Positions 1 through 64,000 of a stretch of DNA of 64,000 bases are shown piece after piece. Source of the stretch: Rhizopus arrhizus (lineage: Eukaryota; Mucoromycota; Mucoromycetes; Mucorales; Rhizopodaceae). A program made the position numbers and the translations under genes. The stretch is from the NCBI GenBank assembly GCA_024220505.1, contig JAKZZE010000031.1, positions 186,001 through 250,000 on the forward strand. The letters are read 5' to 3'. How positions within the stretch are numbered: the stretch's first letter is position 1; every line of letters begins with the position of its first letter. The notes under the pieces are model-generated. The model was not told where the DNA came from. It searched no databases and worked only from the letters and a program-made list of their open reading frames with translations.

Positions 1-862
1 GCACTTTTATTTTTGGCAGGTAAGTCAGATCTTTGAAGTCCGTCATGCTCTGTAACTAAAATAAGATGCTTAGGAGATGATAGTATTTCTAACACATTAT
101 CTTTCTGTCTATATAATCTAGCCAAAAACAAGGTAACTCTTTAAATAAACAAAAAAAATCAATACCTTTGTTAATCTTGAGTGATTGTGCTTATTTTGTA
201 GCGTGTACAGCAAAAGTTAAGAGAGGAAATAATCAATATACTTGGAGATGATGATATGGATATTGTTCCTTCTTTAGAAGAGCTGAAACAGATGAAATAC
301 ATGAACATGGTCATCAAAGAGGTATATGATGCATTCTCTTATATAGAAGAAGTATCTAACCTATGTTGACTAGACTCTTCGACTTGATATGCCTCTTGAC
401 TTATTACTACCACGCAAAACGGTTGAAGACACATTCTTGGCGGGTACTTTTATTCCAAAGGATACAGATATTGCAGTTGATGCAGGTGCTCTTCACCGTG
501 ATCCAAGAAGATGGAAAGATCCCGATGATTTCGTGCCTGAAAGATTCGACGATGATGGAGAACAAAAGAATCATGAGGGTTTAACGTGGGTTCCATTCAG
601 CAATGGAACACGACAGTGCATTGGAATGAACTTTAGCTTAATGGAGCAAAGGCTTGTTTTGACCATGTTGTGTAAGTCTATTTTATTCTCTTTTTTTTTT
701 TCTGTACTATACATGTAGCTAAACCCTATCTTTTTATTTACAGTGAGAAAGTATGAGGTTGATTTGCCAAAGGATTCTATCCATTATGATCATATTATAT
801 ACGAGCAACCAACTTATATTTGTCCCGAGTCGTTAGAATTGATATTCACAAAGCGTTACTAA
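1..862 (+). CDS. cytochrome P450, 3' part (5' end outside window)
   Basis: Haem-thiolate monooxygenase, probably ER-anchored. Exons that keep one frame are <1-19, 74-132, 202-321, 374-671 and 744-862, with GT-AG introns. Exon 74-132 encodes the I-helix with a GDDS core. The ExxR motif (KETLRLDMP) is made across the intron before 374. The haem loop PFSNGTRQCIG carries the cysteine ligand near 615-625. The protein ends in FTKRY. The exon pattern and most bases match the complete P450 gene at 21844-23945, so the two are recent duplicates. The convergent neighbour is an MpaB-like oxygenase gene, and part of that pairing is repeated at the second copy. Substrate cannot be read from the sequence. 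No internal stops are seen, so the copy looks functional as far as visible. Confidence 0.9.
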
Positions 863-1731
863 ATTGACTTTTATTTTAAATGAAATAAAACTACAGACAA
901 GTGTTATCCAAATGGGTACGAAGGGGTAATCCTGTGTTCTAAGTTATTATGTCAACGGAAATTAAAGTGGAAGGGAAAAGAAAGGATTCATACTTTATAT
1001 CTTATGCTAGATGATTTATGTATTTAGCAACCTATTTCAATGATTTTATTTCAAAAAAGAGTGTATATATATATAAATATATAAAGGAAAACAAGCTTAT
1101 TCATCTTTAAGTTTATTAAAACCAATGGCTCATACATCATTAACATGCTTTGCCATTTGATATTAACAGAATTTTACCTCCTGAGAGCGAGAATATTGAT
1201 ACAGTCCTCTCCCTCTTCTTCTTTTTAAGACGTCATTAAGATATCTCAATTTGATTTAGTTATATTTGAATAAATCACATCTGCAGATAGCTGCGAGATG
1301 ACAATGAAGAGAGCATGCTGGATGTGACCATTCATTTAACATGTACTTTCGGTTATTATAGCAGTAACACATATAACCTAATTCTCCATTTCCTGATTAT
1401 GTAAGTCTTTTTTATATGAAAATAAGCATGATAGATGCGGTAAATCGAAATCGTGGAATGGCATTTAGATCTGGGCTATAAAGATGAGCGCACGATACGG
1501 GAAATCGGATTACAATGAAACAAAACGACTTTTACAAGCAAATCCATTTGGAAATTCGGTTGTCTTTCAGTTCAAGGGTAAGTTAAGGAGATAATAATAA
1601 TAACAATAAAAAGACATGAACATCGATCACTCCCTATCTATTCTTCATAATTGCATCTCAAAATGAACAATTTGATTAAAATAAAATGTATAGGCATTTA
1701 TTAACACTGTTGTTTTAATAAGTAAATGCTC
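863..1731. other. convergent intergenic region, no gene
   Basis: AT-rich DNA between the ends of the P450 and oxygenase genes. It is nearly repeated at 23946-24810 as part of the segmental duplication. No ORF or RNA gene was recognised. Confidence 0.6.
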
Positions 1732-3054
1732 TTATGCAAATGGACAGCTAGGCACTTTTCCTTTGGTATACTTTTGTGGTCCAAGGTTTGATATGTCGTA
1801 GCCATCTTTATAGACCATGTTGTTAAAGACAAAGTAGTTGGGTACATATTTTCCGTCGTTGTTTGGATAGAAAGGTGTACGAACCAAAAACTTCTTGCGA
1901 GGGAGCATGAAATGGCGAATAAAGAAGGCACGAATCATGAATGCCACATAAATGATGAATGAATAGAACTTGTTCTCTTTAGGTAAACCAAATGCCTCTG
2001 TATCACGTTCAGTAAGGAATGAGGGCAGGACTTTGCAGGCAAAGTTGTAAAGGCGTGTGGATAGAAAGGAAGGTAGAAAAGTGATGAACAATCGAAGTGT
2101 AGGTTCTCCACACATCCAGTTGGTTTTTCCATAACGAATGTGTTTCTTTGCGTGCTCCTAGCAACAGACATGAGGGGATATGAACTTTGCTTATTGTATT
2201 ATGAAAAGAAGTGGATTTACCTCTTTAAACTGAATAATTTTTTCAAATGACTCAGGAATATCTTTCATGTTCATCGCAAGACCAATGACGTACCAAGCAC
2301 GGTAACATGCCTATATAATGTATATGTGAATTTAGGGAGTGAAGCGAACAAAGCTATTTTTACATTAATTTCTCTTTCGTCCAATTGTCTCCATTCATAC
2401 TTGTTTACCCAAGCAACTGGTTCCGTAATAAACATGGTTAACGTATATAAAAAGTCGTCGTTTCCAATGTTGTATTTTCCATGAAGCTCATTTAAACGTT
2501 TGATAGCCTTTTCTTTTCTATCCCATTGACCGAGAAGATGCTCTTCAGGGGTATCGGGATGATCTTTGATATGGTTCTGGATTCGTCCGTATACATCTGC
2601 AAACTCTCGAAGGATAATTTCAGTGTCCTCATATCGACGAGGACACTCTTTTCCAAACTCTCCAGTGGCTACTAGGATCTTTGAGGTCTTTGGTGTCGTG
2701 TATGTCTTGAACATGGCTAATTGTAACGATAATTGAAATGAGACTGAATGAAATAAAGAATGAGAATCACATTTGGCTTTATGACTCATAATGCTCACAT
2801 GGAAACTCTTTTTGTCCTGCGATTGCAAGTACTTCAATAGCTGCAGCAGTATCATTCAGTATCTGGTTTGGATCAGGATACTTTTTGCGGATATATTCGA
2901 GGTTCTTGTAGCGTTGCCTACGAACAGTGGCTAAGTATGATACCAAAGCGATCACTACAACAGTAGACACCAAGTAACCATAGTTAACTGAAAAGTAATT
3001 GAGGCAAGCTTCTAATGGAGATTTGCTTGCCCAATATGTAAGGGATGTGTTCAT
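1732..3054 (-). CDS. MpaB/rubber-oxygenase-like (DUF2236) membrane protein
   Basis: Four exons on the minus strand, 3054-2799, 2743-2364, 2310-2221 and 2157-1732, give 383 residues in one frame. A single N-terminal membrane segment lies at about residues 20-42 (YGYLVSTVVVIALVSYLAT). Next come family signatures: a TYTTPKTSKILVATGEF stretch, an RRYEDT motif, then NDDFLYTLTMFITEP and WRQLDEREINACYRAWYVIG. In the family this core is the ER-bound oxygenase mpaB / rubber-oxygenase catalytic domain, thought to bind haem. The role is inferred as membrane-bound oxidative cleavage or hydroxylation of a lipid-like substrate; the actual substrate is unknown. The convergent arrangement with a P450 hints at a shared pathway. 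The LINE at 3275-9025 lies about 220 bp upstream of its start. Confidence 0.82.
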
Positions 3055-3261
3055 TTATGAATTTCTTTGTATAAATGTAGTATTAGAAAAAAAAAAAAAA
3101 AAAAAAGGAGAATGATTGCTCTAAATTGACCATTATTTATAGCTTTCAATGATGGAATAAAGCATCCAAAAAAAAAAGAAAAAAAAGAAAAAATAACTTG
3201 CTGATCATAAAGGATATCTTCAATAACACGCGAGAGAAATGATCTTTAAATCCCAGTATGC

Positions 3262-3274
3262 TATTTTTGGATAT
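3262..3274 (+). repeat. target-site duplication of the LINE (3' side)
   Basis: Thirteen bases, tatttttggatat, repeated exactly at 9026-9038. Both copies abut the LINE ends; the element's A-tail (a T-run on this strand) begins at 3275. Confidence 0.88.
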
Positions 3275-3454
3275 TTTTTTCTGTAAGGAGCAGACGCTCG
3301 GATTTTATTAAGTGGCCAATAAAGTGGACACGGAAAATATTTTTGGCTTTTTTAAAATTTTAAATTGTTTTTTGTGGGGTTTGTATTTTTGTTTGCTTTG
3401 TTGTAAGTAATGTGAGAAACACGAACACCATGGCAACGATCCCTGAGGCGAAGG

Positions 3455-6400
3455 TTACGGCAGTTGTACGTGAGGAAGAGGCACAGGAGAGACTTTGTTG
3501 GAAAGCAAAGATTCTTGAAGAGAAATAAACAGCAACTGTTTAGCTGACGCAATGATTGTATTAGCCAGAAAAGGACGACCGTCAAAAACGAAGGACCAGT
3601 GATTACGCCATAAAGCTAATAAGAGAGTTCCGAAGAAAATAGAGGGTACGCTGGACGTATTGGAACGACATTTGGGGAATTCAAGAAGAAAAATTGCACG
3701 GCGCAAGGAATACGTTGAGAAAGGCAAATCAAACTGTGAGTCCCAAAGAGAAGACCAAACAGCAAGCTTTTGAGAACATTCAAAGAGAAAGTGTGAAGGT
3801 GTTTCTTCATGTCCAGAGCAAATGGGACAGATTTTGGAAGGCATATACAAGTTGGATCGACAAGGCAATTTGTTGTGGAGTGTACGATACCAAATATTTC
3901 GACTCTGAGGGTGAAGAGGAAAACGCCACAATTCCGTCCATTTGGTAGAAGGAAGAGATGGGTAGAGAGATGACGAGGAGACAGTTGGGCTGCATAACCG
4001 TCGATAAATTTTGGATGTCAGAATGGAGCCACCATCAGTATCTGAGGTTAAAGACAGTACGGTTAGAAAAGGCGACATATCCACTCTGGTATGAGTCACT
4101 GGAGTAAATGGAGGATCAATCAAAGGAGCTGAGCAAGGGAGTAAGAAAGTGCGGACAAAAAATGATGAGAGTTTCAATTTATCTGAACGAACCCACTTGA
4201 GGAAGCGTTTTGTCAAGTATGGACGAGACCTAATATCAGTGGAGCATTTTGGTTGCAGTCTACCAGAGGTGGGGTCAACCTGATAAGCATGGGAGGAAGG
4301 GAGACAAGCCATGGATTTGGGTAATGGACAGGAAGACGAACTGATAGACACATCACCCAAGGTGAGACAAAGAGCGGTTTGTGGATTAATCACCACGCGG
4401 TCAAATGTGTGAGGCAATTGATCAACAGCCGTAAAAAACAAAGAGAAGACACCGTCCAGAGACTGGATAAGTTTTTTAGGTCGCAATTGTTTAAAGACAA
4501 ATGCTTGGCGATAATCCATTTGAATGGGAGCCCGAGATTCAGCTGGCAGGGAATGAGACAAAAGAAAGTCAACCATAAGTGGTAGAACAACTGAAGTGGG
4601 TTCTTGAGGAAATCCATGTAGAAGCGGTATTAGCCATCGCAGTTGTAGGGCACTTTGTTGAATTTGAGGATTTAGAACGCTAAGTCCGCCTTTGTGACGA
4701 GGAAAGCACATTGTTTCAAAACTGATACGTGGAAAACGACGCGCAGAGATAAAACCAGAGATGTGGGACTGTAGCTTCCGAAAGAAAGATTTGGGAACTG
4801 AGAGCACCCGGAGGACATGCCACAGTTTGGATAATATCAATGAGTTCATGATGGTGACGCGACCACGGATCGAGAGAGACCTGTGAGAGTGCAATTGACA
4901 GCTGGTATCAATCTTGGATAGTAGGGCGTCCAAGTAGGTATCTCGTTGAGTAACTGAGGAGTGAAGGGGGAATCCCAAGTAAATAACCGGTTGATTCGAT
5001 GAGCTATCATGCCAAGAGTGGATTTGATATTGCAGAAGTGGTATTCGCCAGACACGACTATAGCTCGAACGAGAGCCAGAAAGTGCAAATGCTTCTGTTT
5101 TGTGGAAGTTTACCTTAGCATTAGAAGCTTGAGAGTACAGATCTAGATGCTGCTGAAGAATGTGTAATTCTTGCGGGCTGTTGAGAAAACATACAACATC
5201 ATCAGCATAGGCCATCAATTTCACTGAGGAAATCTGATTTAAGCGTGGAGGCGAGCAAACAGACCGTGGAAGCTGAAATCCGGAGAAAAGAGGATCACTG
5301 AGAATACGGCGCAGCAGTGGTTCAAAGGCCAGGTTGAACAGAATAGGTGAAATAGGGTCGCCTTGTCTTAAACCACGACGTTGCAGAACGGGAGGAGATA
5401 GAAAACCATTAATATTGAGTCGCAAACCAGTGTTGAAAAACAGAGTCGACAGGCTATGAACAATCTGTGAAGGAAAGCCAAAGCGGTTGAGGACCTGACA
5501 AAGATACGACGGATGTACCCGATCATAGGCTTTCTCTTGGTCAAGCAGTAAACCAATCGCGTCAGAAGAAGTCAGTCGAGCGTGTTCCATGATCAGTTTC
5601 ATTAATAATCCGTTATCAGCGATAAAACGGCCTCCAAGGAAACCGGCTTGATAAGGTGTGACTAACTTCTGAGCACATTGCACCATACGAGCATTGAGCA
5701 ATCTAGTAAAGACTTTTGCATCCGTGTTAATCAATGAGATCGGGCGCCAGTTCTTGAGATTCTTGAGGTCCCCTTTCTTCGGCAGGAGAGAGACTGACGT
5801 ACCAAACCAGGACAAGGGGAAAATACCTTTCATTAGCGCATCATTGTAGACTTGTAGTAAAAGGTCACGACAGGCAGGATGAGCAAAAATCAACTGTAAA
5901 ATTTCATATGGCAGACCATCAAGCCCAGGACTACTGCGTCTAGGACAACGAGAAACACCTTGAATCAGAGAATCATAAGTAATTCCATTTAATAAATACC
6001 GTTGATCAGAATCAGATAAGCGAAGAGTCTCTGGAAGGGAGGAGAGAAGATCTTCAACAGCTTCGGAATCAATCGGTTCAGGAGAGTACAAGTTAGAGTA
6101 AAATCCAACAGCCGCATCCAAAAGTTCATCAGAAGTAGAGCATATCGCTGAGGTGACAGGATGAATCAATTGTTTCATGGCTTGACGTGTCTGGCGCTGA
6201 GCAACTGTGCGTTTCAAATATCCAGCAGAGATTTCACCTTGTTCCCTCCAGCGGATACCCGCTCGCAAGGCTAGTGTTTCCACATGGTATTGTTGTAATG
6301 ATGCAAGTTGATTTTCGACGATTGACAATTGAGGAGACAGAGTCGATGCAAGGTCAGGGTTGGTTGCAAGGCTTTTGGTTATACCGGCCCGTGTTCGATG

Positions 6401-7420
6401 CAACAAAGTTTCAGCTTTAGTTAGATCCAAAGCAGAACGACAAGAGAATGATTTAGCAGCTTGAGCAACCGAAGATTTAACCAAGTCCCATTTCTCTTGG
6501 GGAGAGAGGCGAAGATCGATGGATTGCATGGTTTTATTAATCGTTCGGTGAACAAGGTCGCGAAAGGAATCCGAAGATGCCAGACGTGGATGTGCCCGCC
6601 ACAAACCTTTACCAATGGCAGCGGAATGAGCAGGTGCCGGAAAGGCAAAATTGGCGGTGACAAGAAAATGATCTGACCAAGAAGGCTGAATAAATGTGAC
6701 AGTAGATGACACTTTGCATTCATAAAGATCAAGAGAGCCAAAAACATAATCAATGCACGAACGAGCTGCACCTCTTGAAAAAGTAACCTCAGGGGCACAA
6801 TCCAAGTCAGTAACACAATCTTGTAACTGGGCGTCCACGAAGGACAGCCAAGAAATGGGAGCCTGACGTGGGGGGCTAGAAGAGAGATGAGTGGCATATG
6901 TATAATTAAAATCACCGAGTAGAATATGACGATGATTACAAATAGGGAGCAAAGGAGCACGGTTTTGAGCCAAATTGTCCAAGAATAAGAATCGATCTCG
7001 TCGGTTGGCAGGAGCGTACATCACAGTAACATAAACAGGAGCAAAAGCGTCCTGTGCATGTGAGACCTTAGTGGTAATGATACGACCACAAGGACTATAT
7101 ACTGTGTCGGAAAATGAGAGCAGTGGAGAGAAACATACCAGGCCACAATGAGGAGACCAGAGGCTATCAATAGCTTGAAATTGTAGGTGGAATGTTTCTT
7201 GTAAAGAAATAGTTGACGCATGCGTTTCTTGAAGTGCCAGGAGGTCAAGAGGACGAGTGCGAAGATAGCGAATAAAATGATTTCGAACTGATACATCGGC
7301 AGTCTTGGCAAGGCCGCGACAATTGAGAGTAGCAATTCGAAAATTAATAGTAGTTGAAGGTCGAGAGTTATCCGGGGGGTTTAAATTGACGTGAGAAGTA
7401 GAGGACATAACGTTAATCAT
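3455..7420 (-). CDS. LINE ORF2: APE endonuclease-reverse transcriptase
   Basis: 1321 residues starting at an ATG 11 nt after the ORF1 stop. Residues about 25-260 form an APE-type endonuclease (LNCRGLAKT, LLALQETHAS, LLGDFNYT near 168, SDHFLV near 248), which nicks target DNA. The central part is the reverse transcriptase: WRPISLINTDAKVFTRLL, GRFIADNGLL, LLLDQEKAYDRVHPSY, RRGLRQGDPISPILFNLAFE and the catalytic YADD near residue 738. A C-terminal CPICSGHEETPSHFLFEC motif near residue 1195 is the zinc-knuckle-like element common in such LINEs. All key motifs are intact and there is no internal stop, so this copy may be active. Confidence 0.95.
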   Translation of the reverse strand: MINVMSSTSHVNLNPPDNSRPSTTINFRIATLNCRGLAKTADVSVRNHFIRYLRTRPLDLLALQETHASTISLQETFHLQFQAIDSLWSPHCGLVCFSPLLSFSDTVYSPCGRIITTKVSHAQDAFAPVYVTVMYAPANRRDRFLFLDNLAQNRAPLLPICNHRHILLGDFNYTYATHLSSSPPRQAPISWLSFVDAQLQDCVTDLDCAPEVTFSRGAARSCIDYVFGSLDLYECKVSSTVTFIQPSWSDHFLVTANFAFPAPAHSAAIGKGLWRAHPRLASSDSFRDLVHRTINKTMQSIDLRLSPQEKWDLVKSSVAQAAKSFSCRSALDLTKAETLLHRTRAGITKSLATNPDLASTLSPQLSIVENQLASLQQYHVETLALRAGIRWREQGEISAGYLKRTVAQRQTRQAMKQLIHPVTSAICSTSDELLDAAVGFYSNLYSPEPIDSEAVEDLLSSLPETLRLSDSDQRYLLNGITYDSLIQGVSRCPRRSSPGLDGLPYEILQLIFAHPACRDLLLQVYNDALMKGIFPLSWFGTSVSLLPKKGDLKNLKNWRPISLINTDAKVFTRLLNARMVQCAQKLVTPYQAGFLGGRFIADNGLLMKLIMEHARLTSSDAIGLLLDQEKAYDRVHPSYLCQVLNRFGFPSQIVHSLSTLFFNTGLRLNINGFLSPPVLQRRGLRQGDPISPILFNLAFEPLLRRILSDPLFSGFQLPRSVCSPPRLNQISSVKLMAYADDVVCFLNSPQELHILQQHLDLYSQASNAKVNFHKTEAFALSGSRSSYSRVWRIPLLQYQIHSWHDSSSNQPVIYLGFPLHSSVTQRDTYLDALLSKIDTSCQLHSHRSLSIRGRVTIMNSLILSKLWHVLRVLSVPKSFFRKLQSHISGFISARRFPRISFETMCFPRHKGGLSVLNPQIQQSALQLRWLIPLLHGFPQEPTSVVLPLMVDFLLSHSLPAESRAPIQMDYRQAFVFKQLRPKKLIQSLDGVFSLFFTAVDQLPHTFDRVVINPQTALCLTLGDVSISSSSCPLPKSMACLPSSHAYQVDPTSGRLQPKCSTDIRSRPYLTKRFLKWVRSDKLKLSSFFVRTFLLPCSAPLIDPPFTPVTHTRVDMSPFLTVLSLTSDTDGGSILTSKIYRRLCSPTVSSSSLYPSLPSTKWTELWRFPLHPQSRNIWYRTLHNKLPCRSNLYMPSKICPICSGHEETPSHFLFECSQKLAVWSSLWDSQFDLPFSTYSLRRAIFLLEFPKCRSNTSSVPSIFFGTLLLALWRNHWSFVFDGRPFLANTIIASAKQLLFISLQESLLSNKVSPVPLPHVQLP

Positions 7421-7431
7421 ATTAAGATAAA

Positions 7432-9024
7432 CTATTGTGATGAAGTGGGGTCAACACCATCAGATGGTGCGACTTGAGTCTCAGAGGAGTCTTCTCCCGG
7501 CTTATCAACAATCATACCGTCGTCATTGTTCGAATACTCATTATCATTGGTACTAGACGGAGGAGATGAGGATTCCATCATTTCCATATCTTCTCCAGAA
7601 GGCTCAGACGGATGTGTAGCTTGTTTTTGCTTATGAACATAAAAATCACACTCATGGTGATACTTGCGAAGATGTCCCTCCTTCTTACAGTGCGGACAGA
7701 TCTTAACGGGTGCGGTCGACTTTGAAGAAGATTTGTTCACGGTGGTGGTGGTATTGGTCGACGATATTCCGGCAGTTTCCGAACGCAGTACGCGAGCATA
7801 CTTAGATTTCGCGAGGACGACTGGCGCAGGTGTGTCAGGAACAAACACGGATGTAGTGGGAACACTAGTGGGAGATGTAACGGGAGGAGTGGACGACTTG
7901 GCAATATCAGTAGCTGGAATTTGGGTTATGACAGGTCCAGTTTCTTTAGAGACAGCTAAGGTAGCGGAAGTGGTGGGGGCTGTGGTTTCAACAACAGAGA
8001 GATGAGACTTTCGAGCTCTCTTGTTGGGAGCACCAGAGGGACCAGACACATTCTTGCGGTCACAGTATTTGGCAATATGCCCTACTTCATTACACCAATA
8101 GCAGGTAGTAGCTTTCTTCCTAAGTACACAGTCCTTCAAGGCGTGGTCGCCATGGCAATATCTACAATATGGCTTCATAGAGGACCAAGTGGCATGTACA
8201 TTAATTTCCACTGCTGCAAGAAGTGGAGAGGAAGCGGACGAAGCGGAATACGCAAGTGGCTGATAAACCCAGTGGACATTATGTTGGAGTTCCCGATGAG
8301 TACTACCATTGGGTGGCTGAGCAGCGTTAGATGGCTTCTCTAAAACAACATAGCCTTTGCCTGAGTATACCCCAGAAGAGCCTTTAATTATACCACTGTC
8401 GACAATTTTGCCAAAAGGCGACAGGTTACGCTGCATGTCTGTATGAAGCTGACTAAGACCGCCATCGCGACGGCCATATTGATGAGGGAGTCCAGATAAA
8501 GTAACTTTCATCAATTCTGCGGAAGGAGACAGAGACGGGAAAACATCAAATTGGTCGTCGAAAGAAGGGAGGTTCAGACCTTTCGAACACAATTGCTGAT
8601 ACATGGAAGGTGAAACAGTAAGTTCAGCGTACAAATGCTGATTCTCTCTACGGATCTGATCCGCGACTGCCCACAAATTTTCATCGCCATTACAAAATGT
8701 TGCGAGCTCCATTAGGAATAACTTTTTATCCCTGACTGTCGTGATGTCCACAAAGATGGAGTTGTTGACGGATCCCTTCAAAAAGGGACGAGTGACCTGA
8801 ATCATGAAATTTGAAGATGGAGATGCCTCTGCGTTAGCATCAGGTTGTCCAGTCCCGATGTTTTGCAAACGAGAAGTGGAGGGCGTGGTCGACGTTGTCA
8901 GAAAACTCGAGGTCTTCTGATGACCACCATGGACTACATTCACCCATGAGAGTTTTTGTGTTTTTGGCGTGGTGTGTAAAATTGCCTTATTTGGCACTAA
9001 AAATTCTTTATCAGAAAGAACCAT
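7432..9024 (-). CDS. LINE ORF1: CCHC zinc-knuckle RNA-binding protein
   Basis: 530 residues from the ATG at 9024. The open frame extends further upstream to 9129, but the target-site duplication begins at 9026, so upstream residues are flanking DNA. After a KLSWVNVVHG start region there is an RRM-like part (SPFGKIVDSGIIKGSSGVYS, GKGYVVLE). Knuckle motifs follow: CRYCHGDHALKDC, CYWCNEVGHIAKYC near residue 306, and a C-terminal CPHCKKEGH motif. Ser/Thr/Pro-rich linkers and an acidic tail complete it. The role is RNA binding and particle formation for retrotransposition. A diverged relative of its N-terminal half is at 19760-20350. Confidence 0.9.
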   Translation of the reverse strand: MVLSDKEFLVPNKAILHTTPKTQKLSWVNVVHGGHQKTSSFLTTSTTPSTSRLQNIGTGQPDANAEASPSSNFMIQVTRPFLKGSVNNSIFVDITTVRDKKLFLMELATFCNGDENLWAVADQIRRENQHLYAELTVSPSMYQQLCSKGLNLPSFDDQFDVFPSLSPSAELMKVTLSGLPHQYGRRDGGLSQLHTDMQRNLSPFGKIVDSGIIKGSSGVYSGKGYVVLEKPSNAAQPPNGSTHRELQHNVHWVYQPLAYSASSASSPLLAAVEINVHATWSSMKPYCRYCHGDHALKDCVLRKKATTCYWCNEVGHIAKYCDRKNVSGPSGAPNKRARKSHLSVVETTAPTTSATLAVSKETGPVITQIPATDIAKSSTPPVTSPTSVPTTSVFVPDTPAPVVLAKSKYARVLRSETAGISSTNTTTTVNKSSSKSTAPVKICPHCKKEGHLRKYHHECDFYVHKQKQATHPSEPSGEDMEMMESSSPPSSTNDNEYSNNDDGMIVDKPGEDSSETQVAPSDGVDPTSSQ

Positions 9025-9025
9025 G

Positions 9026-9038
9026 TATTTTTGGATAT
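9026..9038 (+). repeat. target-site duplication of the LINE (5' side)
   Basis: Exact copy of 3262-3274. It fixes the 5' end of the inserted LINE at 9025. Confidence 0.88.
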
Positions 9039-9180
9039 GATTTTTATAATAAAGCTTTTTGATACTTTCCCCATTTAGTAAATAAAGGCATTGAATACTA
9101 ACATACCCATTATTCTGAAAATTAAACATCGACTAAATTTCCCTTTTTCTGTAACACTGCCGCTTTTATACAAACTGAAT
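9039..9180 (+). repeat. LINE target flank, related to 25770-25875
   Basis: Shares long blocks with 25770-25875 (for example gatttttataataaa and actaaatttccctttt followed by acactgcc). Together with 3236-3274 it reconstitutes the interrupted target. Confidence 0.7.
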
Positions 9181-9196
9181 TTAAATGCCTTTTGTT

Positions 9197-9835
9197 GTAT
9201 AATGGTTAAGGTAATTCAGAAAAAAGACATAAAAATAAAGAAACAGTTTGGATACTTTTTGAGACTTATCTTTATTTTAGTTCAAGTTAAAGTAAAATTT
9301 ATTCTAATTGAAGGCAGGTATTTATATCTTATTGAGTGAGTGGCTTGATATCTTCTATTGTAAGCATTCTTCTAATATTCAGGTACTTTAGCAAGTGTCA
9401 TCTATAATTATGATTATGAAAACTTTTCATTTGTTCTTTTGTATGTCTGTCAAAGATTTTTTTTTTATAAGGAGCCGGAGCTCAAGTTTATTAAAGTAAC
9501 AAAAAAAAAGAGGGTGTTACGATGTCTGTCAAAGATTATCTTTTATTCTAGGGATTCTTCACTGATTTGAGTAACGTTATTTTACGCGTTACTTCCACTA
9601 TGTGAAAGATTAGCAATATCCCTGACATTGGATTGGATCTTGTTATTTTAGTTGATACTTCTTCTTATCAAAGAACTCCCATTAATACAAAACATATTCT
9701 AAAAGAACATGTTTAATTGGAATTGATTGTATCATCTTATTTTAATAAATACGTATTTTATTTTACTTTAATCATGGCCTTGTACTAAGACTTATACTTA
9801 TCAATGTCAACTACAATCAGTTACTGTTCTACAAT
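9197..9835 (+). repeat. dispersed repeat, copy A (interrupted)
   Basis: About 550 bp aligns with 55590-56148 in the same orientation, from the atggttaaggtaatt region to the caactacaatca..ttactgttctaca end. It shows no coding potential. Copy A carries the extra insertion at 9459-9521. It may be a solo LTR or other non-autonomous element; the termini are not diagnostic. Confidence 0.8.
9459..9521 (-). mobile_element. 63-bp truncated LINE-like insertion with 16-bp target-site duplication
   Basis: The 16-mer atgtctgtcaaagatt occurs at 9443-9458 and 9522-9537. The homologous repeat at 55.8 kb has the site only once, so 9459-9521 is an insertion. Read on the minus strand it ends in a GAGC-loop-GCTCCTTA hairpin plus an A-run, like the 3' end of the LINE at 3275. 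It is therefore a severely 5'-truncated LINE, or a SINE using the same 3' recognition signal. Confidence 0.85.
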
Positions 9836-10890
9836 ACCTTTTCTTCGTGTGTAGTCAAGGATTGTACATACTATAAATAATTAGAGAATAAAAAGTCAGT
9901 AAAATTTGAAGTTTTACTCGAATATTACACACACATCAAAAGACACTTGAAATCTCTGATTTTACCTTAAAAAAAAAGAAAAAAAAAAAAACAGACAGTA
10001 AAATCCGCATTTTGCTTGATATAATAGGCTGGCTTTCTTTAATCATTACAAATTTATTTGATGTTATTGGAGGGAATCATGTTTACTCATGTACTTTTTT
10101 ACATTCTTATTTATAGAAAACCTTATCATTTAATACCCTTCATTAGTTTAAAAAGAAAACAATGTATTGGGATAAAACATTTAGATTGAAATACTTCTTT
10201 ACACCTTTCGAATGGCCAAATTCTATACTATTACAACCTTTGGCAAAACGATACAGTAGCCATCTTTCTTTCTTTCTTTTTTAAAAAAAAATAAAATAAA
10301 AAAAAAACTTATCTTCTCTGACGGGTAATATATAGAACTAAGTTCAATAAAGACCTTGTAAGCTATTATCTTGAGAAAAAGAGCCTTTGAATAGTTATAC
10401 GCGTAAAAAAAAAAGCAGTAAAGAACAGAGAACAGAAGGATTACGAATAAGCTACAGGATAACTACAAAATAGTCTTTAGGTTAAGCATCTTGTAGACCA
10501 TCGTATGAGAATTTTATTTACATTTAAGCTTCATTTTGGCAACGTAGACCCAATAAAACCGTTAGTAATCTTGTAAAGCATTGTCTAAGTATAAGGATGA
10601 ACAAACTTTGTTTTAATAGTAATAAAGCTACTTACAAAAAAGCCATAAAAATATAAACAGAAGCATATCAAAACAGATTATACAGTCATAAAGGACAAGC
10701 CATCAAAGAAATAACATATATTTAGTGAACAGAACATTAAACATTTCCTTGACTTACAATTTTAATACATGGAACCATGAAAATAAGCCTTTTAATCTTG
10801 CGCATATCTACTCGGATGGCTTATACCACTTTCACATTTTACCTGAAACATGAAGAGGATCTAAAGCAAGTAAAGATTGTATTAGATATT
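9836..10890. other. AT-rich intergenic, nothing recognised
   Basis: Homopolymer-rich, without convincing ORFs, RNA genes or repeats. Confidence 0.5.
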
Positions 10891-10899
10891 TTACTGTGA

Positions 10900-13775
10900 G
10901 AGTATAATTTCTTTCTCACACTCTTTTTCAATCTTCACCATAAATACTTCTCACATTTTTGCTGATGGCCGATTTCAACTCTGTTCAATTGCTTATCCTC
11001 AAAAACTATTCGACACTTTCTATATCTTGAACATTTATGTTCCTGCAAACACCAATAAGACGCAGTAAATTTTTTTCTACAAATTAACAGCTATGTTGTA
11101 TGGAATGCAAGATCAAATTGCCTTTGATCTGTTAATTGTTGCTGGTAATTTCAATTATTCTTTGTTCCGCCCTCACATTTTGAAACAAGGAATTTCAGCC
11201 GAGTGGCTACACCTTATCGAGCTTTCTTTTCTACAGTAGTATGCAGTTGAACGATTTAACAGAGATTCCTACCTTTCAAGATTCACATGGAGATTTTATT
11301 GTAAGTTCGACGATAGACTATACTTATATCGGACAACAGCTTCGACATCAATTACAAGATACTAATATTACTAGACTACACTCTCATTGTACGGATCATT
11401 CATTATTACACATTAGCTTATCAGTCGGCTCATCACCAACAGGACCTGGATTATGGTGAGCCAATTCAGTATATGCATCGCATACAGCGCTACAGCAACA
11501 GATCGAAATAAAAGTCAAGAAATTATTGTAAAGCTTCCAAAAAGATTCCACCATGTTATCTGAGACCAAGCAGGATACGATTAAAGCGGCCACCAAAAGT
11601 GTCATACGGAGTTATAGCCATGATTTTGTCAATTAGCGAAAAGGTACCATTAAACATTTGGAGAAAATGAGGAATAGAATCTTGATAGGGAAACCAAGTC
11701 TAGCACTTCCGATATACCTGACAGAACCTTTGGACAACTACAACACGAACTGGCAGCAATCCATGCATTAAAGGCTGATACGCGTCGGAGGGAAAATGGA
11801 GAGAAATCTGCCTATTTTCTTAAACACATGCACCAACAGCTGTATAGTAAAGATCCTGTTGAACCCAATGCAGTATTTACAACCATTGATTTTGGAAGTT
11901 TACAATAAAGCGTTAGCCGAAGGGAAAACCTTTCAAACATGGAAAGACATTCGTATACGACTCCTTCCAAAAAAGGTAATCTAACAGACTTGACGAATTG
12001 GCGGCCCATCTCCTTAATCAACTGCGATGCTAAGATTTCGTTTGATGGACATCGCCAAGAAAATAATCCAATCATCACAGACGGGTTTCATGAAAGGCCG
12101 ATCTATGGGTGATGTTGTACTGGGATATAAATACCTTTTGTATTCTGGGATGTATTCAGACGTATTTATTTTGTTACTAGAAGGAAACCACACAACACAA
12201 TTCACCGCTAATATTCTTATTAACTTCCGCTTAGGAAAAGACCCTTTTTTTTATTATTTTATAAAATTTGCATATTTATAGTGAGATCTTATTTCGTCAG
12301 GTGATCATCAAAAGTCATCATTTCATTGGATATTTGTTGTTCAATTTGGGAATACGCTTTTGACAATACACAACATCGTTGAGACAGCATTGAAGGACCA
12401 GGACAGGTCTGATTGGCTGCACCGCAGTGACAATGGCTTGATGCTCCATCTCCTTCAACAATCTCGATATCACAAATATCCAGGTATAGGACTATTTCTT
12501 GACCAGGAAAAGGTGTATGATCGTGTTCACCCACAGTATTTCACTCAAGTTCTGGAAACTTTTGGTTTCAGCTACACCTTTACTCAGTGCATCAAAAAAC
12601 TTTTTTTTGGTAATTCGGTCAAGATAAATGTAAATGGATTCTTCTCGCCAACCGTGCTTCGACAACGGGGACTTCGCCAAGCAAACCCTTTATCTCCGAT
12701 TCTATTCAATCTAGCCCTCGAACCACTTTTGTTATCCATCACTCAAGACGAGTCCATCATTGGATATCAATACAACAATAATGGTATTGTCCAACACATT
12801 AAAACTCTTGCCTATGCTGATGAAATTTAAGTGGTCCTCCAAAGTCAGGGTGGTTATTATCAATTACAACATTATCTCAACCAATACTTGGCTGTTTTCA
12901 ATGCGAAATTCAATCAGTCCAAAACTGAAGCCTTTTCCCTCAATGGTCACCCAGATGACAATTGATCGAGATTTCTTCATCAGCACAATATACCTACCTA
13001 CTATTCTAACAGATCTCTTGAGCCTTTCCGGTATTTAGGCTACTACATGGTACATACGCCGGCTCAAAGAAACTACCCGGAATAGAATCATTGACTCCGT
13101 CAGGGATCAAGTCAAACTGTATTCTACAAGACAAGTCTCATTGTGGGGTCGTGCCACAATTGCTAATACGCTGATCATGACGAAGACTTAGTATCACTTA
13201 AGATTGCTGCAACCTACTTAAGCTTATCTCCATGCTTTGAAATCCATAGTCTACAAATTTGTTTGGCTTCATAAACGCCCTCTAGGTTCCTTCAATCAAC
13301 TCTATTTATCATTCTCCCAAGGAGGAGTGGGTCTTCTATCTCCTGAAACTCAACATTTGGTACTACAAATTAGGCACCTTCGCCAATTGTTTGGCTCCTC
13401 CTCACACGCATTGTTAGTACGGTCTTTCCTTCTCTATCATAGGACACTCATCTCCGAACGACAAGGCTCTCCTATGTTATCCTTCTTTGTCTCTGACTTC
13501 CGAAAACATGAATTGAATCACTTTAACTCTATAATTCACTCTTGTTACAAAGCTTTTGGTCATTTTCATTTTCAGCCAGATTTTCCCAAACGCTACTCCA
13601 ATTAGTTTTACAATTGTACATTTAGGTTCAACGCCTTGACCTCTTTGCTACAAGCTACTTGTGTTCTCCGTCTTTTTCATTTTATTCTTTTTGTTAATCC
13701 GAAGCTCACTACTATTCAGTACGTGACTTCTCATTTATTTAATAAATTTTCTGTCTAACCGCCCCTACATTAAAA
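10900..13775 (+). pseudogene. decayed LINE ORF2, 5' part (endonuclease and RT)
   Basis: Translated pieces in shifting frames match a LINE ORF2 distinct from the intact one. Endonuclease traces are NIYVPANTNKTQ and LIVAGNFNYS near 11.02-11.16 kb and a DHSLLHISL piece near 11.4 kb. RT blocks are at 12360-12830: LFLDQEKVYDRVHPQYF, LRQRGLRQANPLSPILFNLA and LAYADE, the last lacking the second catalytic Asp. Later thumb/linker sequence runs to about 13.6 kb. Frameshifts and stops abound, so it is inactive. It continues beyond the DIRS insertion at 18184. Confidence 0.88.
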
Positions 13776-13794
13776 AATTACTATTTAGACCAGA

Positions 13795-13910
13795 GGACAA
13801 ACACAAGGAAGAATAATATATATGCTTTAATCATCTTATTGGTTTATTGAGCGGAACGTTAAAAATAATACAAATAAAAGATAAGATTTTTATAATAATT
13901 GTTCCTTGAT
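13795..13910 (+). repeat. DIRS left inverted terminal repeat
   Basis: Reverse complement of 18023-18138 over 116 bp, with no clear mismatch. Confidence 0.93.
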
Positions 13911-13954
13911 TATCTAAGCGAAGGTCATTACCGTAGGGTAAGGGAGGGTGGGTG

Positions 13955-14070
13955 ATATTATTCTTCCTTGTGTTTGTCCTCTGGTCTAAATAGTAATTCA
14001 AGGTCGAAGGTATTCTCGCAAGAATTACCTGAGACCGTCGGACAAACACAAGGAAGAATAATATATATGC
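13955..14070 (+). repeat. DIRS internal complementary region
   Basis: The first part (to about 14000) is complementary to the extreme left end, including agaccagagg. The rest is complementary to the extreme right end, including gtctcaggtaattcttgc. The join at an AATT is the predicted circle junction. Confidence 0.93.
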
Positions 14071-14074
14071 TTCT

Positions 14075-15142
14075 TCAGAGGTTGTTATCAAAATTGGAAC
14101 TTGCATCATGAAATATCTCCTGATCTTCCGGTACTGGGAGGACTGTATTGGTAAAGTCGACGTTAGTCAGATGCTCGCGTCGATAATGTTGTTCGAATAC
14201 AGTGGAGGACGACCAGTTTCCAAGAGTAATAATATCATCAAGGTCGATGCCAGCACGGAGAGCAGCAGAAGACGCCAACGAGCGAAGGTTGACACGTGGT
14301 TCGCTGGTAGAAAGCCGAATCAATCGACGTATCCAAGAACTAATAGTTGTGACCTTGACAATTTGCGTGGTCATACTGGTGTTGACGAAGAAAGAAGTAA
14401 CTGTAGGTTGGGGAATCAGGTGAGCAAGACGATCTCTGATGGCTTGAAAAGTAGCAACAGGACACAATGAAGGATCTTGGTGGCTGTATACGCGGAAAGG
14501 TTTGATGATACGACGGCCAGCACGGCGTTCCTTAGGTGCTACAACTTGAAAGGAAAGGCACTGGCGATTGCGTTCAATTTCGATATTTGCCGTTGCAAAA
14601 TCAATTCTGTGTAGGTCCGAAGGCCGTAAGAAGGCAGCCATACCCAAAAGAAACGCCAATTTTTGCTGTAGATGAGGCAGCGGAGTAGACAGATCGTTGA
14701 TATCAATTAGGCGTACTGCTTTAAGTGAAGGGCTCATATCAACAGTGGGGCGATGAATTGGCTGAGGAGGAGCCTTGGACTTAAGAGAAGCTACAAGCGA
14801 ATTAACGATGGTGCTTGAACGTAAAGAGGAGGGCTGTTCATGTAAGTGAGTGACTGCCGATCGGAATAGACAAATGGTGGAGTGATTGTAGCCACGGACT
14901 TGAAACATTTCCGAAAGGAAATTGGTGAGATGAACATCGGTGAAGGACGTAAGCGAAATATCTTGAGCGAGAGCCCACTCGATGAAAAGGATTTGACCAC
15001 GTTTATATGATTTGTTGGTGGTAGTATCCATCAGACGTGGTGCTCGTAGCAGAGAAGTAGACATAGCTGTTAGTCCTGGTGTTGAGGATGAAGCCCCGAG
15101 AGCCTCCAAACGGAGAGCTTCCACTGAGGCTGAAGTGGCCAT
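14075..15142 (-). CDS. DIRS tyrosine recombinase
   Basis: The recombinase domain occupies the last 356 codons of a frame that stays open back to 17320; an ATG at 15142 (MATSASVEALRLEAL) is a plausible start. Motifs are FLLGMAAFLRPSDLHRIDF with the first catalytic Arg, then NLRSLASSAALRAGI with the second Arg, GNWSSSTVF, and the nucleophile region EQHYRREH. The usual His of the HxxR box appears as Asn here, as far as can be read. The enzyme integrates the circular cDNA without an integrase. Its start overlaps the end of the RT frame by 73 bp. Confidence 0.88.
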   Translation of the reverse strand: MATSASVEALRLEALGASSSTPGLTAMSTSLLRAPRLMDTTTNKSYKRGQILFIEWALAQDISLTSFTDVHLTNFLSEMFQVRGYNHSTICLFRSAVTHLHEQPSSLRSSTIVNSLVASLKSKAPPQPIHRPTVDMSPSLKAVRLIDINDLSTPLPHLQQKLAFLLGMAAFLRPSDLHRIDFATANIEIERNRQCLSFQVVAPKERRAGRRIIKPFRVYSHQDPSLCPVATFQAIRDRLAHLIPQPTVTSFFVNTSMTTQIVKVTTISSWIRRLIRLSTSEPRVNLRSLASSAALRAGIDLDDIITLGNWSSSTVFEQHYRREHLTNVDFTNTVLPVPEDQEIFHDASSNFDNNL

Positions 15143-16992
15143 GGCGTCAGTGTCGTGGTGGTTTGTATGTCGTTGTGTGACAGGAAAAGAGGAGGATGAA
15201 GCGCTAGACGATGTAGTAGGGGGAACCAGATTGCCGTCGGCCAATAAGGTACTACCAGTGTGATTACTGGGACTTTCTCTCTCTGAATTTTTTCCAGGCA
15301 GCGCAAGATCAGGTTCCAGGGGGGGTTGGCGTACGGATTCCGTAGGTTGTTCCAAGGAATGGTGAAAGCATCGATCCTCCATGCTCCTGGATCGCGTTTC
15401 CACGACACGTACTTTTCTAGGAGGTTGCTTGTCCTGTCTGCAAATAGATCCACCCCGTGAGGACCCCATAGAGACTGAAGGAGGCTGTTGAACACTTCCG
15501 GTTTCACTTGCCAAAGATTTTTTGTAAAAGATCTTCTTGACTCGTAGTCCGCTTCGCAGTTGTGTATACCTGATACGTGGCTGGATATGAGCATTAGACC
15601 TCGTTGAAGGCACCACTTCCACAGGGTTGTTGCAAGAGTCATCAGGCTGAATGATTTCGTTCCCCCTTGCTTGTTGATGTAAGCCAAGGAGGTGGTGTTG
15701 TCCGTGCGAATCAGGACTGTTGTGTTGGTCAAGTGAGGGAAGGCTTGGAGGGCAAGGAAGGCGGCTTTCAGTTCTCGCCAGTTGATGGACATCTGGGCTT
15801 CCTGGGCGGTCCAATAACCATGGGCACGTTGAGTTAGATAGGCACCTCCCCAACCTGTGTTGCTGGCATCGACATAGAGTGTATGTTCTGGTGTTGAAGG
15901 AAGAAGAGATCGACCATTCCATTGTTTGAGGTTCTTGAGCCACCATTGTAGTTCCTGGATGCTGTCTTTGGACAACAAGTGTGGACGATCCCAGTCTGGG
16001 TGAGACTTCATGAGGTGATTCTTCAATTGCAGCAAGTGTTGAGTGTAAAGTCGCGCAGGAAATATCGCGAAAGTTGCTGCTTGTATCCGCATAATAACAC
16101 TCTGTATAGTGCGGGGAGTTGATGTAGGTTGTTTTATCAGTTGCTGAATGGATTTTCGCAGATCCCGAAGCTTCTTGCCAGGCAAGCGGGCCGTCATCGT
16201 TTGTGTATCCAATTCGAAGCCAAGATGCTCTAAGGTTTGTGTTGGTTGAGTCTGAGACTTCTTCAAATTGATCAGCCATCCCAGAGACGTCAAGCATTGG
16301 AGTATCAACTGTGTGTGCCTCATAGCTTCGGCTTTTGTCTTGCCTAGAATGATCCAGTCGTCGAGATAAGCACTCAGACGGATACCTTGCTGACGAGCCC
16401 ACTCTAAGATGGGCTTGGTTATCTTGGTAAACCAGTAAGGCACGATAGACAGACCGAAGGGTGTTGTCTTGAACTGGTAGACCGAGCCTTTCCAGTGGAA
16501 GCGCAGATAGGGTCGATGTTCTGGGTGGACTGGAAGGTGAAGAAAGGCATCGGACAAATCGATTGATGTCATGTAGTCGCCAGGTTGTACCATAAGAGAG
16601 ACTTGCTGGATGGTTTCCATCTTGAAGTGAGGGCAATCTACATATTGATTCAGTGTGCGCAGATTGAACACTGGTCGACAGCCGCCAGTCTTCTTCGGGA
16701 TAGTAAACATGGGGCTGACAAAACCTGGAGACGGTTGGTGGTGGGGCACAGGTTCGATCGCCTGTTTGGTGAGTAGGTCTTGAATGGCTTGGTCCAATTG
16801 AAGTTGTTGGTCGTTGGACAATTGATGTTGATGAGGGGTGAAGTCTGTTGAGAGAGGTGGTAGCGTGTGAAAAGGTATTTTGAAGCCGTGTTGAACGACG
16901 GTATTCACCCAATTGTTGTGAAAAAGTCGATCCCAATGGGGTGAGAACAGTTGGAGTCGACCGCCTACAGGAGGCTGGGAATGAGCCGCCAA
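15070..16992 (-). CDS. DIRS reverse transcriptase-RNase H-NPPW domain protein
   Basis: About 640 codons. RT motifs include PKKTGGCRPVFNLRTLN, SIDLSDAFLHLPVHPEHR, TPFGLSIVPYW and the catalytic YLDDWIIL near residue 212. The RNase H block contains YVDASNTGWGG and RTDNTTSLAYINKQGG. It is followed by the DIRS/Ngaro-type region with LFADRTSN and YANPPWNLI near residue 553, sometimes described as a methyltransferase-like domain. The first codon of the open stretch near the gag stop is TTG, not ATG, and the frame stays open further upstream into gag. Expression by frameshift or non-AUG initiation is therefore likely and the true start is unknown. Confidence 0.92.
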   Translation of the reverse strand: MAAHSQPPVGGRLQLFSPHWDRLFHNNWVNTVVQHGFKIPFHTLPPLSTDFTPHQHQLSNDQQLQLDQAIQDLLTKQAIEPVPHHQPSPGFVSPMFTIPKKTGGCRPVFNLRTLNQYVDCPHFKMETIQQVSLMVQPGDYMTSIDLSDAFLHLPVHPEHRPYLRFHWKGSVYQFKTTPFGLSIVPYWFTKITKPILEWARQQGIRLSAYLDDWIILGKTKAEAMRHTQLILQCLTSLGWLINLKKSQTQPTQTLEHLGFELDTQTMTARLPGKKLRDLRKSIQQLIKQPTSTPRTIQSVIMRIQAATFAIFPARLYTQHLLQLKNHLMKSHPDWDRPHLLSKDSIQELQWWLKNLKQWNGRSLLPSTPEHTLYVDASNTGWGGAYLTQRAHGYWTAQEAQMSINWRELKAAFLALQAFPHLTNTTVLIRTDNTTSLAYINKQGGTKSFSLMTLATTLWKWCLQRGLMLISSHVSGIHNCEADYESRRSFTKNLWQVKPEVFNSLLQSLWGPHGVDLFADRTSNLLEKYVSWKRDPGAWRIDAFTIPWNNLRNPYANPPWNLILRCLEKIQREKVPVITLVVPYWPTAIWFPLLHRLALHPPLFLSHNDIQTTTTLTPWPLQPQWKLSVWRLSGLHPQHQD

Positions 16993-16997
16993 AGGTG

Positions 16998-17972
16998 TTA
17001 TTGGCGACTCTGTTGCCGAAAGGGATTGTTGTTCTTTGGATGGGCGCCAGTGGACGTTGCTTGGCGGTTGCCCTGTTGACGGGAGTGGGAGTATTGGTGC
17101 GTGTAACCGCCGTGCTGAGACGACGGACCTGGCCGAAAAAACGGCTGCGTATCGGCAGTAGAGGAAGTGTGGCTGGTACCGAGCGTGCTATTCCCAAATT
17201 GGGTAGGTCGAGAAAATTTTTCATTGGGAGATCGTTTAGAATAGCGAGGACCAATACGAGCTTCGCGCAGTGCCTTGGCTGCGGAGGTCTGTTGTGTGAT
17301 TGCTTGATGAAAATCTTCACTAGCCATAGTGTATTTCTTCAGAGCACCAGGGGCAGGGACAGTAAAACGAGGATTTACTGCGCGCATAGCGATTTTATTT
17401 CTATTATGTGTAATAGTTGCACAAGCGTTGATGAGCAATGTCCGAGCGTGGTTGAGTATGCCAAGGTGGCGTTCGAGTGCCTCAGAAGGTACACTGGTGG
17501 ACTGCAACATCTCATTGCCCAAGACATCCAAGGGGCGGAAGACACCAGAGAGCAAGTACTGAAGATCACGCAAGGAAGAATCCTCCAGCTGTTGGGCCTT
17601 ATTCATGCAACGGTGCGCCGTTGGCAAGGTGGAAGGAGGTTTGTACTCAACATTGCGCAGCGCAGGGTAAGCTTCAATCAGCTCCCGGCGTTCATCATCG
17701 GTAAGGATGTGCTCCGTTGAGAAGAGATCTCTGTCTAATTGTAAGCCCTGGGCCAAAATCTCAGGAGGGGACCAGTCAAATTGGGGACGAGTACCCAAAG
17801 AGTGCCAAGGGCTTGGAGCAAGGTGTGACGAATCCATCATCATCTGTGGATCCGGTGTGGTTTGAGGCATAGCAGCCTGTTGTGAAGCCATTACTTGTTC
17901 TAATAGTTGGCGAGTTTCTTGCAATTGTTGTTGCAGGGTAGTAAGATCAGTAGTTTCTTGATTATGAGACAT
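16998..17972 (-). CDS. DIRS gag-like protein
   Basis: 324 residues from the ATG at 17972 (MSHNQETTDL). The N-terminus has a Gln/Leu-rich coiled-coil-like stretch (LQQQLQETRQLLEQVMASQQ). A middle part (LDRDLFSTEHILTDDERREL) resembles other DIRS ORF1 products, and the C-terminus is basic and Ser/Gln/His-rich, fitting nucleic-acid binding. No zinc knuckle is seen. It ends 5 nt before the conventional RT open stretch, in a different frame. Confidence 0.75.
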   Translation of the reverse strand: MSHNQETTDLTTLQQQLQETRQLLEQVMASQQAAMPQTTPDPQMMMDSSHLAPSPWHSLGTRPQFDWSPPEILAQGLQLDRDLFSTEHILTDDERRELIEAYPALRNVEYKPPSTLPTAHRCMNKAQQLEDSSLRDLQYLLSGVFRPLDVLGNEMLQSTSVPSEALERHLGILNHARTLLINACATITHNRNKIAMRAVNPRFTVPAPGALKKYTMASEDFHQAITQQTSAAKALREARIGPRYSKRSPNEKFSRPTQFGNSTLGTSHTSSTADTQPFFRPGPSSQHGGYTHQYSHSRQQGNRQATSTGAHPKNNNPFRQQSRQ

Positions 17973-18022
17973 GTGTAAGTGAATTATCAAATCTGACGGT
18001 AATGACCTGAGCGGAAAAGATG

Positions 18023-18138
18023 ATCAAGGAACAATTATTATAAAAATCTTATCTTTTATTTGTATTATTTTTAACGTTCCGCTCAATAAACCAATAAGAT
18101 GATTAAAGCATATATATTATTCTTCCTTGTGTTTGTCC
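18023..18138 (-). repeat. DIRS right inverted terminal repeat
   Basis: Reverse complement of 13795-13910. Confidence 0.93.
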
Positions 18139-18183
18139 GACGGTCTCAGGTAATTCTTGCGAGAATACCTTCGACCTTGAATT

Positions 18184-19182
18184 AGTTCTACAATTGCCCA
18201 TACGTTATCTGTTCGTATCCATCCCTAGTGAACACTGGATAAATCGTCATCCTAATTTCTTAGCCGCCAATTTTTTTGTACATGATCCTCTCTTGCGTCG
18301 ATTAAGACCCCAAGTTGAACATGGGTATGTCATAAAACTGCAATTATGTCATCGATTTAAACGGCAAATCCTTGAACTGAGGACTATTCAACTGCAACTC
18401 TATTTATGGCGGCTCATTACTACAGATATTCAACCAGATATACTCAATAGTACGGAAGACCTTTTGACTAAGCAATTTCAACAATCATCTTCTTGACTTC
18501 AGTTTACACCTCGCTCCTATCGAGGCTTTACTGATTCTAATTTTACTACTGCATTCGTTTCTGTTACTCCCACGTCCTTATCCTGGTTCTGGTCAACACC
18601 TATGCTCTTACAAGAACGCTCATTATGGTATCGAGTACTATGTCAGAAGATACCATATACAGCCTTTTTTATTGTGTCCAAGTAATCGCTAGTCCCGTCT
18701 GTCATTTATGTCATAAACAAGAGGATACAATGTCCCATTTCCTCGTTTACTGCCTACAAAAGAAGTTTATTTGGACAATGGTACTCAACTACCTCTTTCC
18801 CACCTTTAATTTTGCCTCAGACGATATTCTTCAAATGCTGCATAGCTTATAATCTCCTTCACATTATCAATATGTTCTTACTACTCCTTTCACTACCACC
18901 TTAACTACAATCATGTGGAATACGTGGATTTTCTATTAGCAATATATCATTTACAACATCCTTTTTCAAATTGACAAAGTAATTAAAAAATGTCTCTCAC
19001 AAGTATTCGTACTTTTAGGTGATTACCAACCAAATTAGTCATCCCTAATATTATAGTACTTCCCATCAAGCATAATTTATTTTACGCATTCTACAATTTC
19101 ATACTCTCCGCGATGTGTGACTAAAGTTATTATTTTATAAATAAATAACTTGAATTACAAAAAAAAAAAAAAAAAAAAAAAA
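18184..19182 (+). pseudogene. decayed LINE ORF2, 3' part, with A-tail
   Basis: Continuation of the LINE interrupted at 13775. Frames contain LWYRVLCQKIPY and then VCHLCHKQEDTMSHFLVYC, aligning with the IWYRTLHNKLPC and CPICSGHEETPSHFLFEC region of the intact ORF2. A 24-base A-run at 19159-19182 marks the 3' end, with the direct-repeat unit starting immediately after it. Confidence 0.85.
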
Positions 19183-19183
19183 T

Positions 19184-19751
19184 TGCAGTGAAGCTGCGTC
19201 GGCTTTATTTTTCTGTTTTCCTGAATTCAAGCGCTAACATCAGCGTGAAAGCATCATTAGCAATGATCTATCGATGAACTTTCCTTGGGACTTGTGCTAT
19301 TCCTGTAATTTCATTCGTTCATGGTTGTTCCTTCTGATTAGGTCTATTTTGCTCTATCATGAACTGCGTGATTCATTTTATTCTTGTACAAATGCTGTAT
19401 AAAAAAAAAAGCTTAAGAAAAGCATCGAACTGTTCAAATGCCATTTTTAGGTAACATTTTTTCTTTGCATTATGAAGCAGTATTTGACAACAAATAGAAA
19501 TGCTAGATTATTCATAATGCCTTTTAACTATGTGCAAATAAAAAAGATAAATCACTTTCATAAGGCTTTTTAGAAAGCAGTTAGTTCTTTTTTTTTAAAT
19601 GGCATATTTTATAATGTTAATTGAATACAGTTTGAATATGTGATACACTTTATATGCACAATGAGAGATGAATTTGGCTCAAGAGGGTTATTTCTGCTCT
19701 TGAAGTATAATATAGAATTGCTTTAAAATAGCCTATATCATTTGATCAACA
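19184..19751 (+). repeat. direct repeat unit, copy 1
   Basis: Aligns with 21001-21543 from ttgcagtgaagctgcgtcgg to catttgatcaacat, with indels and substitutions. No ORF was recognised. Copy 1 begins exactly at the end of the LINE A-tail. Confidence 0.88.
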
Positions 19752-19759
19752 TCAACATC

Positions 19760-20350
19760 TCAAACATCTCCTAATCAGCGACCTTGGGTACAAGTGGTAA
19801 CCAAAAATCGTAAATCACTCTTACATGCTACGAGAATAAATATTCCAGCTGATGTCCTCAGATCTACAACAGTTGACAAGAACAATTTAACCATCACCAA
19901 AACTAGTATTTGGCGCCCGGGCCATGGACCAGGCAGTGTATTCATTGATATGACTGGACGCAAAGAAACCAAACTTGAGTTCTTACGTTTGGTTGCCCAG
20001 CAATGCCCCTCTCGAATGGGAGTCCTTACGCAGCAATTTGGATCTATGAAATTTGCTGAGATTAATTTCGAGCCGACAGATAATGCATTGACCGATTTTC
20101 TTGCAAATGGTATTAAGTTTAGTGATAACTCGATCGTGCTACCTTGTCGTGCTCTTGACAGCCAAATGAAGGTAGCGTAAGATGTGTTGAGATTGCAGCA
20201 TGGTCGCAGCGAGCAACATATATAATATCATGGCTGTCCACCATGTCGGTCAAATCTGCAGTAATGTGCAGAAAATCAATGGTCGAAATGTTGCAAAACG
20301 TGGGTGTTTGTTATATTCTGAATCAGCGTTAATTGAGTCGTACCAATTGA
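19760..20350 (+). pseudogene. LINE ORF1 fragment
   Basis: An open piece at 19794-20180, extended upstream in frame, begins RPWVQVVTKNRKS, similar in layout to KLSWVNVVHGGHQK of the intact ORF1. It continues through SVFIDMTGRKETKLEFLRLV, comparable to SIFVDITTVRDKKLFLMELA. After a stop at 20178 a second frame gives VGQICSNVQKINGRNVAKRG, resembling the RRM strand FGKIVDSGIIKGSSGVYSGKG. No zinc knuckle or ORF2 follows. It is a dead fragment lying between two direct-repeat units. Confidence 0.7.
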
Positions 20351-21000
20351 GGTGAATCCACTTGATGTATCCATCATTCATAACTTGATATGAAAACAGT
20401 ATTAATAAGCTACATGTAAAATATATCCAATAGATAGGCTACAGGTTAATTCGGATAATCTTCATTAAGCATAAGATACTGCGTAATTACACGGTTAAAT
20501 TATATTAAATCCAGGGACTAAATTACAGTCAATCGCAGTCAATCATATACGAGTATTCTATGGATAAATGCTTATGATGACAAATATAACAATAGAAGAA
20601 CACGTAACCATTATCTATTTGTCATCAGTTATATCATACTCATTAATTATTAATCCATGACATGAAATATTATGCGTGTATGAAAAGTATAAATAGAGTA
20701 TCATTTTCTTATTAAATAAAACAATATCTTTATCGAGTCTCGTCCTCTCTTGTTCCTTTCTATTCTTGGATAAATCACCACTGAAACCATTGAACTAAAG
20801 ATTGAATGGAGGATGTTGTGTGGATGTTGTGATTGAAGTTGCCCAAGAGGATACTTCGTGAGGGCAGTAGCTAATCAGAAGGCATGATAATCGGAAAAGA
20901 GCAAAGGAACTCAATTTGTTCTCGGTATTGGACAGGGGCATATGATTTATTAATCTTTGAAAAACAGCGCTCTTGAAATTCGAGTAATATTCGGCATTAT
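20351..21000. other. non-coding, possible LTR-like segment
   Basis: No ORF. A TATA-like gtataaatag near 20688 followed by attaaataaa near 20713 resembles the U3-R part of a solo LTR. No terminal duplication was identified, so this is tentative. Confidence 0.3.
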
Positions 21001-21543
21001 TTGCAGTGAAGCTGCGTCGGTTTTATTTTTCTGTCTCCCTGAACTCAAGCGCGCTCTGAATGGCTGAAATCAGTGTGAAAGCATCATTAGAAATGATCTA
21101 TCGATGAACTTTCCTTGGGACTTGTGCTATTCCTGTAATTTCATTCGTTCATGGTTGTTCCTTCTGATTAGGTCTATTTTTCTCTATCATGAACTACGTG
21201 ATTCATTTAAGAAAAGCATCGAACTGTTCAAATGCCATTTTTAGCTAACATTTTTCTTTGCATTATGAAGCAGTATTTGACAACAAATAGAAATGCTAGA
21301 TTATTCATAATACCTTTTAACTATGTGCAAATAAAAAAAAGATAAATCACTTTCATAAGGCTTTTTAGAAAGCATTTAGTTCTTTTTTTAAATGGCATAT
21401 CTTATAAATGTTAATTGAATACAATCTAAAGATGTAATATGCTTTATATGCACAATGAGAGGTGCATTTATCGTAGGATAATTTCTGCTCTTAAAGCGTA
21501 ATATAGAGTTACTTTAAAATAACCTATATCATTTGATCAACAT
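21001..21543 (+). repeat. direct repeat unit, copy 2
   Basis: Second copy of 19184-19751. It lies directly upstream of the P450 gene promoter region. Confidence 0.88.
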
Positions 21544-21776
21544 AAAAATTAATGCATCAATAAACAAAAACCAGATAAAGCTTTTTTTGTCTATTTTATT
21601 TAACAAATATAGCAAAAAAAAAGGGGGTGATGGTAAATTGCTGTTTGATGGCTTGTTTGCATTAAATACATATTCTTTGCGACTCAATGAAATATACGAA
21701 AAAGAGACAAGCAGATGCATCCATTATGTAAATTAACATTTTTTTGTTACTTTCATTTATTTTGGGAGAATAAATG

Positions 21777-21785
21777 TATAAATAG
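21777..21785 (+). promoter_or_regulatory. TATA box of P450 gene
   Basis: TATAAATAG 67 bp upstream of the P450 start codon. This spacing is normal for a fungal pol II promoter. Confidence 0.6.
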
Positions 21786-21843
21786 AATGTGAACACTCAT
21801 AGAGAATTAACCTACTTTTTATTATCTATTCAAACATAAAAAG

Positions 21844-23945
21844 ATGGAAGGTTTGGTTACAAGGTATAATATGGTACTTGAAAGATTACTACAGCTGTTT
21901 CAAAAGAGATCAAAGTCTTCTTACATTGTCGCTGCTATTCTTTTGATTACTGTCAAGCAAATTTATTCTTTCTTTCGAGTGCCTACCAACCTTCGTCACT
22001 TTCCCAGTGTATCTTTTTTTGCCATGGCTAAATCACTTTTAACAAGCGAACCACCTTACAATCGGTTTAGGAGAATTACTTTTCCTGCTATACAAAAAGG
22101 GAATGGATTTTATGTTGTAAGATGCTTACCTTTGTATGTGCTCTATTTCTAATTCTATTATTTAGAGCAAAATACCTGTTGGTTGGACGATTTATGTTGC
22201 AAATCCAGTGGCTGCTAAACAACTTTTACTAAAATCAGGTAAAACGATATAGTAGTTTTGTTTTCATAATATATACTTAACTTTGTAAAAAAAAGATAAC
22301 TTTCCTAAATCACACTATGCACTTGACACCATTGGTGAGAAAAGTACGGCTGTACAGTTCGTAGGTCGTGATAATGTTGCTTTATCAAATGGAGAAGTAT
22401 GGAAAAAGCAACGAAAGGTAAAAGCGTAATGGGTGATAAAGATCCATGATACTCATCATAATAGGTTATGAACCCTGTTTTTCATCGTTCAATGCCTATC
22501 AAAACTGTGGCAAGTTTGGTTCCACTGCTTTTCTCGGCTATTGAAGAAGCAAACGGTAGAATTCCTATTAATCCAAGGATGAAAGACTTTACTCTCGATG
22601 TGCTTGGACTTACAATTTTTGGTACGCTCGTAATTTTTTAGATATGAAAGGATACTTTTTTTGTTTCTAAACAATATAATGTCTTTAGACTTTGAATTCA
22701 AAGCACTCCAAGGAGATCCTGATAATTGGGCATCAATTTACAGGCTGGTGACACGTTCTATATATGACCCTATCTCTTATGTATGTAGTGCTATGGAAAG
22801 CTTGTTAACTTACGTGTATCCTGTAAAAAGAAAAGGCTTTAATGCTGTTGTAAAATTGAATGCAAATTTTGATCGATTGATAGACAAGAAACGTGAGGAA
22901 CTTCAAAATGGCATTTTTAGTAATAAGCCTGATAATGAAAAAGACTTGGTTACTTTGATGTTGGAAGCAGGAATTCAAGAAGATATTTTTATAGCAAATG
23001 AGGAATTGAGGGTAATGTATATTACTTTTAATGTAATAAAGAGAACCTTGCTAATCCTTGTCTTTATTTGCACAGCATAATATGGCAGTTTTTTTTTTGG
23101 CAGGTAAGTCAGACTTTTGAAGTCCGTCCTGCTCTGTAACTAAAATAAGATGCTTAGGAGATGATACTATTTCTAACACGTTATCTTTCTGTCTATACCA
23201 TCTAGCCAAAAACAAGGTAACTTTTTAAAAAACAAAAAAAATCAATATCTTTATTAACCTTAAGTGATTGTGCTTATTTTGTAGCGTGTACAGCAAAAGT
23301 TAAGAGAGGAAATAATCAATATACTTGGAGATGATGATATGGATATTGTTCCTTCTTTAGAAGAGCTGAAACAGATGAAATACATGAACATGGTCATCAA
23401 AGAGGTACATGATACATTCCCTTGTAAAGAAGAAGTATCTAATCTATGTTGACTAGAATCTTCGACTCAATATGCCTATTGACTTGATATTACCACGTAA
23501 AACAGCTGAAGACACATTTTTGGCGGGTACTTTTATTCCAAAGGATACAAACATTGCAGTTGATATAGGTGCTCTTCACCATGATCCAAGGAGCTGGAAA
23601 GATTCTGATGAATTCGTGCCTGAAAGATTCGAAGATGATGGAGAACAAAAGGATCATGAGGGTTTAACATGGGTTCCATTCAGCAATGGAACACGACAGT
23701 GCATTGGAATGAACTTTAGCTTAATGGAGCAAAGGCTTGTTTTGACCATGTTATGTAAGTCTATTTTATTCTCTCTTTTTTTTTCTGTACTATACATGTA
23801 GCTAAACCCTATCTTTTTATTTACAGTGAGAAAGTATGAGGTTGATTTGCCAAAGGATTCTATCCATTATGATCATATTATATACGAACAACCACTTTAT
23901 ATTTGTCCCGATTCGTTAGAATTGATATTCACAAAGCGTTACTAA
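21844..23945 (+). CDS. cytochrome P450 monooxygenase (complete)
   Basis: Ten exons in phase: 21844-22116, 22166-22238, 22296-22417, 22465-22621, 22689-23011, 23076-23103, 23158-23216, 23285-23404, 23457-23754 and 23827-23945. Together they give about 513 residues, normal for a microsomal P450. A hydrophobic anchor lies at about residues 25-40. Readable landmarks are the C-helix WKKQRK, the I-helix GDDTISN, ExxR (KENLRLNMP), PERFEDDGEQ and the haem loop PFSNGTRQCIG with its Cys ligand. The fold resembles fungal fatty-acid/alkane-type P450s, but the substrate is not determinable. The 3' half is duplicated at 1-862. The start was chosen as the first ATG after a TATA box, followed by the anchor. 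Confidence 0.92.
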
Positions 23946-24912
23946 ATTGGCTTTTATTTTGAATGAAATAAAACTACAGACAAGTCTTATTCAAATGGGT
24001 ATGAAGGGGTAATCCTGTGTTCTAAGTTATTGTGTCAACAGAAATTAAAATAGAAAGGAAAATAAAGGACTCATGCTTTATATCTTATGCTAGATGATTT
24101 ATGTATTTAGCAACCTATTTCAATGATTTTATTTCAAAAAAGAGTGTATATATAAAAGAAAACAAGCTTATTCATCTTTAAGTTTACTAAAACCAATGGC
24201 TCATACATCATTAACATGATTTGTCATTTGACATTAACAGAACTTTACCTCCTGAGAGCGAGAAGATTGATACAGTCCTCTCTGTCTCTCTTCTTCTTCT
24301 TTTTAAGACGTCATTAAGATACCTCAATTTAATTTAGTTATATTTGAATAAATCACATCTGCAGACAACTGCGAGATGACAATGAAGAGAGTATACTGGA
24401 TGTGACCATTCATTTAACATGTACTTTCGGTTATTATAGCAGTAACACATATAACCTAATTCTCCATTTCCTGATTATGTAAGTCTTTTTTATATGACAA
24501 TAAGCATGATAGATGCGGTAAATCGAAATCATGGAGTGGCATTTAGATCTGGGCTATAAAGATGAGCGCATGATACGGGAAATCGGATTACAATGAAACA
24601 AAACGACTTTTACAAGCAAATCCATTTGGGAATTCGATTATCTTTCAGTTCAAGGGGTAAGCTAAGGAGATAATAATAATAATAACAATAAAGACATGAC
24701 CATCGATCACTCCCTATCTATTCTTCATAATTGCATCTCAAAATGAACAATTTGATTAAAATAAAATGTATAGGCATTTATTAACACTGTTGCTTTACAA
24801 GTAAACGCTCTTATGCAAATGGACAGCTAGGCACTTTTCCTTTGGCATACTTTTGTGGTCCAAGGTTTGATATGTCGTAGCCATCTTTATAGATCGTGTT
24901 GTTAAAGACAAA
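23085..24912 (+). repeat. segmental duplication, copy 2
   Basis: Matches 1-1842 in the same orientation and stops abruptly inside the oxygenase gene at about 24912. Beyond that the sequences are unrelated. Confidence 0.9.
24811..24912 (-). pseudogene. truncated MpaB-like oxygenase, last ~34 codons
   Basis: Corresponds to 1732-1840 of the intact gene, including the ending around KGKVPSCPFA and the stop. All upstream exons are missing, so this is a relic of the duplication breakpoint. Confidence 0.85.
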
Positions 24913-25139
24913 TTAAATGTATATACCAAGAATGCCGAACGGCTGAAATACCAATGGATTAAGATGAACGCATCAAATAGCTCAAAGTTTTTGAGCTTGT
25001 TAATAAACTTGTAATAATGTTACGAAAACAAACTTTGGTAATCCATCAATTACAAAATAAAATTCTGGTATTATTTCTGTGGACAAATTGATACTATACG
25101 ACACATGATGCATACTTGAATTTAAAATTCTTACAATTA

Positions 25140-25205
25140 TTCATACCTATCCACACCTATCCATATCTATCCACACTTATCTATACCTATCTATACCTAT
25201 CCGAA
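25140..25205 (+). repeat. short tandem array, ~10-bp unit
   Basis: About six to seven imperfect units of the type acctatccac/atctatccac in a row. Too short and spacer-less to be anything but a minisatellite. Confidence 0.8.
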
Positions 25206-25732
25206 ATAAAATGTGTGCCAATTTATTTTTGAAAATGTATGCTAAAGGGTTTTTGATTAAGTGTGCCAAAGAGGATTTGCATTTTTGTGCCAATCGTTCT
25301 TGGAGGAGTGGTCAAAAGTTGGTAAAAAGTGTACGAACTCGTGGCTCCTTTATTTGAAGCTATTAAATAATTTGGTTTTATTCTTTCTGGGATTGCTATA
25401 GCTCCAAGTTTTTCAACGCCACTATGTGGAAACACTTAGGTCAAGGATTGCTGTAGCAAGTGAAGTGGTACCTTTAGAGCATCTTCGTATTTTCATTCAA
25501 TATTTCATAAATCAATTTTATAATTGCTTAAATAAACGCCTTATATAGCTATGTTGCTATATCTTTATTGCAAACGGCCAAATATGCATGATCAAAATTA
25601 TTTGAACAAAGTGACCAAATCAAATTATTTTTTTTTTTGGTCAATTTGTTTTCAAAAAAGTGAGCAATAGAATTATCTTTTTTGACACGAAAAAGCAATA
25701 AAATTTTCTCTAATTGACGGTGGAACCACTGT

Positions 25733-25875
25733 ACCAGAGAAATGATCTCAAATTCCAGTGTATTATTTTTTATATGATTTTTTTAATAAATCTTTTTGAC
25801 ACTTTTCACACTTAGGAAATAAATATTCACTAAATTTCCTTTTCCCGCAACACTGCCATTCTTGTACGATAAGAA
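25733..25875 (+). repeat. paralogue of the LINE insertion target (empty site)
   Basis: Starts agagaaatgatct like 3236, passes the insertion point without interruption, and continues like 9039-9175 to acactgcc. Confidence 0.75.
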
Positions 25876-26585
25876 CACGTCTTTTTGCGAAGTATTAGCA
25901 TGGTTGTTGTCAGCATTTGAAATCTGACGGTTACGGTTGATTAGAAAAGCTTATTTCAATTAAACATAACAAATGTGTGCTGATAAGTAACGAAGAAAAA
26001 ATGAAACAAAAAAAAAGATATTGTTTTTTGTGCTGTCTGATGTAATCTGCTTAGTTTTAATTAATCACATCAAAGATAACATATTAGATGGTACCTTTTG
26101 AAAGCAAAGGCTGAATATTCCTCAAACGTACGATAGCAGTGATAGACCATGAATTAGTCAGAAAAATTAATTTTTCGTTACAACAATAGAATACGTTTCA
26201 GTTAAAAGCAGGTACTCTTATATACTGCCCTACATAAGCCTTCGTTTAATGAAAACTAAAGCTTAGAAAGTTTAAAGCATAAAGAAGATCTTGTAAGCAC
26301 TTTACTGATTTTCGATAAAATTAGGTTTGGCAAAAAAGGTTCTGCCCATAATTCATTTTTACTTTTGTTAAGTTTGTTTTGACCTTTACTGTTTACCCTT
26401 TTCCCGTTTGGAGACGTTAAATAAAACAATGAGCTCAATACTGTGTGTAATGTTTGATTCATAAAAGTCAAGTTTTTCTCTCTGATATTAGAGGTTCGGG
26501 TCGGCATTTAAATCTCGAATTTCTTGAAAATGATGCATAATACAAATTCATTGGTACGCTTTTTTTTTATTAGCTGACCAAAACT

Positions 26586-28607
26586 ATGAGAATCTTGACT
26601 TTATATAAACCTACAGCTTCCGTCTTTAGACCTACATTGCTGTTATTTAGAGCCTATCACAGTGCAGAGCACAGTGGTGGTGGGCTGATGGGCATAGACA
26701 ATTTTTCTGTACAGCCACCGAATTCAAAGGGACTTGACCATCCTCTTAACCATTTAGATTCATCTCATATTAATAATCCTCGCTCGGTTAGTGCGAAACT
26801 TTAATGTAATATTCATAAAACTGACATGTTGAATTCTTTAGATTGTACAGCATTTGAATGAATATGTTATTGGTCAAGAAAAGGCTAAAAAAACACTGGC
26901 CGTAGCCGTTTTTAATCATTACAAGCGTGTACGTGCTAACATGAAGAGACAATACATGTTACAGCAAAAGCATGAAAGAGAGATAGCAGAGGGTGAAGCT
27001 CACGCAGAACATCATCATCCTTCAGTTCCTCAAGATAGTTATTATGCTATCAATCCATTGCCACACAATAGCGACTTAAGTCATACTAATCCATACGGTA
27101 ACTCTCTCTCTCTCTCTCTCTTTCTTACTTATTATTTATTTCTAATATGTTGTTATTTATCGTACGTAGCTTCTCAAAGACGAGCATGGCTTAATCCTCC
27201 AACTGAAGGACACCCAAATTTAGAGACGAATGAACACATATTACATGATGAAATTGATTCAAGCTCTGTACTAGAATTTAACGATCAAGATACAACAGTT
27301 CATGATAAGAGTAATGTACTACTGATTGGTCCTACTGGTTCAGGTAATAATCAATCGATTTTTGCAACATAAAAAAGAGATTTATTATTTGTATATTAGG
27401 CAAGACATTATTAGCTAGAACGTTAGCTCAAGTATTACAGGTTCCTTTTTCAATGTCTGACGCTACACCCTTTACACAAGCAGGTTATGTAGGAGAGGAT
27501 GTCGAGCTGGTTATCCAACGGTTACTTCAGGTATAAATAAATAAATAAAAATTCTGTGGGCGTGTTTATTGATAGTCTTATAGGCTTGTGACTATGATGT
27601 GAAAAAGGCAGAAATGGGCATCGTATTTATTGATGAAATTGATAAAATATCTCGAAGATCGGATTCTTATACAGCATCAAGAGACGTATCGGGTGAAGGA
27701 GTGCAGCAGGTAAACTAGAAGATGATTAATATCTTTTATACTTACTTTTTTCAAGTCACTGCTACGAATGCTGGAAGGTACGATTGTGAACGTGACGGAT
27801 AAATCTGGACCTAGCCATCCTAAGCGAGGAGGATCACCTTCGGGGGGTAGCGGGGCAGGTGCAAGTAGTAAGGGTGACACGTATACAGTGGATACAAGTA
27901 ATATTTTGTTTATTTTGAGTGGTGCGTTTGTTGGATTAGAAAAGATTGTGGGCGATAGAATGGCAAAAGGGGTAAAGTACAGTACATATGAATAGTGTGT
28001 ATATATAAACTAATTATTGCGTAGTCCATTGGATTTGATGCCTATTTAAAACCGGAAAAGGATGAAAAGAGCAAAGATATACTGCATGAAGTTGAGCCTT
28101 CTGATTTGATCAAGTATGGATTTATTCCAGAGTTTGTTGGTAGAGTTCCCGTTGTAGCTTCTGTAAATGACTTAGAAGTGAGCGATCTTGTTCGTGTCTT
28201 GAAGGAACCCAAAAATTCACTGTTAAAGCAATATGAAGGGTTATTCAAGTTGAGCAATGTGCACTTGAAATTCAGCCAACATGCTCTTAAATCAATAGCA
28301 GCACAAGCATTGGAAAAAAAGACAGGCGCTCGTGGATTAAGACGTATTATGGTACTGTACAGCTATAAAACCAAGCAATAAATGCTACTAACACATTGTA
28401 TAGGAAAATCTTTTACTAGAACCAATGTATGATGCACCAGGATCACATATCAAACAAGTGGTTATTGATAGTAAAGTAGTCAATAAGAAAAAATCGCCAA
28501 TTTACATTAGCAATGAGAAATCACGATTAGTAGATGAAATTATATCGGAAGATGATGGTATTGATTTAGTAGAGGATGATACCCAAGAAAGAATGACCCA
28601 GATCTAA
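26586..28607 (+). CDS. mitochondrial ClpX-type AAA+ unfoldase
   Basis: Eight exons: 26586-26786, 26842-27097, 27170-27343, 27400-27530, 27584-27709, 27756-27971, 28025-28351 and 28404-28607. The product has about 544 residues. The basic, Ser-containing N-terminus looks like a mitochondrial presequence. The AAA+ core shows [20 protein letters not shown], Walker A GPTGSGKT (split by an intron), the pore-region sequence GYVGEDVE, Walker [12 protein letters not shown], and sensor-2 [10 protein letters not shown]. The N-terminal zinc-binding domain of bacterial ClpX is absent, as in yeast Mcx1. A His/Glu-rich insert ([12 protein letters not shown]) follows the first helix. Role: ATP-dependent unfolding in the mitochondrial matrix; whether a ClpP partner exists is not visible here. 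Confidence 0.93.
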
Positions 28608-28702
28608 ACTGCATTGAAAAAAAATAAATTGTGTAACGTACAATGCTTTTTTTATTTTTATTTTTTTTTTCTCTTCTCCTTACATTACAAATAAAAAAGC
28701 AA

Positions 28703-29488
28703 ATGAGCTCAAGTCAACAACAACCTATTCACTCTATTCTTTTTGATAACACAAACCAATATTATGGACAACAAGCCAGTGATGGCTTACAATTTTATTC
28801 AGCAAGCTATGGAGACCAATACAGGTCAGCTAATTACTATGCTGCACCATCAGGGGACATGCGTTCAACTAATTATGAACATTCAACTTTGAGATCATTT
28901 TGGAGTGCATTTGGCACAGGTGGATATGCTGACGAGCCACCTTTGCTGGAAGAGTTGGGATTAAATTTTGGGCATATCAAGACCAAGGTAAGAACTGGAA
29001 CGGCCATCATGCATATAACTTATTTTCTATAGAGCCTGACCGTGTTAAATCCTTTTCGCGCTGTTCCAAGTACAATTATGGATGATGCAGATCTTGCAGG
29101 TCCACTTTTATTTATCTTTTTATTTGGTACTTTCTTACTTTTGTCTAGAAAAGCACATTTTGGATACATCTACGGTGTGGGTGTATTCGGCGTTGCATCC
29201 ATCTACCTCATCCTGAACTTGATGAGTGAAAATGGTATCGATGGATCAAGGACAGCGAGTGTATTGGGTTATTGTTTATTACCCATGGTCATGTTGAGCG
29301 GTCTAGGTGTGGTCCTAAATTTGGGTACCATCCTTGGCACCGTTTTGACTGTCATCAGTACCTTGTGGTGCACCTTTTCAAGTTCAGGAATGTTTACAAG
29401 TGTACTTCATATGAGCGAACAAAGAATATTGGTAGCCTATCCTGTTGGCTTGTTTTATGCTTGTTTTGCTTTAATGACATTTTTTTAA
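28703..29488 (+). CDS. YIP1: Yip1-family Golgi/ER membrane protein
   Basis: Two exons, 28703-28987 and 29033-29488, encode 246 residues. A Tyr/Gln/Ser-rich cytosolic N-terminus is followed by the family signature EPPLLEELGLNFGHI and SLTVLNPF. Several membrane segments then span the C-terminal half (LLFIFLFGTFLLLS, YIYGVGVFGVASIYLIL, LPMVMLSGLGVVLNLG, ILVAYPVGLFYACFALM). Yip1/YIPF5 proteins bind Rab GTPases and act in COPII vesicle formation. The ATG at 28703 is preferred over an upstream in-frame one at 28643, which would add a poly-Phe/Leu leader from the 5' UTR. It begins under 100 bp after the clpX stop, on the same strand. Confidence 0.9.
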
Positions 29489-30876
29489 TAATAAAGATTA
29501 AATTACCACAATGTTGTTATACCTGTCTTTCTTTATAACTCTTAAAAAAAAAGTTTATCAGACGTGCTAAAATTGACCTTTTATTTTGTGAGAAAGACAG
29601 CCCTTTTAGTTCTAATAAAAATAGTCACTAAGTTGAAAGTAATTCACCGATTCTAATAAGAAATATCTTGATCTTACATAACCCCAAAGTGCAGACATCG
29701 GTATATTCACTGTGCAGTTGATAATATATTTTTTTTGTACAGGAAGCACACCATAGATGCTTTGCTTGGCTGTACCTTGAATTATTCAAACATCCTTAAA
29801 TCATTACTACAGGTATTTGACCATGTGACCCTTTCAAATGATAATGAAATAAAGGGTGAAGAAGGGGTAATCCACGATTTTCATTGACCCAAATCTTTTC
29901 TGTCAACTAGTTCAACTACAAACCCTAACTTAAGCACTTGACACTGTTGTTATGTTACGAAAAAATATTATTTCTATTCTAAAGAACTGCTTTGAATACA
30001 TTTATAATTCTTTGGAGACAAAAATGAGATTTCCCATTAAAAACTATACCTTCAGATTCTTTGAACAATCTAAACAGTTGAAGCTCAGAAATACCATACA
30101 ACACAACCAAAGAGCTCAGTAAGTGGCAACAGGACTGCATTTGTTGATGCGTGTTTAAGTATTAAATTAATAAAGGTTTAAATGATCCGTAGAAAGCTAG
30201 AGAAGGTCGTCTTCAGTTCAAATAGCTAGCATAAAAAAATCTAAACATATAAAATATAGAGTTTTTCTTGAAAAAGAATCAAGCTGGTGGTGAATACCTG
30301 TTTCCTTTCTTTCTATAATAATTCAATATACACATAGTTGGTTAAGAATTTTTAGCAATATCTTTACCTTTTACATTATTAATTATTCTGTTTGTTATAA
30401 AGTAACATGCTTGTTACAGAAAGTTTTTTTTTAGGATAGTAAATATACAAAAAACGATTGGTTATGCTATTACTATTCCTTTGTGGTGCGTACTGAACGA
30501 CACTAAACATGTATTTTATGAGATCTTAGTAAGTAGCAATAAAAATACTGGAGAAGGATAAGACTTACTTCTGTTTTAGTGATATGGCTGATACGAGATA
30601 ATGTTTCCAAGTGACATTTCAAACATTCTAAATATATTAAAAAAATGTTATGAAAACGAAGGTAATGATCTTAGCGCGCTCTTTTTTAATTACCCCTTAA
30701 ATTTCTAGCTTTACGGTAAGAAATACGTCTTTTTCGTACTAAAAAGCAGCTAATTAAAAAGCCCCTCACTCTTTGAATTGAGGCAGTGAATAGCATGATT
30801 TCTGACATCAAAAAAATATATAAAAAGAGCCTATTTTATAAAATCTCATCGTCAATCATCATTCTTCATACACAAA
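29489..30876. other. intergenic, no gene recognised
   Basis: AT-rich without convincing ORFs; includes the promoter of the next gene. Confidence 0.5.
30817..30827 (+). promoter_or_regulatory. TATA box of secreted repeat protein gene
   Basis: Tatataaaaag 50-60 bp upstream of the ATG at 30877, a strong core-promoter match. Confidence 0.65.
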
Positions 30877-31305
30877 ATGCATTTATCTTTTATCTCTCTT
30901 GGTCTGCTGACTATCTTTGCCTTTGTTTTTTCACTTCCTGCTGTTTCCAAAAGTAACTTGAAGAGCCTTCAATTGACCAAGAAATCCCTGCCTGGTTCTC
31001 ATTTACATCAAAATAATGCTCAGACCATCTCTTATAATTCAGAATCCTTAGTCACTAGAAACCTCTTGGGAAATGATGGTTTACTTGGCAAGGGTGGTCT
31101 TGTCAATAACTTGCTTGACGAAGATGGCTTACTTGATCGCTTACTTAGTGATGACGGCTTACTGGATAAATTACTTGAACTCTTACTTAGTGATGACGGC
31201 TTACTGACTCGCTTACTTGATCGCTTACTTGACGATGAAGGCGTACTGTATCTTTTACTTGATCGCTTACTTGGTAGTGGTTTATTAAGTGCTGATGATC
31301 TTTGA
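30877..31305 (+). CDS. small secreted Leu/Asp-rich repeat protein
   Basis: 142 residues, intronless. A clear signal peptide (LSFISLGLLTIFAFVFSLPAVS, about residues 3-24) is followed by a linker. The C-terminal half is made of degenerate units of the form LLSDDGLLDKLL (for example RLLSDDGLLDKLL, LLLSDDGLLTRLL, RLLDDEGVLYLLL). The alternating Leu pairs and Asp/Gly turns would give an amphipathic repeat. No family was recognised and no Cys pattern is present, unlike classic fungal hydrophobins. A strong TATA box suggests regulated, possibly abundant expression. A secreted structural or surface-active role is only a guess. Confidence 0.75.
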   Translation: MHLSFISLGLLTIFAFVFSLPAVSKSNLKSLQLTKKSLPGSHLHQNNAQTISYNSESLVTRNLLGNDGLLGKGGLVNNLLDEDGLLDRLLSDDGLLDKLLELLLSDDGLLTRLLDRLLDDEGVLYLLLDRLLGSGLLSADDL

Positions 31306-32449
31306 TAGATAATATTTGCATACTATCCTTCTAATCCATTAAATACAATAAACTTCTTTCTTTTTTGCTCAAATCATTGGATTCAAGTCTTTATCATCAT
31401 TATTATTGCTATTATTATTTCTTTGCTACTCAATCTCTTTAACTACTTCATGTTATCATAGTTTAATCTTAAAACGTCCCTAAAAAATAATGATTGATCC
31501 GTTCTATTACAAAAACGGACAAGGCGATATTTTATATGAGAGAGAAATCGGCGCGATTAGTTGGGAAGAAAAAGCCAATCCTTTTGATTTAGAGACTTTA
31601 ACGAGCTCAATACATTGTCAAAAAGCCTAAATATATACCTTGGATGCCAATAATGAAGCTTTTGATAGGAATATAGAAACTCTTGTTGAAAAAAATATCG
31701 AATAAGGAAACTGGAAAGCAATGTAATGCCTACAGGAGCTGCCAGTAAACACATTTTATATATTATACCATGCTAATTCTATATAGACCGGTAATATAAT
31801 ATACTTACATTATTAGACAAAATAGTTTAGAGATTCTTATGCAGAATACTTATCATTTTGATAATATTCTATTGCTTTTTATTGTTGTGTCATGATATGC
31901 TTTATTTTTTCTAGCTACTACTATGGTAAAATTTCGTTTTTTTTTCTGTGAACAATTTTTTTATTCCTTAATGCCTTCTTTCTTTTTTAAAAAAGTAATG
32001 TATACATACAAAAACCTACAGTAACAAAACTTTGGCATGAATATTCTCTCGGAAAATAATTAGAGGTCTCATATCTATCCTTGAATGAATAATTGCAATT
32101 TGATTATATTACTATTATACATGCTGTTACTTTCTTTCGGTTTAATCAAATACACATTCATAAGCAATGAGCTTATTAAATATAAATCATTAAAGGACAG
32201 ACATATTAAGCATTCTACTTACTTTGATTCATTTTATAAACGCCTATTCTGAAATAGGCAATATATGAATAAAAGGCGTGATGTAAAGTAACGAAAAATT
32301 GGTTGCAGAACCAGTTTTCTTCTTTCACTTTTTTTTCCTACATTTTAACCGAGTAAATACCCATTTACTATCACTTTCTACCTTTGTCTTTCAATCCTTC
32401 TATTTTTTAATAAAAATTCCTCGAGCTTCATATTTCCCGAAGTAGCAAA
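31306..32449. other. intergenic, no gene recognised
   Basis: AT-rich. A short hairpin (cgcctatt...aataggc) lies near 32244. No coding potential. Confidence 0.5.
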
Positions 32450-34057
32450 ATGAAGGCTCCCTTATATGATGATCTGCATATAGAGGCTTACCCGGCTCAA
32501 AGTATCATTGACATGATTATGCTCGGACTACATAGTGTGGCCGACAAGAACGATAGTTGTGACCAAATAGATTCAGCAAAAAATACGCCGCAGATATCTC
32601 CTATTGAGAACAAGACGCAGAAACTTAAGGAAGAATTAAAGAAGGGAATAATAAAACGGTCTAATACAACATGCATAGGCTCAAGATCATCGCGCTATAG
32701 AGATCCATTGAGATCAAACAAGCCTTCAGCACTGTTGATACCCAATCCTGCTCCAGAGGAATCTATCTATGAGCAGCCGTTCTCAGCGTATTATCCCGAT
32801 AGACCATTCTCCATGTATAATCCAGGTGTATCATTACAGCTATTGGATGATATTCATTTTTCAGAAGGTTCTTTATCGGCCATTAGCGCAACAAGTGAGC
32901 ATCAATCAAGAAAAGCACAAGATCTTCCTGCAACCAAAGAGAATCTGCTTGCCTTCCGACAAGAAGCCACTCAAAGCGATGAACCCTCTTTACAACTGGA
33001 CTTTGCAAAGTTCCTATTAAATGCATCAAATCAAATCAGTAATGGCGATCCTGAGCGAGACAAAATGGCGCGAGAGGTGCTGGTGATGGAGGCGCAAAAG
33101 GTAGTTAAGAAACTAGCATCCTACTCGGGCAGAGCGAAGCAGAGTTATCCAGAAGCTCAGTTCTTTTTAGCCAATTGCTATGGACAAGGCGACATGGGGC
33201 TCGCAGTGGACATTGAAAAGGCCTTTGAATTGTATGTACAGGGATCAAAGCAAGGCCATCCGCAATGTACCTTTCGAGCAGCCGTTTGCTATGAGGTAGG
33301 GGCTGGCACCAAACGGGACAAGAATCATGCAATGCAGTTTTACAGAAAGGCTGCCAATTTAGGAGATCCAATCGCAATGTATAAATTAGGCGTCATCTTG
33401 TTAAAAGGATTCTTGAATCAACCTATAAACCATAGAGAAGGTATCTCCTGGTTGAAACGAGCAGCAGAACAAGCAGATGAGGTTTATCCCCATGCGCTTC
33501 ACGAACTTGGGTTGGCCTATGAAAAGGATGGTATTCCATGTATCATTCCGGATGCAAACTATGCACGTGAATTGTTTACACAGGCTGCAGAGTACGGATA
33601 TGCTGCATCTCAATTCAAGCTTGGCCAAGCTTATGAGAATGGATTCTTAAACTGTCCAGTGGATCCTCGACGATCTATCGCTTGGTATGCAAAAGCAGCT
33701 GAGCAAGGTGAAGTAGAAGCAGAATTTGCTCTTTCGGGATGGTATCTTACAGGAGCAGATGGTATACTATCTCAAAGCAACCGTGAAGCTTATCTCTGGG
33801 CTCGAAAGGCGGCCGATAAGGGCCATGCAAAGGCAGAGTACGCAATAGGCTATTATACCGAAACAGGAACAGGAACAGAAAAAAATCTGGAGGAAGCAAA
33901 GATATGGTATAGGCGTGCGGCTGCTAATAATTACACAAGAGCTACAAAACGTCTAAACGAACTTAAGAATGAAGATATTGACCGTCAACAACAAAATTCA
34001 GAGCATACATTTAAGCTTTTTAAGCGAGAAGGCGCCTTTCTGTGTAGAATTATGTAG
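32450..34057 (+). CDS. SEL1-repeat protein, Skt5/Chs4-like chitin synthase activator
   Basis: 535 residues, intronless. The N-terminal 200 residues are low-complexity and polar. Residues about 226-510 hold seven SEL1/TPR-like repeats, for example PEAQFFLANCYGQGDMGLAVD, AIAMYKLG-type helices (DPIAMYKLGVILLKGFL) and KAEYAIGYYTETGTGTEKN. The protein ends GAFLCRIM, where the last four residues form a CaaX prenylation box. This closely parallels yeast Chs4/Skt5, which has SEL1 repeats and a CaaX tail and recruits and activates chitin synthase III. Role inferred: membrane-attached regulator of chitin synthesis. Alternative: another Chs4 paralogue such as Shc1 type. Confidence 0.87.
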   Translation: MKAPLYDDLHIEAYPAQSIIDMIMLGLHSVADKNDSCDQIDSAKNTPQISPIENKTQKLKEELKKGIIKRSNTTCIGSRSSRYRDPLRSNKPSALLIPNPAPEESIYEQPFSAYYPDRPFSMYNPGVSLQLLDDIHFSEGSLSAISATSEHQSRKAQDLPATKENLLAFRQEATQSDEPSLQLDFAKFLLNASNQISNGDPERDKMAREVLVMEAQKVVKKLASYSGRAKQSYPEAQFFLANCYGQGDMGLAVDIEKAFELYVQGSKQGHPQCTFRAAVCYEVGAGTKRDKNHAMQFYRKAANLGDPIAMYKLGVILLKGFLNQPINHREGISWLKRAAEQADEVYPHALHELGLAYEKDGIPCIIPDANYARELFTQAAEYGYAASQFKLGQAYENGFLNCPVDPRRSIAWYAKAAEQGEVEAEFALSGWYLTGADGILSQSNREAYLWARKAADKGHAKAEYAIGYYTETGTGTEKNLEEAKIWYRRAAANNYTRATKRLNELKNEDIDRQQQNSEHTFKLFKREGAFLCRIM

Positions 34058-34350
34058 CTTTGCTTTTCTTTTTCACTTGGTCTCCTTCCTGTTTTAAATA
34101 ACAATCTTTGCGTTAAATAAATAAAAAGAAAAAAGAAAAAAAAGAAAAAAGGTCATTATTACTTTTTCTTTCGCTTCAATAGCAAACCATCAAACATGTC
34201 TGTTGTTGAATAGTTGTTCAAGCTTATATTGCCTCAGTACTTGTTTGATTTTGGTTATTCAAAAATCTTTATTTAGAGTATTACAATATCTTTTCCCTCT
34301 GATCCAGACCTATAATCAGAGCTAAGCTCTTTTTGTATAACTAAATTAAT

Positions 34351-37300
34351 TTAAGCATAGAATCTATCATAATATGAGTAAGAAGGATAAGATAACATAT
34401 TATGGTACTATACTTTTTGTTCACAAGGTATATCAGTAAATTAACATTCACTTTAGCCATCCCATCTAGCACCATCATAGTTTGTGCGCCCTCAAATTGT
34501 GTCTGTAACAACTCTTCATATCGCATATCAACTTGTACAGACGACATTGGCCAACGAGCATAACTTGCTTCAATAGAAATAATGCCTGGATGATCCATAG
34601 ACAGGATAATCGAAATACGATCATAATTCTTTCTGGTTATGTCCATCACCTCCAATAACACATTACGGTCAAAAAGTTGTTTGGCCGTGTATTTGTAGGA
34701 TCCAAATTTAGGAACCAGCCCAAGCTTTTGAAGTCCTCGCATGTGAAAGTACTGACGAGTGAATGGCATCACAAAATTTTGCTTTCTACCTCGCTTGTTT
34801 GCCATCGCCTGCATGCAGCTGGTAAGGTAACCTTCATATTGATTACCCTGATCAATTAAATACTCTCGCTTTTCCTTTAAATGGCTCAGTGTTTGCTTAA
34901 TTCTTTTAATCTCTTGATCTCGCTGTGTACGTCGGCTGTTCTTTCCAGTAATATCGCGTGCGATGAAGGTGATAATGTCTTGATAGGTATTGTCCGTAGA
35001 GATCTTTTTAGCGATTTTCAAATTGGCTACAAGGCGGTGAGCCAATGCCTTGAGCTGGAAAAAGTTTAGACTAAGAAAATGTTAAAAAGGCTATATTCAT
35101 TTCCTTGTTCTTTTTTATTACCTTCTTAAATCAACGAGTTGATCATGTTGTCCTAGTTTCAAGTAACGTCTTTTGGCTGCTGCAGAATTTTTCTCCTCAA
35201 CTTCTATAAATTCTTTATGTTTGAACTTATTCCATGCCTGTTCATGGCTTGATGTGATGGGTTGATCAAATATACGAGCAAGAGTAGGGCCACTCTGAAT
35301 TTTGATAACGTAAACCACAAGTCTTTTGGCATCTACCAGTAAACGCTGAATTTGGGCTTCAGTATCGGTTGGCAAATCTTCATAAGGGCTTGACAATGAT
35401 AGGCAAACAATAGACTCTGGTAAATCAATCTCTGGATGATAAACTGATTCTCCAAGATCATTCACAAGCTCTGAAAGTATACCGTATCCCTCAGGTTCAA
35501 TCATATCCAAATTGTTTTGAAGTGTATAGTGAAGATGGAAAATTTCTGCAGGTAAAAGATAGACAACGGGCCTAACTGGACAAACTTGGTCTGTAAATGT
35601 ATCCATGTTGTAATGAATTTCAGGATCTTCTATATTTGCCACTAGATAGTCATAAAATTTTATCAGCAAACAGATAAATGAATACACTTTAAATATTACA
35701 TGTAATAAACCAATCAGCAAACCTTTTTGAAGAATGTGCAAGATACTCATTTAATGGCGATAAAAGCTTATCTTGATCTGAAAATACTGATCCACTTGCA
35801 ATACGTTGAAGCATCTTTGAGACCTTATTGTAAATATAATATTAGTAGGGTACCATCGAAGCATTTATTTATAAGACATGCCTCAGCCAAATTCTTTCTT
35901 TGGACAGGATTAACAACGCCATCGATCACATCATATTGTTCTGGAGCTCTGTTAAGGGTTATGATTAGCTAAAGATTTCGCCTACAAGTAAGTAAAAGAT
36001 CACTTACACCAAAGCTGGGTTCAAGTATCGATAGTAAATAAAATTACCAAGAATTTTGACAATGTTTATTTTAGGTTCATCCACAAACTTCTCTTCCAAT
36101 GCTTGCTTAAGCTCTTTGGCTACCATTCGGATTCCATAAGGCACTGAGTCAATTGTGGTCGTAATTTTGTCAAAGAATGCCTCTGTGATATCTCGCAAAT
36201 TCTTTAAATGACACACAAAGGTATTGATTACATCCACATCAGATCGAACATCTTGTATATTAACTGTATGAGGCCGATTCGATGGCTTGCCTGTCCTTGA
36301 TTCTTCAGCATTGATTGAGCTGTGATAGATGCTGATAAGGTCCAGATCAAGCTCTAAAGAGTCGCTTTGAATAATTTCCTTGATAAGACCACCAAATAAT
36401 TCTCGAAAGAACTGCCGTTCTTTGGCCCCTCGATTGGTTTGAACTACGAGTTTCATAAATGTGTAGTTGCCTCGCATGAATTCTTGTGGACTTTCTACAT
36501 ATTGAATTTCTTCAAAGATGCATTGCTTTTTTTTTTTTCATGGAGTTATTCTATTTAATTGAATTTGATAGTAGGTTGCTATTTTACCTTACAAAGATTG
36601 ATCAACAAATATTCTTCACGAGCATTAGTAGCATATCCAAAAAGAGATAATACAGTAGCTTCAATCAACTTATGACTTGAATGGTGTCCTAAATCTTGTC
36701 GGTTGGTCAATGAAAGCAATCTCGCCATATACTGAGGCTCAGTTTGCAAAACATACATCAACTGCTGAAAGAGCTCCAGCCGTCGTCTACTTTCCTTGTC
36801 TACCCCAGATAGCGAAAAAGGACTAGTATCATGACTTTCTGCCATCATCCTCTTCTTTTCTCTCTTATTCTTCTTTTTAAAAGCACCTGTGTTTTTCAGA
36901 ACTTCATCAATTGTAATTACATTTTTAAGAAACAAGGCAATCTGTATATCTAATGCAGTAACATGGGATTCAAGCATATTGTTTTCACGCAGGTATCCAA
37001 TGACCTCTTGACGAAGTCCTTCCAGCTCCAATTCACGATCAAAATCCAAATCGCTGTCATCCAACAGGTGAATAAAGCTCTTGACAGTACCTGGGGAAGG
37101 AGTTGGGTCGGCTGTCAATTGACGATAGGCCTTCACTACAAGCTTGTTCTTTATAAAACTTTGAACCTTCATCACCTGCTCGATATGTGTTTGATAGTAT
37201 TCAAATGTTTGTTGGTGATAAAGTCGTCTCAGATAGCCTCGACAATGGGCCTGTAAATGAAGAATAAAATCTGGTTTGAAAGAATTAAAGGCTGCATAGC

Positions 37301-38725
37301 GTTTCTGCAATTCTCTTTGACCGTTTATTTTTCGGATTCTCGATTGAAGCTGAGTAATCAGCGAATTGAATTCGAGTGATTTATAGATCTGTTGCTTTTC
37401 TTGGTCTTCTTTTCTAGAAAGCCAACGACGTGCGATTCGTTGACAATCAATGATTTTATTGGTATTGGATTCATTTAACCAATATTTTTTGTTTGCTGAA
37501 ACAGATGCAAATAGGCTATATTAAATATGATTTACCTTTAAAAAAGAGGATAACTAACCTTCTTCTGAATTCATCTCCACAACAGAGTCCATGTCTGATT
37601 CCTCTTCTTCAATGATAAGATCAGGTGTCTTCAAATCGAAAGAAACGGATTCTCTCTGCAAACGTTTGTCATCATTCTCTTTATCGTCTGTTTCATTCAA
37701 TTCTAAGCGTAATGAATGGCCTATATTCATAAAATTCGGCATAGGCAATCCTGACATATCTAAATGACGCTGTGTCTTGCTCAGTTCCTCGTCTTTTTTT
37801 TTAAAAAAAAAAAATGCATTTGTAAGCAAAAAAGTCTAGGACTAATATTTTGTATATGGTTTACTTGTAAATTGAAGCTGTCCCAATAGATTCTTTATGT
37901 TAGGCGCCATTTTATGTCTTGATAATAAATGGCTAAAATTTTGCTTTATTTTACACCAAAATATTTTACACATACAATACTATTTATTACCTGAGTGCAT
38001 GAATACAGTAAATCACTTTGGGAACGTTTTTCTTTTCATATAAATCAGTTAGCTCAAACCAAAATATCTGTGGTAGTTCAATGACTTTTAACGCTCCAAA
38101 GAAATAGTTAATATTATCAGAATGACGAAACTGAAGCTTGGGATCCTTTTCAATTTAAAAAGCTTATTATAAAACTATGAACATGGGTATGTATCTGTAC
38201 TTACTTGAAATATTTTACGTGCAGTACCCGGTGCAAACCAATTAGCCAGCTTTGCTAACACAATACCGTTTCTCATCGTTTCTTCCAAGCGGATTACTGG
38301 ATCAATTTCTTCTCGTAAACAACTTTCAATCCACCTAAGAGATATGGTTTACATCTAAGCTTTTTATTAGACAGTGTTTACTCTTTTGCTTCTCCAATAT
38401 GACAAAGATACTCATAAGCCAATAAGTTGGTTCGTTGCTTATCCATCCACTGACTTGTATTAATTTTATTATCCTTTTGAAGCCGAATACGGCCTATAGA
38501 ACATTATTACTTCAGTGAATTGATTTCTCTTTTTTGATGAATAAAAACCTTGCATTCCTATATGGAACCCCTTTTTTCTTAGTATTTTTGCTTTTAATGG
38601 CACATTCAATTTTATATACCAATCACATCTTCAGCATTCTGTGTGATCGTAGCAATGTTTAGATCCAACAAACCACTTTTATCATCAATTGTTGATAGCC
38701 CAGTTAAAGGCACGTCATTTGTCAT
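34351..38725 (-). CDS. IQGAP-family RasGAP-related scaffold
   Basis: Thirteen in-phase exons: 38725-38620, 38493-38382, 38334-38205, 38145-37991, 37932-37865, 37792-37559, 37495-36588, 36525-36008, 35948-35882, 35823-35700, 35641-35122, 35070-34414 and 34363-34351, about 1203 residues. Domains in order: calponin-homology (about 50-190, KLANWFAPG and RHSDNINYFF); IQ-like motifs (IIDCQRIARRWLSRK near 283, LQAHCRGYLRRLYHQQ near 348); Ras-GAP-related domain (MRGNYTFMKLVVQTNRG, GNFIYYRYLNPALVAPE); and the RasGAP C-terminal domain (DITGKNSRRTQRDQE, LIYLVNKKFYA end). Fungal IQGAPs organise actin and the contractile ring in cytokinesis. The intron at 35824-35881 has a GC donor, and the last coding exon is only 13 nt. 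The convergent SEL1 gene ends about 290 bp away. Confidence 0.9.
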
Positions 38726-39026
38726 ATTTAAATATTAAGAAAAAAGAGGACAGAAAATACCAAGCAATCTGTAAATGTTTAAACAGTTCAAAATGAACTG
38801 GGTGTGATGTAAGTCTTCTCTACGTGTTTTTAGTAAACCGCATCTTCTCCTTTTGTATATCTGTATAAATTTTTGCAAGTTACACGGCACAAGCACAATA
38901 AAAAACCTCATCTTTTATAAAGAAGAAGAAAAAGACTACAATTTACAGAAAAAAAAATTCTTTTTATAATAAAAATTAAGCTATAACAATTGTTTAGTTC
39001 ACCTATGTTCATATTCTATATACTTT

Positions 39027-41304
39027 TCATTTACCATTACTCTCCAAAGCTCTTGTAGCAAAGAACTTAACATCTCCATCTTGATCTGTGCAAAGTTTCT
39101 CAAGAGTAGGCTTTACAGAGCTACTAACAAGTTCAGCAGTATTGGGGTCTTTCTTTAACAATGGTATCAAACTCTCCAAGGATTTAGCAACATTAAATCG
39201 AATGTTTGGAATAGGATCTTTTGAAAGCTCAGTGATTGTAGGAAGAATAGAGTCTTTCACCATTACAGGTGTCAAAGCTTCAGCCATTGTCTATAATAGA
39301 TATGTTTAAGAAAATGTGGAATTCCATAAAAAAACAGACTTACCGTTAATGCAAAAATGGTGGTCATTCTGTGTAAATAATTTTCATCAGTAATCATCTT
39401 CATCACTTCAGGAATAATTGCTTTCTTCGCCCATTCAGCTCCAAATACTTCTGTCAATTTCATCAAGTTGACTGTAGCTGCTTCACGAATAGAAAATACA
39501 AGGTCACGAAGCCAGGACATGCAAAGCTCCAAAAGTTTCTCTTCAAAAAATTTTGGTCCAAATTGTTTGGCTAAAAGTGGGATATATTCAATAATAGCAA
39601 GACGAATACGCCATTGCTTATCCTCCGATAATTCAACAATGGCTGGAAGTAATGCTTGGGATACTCTTTCAATGCCAATGGCTGTTTTAAGTGTTTGTTA
39701 AAAATCATCACTATTTGCTTCTTCTGTTATATATTACCTTTGTTGATTGTTTCCAGGTTAGAGATAACATTCAAACGAACATCAGGAAATTCATCTGTAA
39801 GTTGTTGCAAAAATAATGGTAACAAATACTGCATCGTTCTACACAAAAAATAAGAACTTCTTCCATAACAGAAAAAAAAAAAAAAAAGCAAAACTTACGC
39901 ATCTTGACCTATAATGGGTGCTAATCCACTAATATCTTTTGCAAGAGCAGCACGAGCATGTTGATTTTCATCTGTTACCAACAATTTGACGCAAGGCAAA
40001 AGATCAGAAAGGATTACAGCGTTATCTACCAATTTAGCATAGCCAGGAATTTGACTGGCTGCTGCTGTTCTAACTTCTCCTTCTGTATCCTTCAACATAT
40101 TTACAAAGGCCCCTGTAAAGTTTTCTCGTGCAATATCTTGTCCAAATGCATCAGCAAGCTATAATACACATCAATTTCGGGATACCAAAAGTGTACTGTT
40201 GCATAATATACCTCCACATATTTAGAAGCGACCATATACCTCACTCTCCATGCCTTATCATTTGATAAAGTTGTAAATGCGGGCAATAAGAGTTCCCTTC
40301 TCTTTTCTTCATCGAGTCGCTTGGCTAAAGCAACTAATATCTCAACAGTCAATAAACGAACTGAGTCTTGGTCATCTTGAGATAACTTCTGGAAGAGTGG
40401 AATGAGTGTTGGAAGAATATCTTGGTCAGACATTTGGCCGACAAAGTCCTAAGTGGGAGTTATTTTCATTTAGGGGAGCTGTTTTTCTAATAAAAAAAAA
40501 ATACAACGTACAACAAGAGCCTTGGAAGCAGCTCTTCTAACCATAGGGCTGTCATCTGCTGCTAATTGTTCAAATGACCTATATATTTTTTCATTAGATC
40601 TTACAAAGAAACATAAAGGAAAGCTTTTTTTTTTACTTTTTCAATTCAGTTTGCAAATTAGCATCACCTCTTTTGTAAACAATAGCATATAAGCTAGTAG
40701 CCGAAGTTCTACTGGTAAACCATTCTCCACTGCTCAATCTTCTTAAGAGTGGTAAAAAGTATTGTTCAAGGTGTTGCTTAGATAAAATTGCTGCAATAGA
40801 ACAAAGAGAAGCAACAGCCTACATAAAGCATATTCATATCTATGAAGTTTTCCCGAAAAAAATAAGTATTATACCTTATCCCTAACTGAAGCTTCTTCAA
40901 CAGCAGCAATGTTCTCTAAGGGAGGTAAAAGACAATAAGCATACTCACTACCTCCAACAGCATCAACAAAATTTCCAAATTCTTCAGCTAAGGCTAATAA
41001 AATTTCATCCTCGTCATCAAGAGACTCTAACATACACGTGTTTTCAATAAAGCTATAAAGAGAATTTCACGAGCATACCTTGAAGAAAAGGTACCAGCTC
41101 ATTTCTCGTTCTTTCTACCCCGAAAGCATTAGCAATAACGTTCAATTTTTTAATAGAGGCAAGTCTAAAAGTGACGTCTTCGTTTTTAAGATCGTCAATC
41201 AAAGTGGCAATAGTGTTTATTTCATTTGGAGGATCTTCATCCATAAATTCAGTTGTTGGTACGTTGGTATCAATCTCCATATCGGTAGTGTTATTGGTTG
41301 TCAT
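39027..41304 (-). CDS. TPD3: PP2A scaffold (A/PR65) regulatory subunit
   Basis: Nine exons: 41304-41079, 41026-40875, 40818-40637, 40578-40512, 40448-40212, 40158-39899, 39838-39738, 39681-39344 and 39290-39027, encoding 608 residues against about 590 in the family. The whole protein is tandem HEAT repeats of about 39 residues. Typical stretches include [54 protein letters not shown] and [18 protein letters not shown]. The acidic N-terminus precedes [17 protein letters not shown]. It scaffolds the catalytic C and variable B subunits of phosphatase 2A. All introns are 45-65 nt GT-AG. No truncation is seen. Confidence 0.94.
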
Positions 41305-42673
41305 TTTTTTTTTTTTTCAAGAGTGAAAAAAATGAAAAATACAAAAAAACAATGACGTGTACAAGATGAATTTGCCGGGAGGCGCATTTTGAAAAGTGGC
41401 CAATGTGTACTGCCAGCAAAAAAAACGAAAAGATCAAAATTGACCATACTCTTCTTTTAATGCAACATACAAGCTACTCTATTTAAAAGATAAAGTTAAT
41501 TCTTATGATTAAATTTGAGAGCATCTTTGGTTGCTATAATACTAATATAAATATGCCGGTGATATTAAGAGCCTAGATATATCATATAGCATGCAAATTT
41601 TGGAAAAATTCTACAATACTTTAGTGTACTTGTCATTTCCAAGAAAGATAAAAGAAAAAGTTACAATGTTACTCAGTATATAGCTGTCTTGAACACAATT
41701 AATAACACCAACAACCATCATTTGAATCTTCAAGTCGCTTATATAAATTGTTAACTACAATATTCGTATTACTTATATGCCTTCGAACAATAACTTTCTC
41801 ACGTCTTCTTTTACAGTATTTCTACTATGCTTGGCTTTTTTAGCTTATTTGATAATTAAAGCTCTGCATTTAAGAAGTACGTAGAATATCACAATAAGAA
41901 TGACAACATTATGTCAATAACGAGTCTGAAAGAAATAGAAAAATATAAGAATTTTTCATATTCCAACATCAAATTGTTTAATATAATTTATACTTCATTG
42001 ATCATGTAATTAAATAAACACACTAAATCTAGTTAATGTTCTCAAGCTATTTTATCAAAAAGCGTCGTCTAATTCCTCCTTGAAAAGGGCTTTCATCTAG
42101 CAAAAAGCTTACAAAAAACCATATATCTATCATTCAATAAAGAGAAAAGTCTGATAGTAAAAGAAGTTTAGAAGAACGTGTAGTCCAAATAAAATGACAA
42201 TGTATTGTTCTTAAATTGGCATTAAGCTTTCCTATCATATCTAACGTGGTTATTCATCGTTCTTTTCTTTGCATAGAATTTAACTATTCTCAATATGTGC
42301 GTTTGCCTTTTTTTATTGTTGGATTACTATGAGTTCCATCTTTGATAGTTAGCATTTTTATTTTTCTATTCTATCTGTACTTCAAAAGGTTTTCTTTTTA
42401 GTTTTAGAGAAAAGAAAAAGCTGATGGCATATGATTATTATGTCCAATCATAATCTTTAAATTACTTTTGGTTCTCAGACGTATTACTTTTGTACTTGTA
42501 AAGCTTCAATATATAGATAAAGTAACAAAATAAAAGGTTCATACCGTATTAAATCACATGTGCTATGAGTACGTACGTATTTTGTTGGATCATAAATGCA
42601 TTGCAGCAAAGAAGGAGGAATTTTAAAAAAAATTATAAAGTCCCACAAGTTGAGAAAATTGAGCTCTCGTATG
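41305..42673. other. intergenic, no gene recognised
   Basis: AT-rich DNA upstream of the PP2A gene and the SRP RNA gene. Small ORFs show no conserved features. Confidence 0.5.
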
Positions 42674-42681
42674 GTATATAA
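42674..42681 (+). promoter_or_regulatory. TATA box of SRP RNA gene
   Basis: Tatataag (about 42675) roughly 28 bp before the inferred 5' end. This is the spacing used by external-TATA pol III promoters. Confidence 0.6.
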
Positions 42682-42702
42682 GAAGTTCAAATCAATAAAA
42701 TT

Positions 42703-42993
42703 CCGACTGGAAAGTGTAGCGTCTTTCTGTAAGCAGAGTTGCAGTCTATGAAAGGATGAATTCATCTGTTGATGGAATCACGGTATATTCAACGCTTTGT
42801 CGAAATCAGTGTCTTCCAGAGTCTGGTGTCAACATTCGAGCTCGGGCGTAGGCCTGAGTTGGGAGGTTGTTCAATACTGGGGAACCGCCCGAGGGTAGCA
42901 ATACAGCAGGGAAAACTCAGAGCACTGGCACGGCTGTAAGATAGCACGGTGGAGAAGTGATTGAATATACTACCATTGCGGGTGGGAACTACC
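42703..42993 (+). ncRNA. SRP RNA (7SL)
   Basis: A GC-rich island about 290 nt long. The S-domain is recognisable: helix 6 (GGTT 42865 with AACC 42883-42886), then gaACCgcccgAGG, a GTA-GCAA-TAC hairpin with a GNRA loop (42895-42904), the invariant AGCAG (42905-42909) and AAAACTC. These match the helix 8 consensus ACC..AGG..GNRA..AGCAG..AAAAC. Helix 5 closes with CTGAGTT (42854) and AACTCAG (42914), and further out GGTATATTCAA pairs with TTGAATATAC. Upstream, an Alu-like fold is plausible: GACTG 42705 with CAGTC 42742, an inner GAAAG/CTTTC hairpin, and the UGUAA motif at 42728. The T5 run follows at once. The RNA is the core of the signal recognition particle. The Alu part is less certain than the S-domain. 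Confidence 0.85.
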
Positions 42994-42998
42994 TTTTT
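42994..42998 (+). terminator. pol III T-run terminator
   Basis: TTTTT directly after the closing 3' strand of the inferred SRP RNA. Confidence 0.65.
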
Positions 42999-43129
42999 GA
43001 TTTTATTCATTATGAGAATTTTAGTATTTGATTGTTGTAAAACAAGAACAAACAAAAGGAATGAACTTTTGGTATAATCTTTTCGAACGATCCAAAAGTT
43101 AATATCGCCAATCAAATCTAACCAAACAG

Positions 43130-43416
43130 TATAAATACTGAGGATTTATTCCTCAGGATATAAAAGCTTCACTTTTGGTCTTGGCACTTTAAAACTTTTA
43201 CTTACCAAATCCACAATTTTATTTACTTTATTTTTCTTTGAATAAATCTATCAATTATCCTTTTAAAAGCTCTTGATATTTTATTATAACTCTAAAGTCA
43301 AGTCCCTTGAAGCTATCTATCTTCATTGTATCCCTTTTTATTTTATTTTTATTTTAAATAAACCTTTTTACGAATCAAAACAAGATTGATCTACTTTACA
43401 AGATCTGGTGATCACT
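43130..43416 (+). repeat. LTR/leader-like remnant 1
   Basis: A TATA-like and AATAAA-bearing AT-rich stretch ending in TGGTGATCACTAT (43406). Three similar motifs occur in the same orientation nearby. TGG at an LTR end can be the start of a tRNA primer-binding site. Low confidence. Confidence 0.35.
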
Positions 43417-43536
43417 ATATCAAGCGAATCAAGCCAAATCTAATTCACAAAAAGTCAATTTTTATATCAATTACAACTCAAACCTCTGCTTATTTAAACT
43501 TAACCCAATAAACCCAAACAATATTACATTATTATT

Positions 43537-43860
43537 GTAATGTGACGAAAAAGGAAACAGAGATGTTGCTATACGAAGTAAAAATGAAATAAGTCGTTTC
43601 AATGACATGAGTCGTTTGAATGAGGAAAGTCATTCAACAGAATAAAGTCGGTTAAATAAATAAGTCAACTACAGGCGGCAGTATAAATAACTGGATCATT
43701 TTGGATATTTTGGAAGAGGACAGAACAGTTCTACTCATATTTTTATATTTTTATTCAATAAACGGGCAACCTTCTCTAAAAAGTTCATGATCCCCTTTAT
43801 CTTTTTTTTATCTTTATTTACTTTTCTTTGATCTTAAAAAATTTGGTGGTCACTACAATA
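43537..43860 (+). repeat. LTR/leader-like remnant 2
   Basis: Begins TGTAATGTGACG and has gtataaataac near 43680 and ttcaataaac near 43754. It then reaches TGGTGGTCACTACAATA at 43844. The order TG-TATA-AATAAA-TGG is what a U3-R-U5 plus primer-binding site looks like. No matching 3' LTR was identified. Confidence 0.45.
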
Positions 43861-44059
43861 CGATTAAACAAGTTTTATTTATTAAACCCAAGTGGGCACG
43901 CAGTATTTTTATACTAATTTTGCCCGGGTCAGTTCAAAGAGTGAAAGAAGTATCTAAAAACCCCTCTGGGATTGAGGGTAAAAAAGTTATAGTTTGAAGA
44001 AAGGGGACAGAGAAATGGATCCCAGAAAGAGAGGCTATTGAGAAAACAGTAAGTAGAGC

Positions 44060-44839
44060 TCATGTGTTTTTGACGGGAAAGAGCTCAGGAAAGTCGCCAC
44101 GATCTATATATCCTTTGTTAGCGAAGAAACTGGCTACAGCCCGCTTGATAGGGCCTCTAAGGTGATCGAGAGCACGAAGGATACGACACAGAAACAGGCC
44201 ACGTGCGGCGCACGTCCTGTCCGCTTCGTCATAGTCGTCGTATTTAGGATCACGAAGGTTCGAGGGGTCTAAAGGATCATAATCATCTTGAACGGGGATC
44301 TCAAAGTTCTTTAATAGCGAACGGAGTTCAGTTTCGTAATCATTATGAATTAGGAGGGCAACAAGGTCGCGGTCGGGGTAATGAATGTTGAGGATACGCC
44401 TGGTATTAATATTCAGTTGTCGTAGACGAGAGCGTATTTGACCTATAGGAAGGCGGCGGCGTATAGGCAGGTATAGGAATTTGTAGCCATGGTTGGTCGA
44501 GCGAACACTGAAGGTGCCAGCAGCAGCCATTTGACTAGGAAGGGGCGTGGAAGCTTTAAGCTTGGCAGCTTTCTGAGGAAGAGAAGAACCCAAATCGGAA
44601 GGCGGAGGACGTTTCTGAGGAGACTTGGGTTGCGATGAGGTTTCGGATGCCAGTGAGGGAGACGTAAGTGGAGGAGGTACCGGTGGAGAGGAGACCAAAG
44701 TGGAAGCGGGTTTCTTAGAAGCAACGGCGTTGGATGCATGAGCTAATCGCTCAAGGAGGGAAGCGTTTTGTTGCTTGAGTCGGGTGATTTCAGCCTTAGC
44801 TGCAGCGAGTTCTGCTTGTAGCTGCTTTACAGTTGGCAT
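44060..44839 (-). CDS. retroelement ORF1-like protein of unknown family
   Basis: 259 residues from the ATG at 44839, intronless and clearly GC-richer than its surroundings. Residues 4-35 form a coiled coil (VKQLQAELAAAKAEITRLKQ). A Pro/Ser-rich linker to about residue 105 follows. The C-terminal globular part contains YKFLYLPIRRRLPIGQIRSR, LNINTRRILNIHYPDRDLVA and a conserved-looking CAARGLFLCRILRALDHL. The layout (coiled coil, linker, basic domain) resembles ORF1/gag proteins of retroelements. It lies between TGGT(G)GTCACTACAATA motifs at 43844 and 44918. Alternatively it is a domesticated gag-like gene. I do not recognise a specific family. Confidence 0.55.
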   Translation of the reverse strand: MPTVKQLQAELAAAKAEITRLKQQNASLLERLAHASNAVASKKPASTLVSSPPVPPPLTSPSLASETSSQPKSPQKRPPPSDLGSSLPQKAAKLKASTPLPSQMAAAGTFSVRSTNHGYKFLYLPIRRRLPIGQIRSRLRQLNINTRRILNIHYPDRDLVALLIHNDYETELRSLLKNFEIPVQDDYDPLDPSNLRDPKYDDYDEADRTCAARGLFLCRILRALDHLRGPIKRAVASFFANKGYIDRGDFPELFPVKNT

Positions 44840-45049
44840 GGATCAAGTCTGTTGTTGTGGATAGCTTTCCAAATAAGGCAAGAATCTATGGAAAGTGATG
44901 GAAAGCGGAAAAAGAGCTGGTCACTACAATACCTTACTTTCAAATAAAAAAGAAAAACTTCTACTTAACAACTTAAAAAACAATCTTAACCTTAAAATCT
45001 AAATTTACGAGAAAACCTTACCCCCACTGATCCCGTAAACCTACAAGAC

Positions 45050-45210
45050 ACTATTTTGTAACATTATATTCATTATACAATAAACAGTTTACTTTTACTT
45101 TTCTCTAAAATTTCCTGATCTTTTAGTTTCTTTTTTTTTTATTTTATTTTATAACATTCTATTTAACAAACTTCTTATTGATCTTATACTTAATATCTGG
45201 TGGTCACTAC
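45050..45210 (+). repeat. LTR/leader-like remnant 3
   Basis: Contains attatacaataaac, T-rich sequence, then TGGTGGTCACTAC at 45198, the same terminal motif as at 43844. Confidence 0.35.
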
Positions 45211-48200
45211 TGATAATAAAACATATCAAGTTTCGACTTACAATCTACCTTTATCAAGAAAAGTCCTCCCAAATTTAACAACGTACAGCTAAATTACCTC
45301 TGTAAGCCTAATAAATTATCCGATCATTAACAAGTTACACTAGAACCAAGGACACATTAATTTCAGAAAGGGCAAGTTGCGTTCTGTAAAAGATTCAGAT
45401 GTACACTTTACATTACTTTTTAAATGAATTCACTAAATGTAAACTAATGATGATCTTTTTTTTTTTGATGAAAAATTTTATTATCTATACTTATATTTAA
45501 GGCCAAGAACAATTCAAAAATATGCAAGTACCCGGCCATTTAACGTTTGAAGAACTGACTTACTTATTTTTATATTTTCGTCTTAAATAAAAAAACGAAG
45601 TTTATAAGCACTTGATTCTTTTTATAGTTGTCAACAAGACAATTTCCTTGAAATCTAATTATCTTCACTGTAATCTTTTATTATCTTTTGATCACATTAC
45701 TTTAACAACCACTTACATCTGACACATACACTTTATTTTCTCTTTTTCTTATAAAGTTTTATGCTCAAGTTTTATCATCTTTCTATCATTTCAAAGATTA
45801 CAACAAAAAATTTAAATAGCAATTATTTTTTTACAGCATTTACAGTAATTGCGTTGTTCAACAATCTTTTCAAATAGAAACCAAGAACCAGGGCTAATCT
45901 AAGCATATTTGCACATCTATGTTACCAATATCTAAAAAACTCCTGCAAGGATAACATATTGGTATACACTAAGCATTATTCTCATACAGAACGTATACGA
46001 TCTCAGCACATTACATTTGGTGTGTAATAAAAAATATACAGTGTGCTTGAAAATCTACAATATATCACTATTTTGTATTGTTTATATTTGGCTTTTGCAA
46101 ACCATGAAAGGTTCATTTATTAACAAATTTCATATTCCTAAAAAGACAGTATTTAATCATTATCGTCAAATAGTTTCTTTTTAGAACAAGTTTTTTCTAT
46201 TATTTGACAAATCATATATTTAATAATATAGTAATTTGGCCAAGAAAAAGGCATATTGGATACTTGGCCAGAATATAAAGAAGCTAATAATCATCACACA
46301 AGCAAATTTTTCGTAGCTCATCAATTGAGAGTTTAGAAATAATAAAGGCAACATTTAAATTTAGAAAAACAATAAACAACTTGAAACAAAAATGGCTGAA
46401 GGAGGCCAATCAATTGAACATGACATTATGTTTATAACAAGTTGTATTTTGCAGAGTATTCTTTAAATCATCATTATCAATATTAAGGCTATTGTATTAT
46501 GATGTGATATTATCTGTCATAGAAGAAATATAAATGTTTAATTTATTACCTTGAAAATGCTTTTATAAACATTAACAAATGCATTTCATTATTACTATAT
46601 AATATTGAAAGAGAATGAAGAAATGGCCTTTATTATTCTTTACCGAAGTGCAATTTTTACATGCATCTTAATGTTTACTGGTATAGTCTGGCTGTTAAGT
46701 AAAACATGGCTATGAAATATGTTAATGCTACCAGTGATTAGTATAGACTCAGTCAGAGTAAGCTGTTTGAATTTTGGTTGATTTTGTGTATACAATTTTG
46801 ATTATTTTGCTAGTGAATCAGGAAGAATAAAAAAGGGGCTCAAGAGATAACCCCGCGCATTTCTGAAATGGAACTGTAATTGTGAGTAGAAGCTGGCATG
46901 ATGTAAGCTAGAGGGGGAAAAAAGCTAGGTAGCCAGTTATTGACATGTTGTTGTTGTACATTCTTATCTGACAGTAGCTTCAAGAAACTCTGTCTAATGA
47001 TACTTCTCTTTTTGCTACATGATATAACAGCAAGACATATATAATTTGCTGTGAATTCTATGTATATTCTGATCCTTTGCAGTGAAGTGAAGAATTTAAT
47101 AGTGTAACTCTATTGTAGTAAAAACTTGCTTATATTTTTTTAAGCATTAGAATGATTAGCCTTATACGATAAAAAACGTGAACAAGATAGAACAAAAATT
47201 TTTGGAGGTTCTCAATTTTGCGATAGCTACAAGAATAATCCAGGGATTTCTAACAGATATTCTGCGCTTTTTTTAAGTAAAAAAAAAATGCTAATCTTAC
47301 TATAAGTAACTAACTTGTATTAAATGAAATATACTATAAACAGTAAGTATGATTATCTGGAAGCAAGTCAGGACACTTTCAGTTAACAAATGCTAACTAT
47401 AATGTATCTAATTTGCTTAATATTGTATTTGGGAAGTTTGTCTACGACATATATCTGTAAAAAGTACTCTAAAGAGAAATTATAGTTATTTTAATGTTAA
47501 TGAAACATTTCTTTCTAATGCTTAAGGCCAATAAAAAGTTAAAATACCTAAACTACAAAACAAATTAAACGCTTTACACTTTGCATTAATTACGCTAAGC
47601 CCACTATCTATTTTGAAAGTGAATGGCCTGGAAAGAGGTAAAAAATGACGGTTTCAGTCGGCTAGCAATTGAGATGAAATTCATACGTAATTTGCTTACA
47701 AAAATATCCTCTTCGTCTTTAATTATTATACACACTAATGGATTACAGTGCACTGGTTATAAAATGTTTAACCCACTGAAACATAGAACTGACTAATATG
47801 TCTTATATACTGCTATCTGCAGAAGAGTAATCGTTTGTAAAGAGGCATATGAAAGCACTTATTAGGACAGTGTCACACTTGACAAATAGGTTAGCTAGAA
47901 TAGAATAAAATATCATGCTTATGAAATTGTTCCTAAGAGTGCCGAAAGATTGGTTTCTTTAGAGTGTATGTTTTTTTTATAAAGCTGTATACATTGATGA
48001 TGTAAAACTCTGCTGTATCAAAACTTAAACGGCGGCACTAGACATATAATAATATGAACATGATACCTTATTATCCAATTTCAATGTATAATATGGAAGC
48101 ATAGCTTAGAGGAAAGTTCTGATTTATCTAATTACAAACTAAAGTTCAAGCTTGAAGCTTCATGAATTGTATAAAACGTTGGTAAACTGTATGCTTTTTT

Positions 48201-50626
48201 AAATAGACTATCAATTTTATTCGGTAATAGTGAACATATTTGATGTATGTGGTTAAAAAAGAAATAAGAGGAATAGCTTGCATTGATAGCTAAAATCATA
48301 AAAATAATAACATCAAAGTTGCTACTATTTGTCCATATTGAAGATACAACGTATATTAAGATCTTGCTCAGGTACTTCCCAATCTTTTATATTTCTACAT
48401 TAGTTGATTGGGGTTTTTCTAGAATAAGGATGAAAGGCTTCAGAAGTTTAGATGTACAACAAATACCAATATGTCAATATGAGAGAGCTTTAAATATCGC
48501 TAATGTTTATTACTATTGTTAAAGCTAACATTTGACTGTTACAAGTATTTTGCATTTCAATGTTAAAAAAGAGGGTATGCTGAGCTATTGGGAATTCTTC
48601 TGTGTTAAGGATGCTTATAATTTCTTTCTCAACTCTATGCTTTTTTTTATCAATCTGTATACAGTTGATGGAATGTTATACGCTGTGATCAAAGACAAAA
48701 GAAAAGGGTTTGTCCATTGCAAACAAAGTATGTTTTATAGTCAAAACATAGATAAAGTTATCTAACACTGACCATATAACATAAGTTTGCCTGTTACTTC
48801 TTTTTCTTTCACATCGTTTACAGATTCTCTCATCCCCCTCTTCCTTTCCTTTCACCAACTCATCCTCAATATGTCCTCATAATCACTGTTGTATGAACCA
48901 TCTTTGCTGGCGCTTTGTTTGCTTCATGTTTGAATCCATATTTTGTCTCCTATGCAATGACATGACCTCTTTCTTATCCTTGCTATAAATACAAAAGATG
49001 TCATATTACATCATATTTGATCGATAGCTATAACAATTCGTTTGCAAGCCTATCATATTGAATATATCATTGCTTTTCTTCTACTCTTTAGCTTTGACCC
49101 GTGTACTTTCAAAATCCATACAGAATACCTTTTTCTTTTTTTTTCTTTCTTTTTTTGTGAAGCATAACAGCGAATACATTTTACACTACTTCTTTGTATC
49201 TTGTAGAAAAGAAAAGTCGAATACAGAAAACTATAGAAGTGAATCTATGAGAGTCGAGATTGAAAGACGGAAACAAAATTCCAACCTGTCTCAGCTTTTT
49301 TTTTTTTTTTTGACTTTTCTGTCTTGGGAATTCTTCAAGTCTAAAGCAAGTTCCACACTTTGGTTCAGTCAGGGTCGTCAAGTTATATACGCTGCTTTCT
49401 TTTAGAAAAGCTTTGTTCATTATTCCTTGTAATTAGCTTTTGTTATTAGAAAATAAAAGTAAATAAAAAATAAAAAAAAGAATGGTCAATGTGTCAAGCT
49501 AACTCTTTTGTGGATAAATTATTACACTCAACCAGTATGGAATCATTCTATTAATATCATATCCATATACAAAAGTCGTACCTATTGTCACAGTGATACA
49601 GTGTAACGATCTAAAAAAGGATGCTTGAATCGCCGTTTTGCTCATGGTGCACTCAATTTAGAACCCGTTTCTCTTTTACCCTTTTCTGAATTTGGTCATC
49701 TCGTACACAGTCAGTCTGCAAAGACTCGACCTACTTGCTTACTTTTCCATATATGCTGATGTCTCTTTGTCATATTCTCAATTGCATCTATAACCATTAT
49801 ATAAAAAGAGAGAGAGCAAACACATTCTATTTCTTTATTTCATCGGCATGCAAATAGAAATAAAACAATCTTTTATTCGCTACAGCGTCTATTAGTTACA
49901 TGCTATCATCTATGCTTATAAGCAAGTAAGCGATACATTATTAAGTTCCTTAAAAGGAAGGTGAAATGAGAAAGTCGGTGTAAGTATGGTTACACGATAT
50001 GCCTTATTAGTCTAGCTTACCTACTTGCCTTTAGCTTCTTTACTCATCCCTCCTCAATCTCCATCATTCCTGCAAACATACTCTTTCTTAACTAAATAGC
50101 TTTAGACATATAAAAAGCAGAAAAAAAGGAAACAGCCAAACAAAAGAACAGTAGTAGTTACTTTTTCATCTCTTGTCTTCATCTGAATGCAAACCTGCAT
50201 GTGGAAAATAAAAAAACAAAAGAAGCTTTCTAAAATAAAAATAAAAAAGGAAAGCAGACAAATCATACTATTAATATACTGAGTATTTAGCATACATACT
50301 GACTGAATAACAAAATAAAATAAAAGACTTGGCTCACCACTCATTAGATTCCTTTTGGGAATGTTGACTAAGGAATCTCAACTTTACCACCAGCTTTTTT
50401 CTTTTTGCTTTTCTTTTTCTTTGCTTTGGCAATTATATAACACCTGGCCTTATGTTTATTTCATTACACAACTTGAATTTTCAATTAAAAGAGTAGAGAT
50501 AGTATTAGAGAAATGCTTAGTATAACAAGTGGTTTAAAAACAAATAAATGGCTTAGGCAAAAAGCGAAAGGTAAAAGACAAGAGCAATATTTAGGATTTT
50601 TTTTTTTTCAAAAGTGATTTTTCATT
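45211..50626. other. long gene-poor AT-rich tract
   Basis: 5.4 kb with no gene supported. The short ORFs at 48.3-49.4 kb have biased composition and no conserved motifs. No tRNA or snRNA was recognised. Confidence 0.5.
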
Positions 50627-50632
50627 TTTATT
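50627..50632 (-). terminator. AATAAA polyadenylation signal after ribozyme
   Basis: AATAAA on the minus strand, 20 nt after the ribozyme 3' end. Confidence 0.45.
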
Positions 50633-50651
50633 TAATATAAAAAAAAAAGCT

Positions 50652-50728
50652 GACATTGTTAGCCATATTTTCAAAACGAAAATATGTTTCCAGGCACCGC
50701 CACGTGGAGGCCATGTCTTTAAGTGCCC
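50652..50728 (-). ncRNA. HDV-like self-cleaving ribozyme, diverged copy
   Basis: Read on the minus strand from 50728: P1 GGGCACT pairs with GGTGCCT; P2 GACAT pairs with ATGTC; P3 GCC/GGC encloses the L3 loop TCCACGT. GG after P1 can pair with CC of L3 (P1.1). P4 is CATATTTTC with GAAAATATG. J4/2 is GCTAACA, with the catalytic-type C. The order P1-P2-P3-P1'-P4-P2' is the nested double pseudoknot of HDV ribozymes. Compared with 53156, the P4 bases differ on both strands but still pair. Predicted cleavage is just 5' of G50728. Confidence 0.85.
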
Positions 50729-50874
50729 TTCGCTTTCGTCCTAGTTATTCTGCAGAGGAAATCGACATTGACTCAGCAACTTGATGGGAGGAGCGGTTCT
50801 CCCACCAAGTCCCGGGCAATGAACAAAACGCCAACAGTTACAAAGAAGAAAATGATTTTGTAATTTTGGCTCCT

Positions 50875-50883
50875 CCTTTTATA
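50875..50883 (-). promoter_or_regulatory. TATA box upstream of ribozyme copy 3
   Basis: TATAAAAGG on the minus strand, 155 bp before the predicted cleavage site. It is almost the same box as at 52951. Confidence 0.6.
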
Positions 50884-52343
50884 CTTTTTTTCTTTAGAAA
50901 AATTATTTGAAAAGAGGTCACTTTCTTAACAGTCAAACCAAAGTCACTTGCAGCAAAAGGATTTCATTTGTTCCTTTGGTTACATACGAGTACTAATTCA
51001 GTAATTTTCTTTTTCCTTCATTCCTTGTTCAAAATTAAATATTGCTCCTTGTTCTAAATAATTCAACAGCATAGTCCGTATTAATACTCCTTTCCATTCA
51101 CTTTATGCGGCGCTCCGTACAAAAATAAGATAGCTTTTGGACTGATAACTAAAGTCACGGACCTTATTCGCTAAAATTCGTCTGAGATGACTTCGGAATA
51201 TAGAATTTATAGCTTTTTGTCGACAATATAATACAAACAGCTCACTATATTTCACTATACAAAAGAATCATTCTTCAATAAATACAAATATTGGATATTT
51301 ACCCTACCAACGATACCATAAATTCAATACAAAGCAGATTATTAGCTGTTATAAAAATTATTAATTCCTAAAAATAACCTATCACATTTTATAACAAAAA
51401 AGCTTTATAGTTAATTTATTATATATTTTTACAGCTAGATATTATGGCATAGAGCTATGACCACAAAATTAAGCATATAAAGTCTTATAATCAATAATAC
51501 AACAGAAATAATCAAGTTCATATGAGAGCGAATGGGAATGTTTATGATTACTAATACATAACATGACTTTGCTGTTCAGCTCATGTTTTGCACGTCCATA
51601 TAACCCACTAATGTTAAGCATACACAGTCCAAAATTCAATAACATTTAATTTAATCTCATTAAATCGTATGCTTCATTATACTACTATTCATTCAATACA
51701 CTGAACATGACATATAGAAAGATCCTGCTTATTTTGTCTTCATCGATTAAAAAAAAAGCTTTGGTATTCTAGTCATAGGATATTTCCTTTATTAACAAAC
51801 ACGGAAAGCAACTATTCACAACAACCATAGTATAAAAAGATGAGCATGTAATAAAGCAATAAAATCTTTTGTGATTTGCTCATTTTGAACACAACAGCGA
51901 CCCTTTCTATTCTTATTGGCCACAAAGTAATACTTTTCCCGAATTTGTACAGTTTGTGAAGTATTAGCAAGAAATCAGTTGTAAACATGTCAAATGTAAA
52001 GGAAGGAACTAAGATTCCGTCACTCATAAACTCTTCTTTCTAAACACTTTTATTGCTAACCAGCTTTGTTTCATACTTGCTTAATAATATAGTTCGACTA
52101 TTTCCAAAAACAAATTTGATACTAACAAAAGGAGTAAACTAGATATACATTGAATGAAACTAGATTTATTACCAAGCAGTAAAAGAACAGCACAGAAGAG
52201 AACATAGCATAGAAAGAACAATGAGGGATGATATGTTCACAAAGTATCTCTTGATGCTTCTTCATATTCAATTCCATACAAAGGAATGAGTAGATAAAGG
52301 ACATGATAACCCTCTTTGACTTAATATCTTTCTGGAAAAAGCC
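50884..52343. other. gene-poor AT-rich DNA
   Basis: No ORF or RNA gene supported. The inverted-repeat arm may begin further left than 52344, but its partner would lie beyond the window. Confidence 0.45.
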
Positions 52344-52950
52344 ATCATTTTATTCCATTCCTTCTTCTTTATTTTATTTGACGTGATTCATGCTAGAGAA
52401 AATAAAAGGCGTTGGTTATTTCTAGTAATAAAGTGACATATGAAGTAGACTTGACTTACATTCCATAAAAGACTGTAGCATCATCATTATGCAATATTGA
52501 ATCCTAGTCTATTAATTCTGGATCTATAGAACATTATTATACTTTTCGGAGACCTTGTAATTCTAAATCTTTTTATATGCTTCCTTGTCGACTGAGAGTG
52601 ATGACTAGGTCAAAGTAAAATGATCATGTAAAACCCTAGGACTTGTGCTTCATTGGTTCTAAGGACGAATTGACTAATTTAGTATAACAACAAGCTTTGC
52701 CGCATAGTTACTTACTGGTAATGTTTCAATATTATGACGATAAAGGGTAGAAAATGATTGAAGATGCTAGTTTCTTTTAGATTTTGACTGATGAATGATA
52801 CGATAAAAGCTTGAAGAGTGAGAGAAAGACGGATTCTCATGGTTAAAAATGTAACAAACGGACTATTTTGCAGGAGCTTTTTTTTTTTTTTTAATTTCTT
52901 GTCATCGCGTCATACCAACACAGACTAAGCTTTGATAAAACCAAAAAATG

Positions 52951-52960
52951 TATAAAAGGG
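52951..52960 (+). promoter_or_regulatory. TATA box upstream of ribozyme copy 1
   Basis: TATAAAAGGG, 205 bp before the predicted ribozyme cleavage site. A leader of about 175 nt would precede the ribozyme. Confidence 0.6.
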
Positions 52961-53155
52961 AGCTAGATCCGATATCTTTTTTCTTTCCTTCTCTATCAAT
53001 CATGACAGCACAGTAGATCAGCAACACTGAGAGAGTTACAGAGTTACAACCATACAACTCTACAACTCTACACCTTTACCAGTTCAGCAGGGGCTCTTCA
53101 AGTCATTGCTTACGCTTTATCTGATTCTCCCCTTTTTGGAAAAAAGAACATAGAA

Positions 53156-53237
53156 GGGCACCTATTCGACATGGCCACCACGTGGCGGTGCCTGGAAACA
53201 TGTCTTTACTATAAAGACATGGCTAACAGTGTCGAAT
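53156..53237 (+). ncRNA. HDV-like self-cleaving ribozyme, copy 1
   Basis: P1 GGGCACC (53156-53162) pairs with GGTGCCT (53087+100: 53187-53193). P2 ATTCGACAT (53164-53172) pairs with GTGTCGAAT (53229-53237). P3 GCC (53174-53176) pairs with GGC (53184-53186) around the L3 loop ACCACGT. L3 CC (53178-53179) can pair with GG 53194-53195 as P1.1. P4 is CATGTCTTTA (53199-53208) with TAAAGACATG (53212-53221). J4/2 GCTAACA follows, with C53223 in the place of the HDV catalytic cytosine. P1' begins directly after P3', as required. Cleavage is predicted 5' of G53156. No ORF follows; an AATAAA lies 30 nt downstream. Confidence 0.88.
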
Positions 53238-53267
53238 TTAGTGCATGTACTTTTATATATCCTATGT

Positions 53268-53273
53268 AATAAA
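53268..53273 (+). terminator. AATAAA polyadenylation signal after ribozyme
   Basis: AATAAA 30 nt after the ribozyme end. Together with the TATA box at 52951 it defines a candidate transcription unit of about 0.3 kb. Confidence 0.45.
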
Positions 53274-53952
53274 ATCATTCTTTGTCTTTCTTCATTTTTC
53301 TCTGTCTCTTTCTCATGTTAATTACATTGTTTACTATATTCTTTGACTTGATTCATGTCTTCAAAAAAGTCCACTAGCTTCATGTATATCGATCATCACC
53401 CTTAGTGTACAAAGGAAGAGAGCTGAAATAGATTTGTATAATACTATGTAAATATTGAGACAAAGTACCAACCATATACCCTTTATAGCCTCGGTCCTAT
53501 TACCTTTTACAAATAGTATGATCACAACAGTTGATCTAAAGTATACTTTGCTATTCTTTCTTGGTTGAGCTTTCATTGTTCGTTGTTCATTCACCATTAC
53601 TTTATTATTTGTTTATTACTTGTTATAGCAATGGTATTGTTAGCAGAGAAAGAGGGTGTTCTTGTGAGTGTACAAAAAAAAACATATGCCAGCCAATATT
53701 CTCTGTTGATGAACGAAAAGTATTCAAATAAACCATGAAAGAAGCTCCCTTATCCTCTTAGAGATATAAGTAAAGTAATAGAGTATGTTGTCAGAATGAC
53801 TTACATTATGTTGTCCATTCCTTCTAGATTGACCCATCTATTCAACTTTTTCCTTCACAGAAAGTAGATCTGGACGACATTAGGACAAGCAATTTCACTT
53901 TGTAACACAAATATATATATATTTGACAAGTACTTACGAAGTGAATAGAAAA

Positions 53953-54000
53953 TAAAGGGAAAGGGAAAGGGAAAGGGAAAGAGAGAGAGAGAGAGAGAGA
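53953..54000 (+). repeat. simple repeats (GGGAAA)n then (GA)n
   Basis: Four to five aaggga-type units followed by about ten GA units. Mirrored in the right arm near 62344-62391. Confidence 0.9.
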
Positions 54001-54879
54001 AAAAAGGAAAGAAGAAAAAGAGAGAACAAAGAAATAGGATCGACAACAATGTGCCTTAATTGATTTCATTGTCCGTCAATGACAGACAAGATCACGTGAA
54101 GGATACTGACCTTGTCGGATATTAGTTTATCCATAACTGTACTTGACCTTATTTCCATTTATGGGTATCCTTATTTTCCTCCCTTTTCTTAGTCATTCTT
54201 TATAAAGACACTTTTCTTCACATCCTCTAGTCACTGTGCCAGAATAGTGTAGAATGGAGAACATGGCTTTGTTTGTGCTTTCGCTTTTTTTTTTATAGAC
54301 TAATTAGTTTACATCGGAATGCTTGATTCACTATTGATAAAGCTTTACAGTATCTTATAAAAACCCTCTCAAACAGCCTTTTGTGTACATGAAAAGCAAC
54401 TAAGCCGCATATATAAATAACATAGAGAAATAGTACAAGGAATGTCTTTGTAAATGGGGATTTATTAAAAAAGATATAGATTGATCAAGTGTAAGACCTT
54501 AAGATTGTCACTGAACAGTCTCATAGTGACTGATCTCACTGTCCTATTACTTGTTCTATCACTTCTTACCTTGTTTGACATACATGAATAATAAGCATGT
54601 ATAGCATGGCTATGTCCATTATAGGCAATAGAGGATAAGCTCTACATGATGACTTTTGTCTATTACTGTATCATACCTTGTCATGTAAACTTGCTATTGG
54701 ATGATCAGCATTGATGGTGGATTGCGAGTAACTGGTTGCTATAGTGAAGCCATGTACGCATAGTCTTGTATCTCTCCTAATTTTATAGTATTGCCATAGT
54801 AAATGGATCTTGACTAGATCCATATATATATACCCATGGTTGATCTATCACAATCACTTTCACAAGCACGGTCCTCTCT

Positions 54880-55589
54880 GTCTTCGAAATGAACCATTCC
54901 TTTGCTGTCTTCTTGCTCTTGTTTTTCTTGTCTCTGATCTCTTTCTTTCTTAGATAGTTTGTCCTTTACTCTACTTGGATTCAAAAGCATACAGAATTCT
55001 ATCTATGATCCATGGCTATTTCTTTGTTTATAATGATATAGCACATACTTTCATCGTCATCATCTTTTTCTTCTTCTTCTCTTTCTTCTTCATAGCGTTA
55101 TCCATTCATACTATTTCCTTTCTATTCATTATTATTCCATTTCCTATTTTTGTTGACTGAGGTTGCACTATGCTTAAAGTATTGGCTACTACTATCTCTC
55201 TGTTCTCTATACTTCTATTTCTATTTGTATTTTTATTGCTTGTTTCTTATTTACTTCAAATTATGTGGTGATTTCAGTAGACAAGCGTCTGTATTCCTGA
55301 ACTAAGGCTTTTCTATCACTCTTCTTCCTTTTTCTTTCTCATTCCTCTTTGTTTGATGTGTAGTTACTAGTCTGTTTGTTGAGCTGCTCTAAACCGCTTT
55401 TCGTATAGGAAGAATAGGTCTGGTAACATCTTTCATAGACTTGCTTTCGTCTGTTTGTGTCTTTTGCTATAAATTAAGCTTTTTGCTTGTGTAAAAAGAC
55501 ATGGAATAAACACGAAAGGTAAAGAAAAAAAAAAGAGAAAACAAAAAGGGAAAAGGAACCATCTTTGTGCAACTCCATCATCTCTGCTA
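54880..55589. other. spacer of inverted repeat, no gene
   Basis: T/C-rich low-complexity sequence with no supported gene. Confidence 0.5.
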
Positions 55590-56148
55590 TATAATGGTAA
55601 AAGTAATTTAGAAAAAGTTAGAAACAAAGATCAAGAAACAGTTTAGATACTTTTTGAGACTGATCTTTATTTCAGTTTAAGTTAAAGTAAAAATTATTCT
55701 AATTGAAGGCAGGTATTTATATCTTATTGAGTGAGTGGCTTGATATCTTTTATTACAAGTGCTCTTCTAATATTCAGGTACTTTTGCAAGTGTCACCTAT
55801 AGCTATGATTATGAAAATTCTTCGTTTGCTCTTTTGTATGCCTGTCATAGCTTATCTTTTATTCTGGGAATCCATCACTGATTTGAATAACGTTATTTTA
55901 CATGTTATTTCAATTATGTGAAAGATTAGCAATATTCCTGATATTGGATTGGATTTTGTTATTTTAGTTGATACTTCTTCTTATCAAGAGCTTTTATTAA
56001 TACAAAACATATTCTAAAAGATCATGTTTAATTGGAATTGATTGTATGATTTTATTTAAATAAACTTATATTTTATTTTATTTAATTATGATCTTGTATT
56101 AAGACTTATATTATCAATGTCAACTACAATCATTTACTGTTCTACAAC
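55590..56148 (+). repeat. dispersed repeat, copy B (uninterrupted)
   Basis: Aligns with 9197-9835 and lacks the 63-bp insertion. Confidence 0.82.
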
Positions 56149-57700
56149 AATCTCAACATCAAAGGTAATCCAATAAACACAAAGTCTCTTTCTCTTCCTC
56201 TTCTCTTCTCTTTTATTCATTTATTGATGGATCATTTGTTTAAAGCATCATCTTGTATCAAGCCATGTACATACAATGACTAAACATTTGCAGCTGTCTT
56301 TTCCTATTTTCATCATCTTGTGTCAGTTATCTTGACTTGACCTACTCTACACATATTCATCTCCTGAATATCACTGTCCATTGTTGCATAGTCAACTACC
56401 AGATATACTTCTCTTATAGACCTTCCTTTAGCTATCGCTTTTGTTTTTGTTTCGATAGATAAATAATTGATGCTGCCATGACCTCATTTCCTCTTTAGAT
56501 CCATTCTTTGTCTTCCATTGTCTATAACCATTGCTCTTTCTTTTTTTCCCTTTTCTTTTTCCTTTTCTTTTTATGTAAGTACATGTATATTGTTCCATAT
56601 ATCTACTAGCATAGGCCATACATCCTATACAATATTGTAGCTGAAGTAAAAGTAAAGGGTCATCATAGGGTTGACTATTGATACTGTTATTACTGCTTCT
56701 GCTTAGACTGTCTGTTTTGAAGCTATTATGTAGAGAGTGTCCTAACTTTAGAGTTTGGCCAAATAGCTTTGTTTATTATTCCTCTTCTAATTACTAAGTT
56801 AAATCATATTTTGTTGTGTAGATCCTTCTTTTTTCTTCAGTTGCTCTGTTACAGTTGACAATTTGCTTAATTAATGTTAAATTGCATTTGAGGTTACTGT
56901 GAATTATAAACAGAAAAGAAATAAAAATAATAAAAATAGAAGCCCTGCTAAAGAGGTGGGATTGGTTGTAACTCCGTCCTATATACACACCATGACATGT
57001 GCCATATAGTGTAGTGTTTAACAGCTGGACTAACTCATAGTACTCTTCAGTCTGACAGCCTATAGAATCGTATACTGTAATATTATTTAGAGTGTCTTGT
57101 ACAATAATATGATCATTGGTGAAAAATGTGATTACGGCGATAGGTGGTCATTCTGGCATATGATTGGCTAGAGTGTATCAGAATAATGCTAACCCGAATT
57201 ATTAGCCTTGTACTTTAAAGAACCTCCCAAAAAAAAACAAAAGGAAAGCTGAAAAATAACACTTAAATTATAATAACACTATAGTGGAGAACAGAGAGAA
57301 CATATACTAGATGTCATGTCTTTTTTGATTCCCATCTTCAATTCCATGTTTTTGCTTGACATCAGAAACTCGATAACTTGAACTTTTTCTTTACAACTTT
57401 TGCCATTCAAAAGGGTATCACTTATTGGTTATTTGAACGTACTTTTGAATAAGCAAAGCATATAAAAATGGCTGAGAAAAAATTACAAGAAAATGAAGAG
57501 AATGCTTTTTTTTTTTCAGTACTAGAAATACTAAAACATATATAATAGATACTCACGTACTCGAGTTCAATATAAATAACAACATTTTATTGCATGCATA
57601 CTTAATAATCTTGGGTTCTTTATTCTTTGAACCGTTACTAAAACTTTGGAGCGTCATGACTGGCTTTATTATGCTTGCAAATCCTTTTTTTTTCTCTTTA
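56149..57700. other. gene-poor spacer
   Basis: AT-rich; nothing supported. Confidence 0.45.
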
Positions 57701-60700
57701 CTATGAGCGTTGTAAATGGCAACATCTTTTTTTACAGTTACCCCTCCAGTCTACTGTCGTCTGTGAATAAACGACTAAGTGCGTCTAGGACAATATTTTT
57801 AATGCCAGGACAATCAACAACATTAAATGAACATTCGAAGATTGTTTATAACCAAAAAAGCATGGCAGCATTTAGAACAACTTACTCCTTGATATAAATC
57901 AAGGCTTTGTGATCAGTTGTCAAGTTAAAATGACGGCTATATATCCATTTGTTATATCTCTCAAATATGAATACAGTTGCTTACAACTCTTGTTTGTTGA
58001 TATGATAGTAACGTTTAATAGGAGGAAGAGGTCTTGCAACAAGGCGTTATATTTGATTTCTTGATTGATGGCTTGATAAACGACACTACGGATACCATAA
58101 GTACTAGCACCCGCTGCAACATAGAATGGGTACTTAAGGTTAGGAATATGAATGACCAGAGCATTCACCAAGATATCCTTTATATTACGAAAACTTCAGT
58201 AGTAAGACGTTTCAACGCTTTGCAAACGTACTCAGCACGTTGACTCATATAACCGGAGCTGAAGACACATAAATCATCAATATAGAGTGCAGTGTAAGGA
58301 AGGTCTGCTAACAAATTTGTAAGAACACGCTATACAACGTTATTGGTATTTGTTAAGCCAAAAGAACAATGACGAAATTGATACTGCATACCAGTAAATG
58401 GATGAGCAAACACGGTTTTGGGTCTATCAGATCCCTGGATGAGAAAACGATGGAAGCATGTTCGTATGTCAAAAGTGGTAAATACAGTAGCAGAATCCAT
58501 ACGTTGATGAAGATCACTGATTAGAGGTAAGGGCATTCTATCAACATTCTTCACAAGTTGGTTAAGCAGACATGGATCAACAACTGCTCTTTTCTTAGTG
58601 TATAATCTGTTGACATCCTTTTTTCCAACAAGAAAAATAGGGTTATTGAAGCGAATATTGGAAGGAGCAGGCTCAATGACACAATCATCCAATCAAGTTT
58701 GAATTTGGTCTTCCATGATCTTTCTATTAGCAACAGCAACATCAGATTATCTTCGATAAGCAAAGGCATTGGGCTCAGTATCAAGAGTGATGATAGCACC
58801 AGGTAAATTGCAATGAGAAGACATAGGGATACTTGTATTGACATCTAACAAAGGTTGAATAGTGCTCATCAAATGATGTCTATCCTGCATAGTGTCAACA
58901 GGAGCTTCATTTGGCTTATAGTCATCAGGGTTAATTGGATCAGGTATTTTAGGAATATTAGAAATTAACCAGGAAGTAGCTACTCTTGTTGAACCTACTC
59001 TTAGTTTAGGTAAAATGCCAAGTCCTAAATAAATGGGAACATCACTGCTACAATCAAACACTTTGAACTCATGTGATAAACGGATTTGGTTGTAATAAAC
59101 AGTAAAATTTGTTATACCTAATGGGCTTGCAGTACTTGAGCTACTATGTCCTAACTCGATCGAACCTTGATTAGGTGTTGGAACTAAACCAAGTGCCGAA
59201 CAGAACGAAGGAGACACACACGAAAAAGACGAACCGGTATCAATCATGGCCCATGTTTTGATGTGCTCTATAATAATAGGAACATAAAGCATAATAGTGT
59301 TTGAAGGCGCTTTGGAAAAGATGTGATGTATGATGTACTTACAGGTTTGAGCAACTTCAGTCACAGTGGAGGCTTCTATAACATCAGTGCCCATATCATC
59401 CGACGAATTGGAAACAGGAACAACGGGACCAGCAGCATTAGTCTTACGATCAAAAGAGACATCACTATTACCTGCAGTAGGATTGGCAGAAGAACCAACA
59501 GAGACAGGGGTACCATTATCAGAGGAAGCAATGGAAGACAAGGAAGAAGCAGGGGATCGACTCATTGCTCGAAACATGTGAGAAGATCCAGCAGAGTCGT
59601 CAGCCAAGAAATCGGTTGAACGGCCTTTTTCTTTGCATCGGTGACCAGGACGCCAGTTGTCAGCACCACAAGAGCGGCACGGACGTCCCAAACCGGAAGG
59701 TTGGTTTCTTGGATTCCACTGAGAGGCAGCAGAACCAGATGAGACATCAACTTGGGTAGAACCTGAAGAAGGAGAAGAAGAGGATGCTTTCTTCACAGCG
59801 TGACATTCATCGTCGCTATGGTTGGTGGCCTTGTGGAAGTTGAAATACTTCTTAGAATCCTTTGGATAAAGTGCAGTATGAGCAGCAGAACCAAAGATAA
59901 AACCAGAAGATTCCTTTTGACCAGAAGTGGAGTCATTGACCATCGAAGGGCCAGCAGAAGTGTGAACAGCGTTGGCAATTCTACGAACTTTGTACAATGA
60001 ATAGTAAAAAGCCTTGGCCAACTTTACAACATAGTCGACCGATTCCTTCTGAGCGTCCATGCAGTTGGCTAACGACACAATCACTTTCTTGTAAATGTCG
60101 GCCTGAAGACCGATCAAAACGCAATGAGTCAAGACACAGCGACCTTGGATTTGTGCCAAACGACGGAGGTTGTTGAAACGCTCAACATACTGGTCAACAG
60201 TTTCAGCAGCGGACATAGAGATGCGTAGCAACTTCGTTGTGGGTGTGGCTTTTTCTTCAGCCGAACCAACACCAAAAAGCCTTTTTGAACTGACTCCAGT
60301 TATAGACATCCTCCTTTTCTTGATATCCATCAAGCCAAGTACGTTGCCTCGAAAACAAGCAATGAGGGAGAAGACGAAGCCAATATTGATCAAGACCAAG
60401 ACCATGTGCGAACACTACGTCCTGGTGTTTTTTCAAGCAGTGCTTGATATCCACAGAGACAGGGGCAGATGGGCCAAGGACCCCACCCTTCCACTGCATG
60501 AGGGGTCGGTTTGGAGGTACGACGTTCAAGGCTGCAGGAGCAACCCCAGGAGCACCAGTCCAAGCTGTGGGTACAACATGGTTCATGGCTTTTTGAAGGA
60601 GATCTCTAGTATGAACTTGTCTCTTCAGGTCATTTGAGCAGGTTTCGTACTTAGCGTGCACCATGTTGTCTTCCTCTGAATGAGGCGTCGTAGAAAGAAG

Positions 60701-61383
60701 ACGAACAGATAAGTTAAGGGTAACTTGAGTGACACCGATGATGATGGAATCCAACTCCTCAATAGAAGAGGCTATTGAAGGTGAAGCGATTTCAGGTCCA
60801 ACAGAACCAGAAGAAACTGCGGAAGAGGTCATTCCAGAGGACTGTGCCTCTGAAGATAAGATGGATACATCTGACATACGGCGAACGTTATCAGGATGGA
60901 TTTGATCATTACTACTAGAAGAACCAGCAGCAGAAGAGTTGGAGCCATTAGATTTAGTCATGTTGAGAAAGGTAGGTAGTGACAAACAGAGTTTATTTTA
61001 AATGTAAAAATCAATAAAGAATTCTCAAAAGAAATTGCTTTGCCAAATATAAAATACAAGATAAAAACTAAAAGTAAAAAGACAATAGTTGTAAAACTAA
61101 AAATTATGTATCTATAACTTCATTGATAAAACAATTGCGGCTATTCATGCTTTTTGAAAGTCTGGGCCCTTACCGTTATTTCAATTGATCGGTTAAAAGT
61201 AATGATATGGAAAGGATGGGAATATAAAGGAAAGCTAGTGAATAAATATTAGTCATCCTCTGCTTGACGAAGCGAGGAATAATGAAGTGGATAAATTACT
61301 GATCTGGCAATAATTACCGAATAGGATTGCATTGAACTGTCATGCCTAAAATTAGGTTATAAATAGTTGTTGGGATACCGACA
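57700..61383 (-). mobile_element. decayed Ty3-like LTR retrotransposon (5' LTR side)
   Basis: On the minus strand: a possible LTR from about 61383 (TGTCGGTATCCCAACA start, tttataacc TATA-like, attctttattg before its end), then the leader motif TTTGTCACTACC just before the gag ATG. Gag, protease, RT and RNase H remnants follow. No integrase or 3' LTR was found, so the 3' end is lost and 57700 is approximate. Confidence 0.7.
57900..60961 (-). pseudogene. Ty3-like gag-pol remnant
   Basis: The first ATG is at 60961 (MTKSNGSNSS). Gag runs in one frame to about 60270, where a one-base shift at a homopolymer stretch moves to the next frame (SAEEKATPTTKLL onward to 58747). That frame includes a CRSCGADNWRPGHRC cysteine motif and an aspartic-protease motif AMIDTGSSFSCVSP. 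RT pieces continue with further shifts and stops: NPIFLVGKKD, FTTFDIRTCFHRFLI, FGLTNTNNVV, then YIDDLCVFSSG. An RNase H trace (PFYVAAGASTYGIRSVVYQA) lies near 58.1 kb, with Gly where the family's first catalytic Asp of the DAS motif is expected. Clearly inactive. Confidence 0.85.
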
Positions 61384-63106
61384 CAAACAATAGGGCAGGG
61401 ATCGCTATTGCAGAAGTCTCATATTTATTAATACAGAGAGCAGAAACAAGAGAGAGACAGAGAGAGAGAGGACTGTGCTTGTGAAAGTGATTGTGATAGA
61501 TCAACCATGGGTATATATATATGGATCTAGTCAAGATCCATTTACTATGGCAATACTATAAAATTAGGAGAGATACAAGACTATGCGTACATGGCTTCAC
61601 TATAGCAACCAGTTACTCGCAATCCACCATCAATGCTGATCATCCAATAGCAAGTTTACATGACAAGGTATGATACAGTAATAGACAAAAGTCATCATGT
61701 AGAGCTTATCCTCTATTGCCTATAATGGACATAGCCATGCTATACATGCTTATTATTCATGTATGTCAAACAAGGTAAGAAGTGATAGAACAAGTAATAG
61801 GACAGTGAGATCAGTCACTATGAGACTGTTCAGTGACAATCTTAAGGTCTTACACTTGATCAATCTATATCTTTTTTAATAAATCCCCATTTACAAAGAC
61901 ATTCCTTGTACTATTTCTCTATGTTATTTATATATGCGGCTTAGTTGCTTTTCATGTACACAAAAGGCTGTTTGAGAGGGTTTTTATAAGATACTGTAAA
62001 GCTTTATCAATAGTGAATCAAGCATTCCGATGTAAACTAATTAGTCTATAAAAAAAAAAGCGAAAGCACAAACAAAGCCATGTTCTCCATTCTACACTAT
62101 TCTGGCACAGTGACTAGAGGATGTGAAGAAAAGTGTCTTTATAAAGAATGACTAAGAAAAGGGAGGAAAATAAGGATACCCATAAATGGAAATAAGGTCA
62201 AGTACAGTTATGGATAAACTAATATCCGACAAGGTCAGTATCCTTCACGTGATCTTGTCTGTCATTGACGGACAATGAAATCAATTAAGGCACATTGTTG
62301 TCGATCCTATTTCTTTGTTCTCTCTTTTTCTTCTTTCCTTTTTTCTCTCTCTCTCTCTCTCTCTTTCCCTTTCCCTTTCCCTTTCCCTTTATTTTCTATT
62401 CACTTCGTAAGTACTTGTCAAATATATATATATTTGTGTTACAAAGTGAAATTGCTTGTCCTAATGTCGTCCAGATCTACTTTCTGTGAAGGAAAAAGTT
62501 GAATAGATGGGTCAATCTAGAAGGAATGGACAACATAATGTAAGTCATTCTGACAACATACTCTATTACTTTACTTATATCTCTAAGAGGATAAGGGAGC
62601 TTCTTTCATGGTTTATTTGAATACTTTTCGTTCATCAACAGAGAATATTGGCTGGCATATGTTTTTTTTTGTACACTCACAAGAACACCCTCTTTCTCTG
62701 CTAACAATACCATTGCTATAACAAGTAATAAACAAATAATAAAGTAATGGTGAATGAACAACGAACAATGAAAGCTCAACCAAGAAAGAATAGCAAAGTA
62801 TACTTTAGATCAACTGTTGTGATCATACTATTTGTAAAAGGTAATAGGACCGAGGCTATAAAGGGTATATGGTTGGTACTTTGTCTCAATATTTACATAG
62901 TATTATACAAATCTATTTCAGCTCTCTTCCTTTGTACACTAAGGGTGATGATCGATATACATGAAGCTAGTGGACTTTTTTGAAGACATGAATCAAGTCA
63001 AAGAATATAGTAAACAATGTAATTAACATGAGAAAGAGACAGAGAAAAATGAAGAAAGACAAAGAATGATTTTATTACATAGGATATATAAAAGTACATG
63101 CACTAA

Positions 63107-63188
63107 ATTCGACACTGTTAGCCATGTCTTTATAGTAAAGACATGTTTCCAGGCACCGCCACGTGGTGGCCATGTCGAATAGGTGCCC
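63107..63188 (-). ncRNA. HDV-like self-cleaving ribozyme, copy 2 (mirror of copy 1)
   Basis: Exact reverse-complement copy of 53156-53237 in the right arm, with the same P1-P4 pairings. Predicted cleavage is 5' of G63188 on the minus strand. Both arm copies point toward the spacer. Confidence 0.88.
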
Positions 63189-63383
63189 TTCTATGTTCTT
63201 TTTTCCAAAAAGGGGAGAATCAGATAAAGCGTAAGCAATGACTTGAAGAGCCCCTGCTGAACTGGTAAAGGTGTAGAGTTGTAGAGTTGTATGGTTGTAA
63301 CTCTGTAACTCTCTCAGTGTTGCTGATCTACTGTGCTGTCATGATTGATAGAGAAGGAAAGAAAAAAGATATCGGATCTAGCT

Positions 63384-63393
63384 CCCTTTTATA
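63384..63393 (-). promoter_or_regulatory. TATA box upstream of ribozyme copy 2
   Basis: Mirror of the TATAAAAGGG at 52951-52960. Confidence 0.6.
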
Positions 63394-64000
63394 CATTTTT
63401 TGGTTTTATCAAAGCTTAGTCTGTGTTGGTATGACGCGATGACAAGAAATTAAAAAAAAAAAAAAAGCTCCTGCAAAATAGTCCGTTTGTTACATTTTTA
63501 ACCATGAGAATCCGTCTTTCTCTCACTCTTCAAGCTTTTATCGTATCATTCATCAGTCAAAATCTAAAAGAAACTAGCATCTTCAATCATTTTCTACCCT
63601 TTATCGTCATAATATTGAAACATTACCAGTAAGTAACTATGCGGCAAAGCTTGTTGTTATACTAAATTAGTCAATTCGTCCTTAGAACCAATGAAGCACA
63701 AGTCCTAGGGTTTTACATGATCATTTTACTTTGACCTAGTCATCACTCTCAGTCGACAAGGAAGCATATAAAAAGATTTAGAATTACAAGGTCTCCGAAA
63801 AGTATAATAATGTTCTATAGATCCAGAATTAATAGACTAGGATTCAATATTGCATAATGATGATGCTACAGTCTTTTATGGAATGTAAGTCAAGTCTACT
63901 TCATATGTCACTTTATTACTAGAAATAACCAACGCCTTTTATTTTCTCTAGCATGAATCACGTCAAATAAAATAAAGAAGAAGGAATGGAATAAAATGAT

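Follow-up and report, generated by a model that had tools for sequence, protein, structure and literature searches.

A family of HDV-like ribozymes in duplicated noncoding DNA of Rhizopus arrhizus, with a natural L3 allele

Results

Features of the window

The window, by which we mean the whole 64,000-nt stretch of Rhizopus arrhizus DNA that was analysed, contains three HDV-like ribozymes. A type A ribozyme with an impaired-looking allele (A53177) occupies 53156–53237 (+), and its predicted cleavage site is 5′ of G53156. An identical mirror copy with the same A at the U20 position lies at 63107–63188 (−), and a ribozyme of type B lies at 50652–50728 (−). The original prediction had described a lone motif at 53156. 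The motif is real, but it belongs to a family with 32 or more copies, and its two companions in the window had been overlooked.

The B and A units are held in the left arm of a large inverted repeat (49657–54883 (+)), which is 99.9% alike to the right arm at C25:247461–252687; the part of the right arm within the window covers 61461–64000 (−) and the arm extends beyond the window end. The arms are about 5.2 kb long, nearly perfect, and flank a spacer with retroelement remnants. Such a nearly perfect inverted repeat suggests a recent duplication or gene conversion. The remnants (58333–60414 (−)) consist of aspartyl protease (21.4 bits) and RVT_1 (23.0 bits) matches, both below cut-off, and lie on the same strand as the mirror copy, 2.2–4.9 kb downstream of 63188 and not directly adjoining it. 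The earlier statement that no ORF follows the ribozyme was right for 53156 (+), but it does not extend to 63188 (−), where these other-strand remnants are found downstream. Remnants of this kind occurred near the window copies only, and no stretch of more than 150 bases from the spacer (57700–61038) was matched in the other units compared.

Elsewhere in the window, a LINE-type element (3455–9132 (−)) has an ORF with endonuclease, RVT_1 and zf-RVT domains and an upstream 566-aa ORF without a Pfam match. A second reverse-transcriptase element (14075–18023 (−)), which may be DIRS-like, contains overlapping long ORFs with an RVT_1 match of 79.1 bits and an RNase H match below cut-off. An SRP RNA gene at 42706–43002 (+) matched the metazoan-type model RF00017 at 130.9 bits, above the gathering cut-off of 70. 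The fungal origin of the DNA was borne out, as the genome has chitin synthase matches and none of 14 control genomes matched; the chitin synthase family is fungal.

Fold of the type A ribozyme

All of the claimed HDV helices were found in the sequence at 53156–53237, in the correct order for a nested double pseudoknot. P1 (53156–53162/53187–53193) has 7 bp beginning with a G·U pair, P2 (53164–53172/53229–53237) has 9 bp ending with a U·G pair, and P3 (53174–53176/53184–53186) has 3 bp. The 7-nt L3 (53177–53183) contributes to the 2-bp P1.1 (53178–53179/53194–53195), and the 10-bp P4 (53199–53208/53212–53221) is followed by J4/2 (53222–53228), which reads GCTAACA. The 3′ strand of P1 directly adjoins that of P3, as had been claimed. 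A detail absent from the first reading is the unpaired G53173, which separates P2 from P3. A P2 of 9 bp is peculiar to this allele; most others lack the outer pairs. J4/2 carries a catalytic-type C at 53223 within C-N-R-A, the pattern characteristic of this position, and GGCTAA or GGCCAA was present in all 32 copies. The minimum free energy fold of the 53156 copy had a z-score of −2.93 by a method that is blind to pseudoknots.

Our own HDV descriptor specified a P1 of 6–7 bp, a P2 of at least 5 bp, a 3-bp P3, CC/GG in P1.1, a P4 of at least 4 bp and C-N-R-A. It found two places in the 64-kb window, 53156 (+) and the mirror copy 63188 (−), and 200 dinucleotide shuffles of the whole window gave five hits, or about 0.025 per window. 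This descriptor is strict, detecting 21 of the 30 copies in 10-kb stretches and missing the type B copy of the window.

Comparison with Rfam models

A cmscan search of 53150–53245 (96 nt) aligned RF02682 (HDV-F-prausnitzii) end to end, over model positions 1–74 of 74 with the start at 53156 (26.2 bits, E 0.0015), but this score was under the gathering cut-off of 44. RF01787 (drz-agam-1) matched the same segment at 18.0 bits (E 0.095). The cut-offs for RF01787 and RF00094 are 37 and 50, respectively, and every HDV-family score that we obtained was below gathering (26.2 versus 44 in the window; 35.7 versus 44 and 28.7 versus 50 for type D), a threshold that is set by curators and is not a trait of the HDV-like class.

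Copies of types A, B and D each aligned to RF02682 from end to end. In a scan of six 10-kb stretches (60 kb) at E≤0.5, this model scored 35.7 bits on type D (E 0.006), 30.7–33.6 bits on B copies (E 0.019–0.085) and 28.2 bits on type A (E 0.33). Type D was the best Rfam match among the types, and in a 131-nt scan it matched RF02682 at 35.7 bits (E 1.3e-5) and RF00094 at 28.7 bits (E 0.0082). HDV families were absent from the whole-window scan at gathering and from a scan of 301 nt (53050–53350) at E≤10, and the 60-kb scan at E≤0.5 listed neither the 53156 allele (in L009) nor the type C copy in L016. Matches to S4-leader, miRNA, snoRNA and lncRNA families were rejected, all of them being below gathering. 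Plant miRNA models matched L023:7316–7504, L022:2281–2504, L016:9154–9334 and L017:6523–6672 on both strands, also below gathering; these matches mark long inverted repeats in the ribozyme units.

Copies and types in the genome

The genome searched comprised 50,257,186 bases in 41 contigs. A 201-base query found 28 places, and a core pattern found 32, compared with none for the reversed pattern. The family thus has at least 32 copies, located on four of the 41 contigs (C22, C24, C25 and C26), which fall into types A (13 copies), B (11), C (4) and D (4). This count is a lower bound because only the best candidates were scored and the core pattern was strict. Surroundings were covered by 10-kb stretches for 30 copies and by 3-kb loci for the other two.

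A covariance model, R1, was derived from types A, B and C (14 distinct sequences), with type D excluded. At E≤1e-6 in the 19 sources holding copies, R1 found the 32 copies and nothing else; type D was recognized at 38.1 bits (E 6.3e-9). At E≤10 in 24 sources there were five weak extra matches (E 0.32 four times and 6.9 once). The A, B and C ribozymes are about 79–87% alike where their flanks no longer match. In type D, P1 and P4 are largely different and P2 and P3 are altered, with the same core; its P1, P3 and listed P2 pairs are all standard. The type B copy in the window, which is divergent to type A, scored 110.9 bits with R1 and 31.1 bits with RF02682 (E 0.069; L009:6649–6727), and it has U at the U20 position. 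With its core bases intact, 50728 is, judged by sequence, the copy in the window most likely to be active.

Covariation of the helices

In the 14-row alignment of types A, B and C, 94.6% of the 428 cells were paired and 20 cells were changed on both sides, neither of which was reached in any of 500 shuffles. Double changes affected five of the 31 pairs, a number reached in 44 of the 500 shuffles, and further pair types were not raised (14 versus 16.2 in shuffles). When type D was included, 95.8% of 448 cells were paired in 16 distinct rows and 13 of the 28 pairs were changed on both sides (each 0/500 shuffles), in an alignment (A2) that was fitted to P1, P3 and P4 of R1 and not to P2 or P1.1. 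Sliding the partners in this alignment reduced the doubly changed pairs to 0–2 and the paired cells to 34–47%. Further pair types were again not raised (22 versus 20.7; 78/500 shuffles).

P2, which lies outside the A2 fit, still had three doubly changed pairs. It is the weakest helix (85.7% of cells paired), in which the inner five pairs are present in all rows and the outer two are lost in nine and seven of the 16 rows. P1.1 is invariant and therefore uninformative on covariation. The four type C rows have one unpaired P4 position as aligned. Helices are kept by compensatory change in 13 of 28 pairs. The assignment to the HDV-like class made by the original prediction is upheld by covariation over the 32 copies, by the Rfam HDV models (below gathering) and by type D, which was outside model building. 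We conclude that the HDV fold at 53156 is real.

An altered L3 nucleotide in the 53156 allele

The first L3 nucleotide of the 53156 copy, A53177 (+), was placed by the RF00094 alignment at U20 of the genomic and U23 of the antigenomic HDV ribozyme. The Rfam consensus has U at the equivalent position, and T is present in 30 of the 32 copies; the two with A are the 53156 copy and its mirror copy 63188. Because types B, C and D all carry U, A is the derived state. Both P1.1 C residues and the L3 G were kept in all 32 copies.

An L3 U·G pair (U20·G25 genomic, U23·G28 antigenomic) is reported to be needed in HDV, and a U23A mutant of the antigenomic ribozyme is reported to be inactive (PMC3386971). 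This pair can form in 30 of the 32 family members and is lost from the 53156 copy and its mirror. Because A53177 corresponds to the U23A change, the 53156 copy is probably impaired. By analogy with HDV, both copies that lost the U20 equivalent are probably inactive or very slow, although A53177 may be tolerated in the 53156 copy. The claim that this particular copy cleaves itself is thus not supported as it was made, given the reported inactivity of U23A (PMC3386971). The family is HDV-like, and the 53156 copy is best described as a structural member that, on the same analogy, is probably inactive.

Promoter-like and poly(A)-like signals around the ribozymes

A TATAAAAG box at 52951–52958 (+) is 205 nt upstream of the predicted type A cleavage site, and an AATAAA poly(A)-like signal at 53268–53273 (+) begins 30 nt after the ribozyme. 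The predicted 5′ transcript leader would span 52980–53155 (+), with the transcription start placed by inference. The type B ribozyme is preceded by a second TATAAAAG box, 155 nt away at 50876–50883 (−). Within 450 nt upstream, TATAAAA occurred once in 13 of 13 type A copies (−205 to −313) and in 11 of 11 type B copies (−154 to −160). TATAAA was found upstream of type D in four of four copies (−228 to −234) and within 300 nt upstream of type C in none of four. AATAAA followed the ribozyme by 17–70 nt in all 32 copies. In these counts, copies belonging to one type are not independent of each other. Moreover, words of this kind are frequent in DNA of 34% GC, where 0.23 TATAWAWR and 0.34 AATAAA would be expected per 150 nt; for GTATAAAA, the form in A and B, the expectation is 0.022 per 150 nt.

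Most other type A leaders are longer than 52980–53155, with a 16-bp tandem repeat that varies in copy number. Type B leaders occur in three forms with kept ends and a replaced middle (L009:6732–6830, L023:3907–4007 and L026:3430–3525 (−)). None of four leader stretches was consistently structured (z-scores of −2.06, 1.58, −0.33 and −1.02), and a structured-leader reading was dropped on account of this inconsistency.

In 50-nt bins, the mean pairwise identity of the A leader was 0.78–0.99, lowest in mid-leader, with 0.99 in the first ribozyme bin; that of the B leader was 0.74–0.85 versus 0.99 in the ribozyme. The first half of the ribozyme was 0.988 alike in both A and B, compared with 0.876 and 0.894 for the surrounding 2 kb, means that are pulled down by ends not common to all copies. 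The type D ribozyme was identical in four of four copies, with a mean of 0.941 over 1.1 kb and nearby flanks reaching 0.96–0.99. Because some flanking stretches of types A and D are kept as well as the ribozyme (0.97–1.0 per 50 nt), the contrast between ribozyme and flank is modest taken alone. The type C flank was 0.998 alike over 225 nt, and conservation of the region upstream of type A was no better than that of much of the duplicated block.

Arrangement and coding content of the duplicated block

Outside the inverted repeat, the other units are about 83–98% alike over kilobases, with homologous flanks on both sides. Types B and A diverge in 11 of 11 cases, 2.4–2.6 kb apart (about 2.45 kb in the window), and two A copies had no B found nearby. 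Type C lies 6.6–6.7 kb from a same-strand A (4/4) and type D 4.5–4.6 kb from one. The block is AT-rich and exceeds 15 kb in the C26 units. One type C copy (L051) is situated in a GC-richer stretch, in which GCTTGGT repeats precede the ribozyme and repeated AATAAACTTTTTTT units follow it.

The original prediction of noncoding DNA held, as no sizeable ORF is kept across copies. In a C26 unit, 10 of the 21 ORFs of at least 75 aa were tested and had no Pfam match at E≤0.01. A coding reading was dropped: the best kept ORF has 37 aa, and although all 13 matches at ≥92% leave it open, this is by our informal judgement unremarkable in DNA so alike. Three other readings of the surroundings were also rejected. 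A centromere was set aside because the copies are restricted to four of the 41 contigs and two C26 units have a protein kinase ORF between them. For paralogous contigs, relatives of the gene at 32453 were found elsewhere, with none on C22, C24 or C26 among 39 matches. The flank of type C does not behave as a dispersed repeat, since among the 28 candidates scored none but the four C copies matched beyond the ribozyme.

Discussion

The ribozyme itself is not a new class because fungal HDV-like ribozymes are known; it is the genomic context and the allele that are new. PMC5640933 reports 230 fungal HDV ribozyme variants in 26 species, states that constructs from two species cleave, and describes the variants as typically having a C–G cleavage-site pair and loop E in P4. 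A fungal host, varied genomic places and an extra P2/P3 nucleotide (alignment column 23 in our family) are common to those variants and the present copies. The cleavage-site pair differs, being G·U in 13 of 16 distinct rows and G–C in three, and P4 was judged by eye to be a plain hairpin. Among the titles and abstracts searched, HDV-like ribozymes in noncoding repeats of this kind were not found, and fungal ones appeared only in PMC5640933. RF02682 shares with the fungal copies the helix order, L3 and the GGCUAA joining segment; the fungal copies differ in scoring below gathering, in their longer P4 and in residing in nuclear DNA instead of a bacterium. With RF00094 and RF01787 they share the core CCUCC..CG L3, the GG of P1.1 and GGCUAA, whereas the helix sequences differ, scores are below gathering and no delta-virus genome was seen around the copies. 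The R2 and L1Tc/ingi ribozymes (PMC8256844, PMC4035085) are likewise multicopy and of the same class, but here no non-LTR retrotransposon ORF was found downstream and the copies probably multiplied by block duplication.

We consider it reasonably probable that these sequences are an HDV-class ribozyme family located mostly near the 3′ end of short noncoding Pol II units and spread by block duplication. Each unit would consist of a TATA box, a leader of about 130–290 nt, the ribozyme and a poly(A) signal, and the positions of TATA and AATAAA suggest transcription by RNA polymerase II. The transcript would fold into the nested double pseudoknot, in which, by analogy with HDV as for the other base roles, the C75-equivalent C would act as general acid, and cleavage would occur immediately before the first P1 G. 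The predicted products are a capped leader that ends in a cyclic phosphate and lacks poly(A), and a short polyadenylated 3′ piece containing the ribozyme. Two options can be envisaged: the leader could be the product, or the cut could remove RNA while transcription continues. The second is slightly favoured because the leader is poorly kept. The copies would have spread as a large AT-rich noncoding block was duplicated, rather than through retrotransposition.

The copies might instead be decayed 5′ ends of non-LTR retrotransposons or of short nonautonomous relatives, in the style of R2 and L1Tc/ingi, at whose 5′ ends HDV-like ribozymes are known (PMC8256844, PMC4035085). The genome has a LINE-type element (3455–7450 (−)), remnants lie 2.2–4.9 kb downstream of 63188 (−), and past the type B ribozyme an AATAAA leads into an A-run whose length varies. 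We regard this explanation as unlikely: no retrotransposon body lies directly downstream, the remnant spacer had no match among the other units compared, the 10 of 21 C26-unit ORFs tested had no Pfam match, and the 32 copies are confined to four of 41 contigs. Moreover, homology between copies extends for kilobases to either side of the ribozyme, a pattern that segmental duplication leaves; the TATA boxes precede the position at which an element would begin; and inspection by eye showed no target-site duplication at B. Integration of a viroid-like or delta-like replicon with a small circular RNA would account for ribozymes on both strands, as A and B are about 2.45 kb apart in opposite orientation. 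Yet A and B point away from each other with TATA boxes in the interval, the block exceeds 15 kb in C26 units, is AT-rich and keeps no sizeable ORF, and of five viral contigs with the 17-base core none contains a ribozyme by R1 (one partial match, E 6.9), which makes such an origin highly improbable. Chance resemblance in AT-rich DNA, to which the Rfam scores under gathering might point, has a negligible probability given the 0.025 descriptor hits expected per window and the separate D type, and it is refuted by covariation.

It is also conceivable, but we think rather unlikely, that selection no longer acts on the ribozymes, which would be remnants of a once functional family riding in a duplicated noncoding block in which some members have decayed. 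The 53156 allele, with a change that kills HDV activity, and the unpaired P4 position in the C rows would fit decay, and blocks about 83–98% alike with flank parts kept as well as the ribozyme (0.97–1.0 per 50 nt) would fit passive carriage. Against this stand the 13 pairs changed on both sides, the greater likeness of the first half of the A and B ribozymes (0.988) than of their surroundings (0.876 and 0.894), the identity of the D ribozyme in four of four copies against a 1.1-kb mean of 0.941, and the retention of U20 in 30 of 32 copies and of both P1.1 C residues and the L3 G in 32 of 32.

Returning to the noncoding Pol II units, we tentatively offer a more specific and more doubtful version, in which they would be dedicated self-cleaving noncoding RNA genes that multiplied with the noncoding block. 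Transcription would persist while every transcript severed itself from its tail, with either a tail-less leader or transcription itself being what counts. In that case the 53156 copy would represent a naturally occurring catalytic knock-out that reached both arms of the inverted repeat through duplication or gene conversion.

HDV-like ribozymes of understood role are described as mostly serving retrotransposons or delta viruses (PMC8256844). Here, four types with a total of at least 32 copies occur in one fungal genome, in surroundings that do not resemble a transposon, with promoter-like and poly(A)-like signals, together with a natural allele changed at the L3 base whose loss abolishes HDV activity. 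This makes the role of HDV-like ribozymes in host genomes directly testable.
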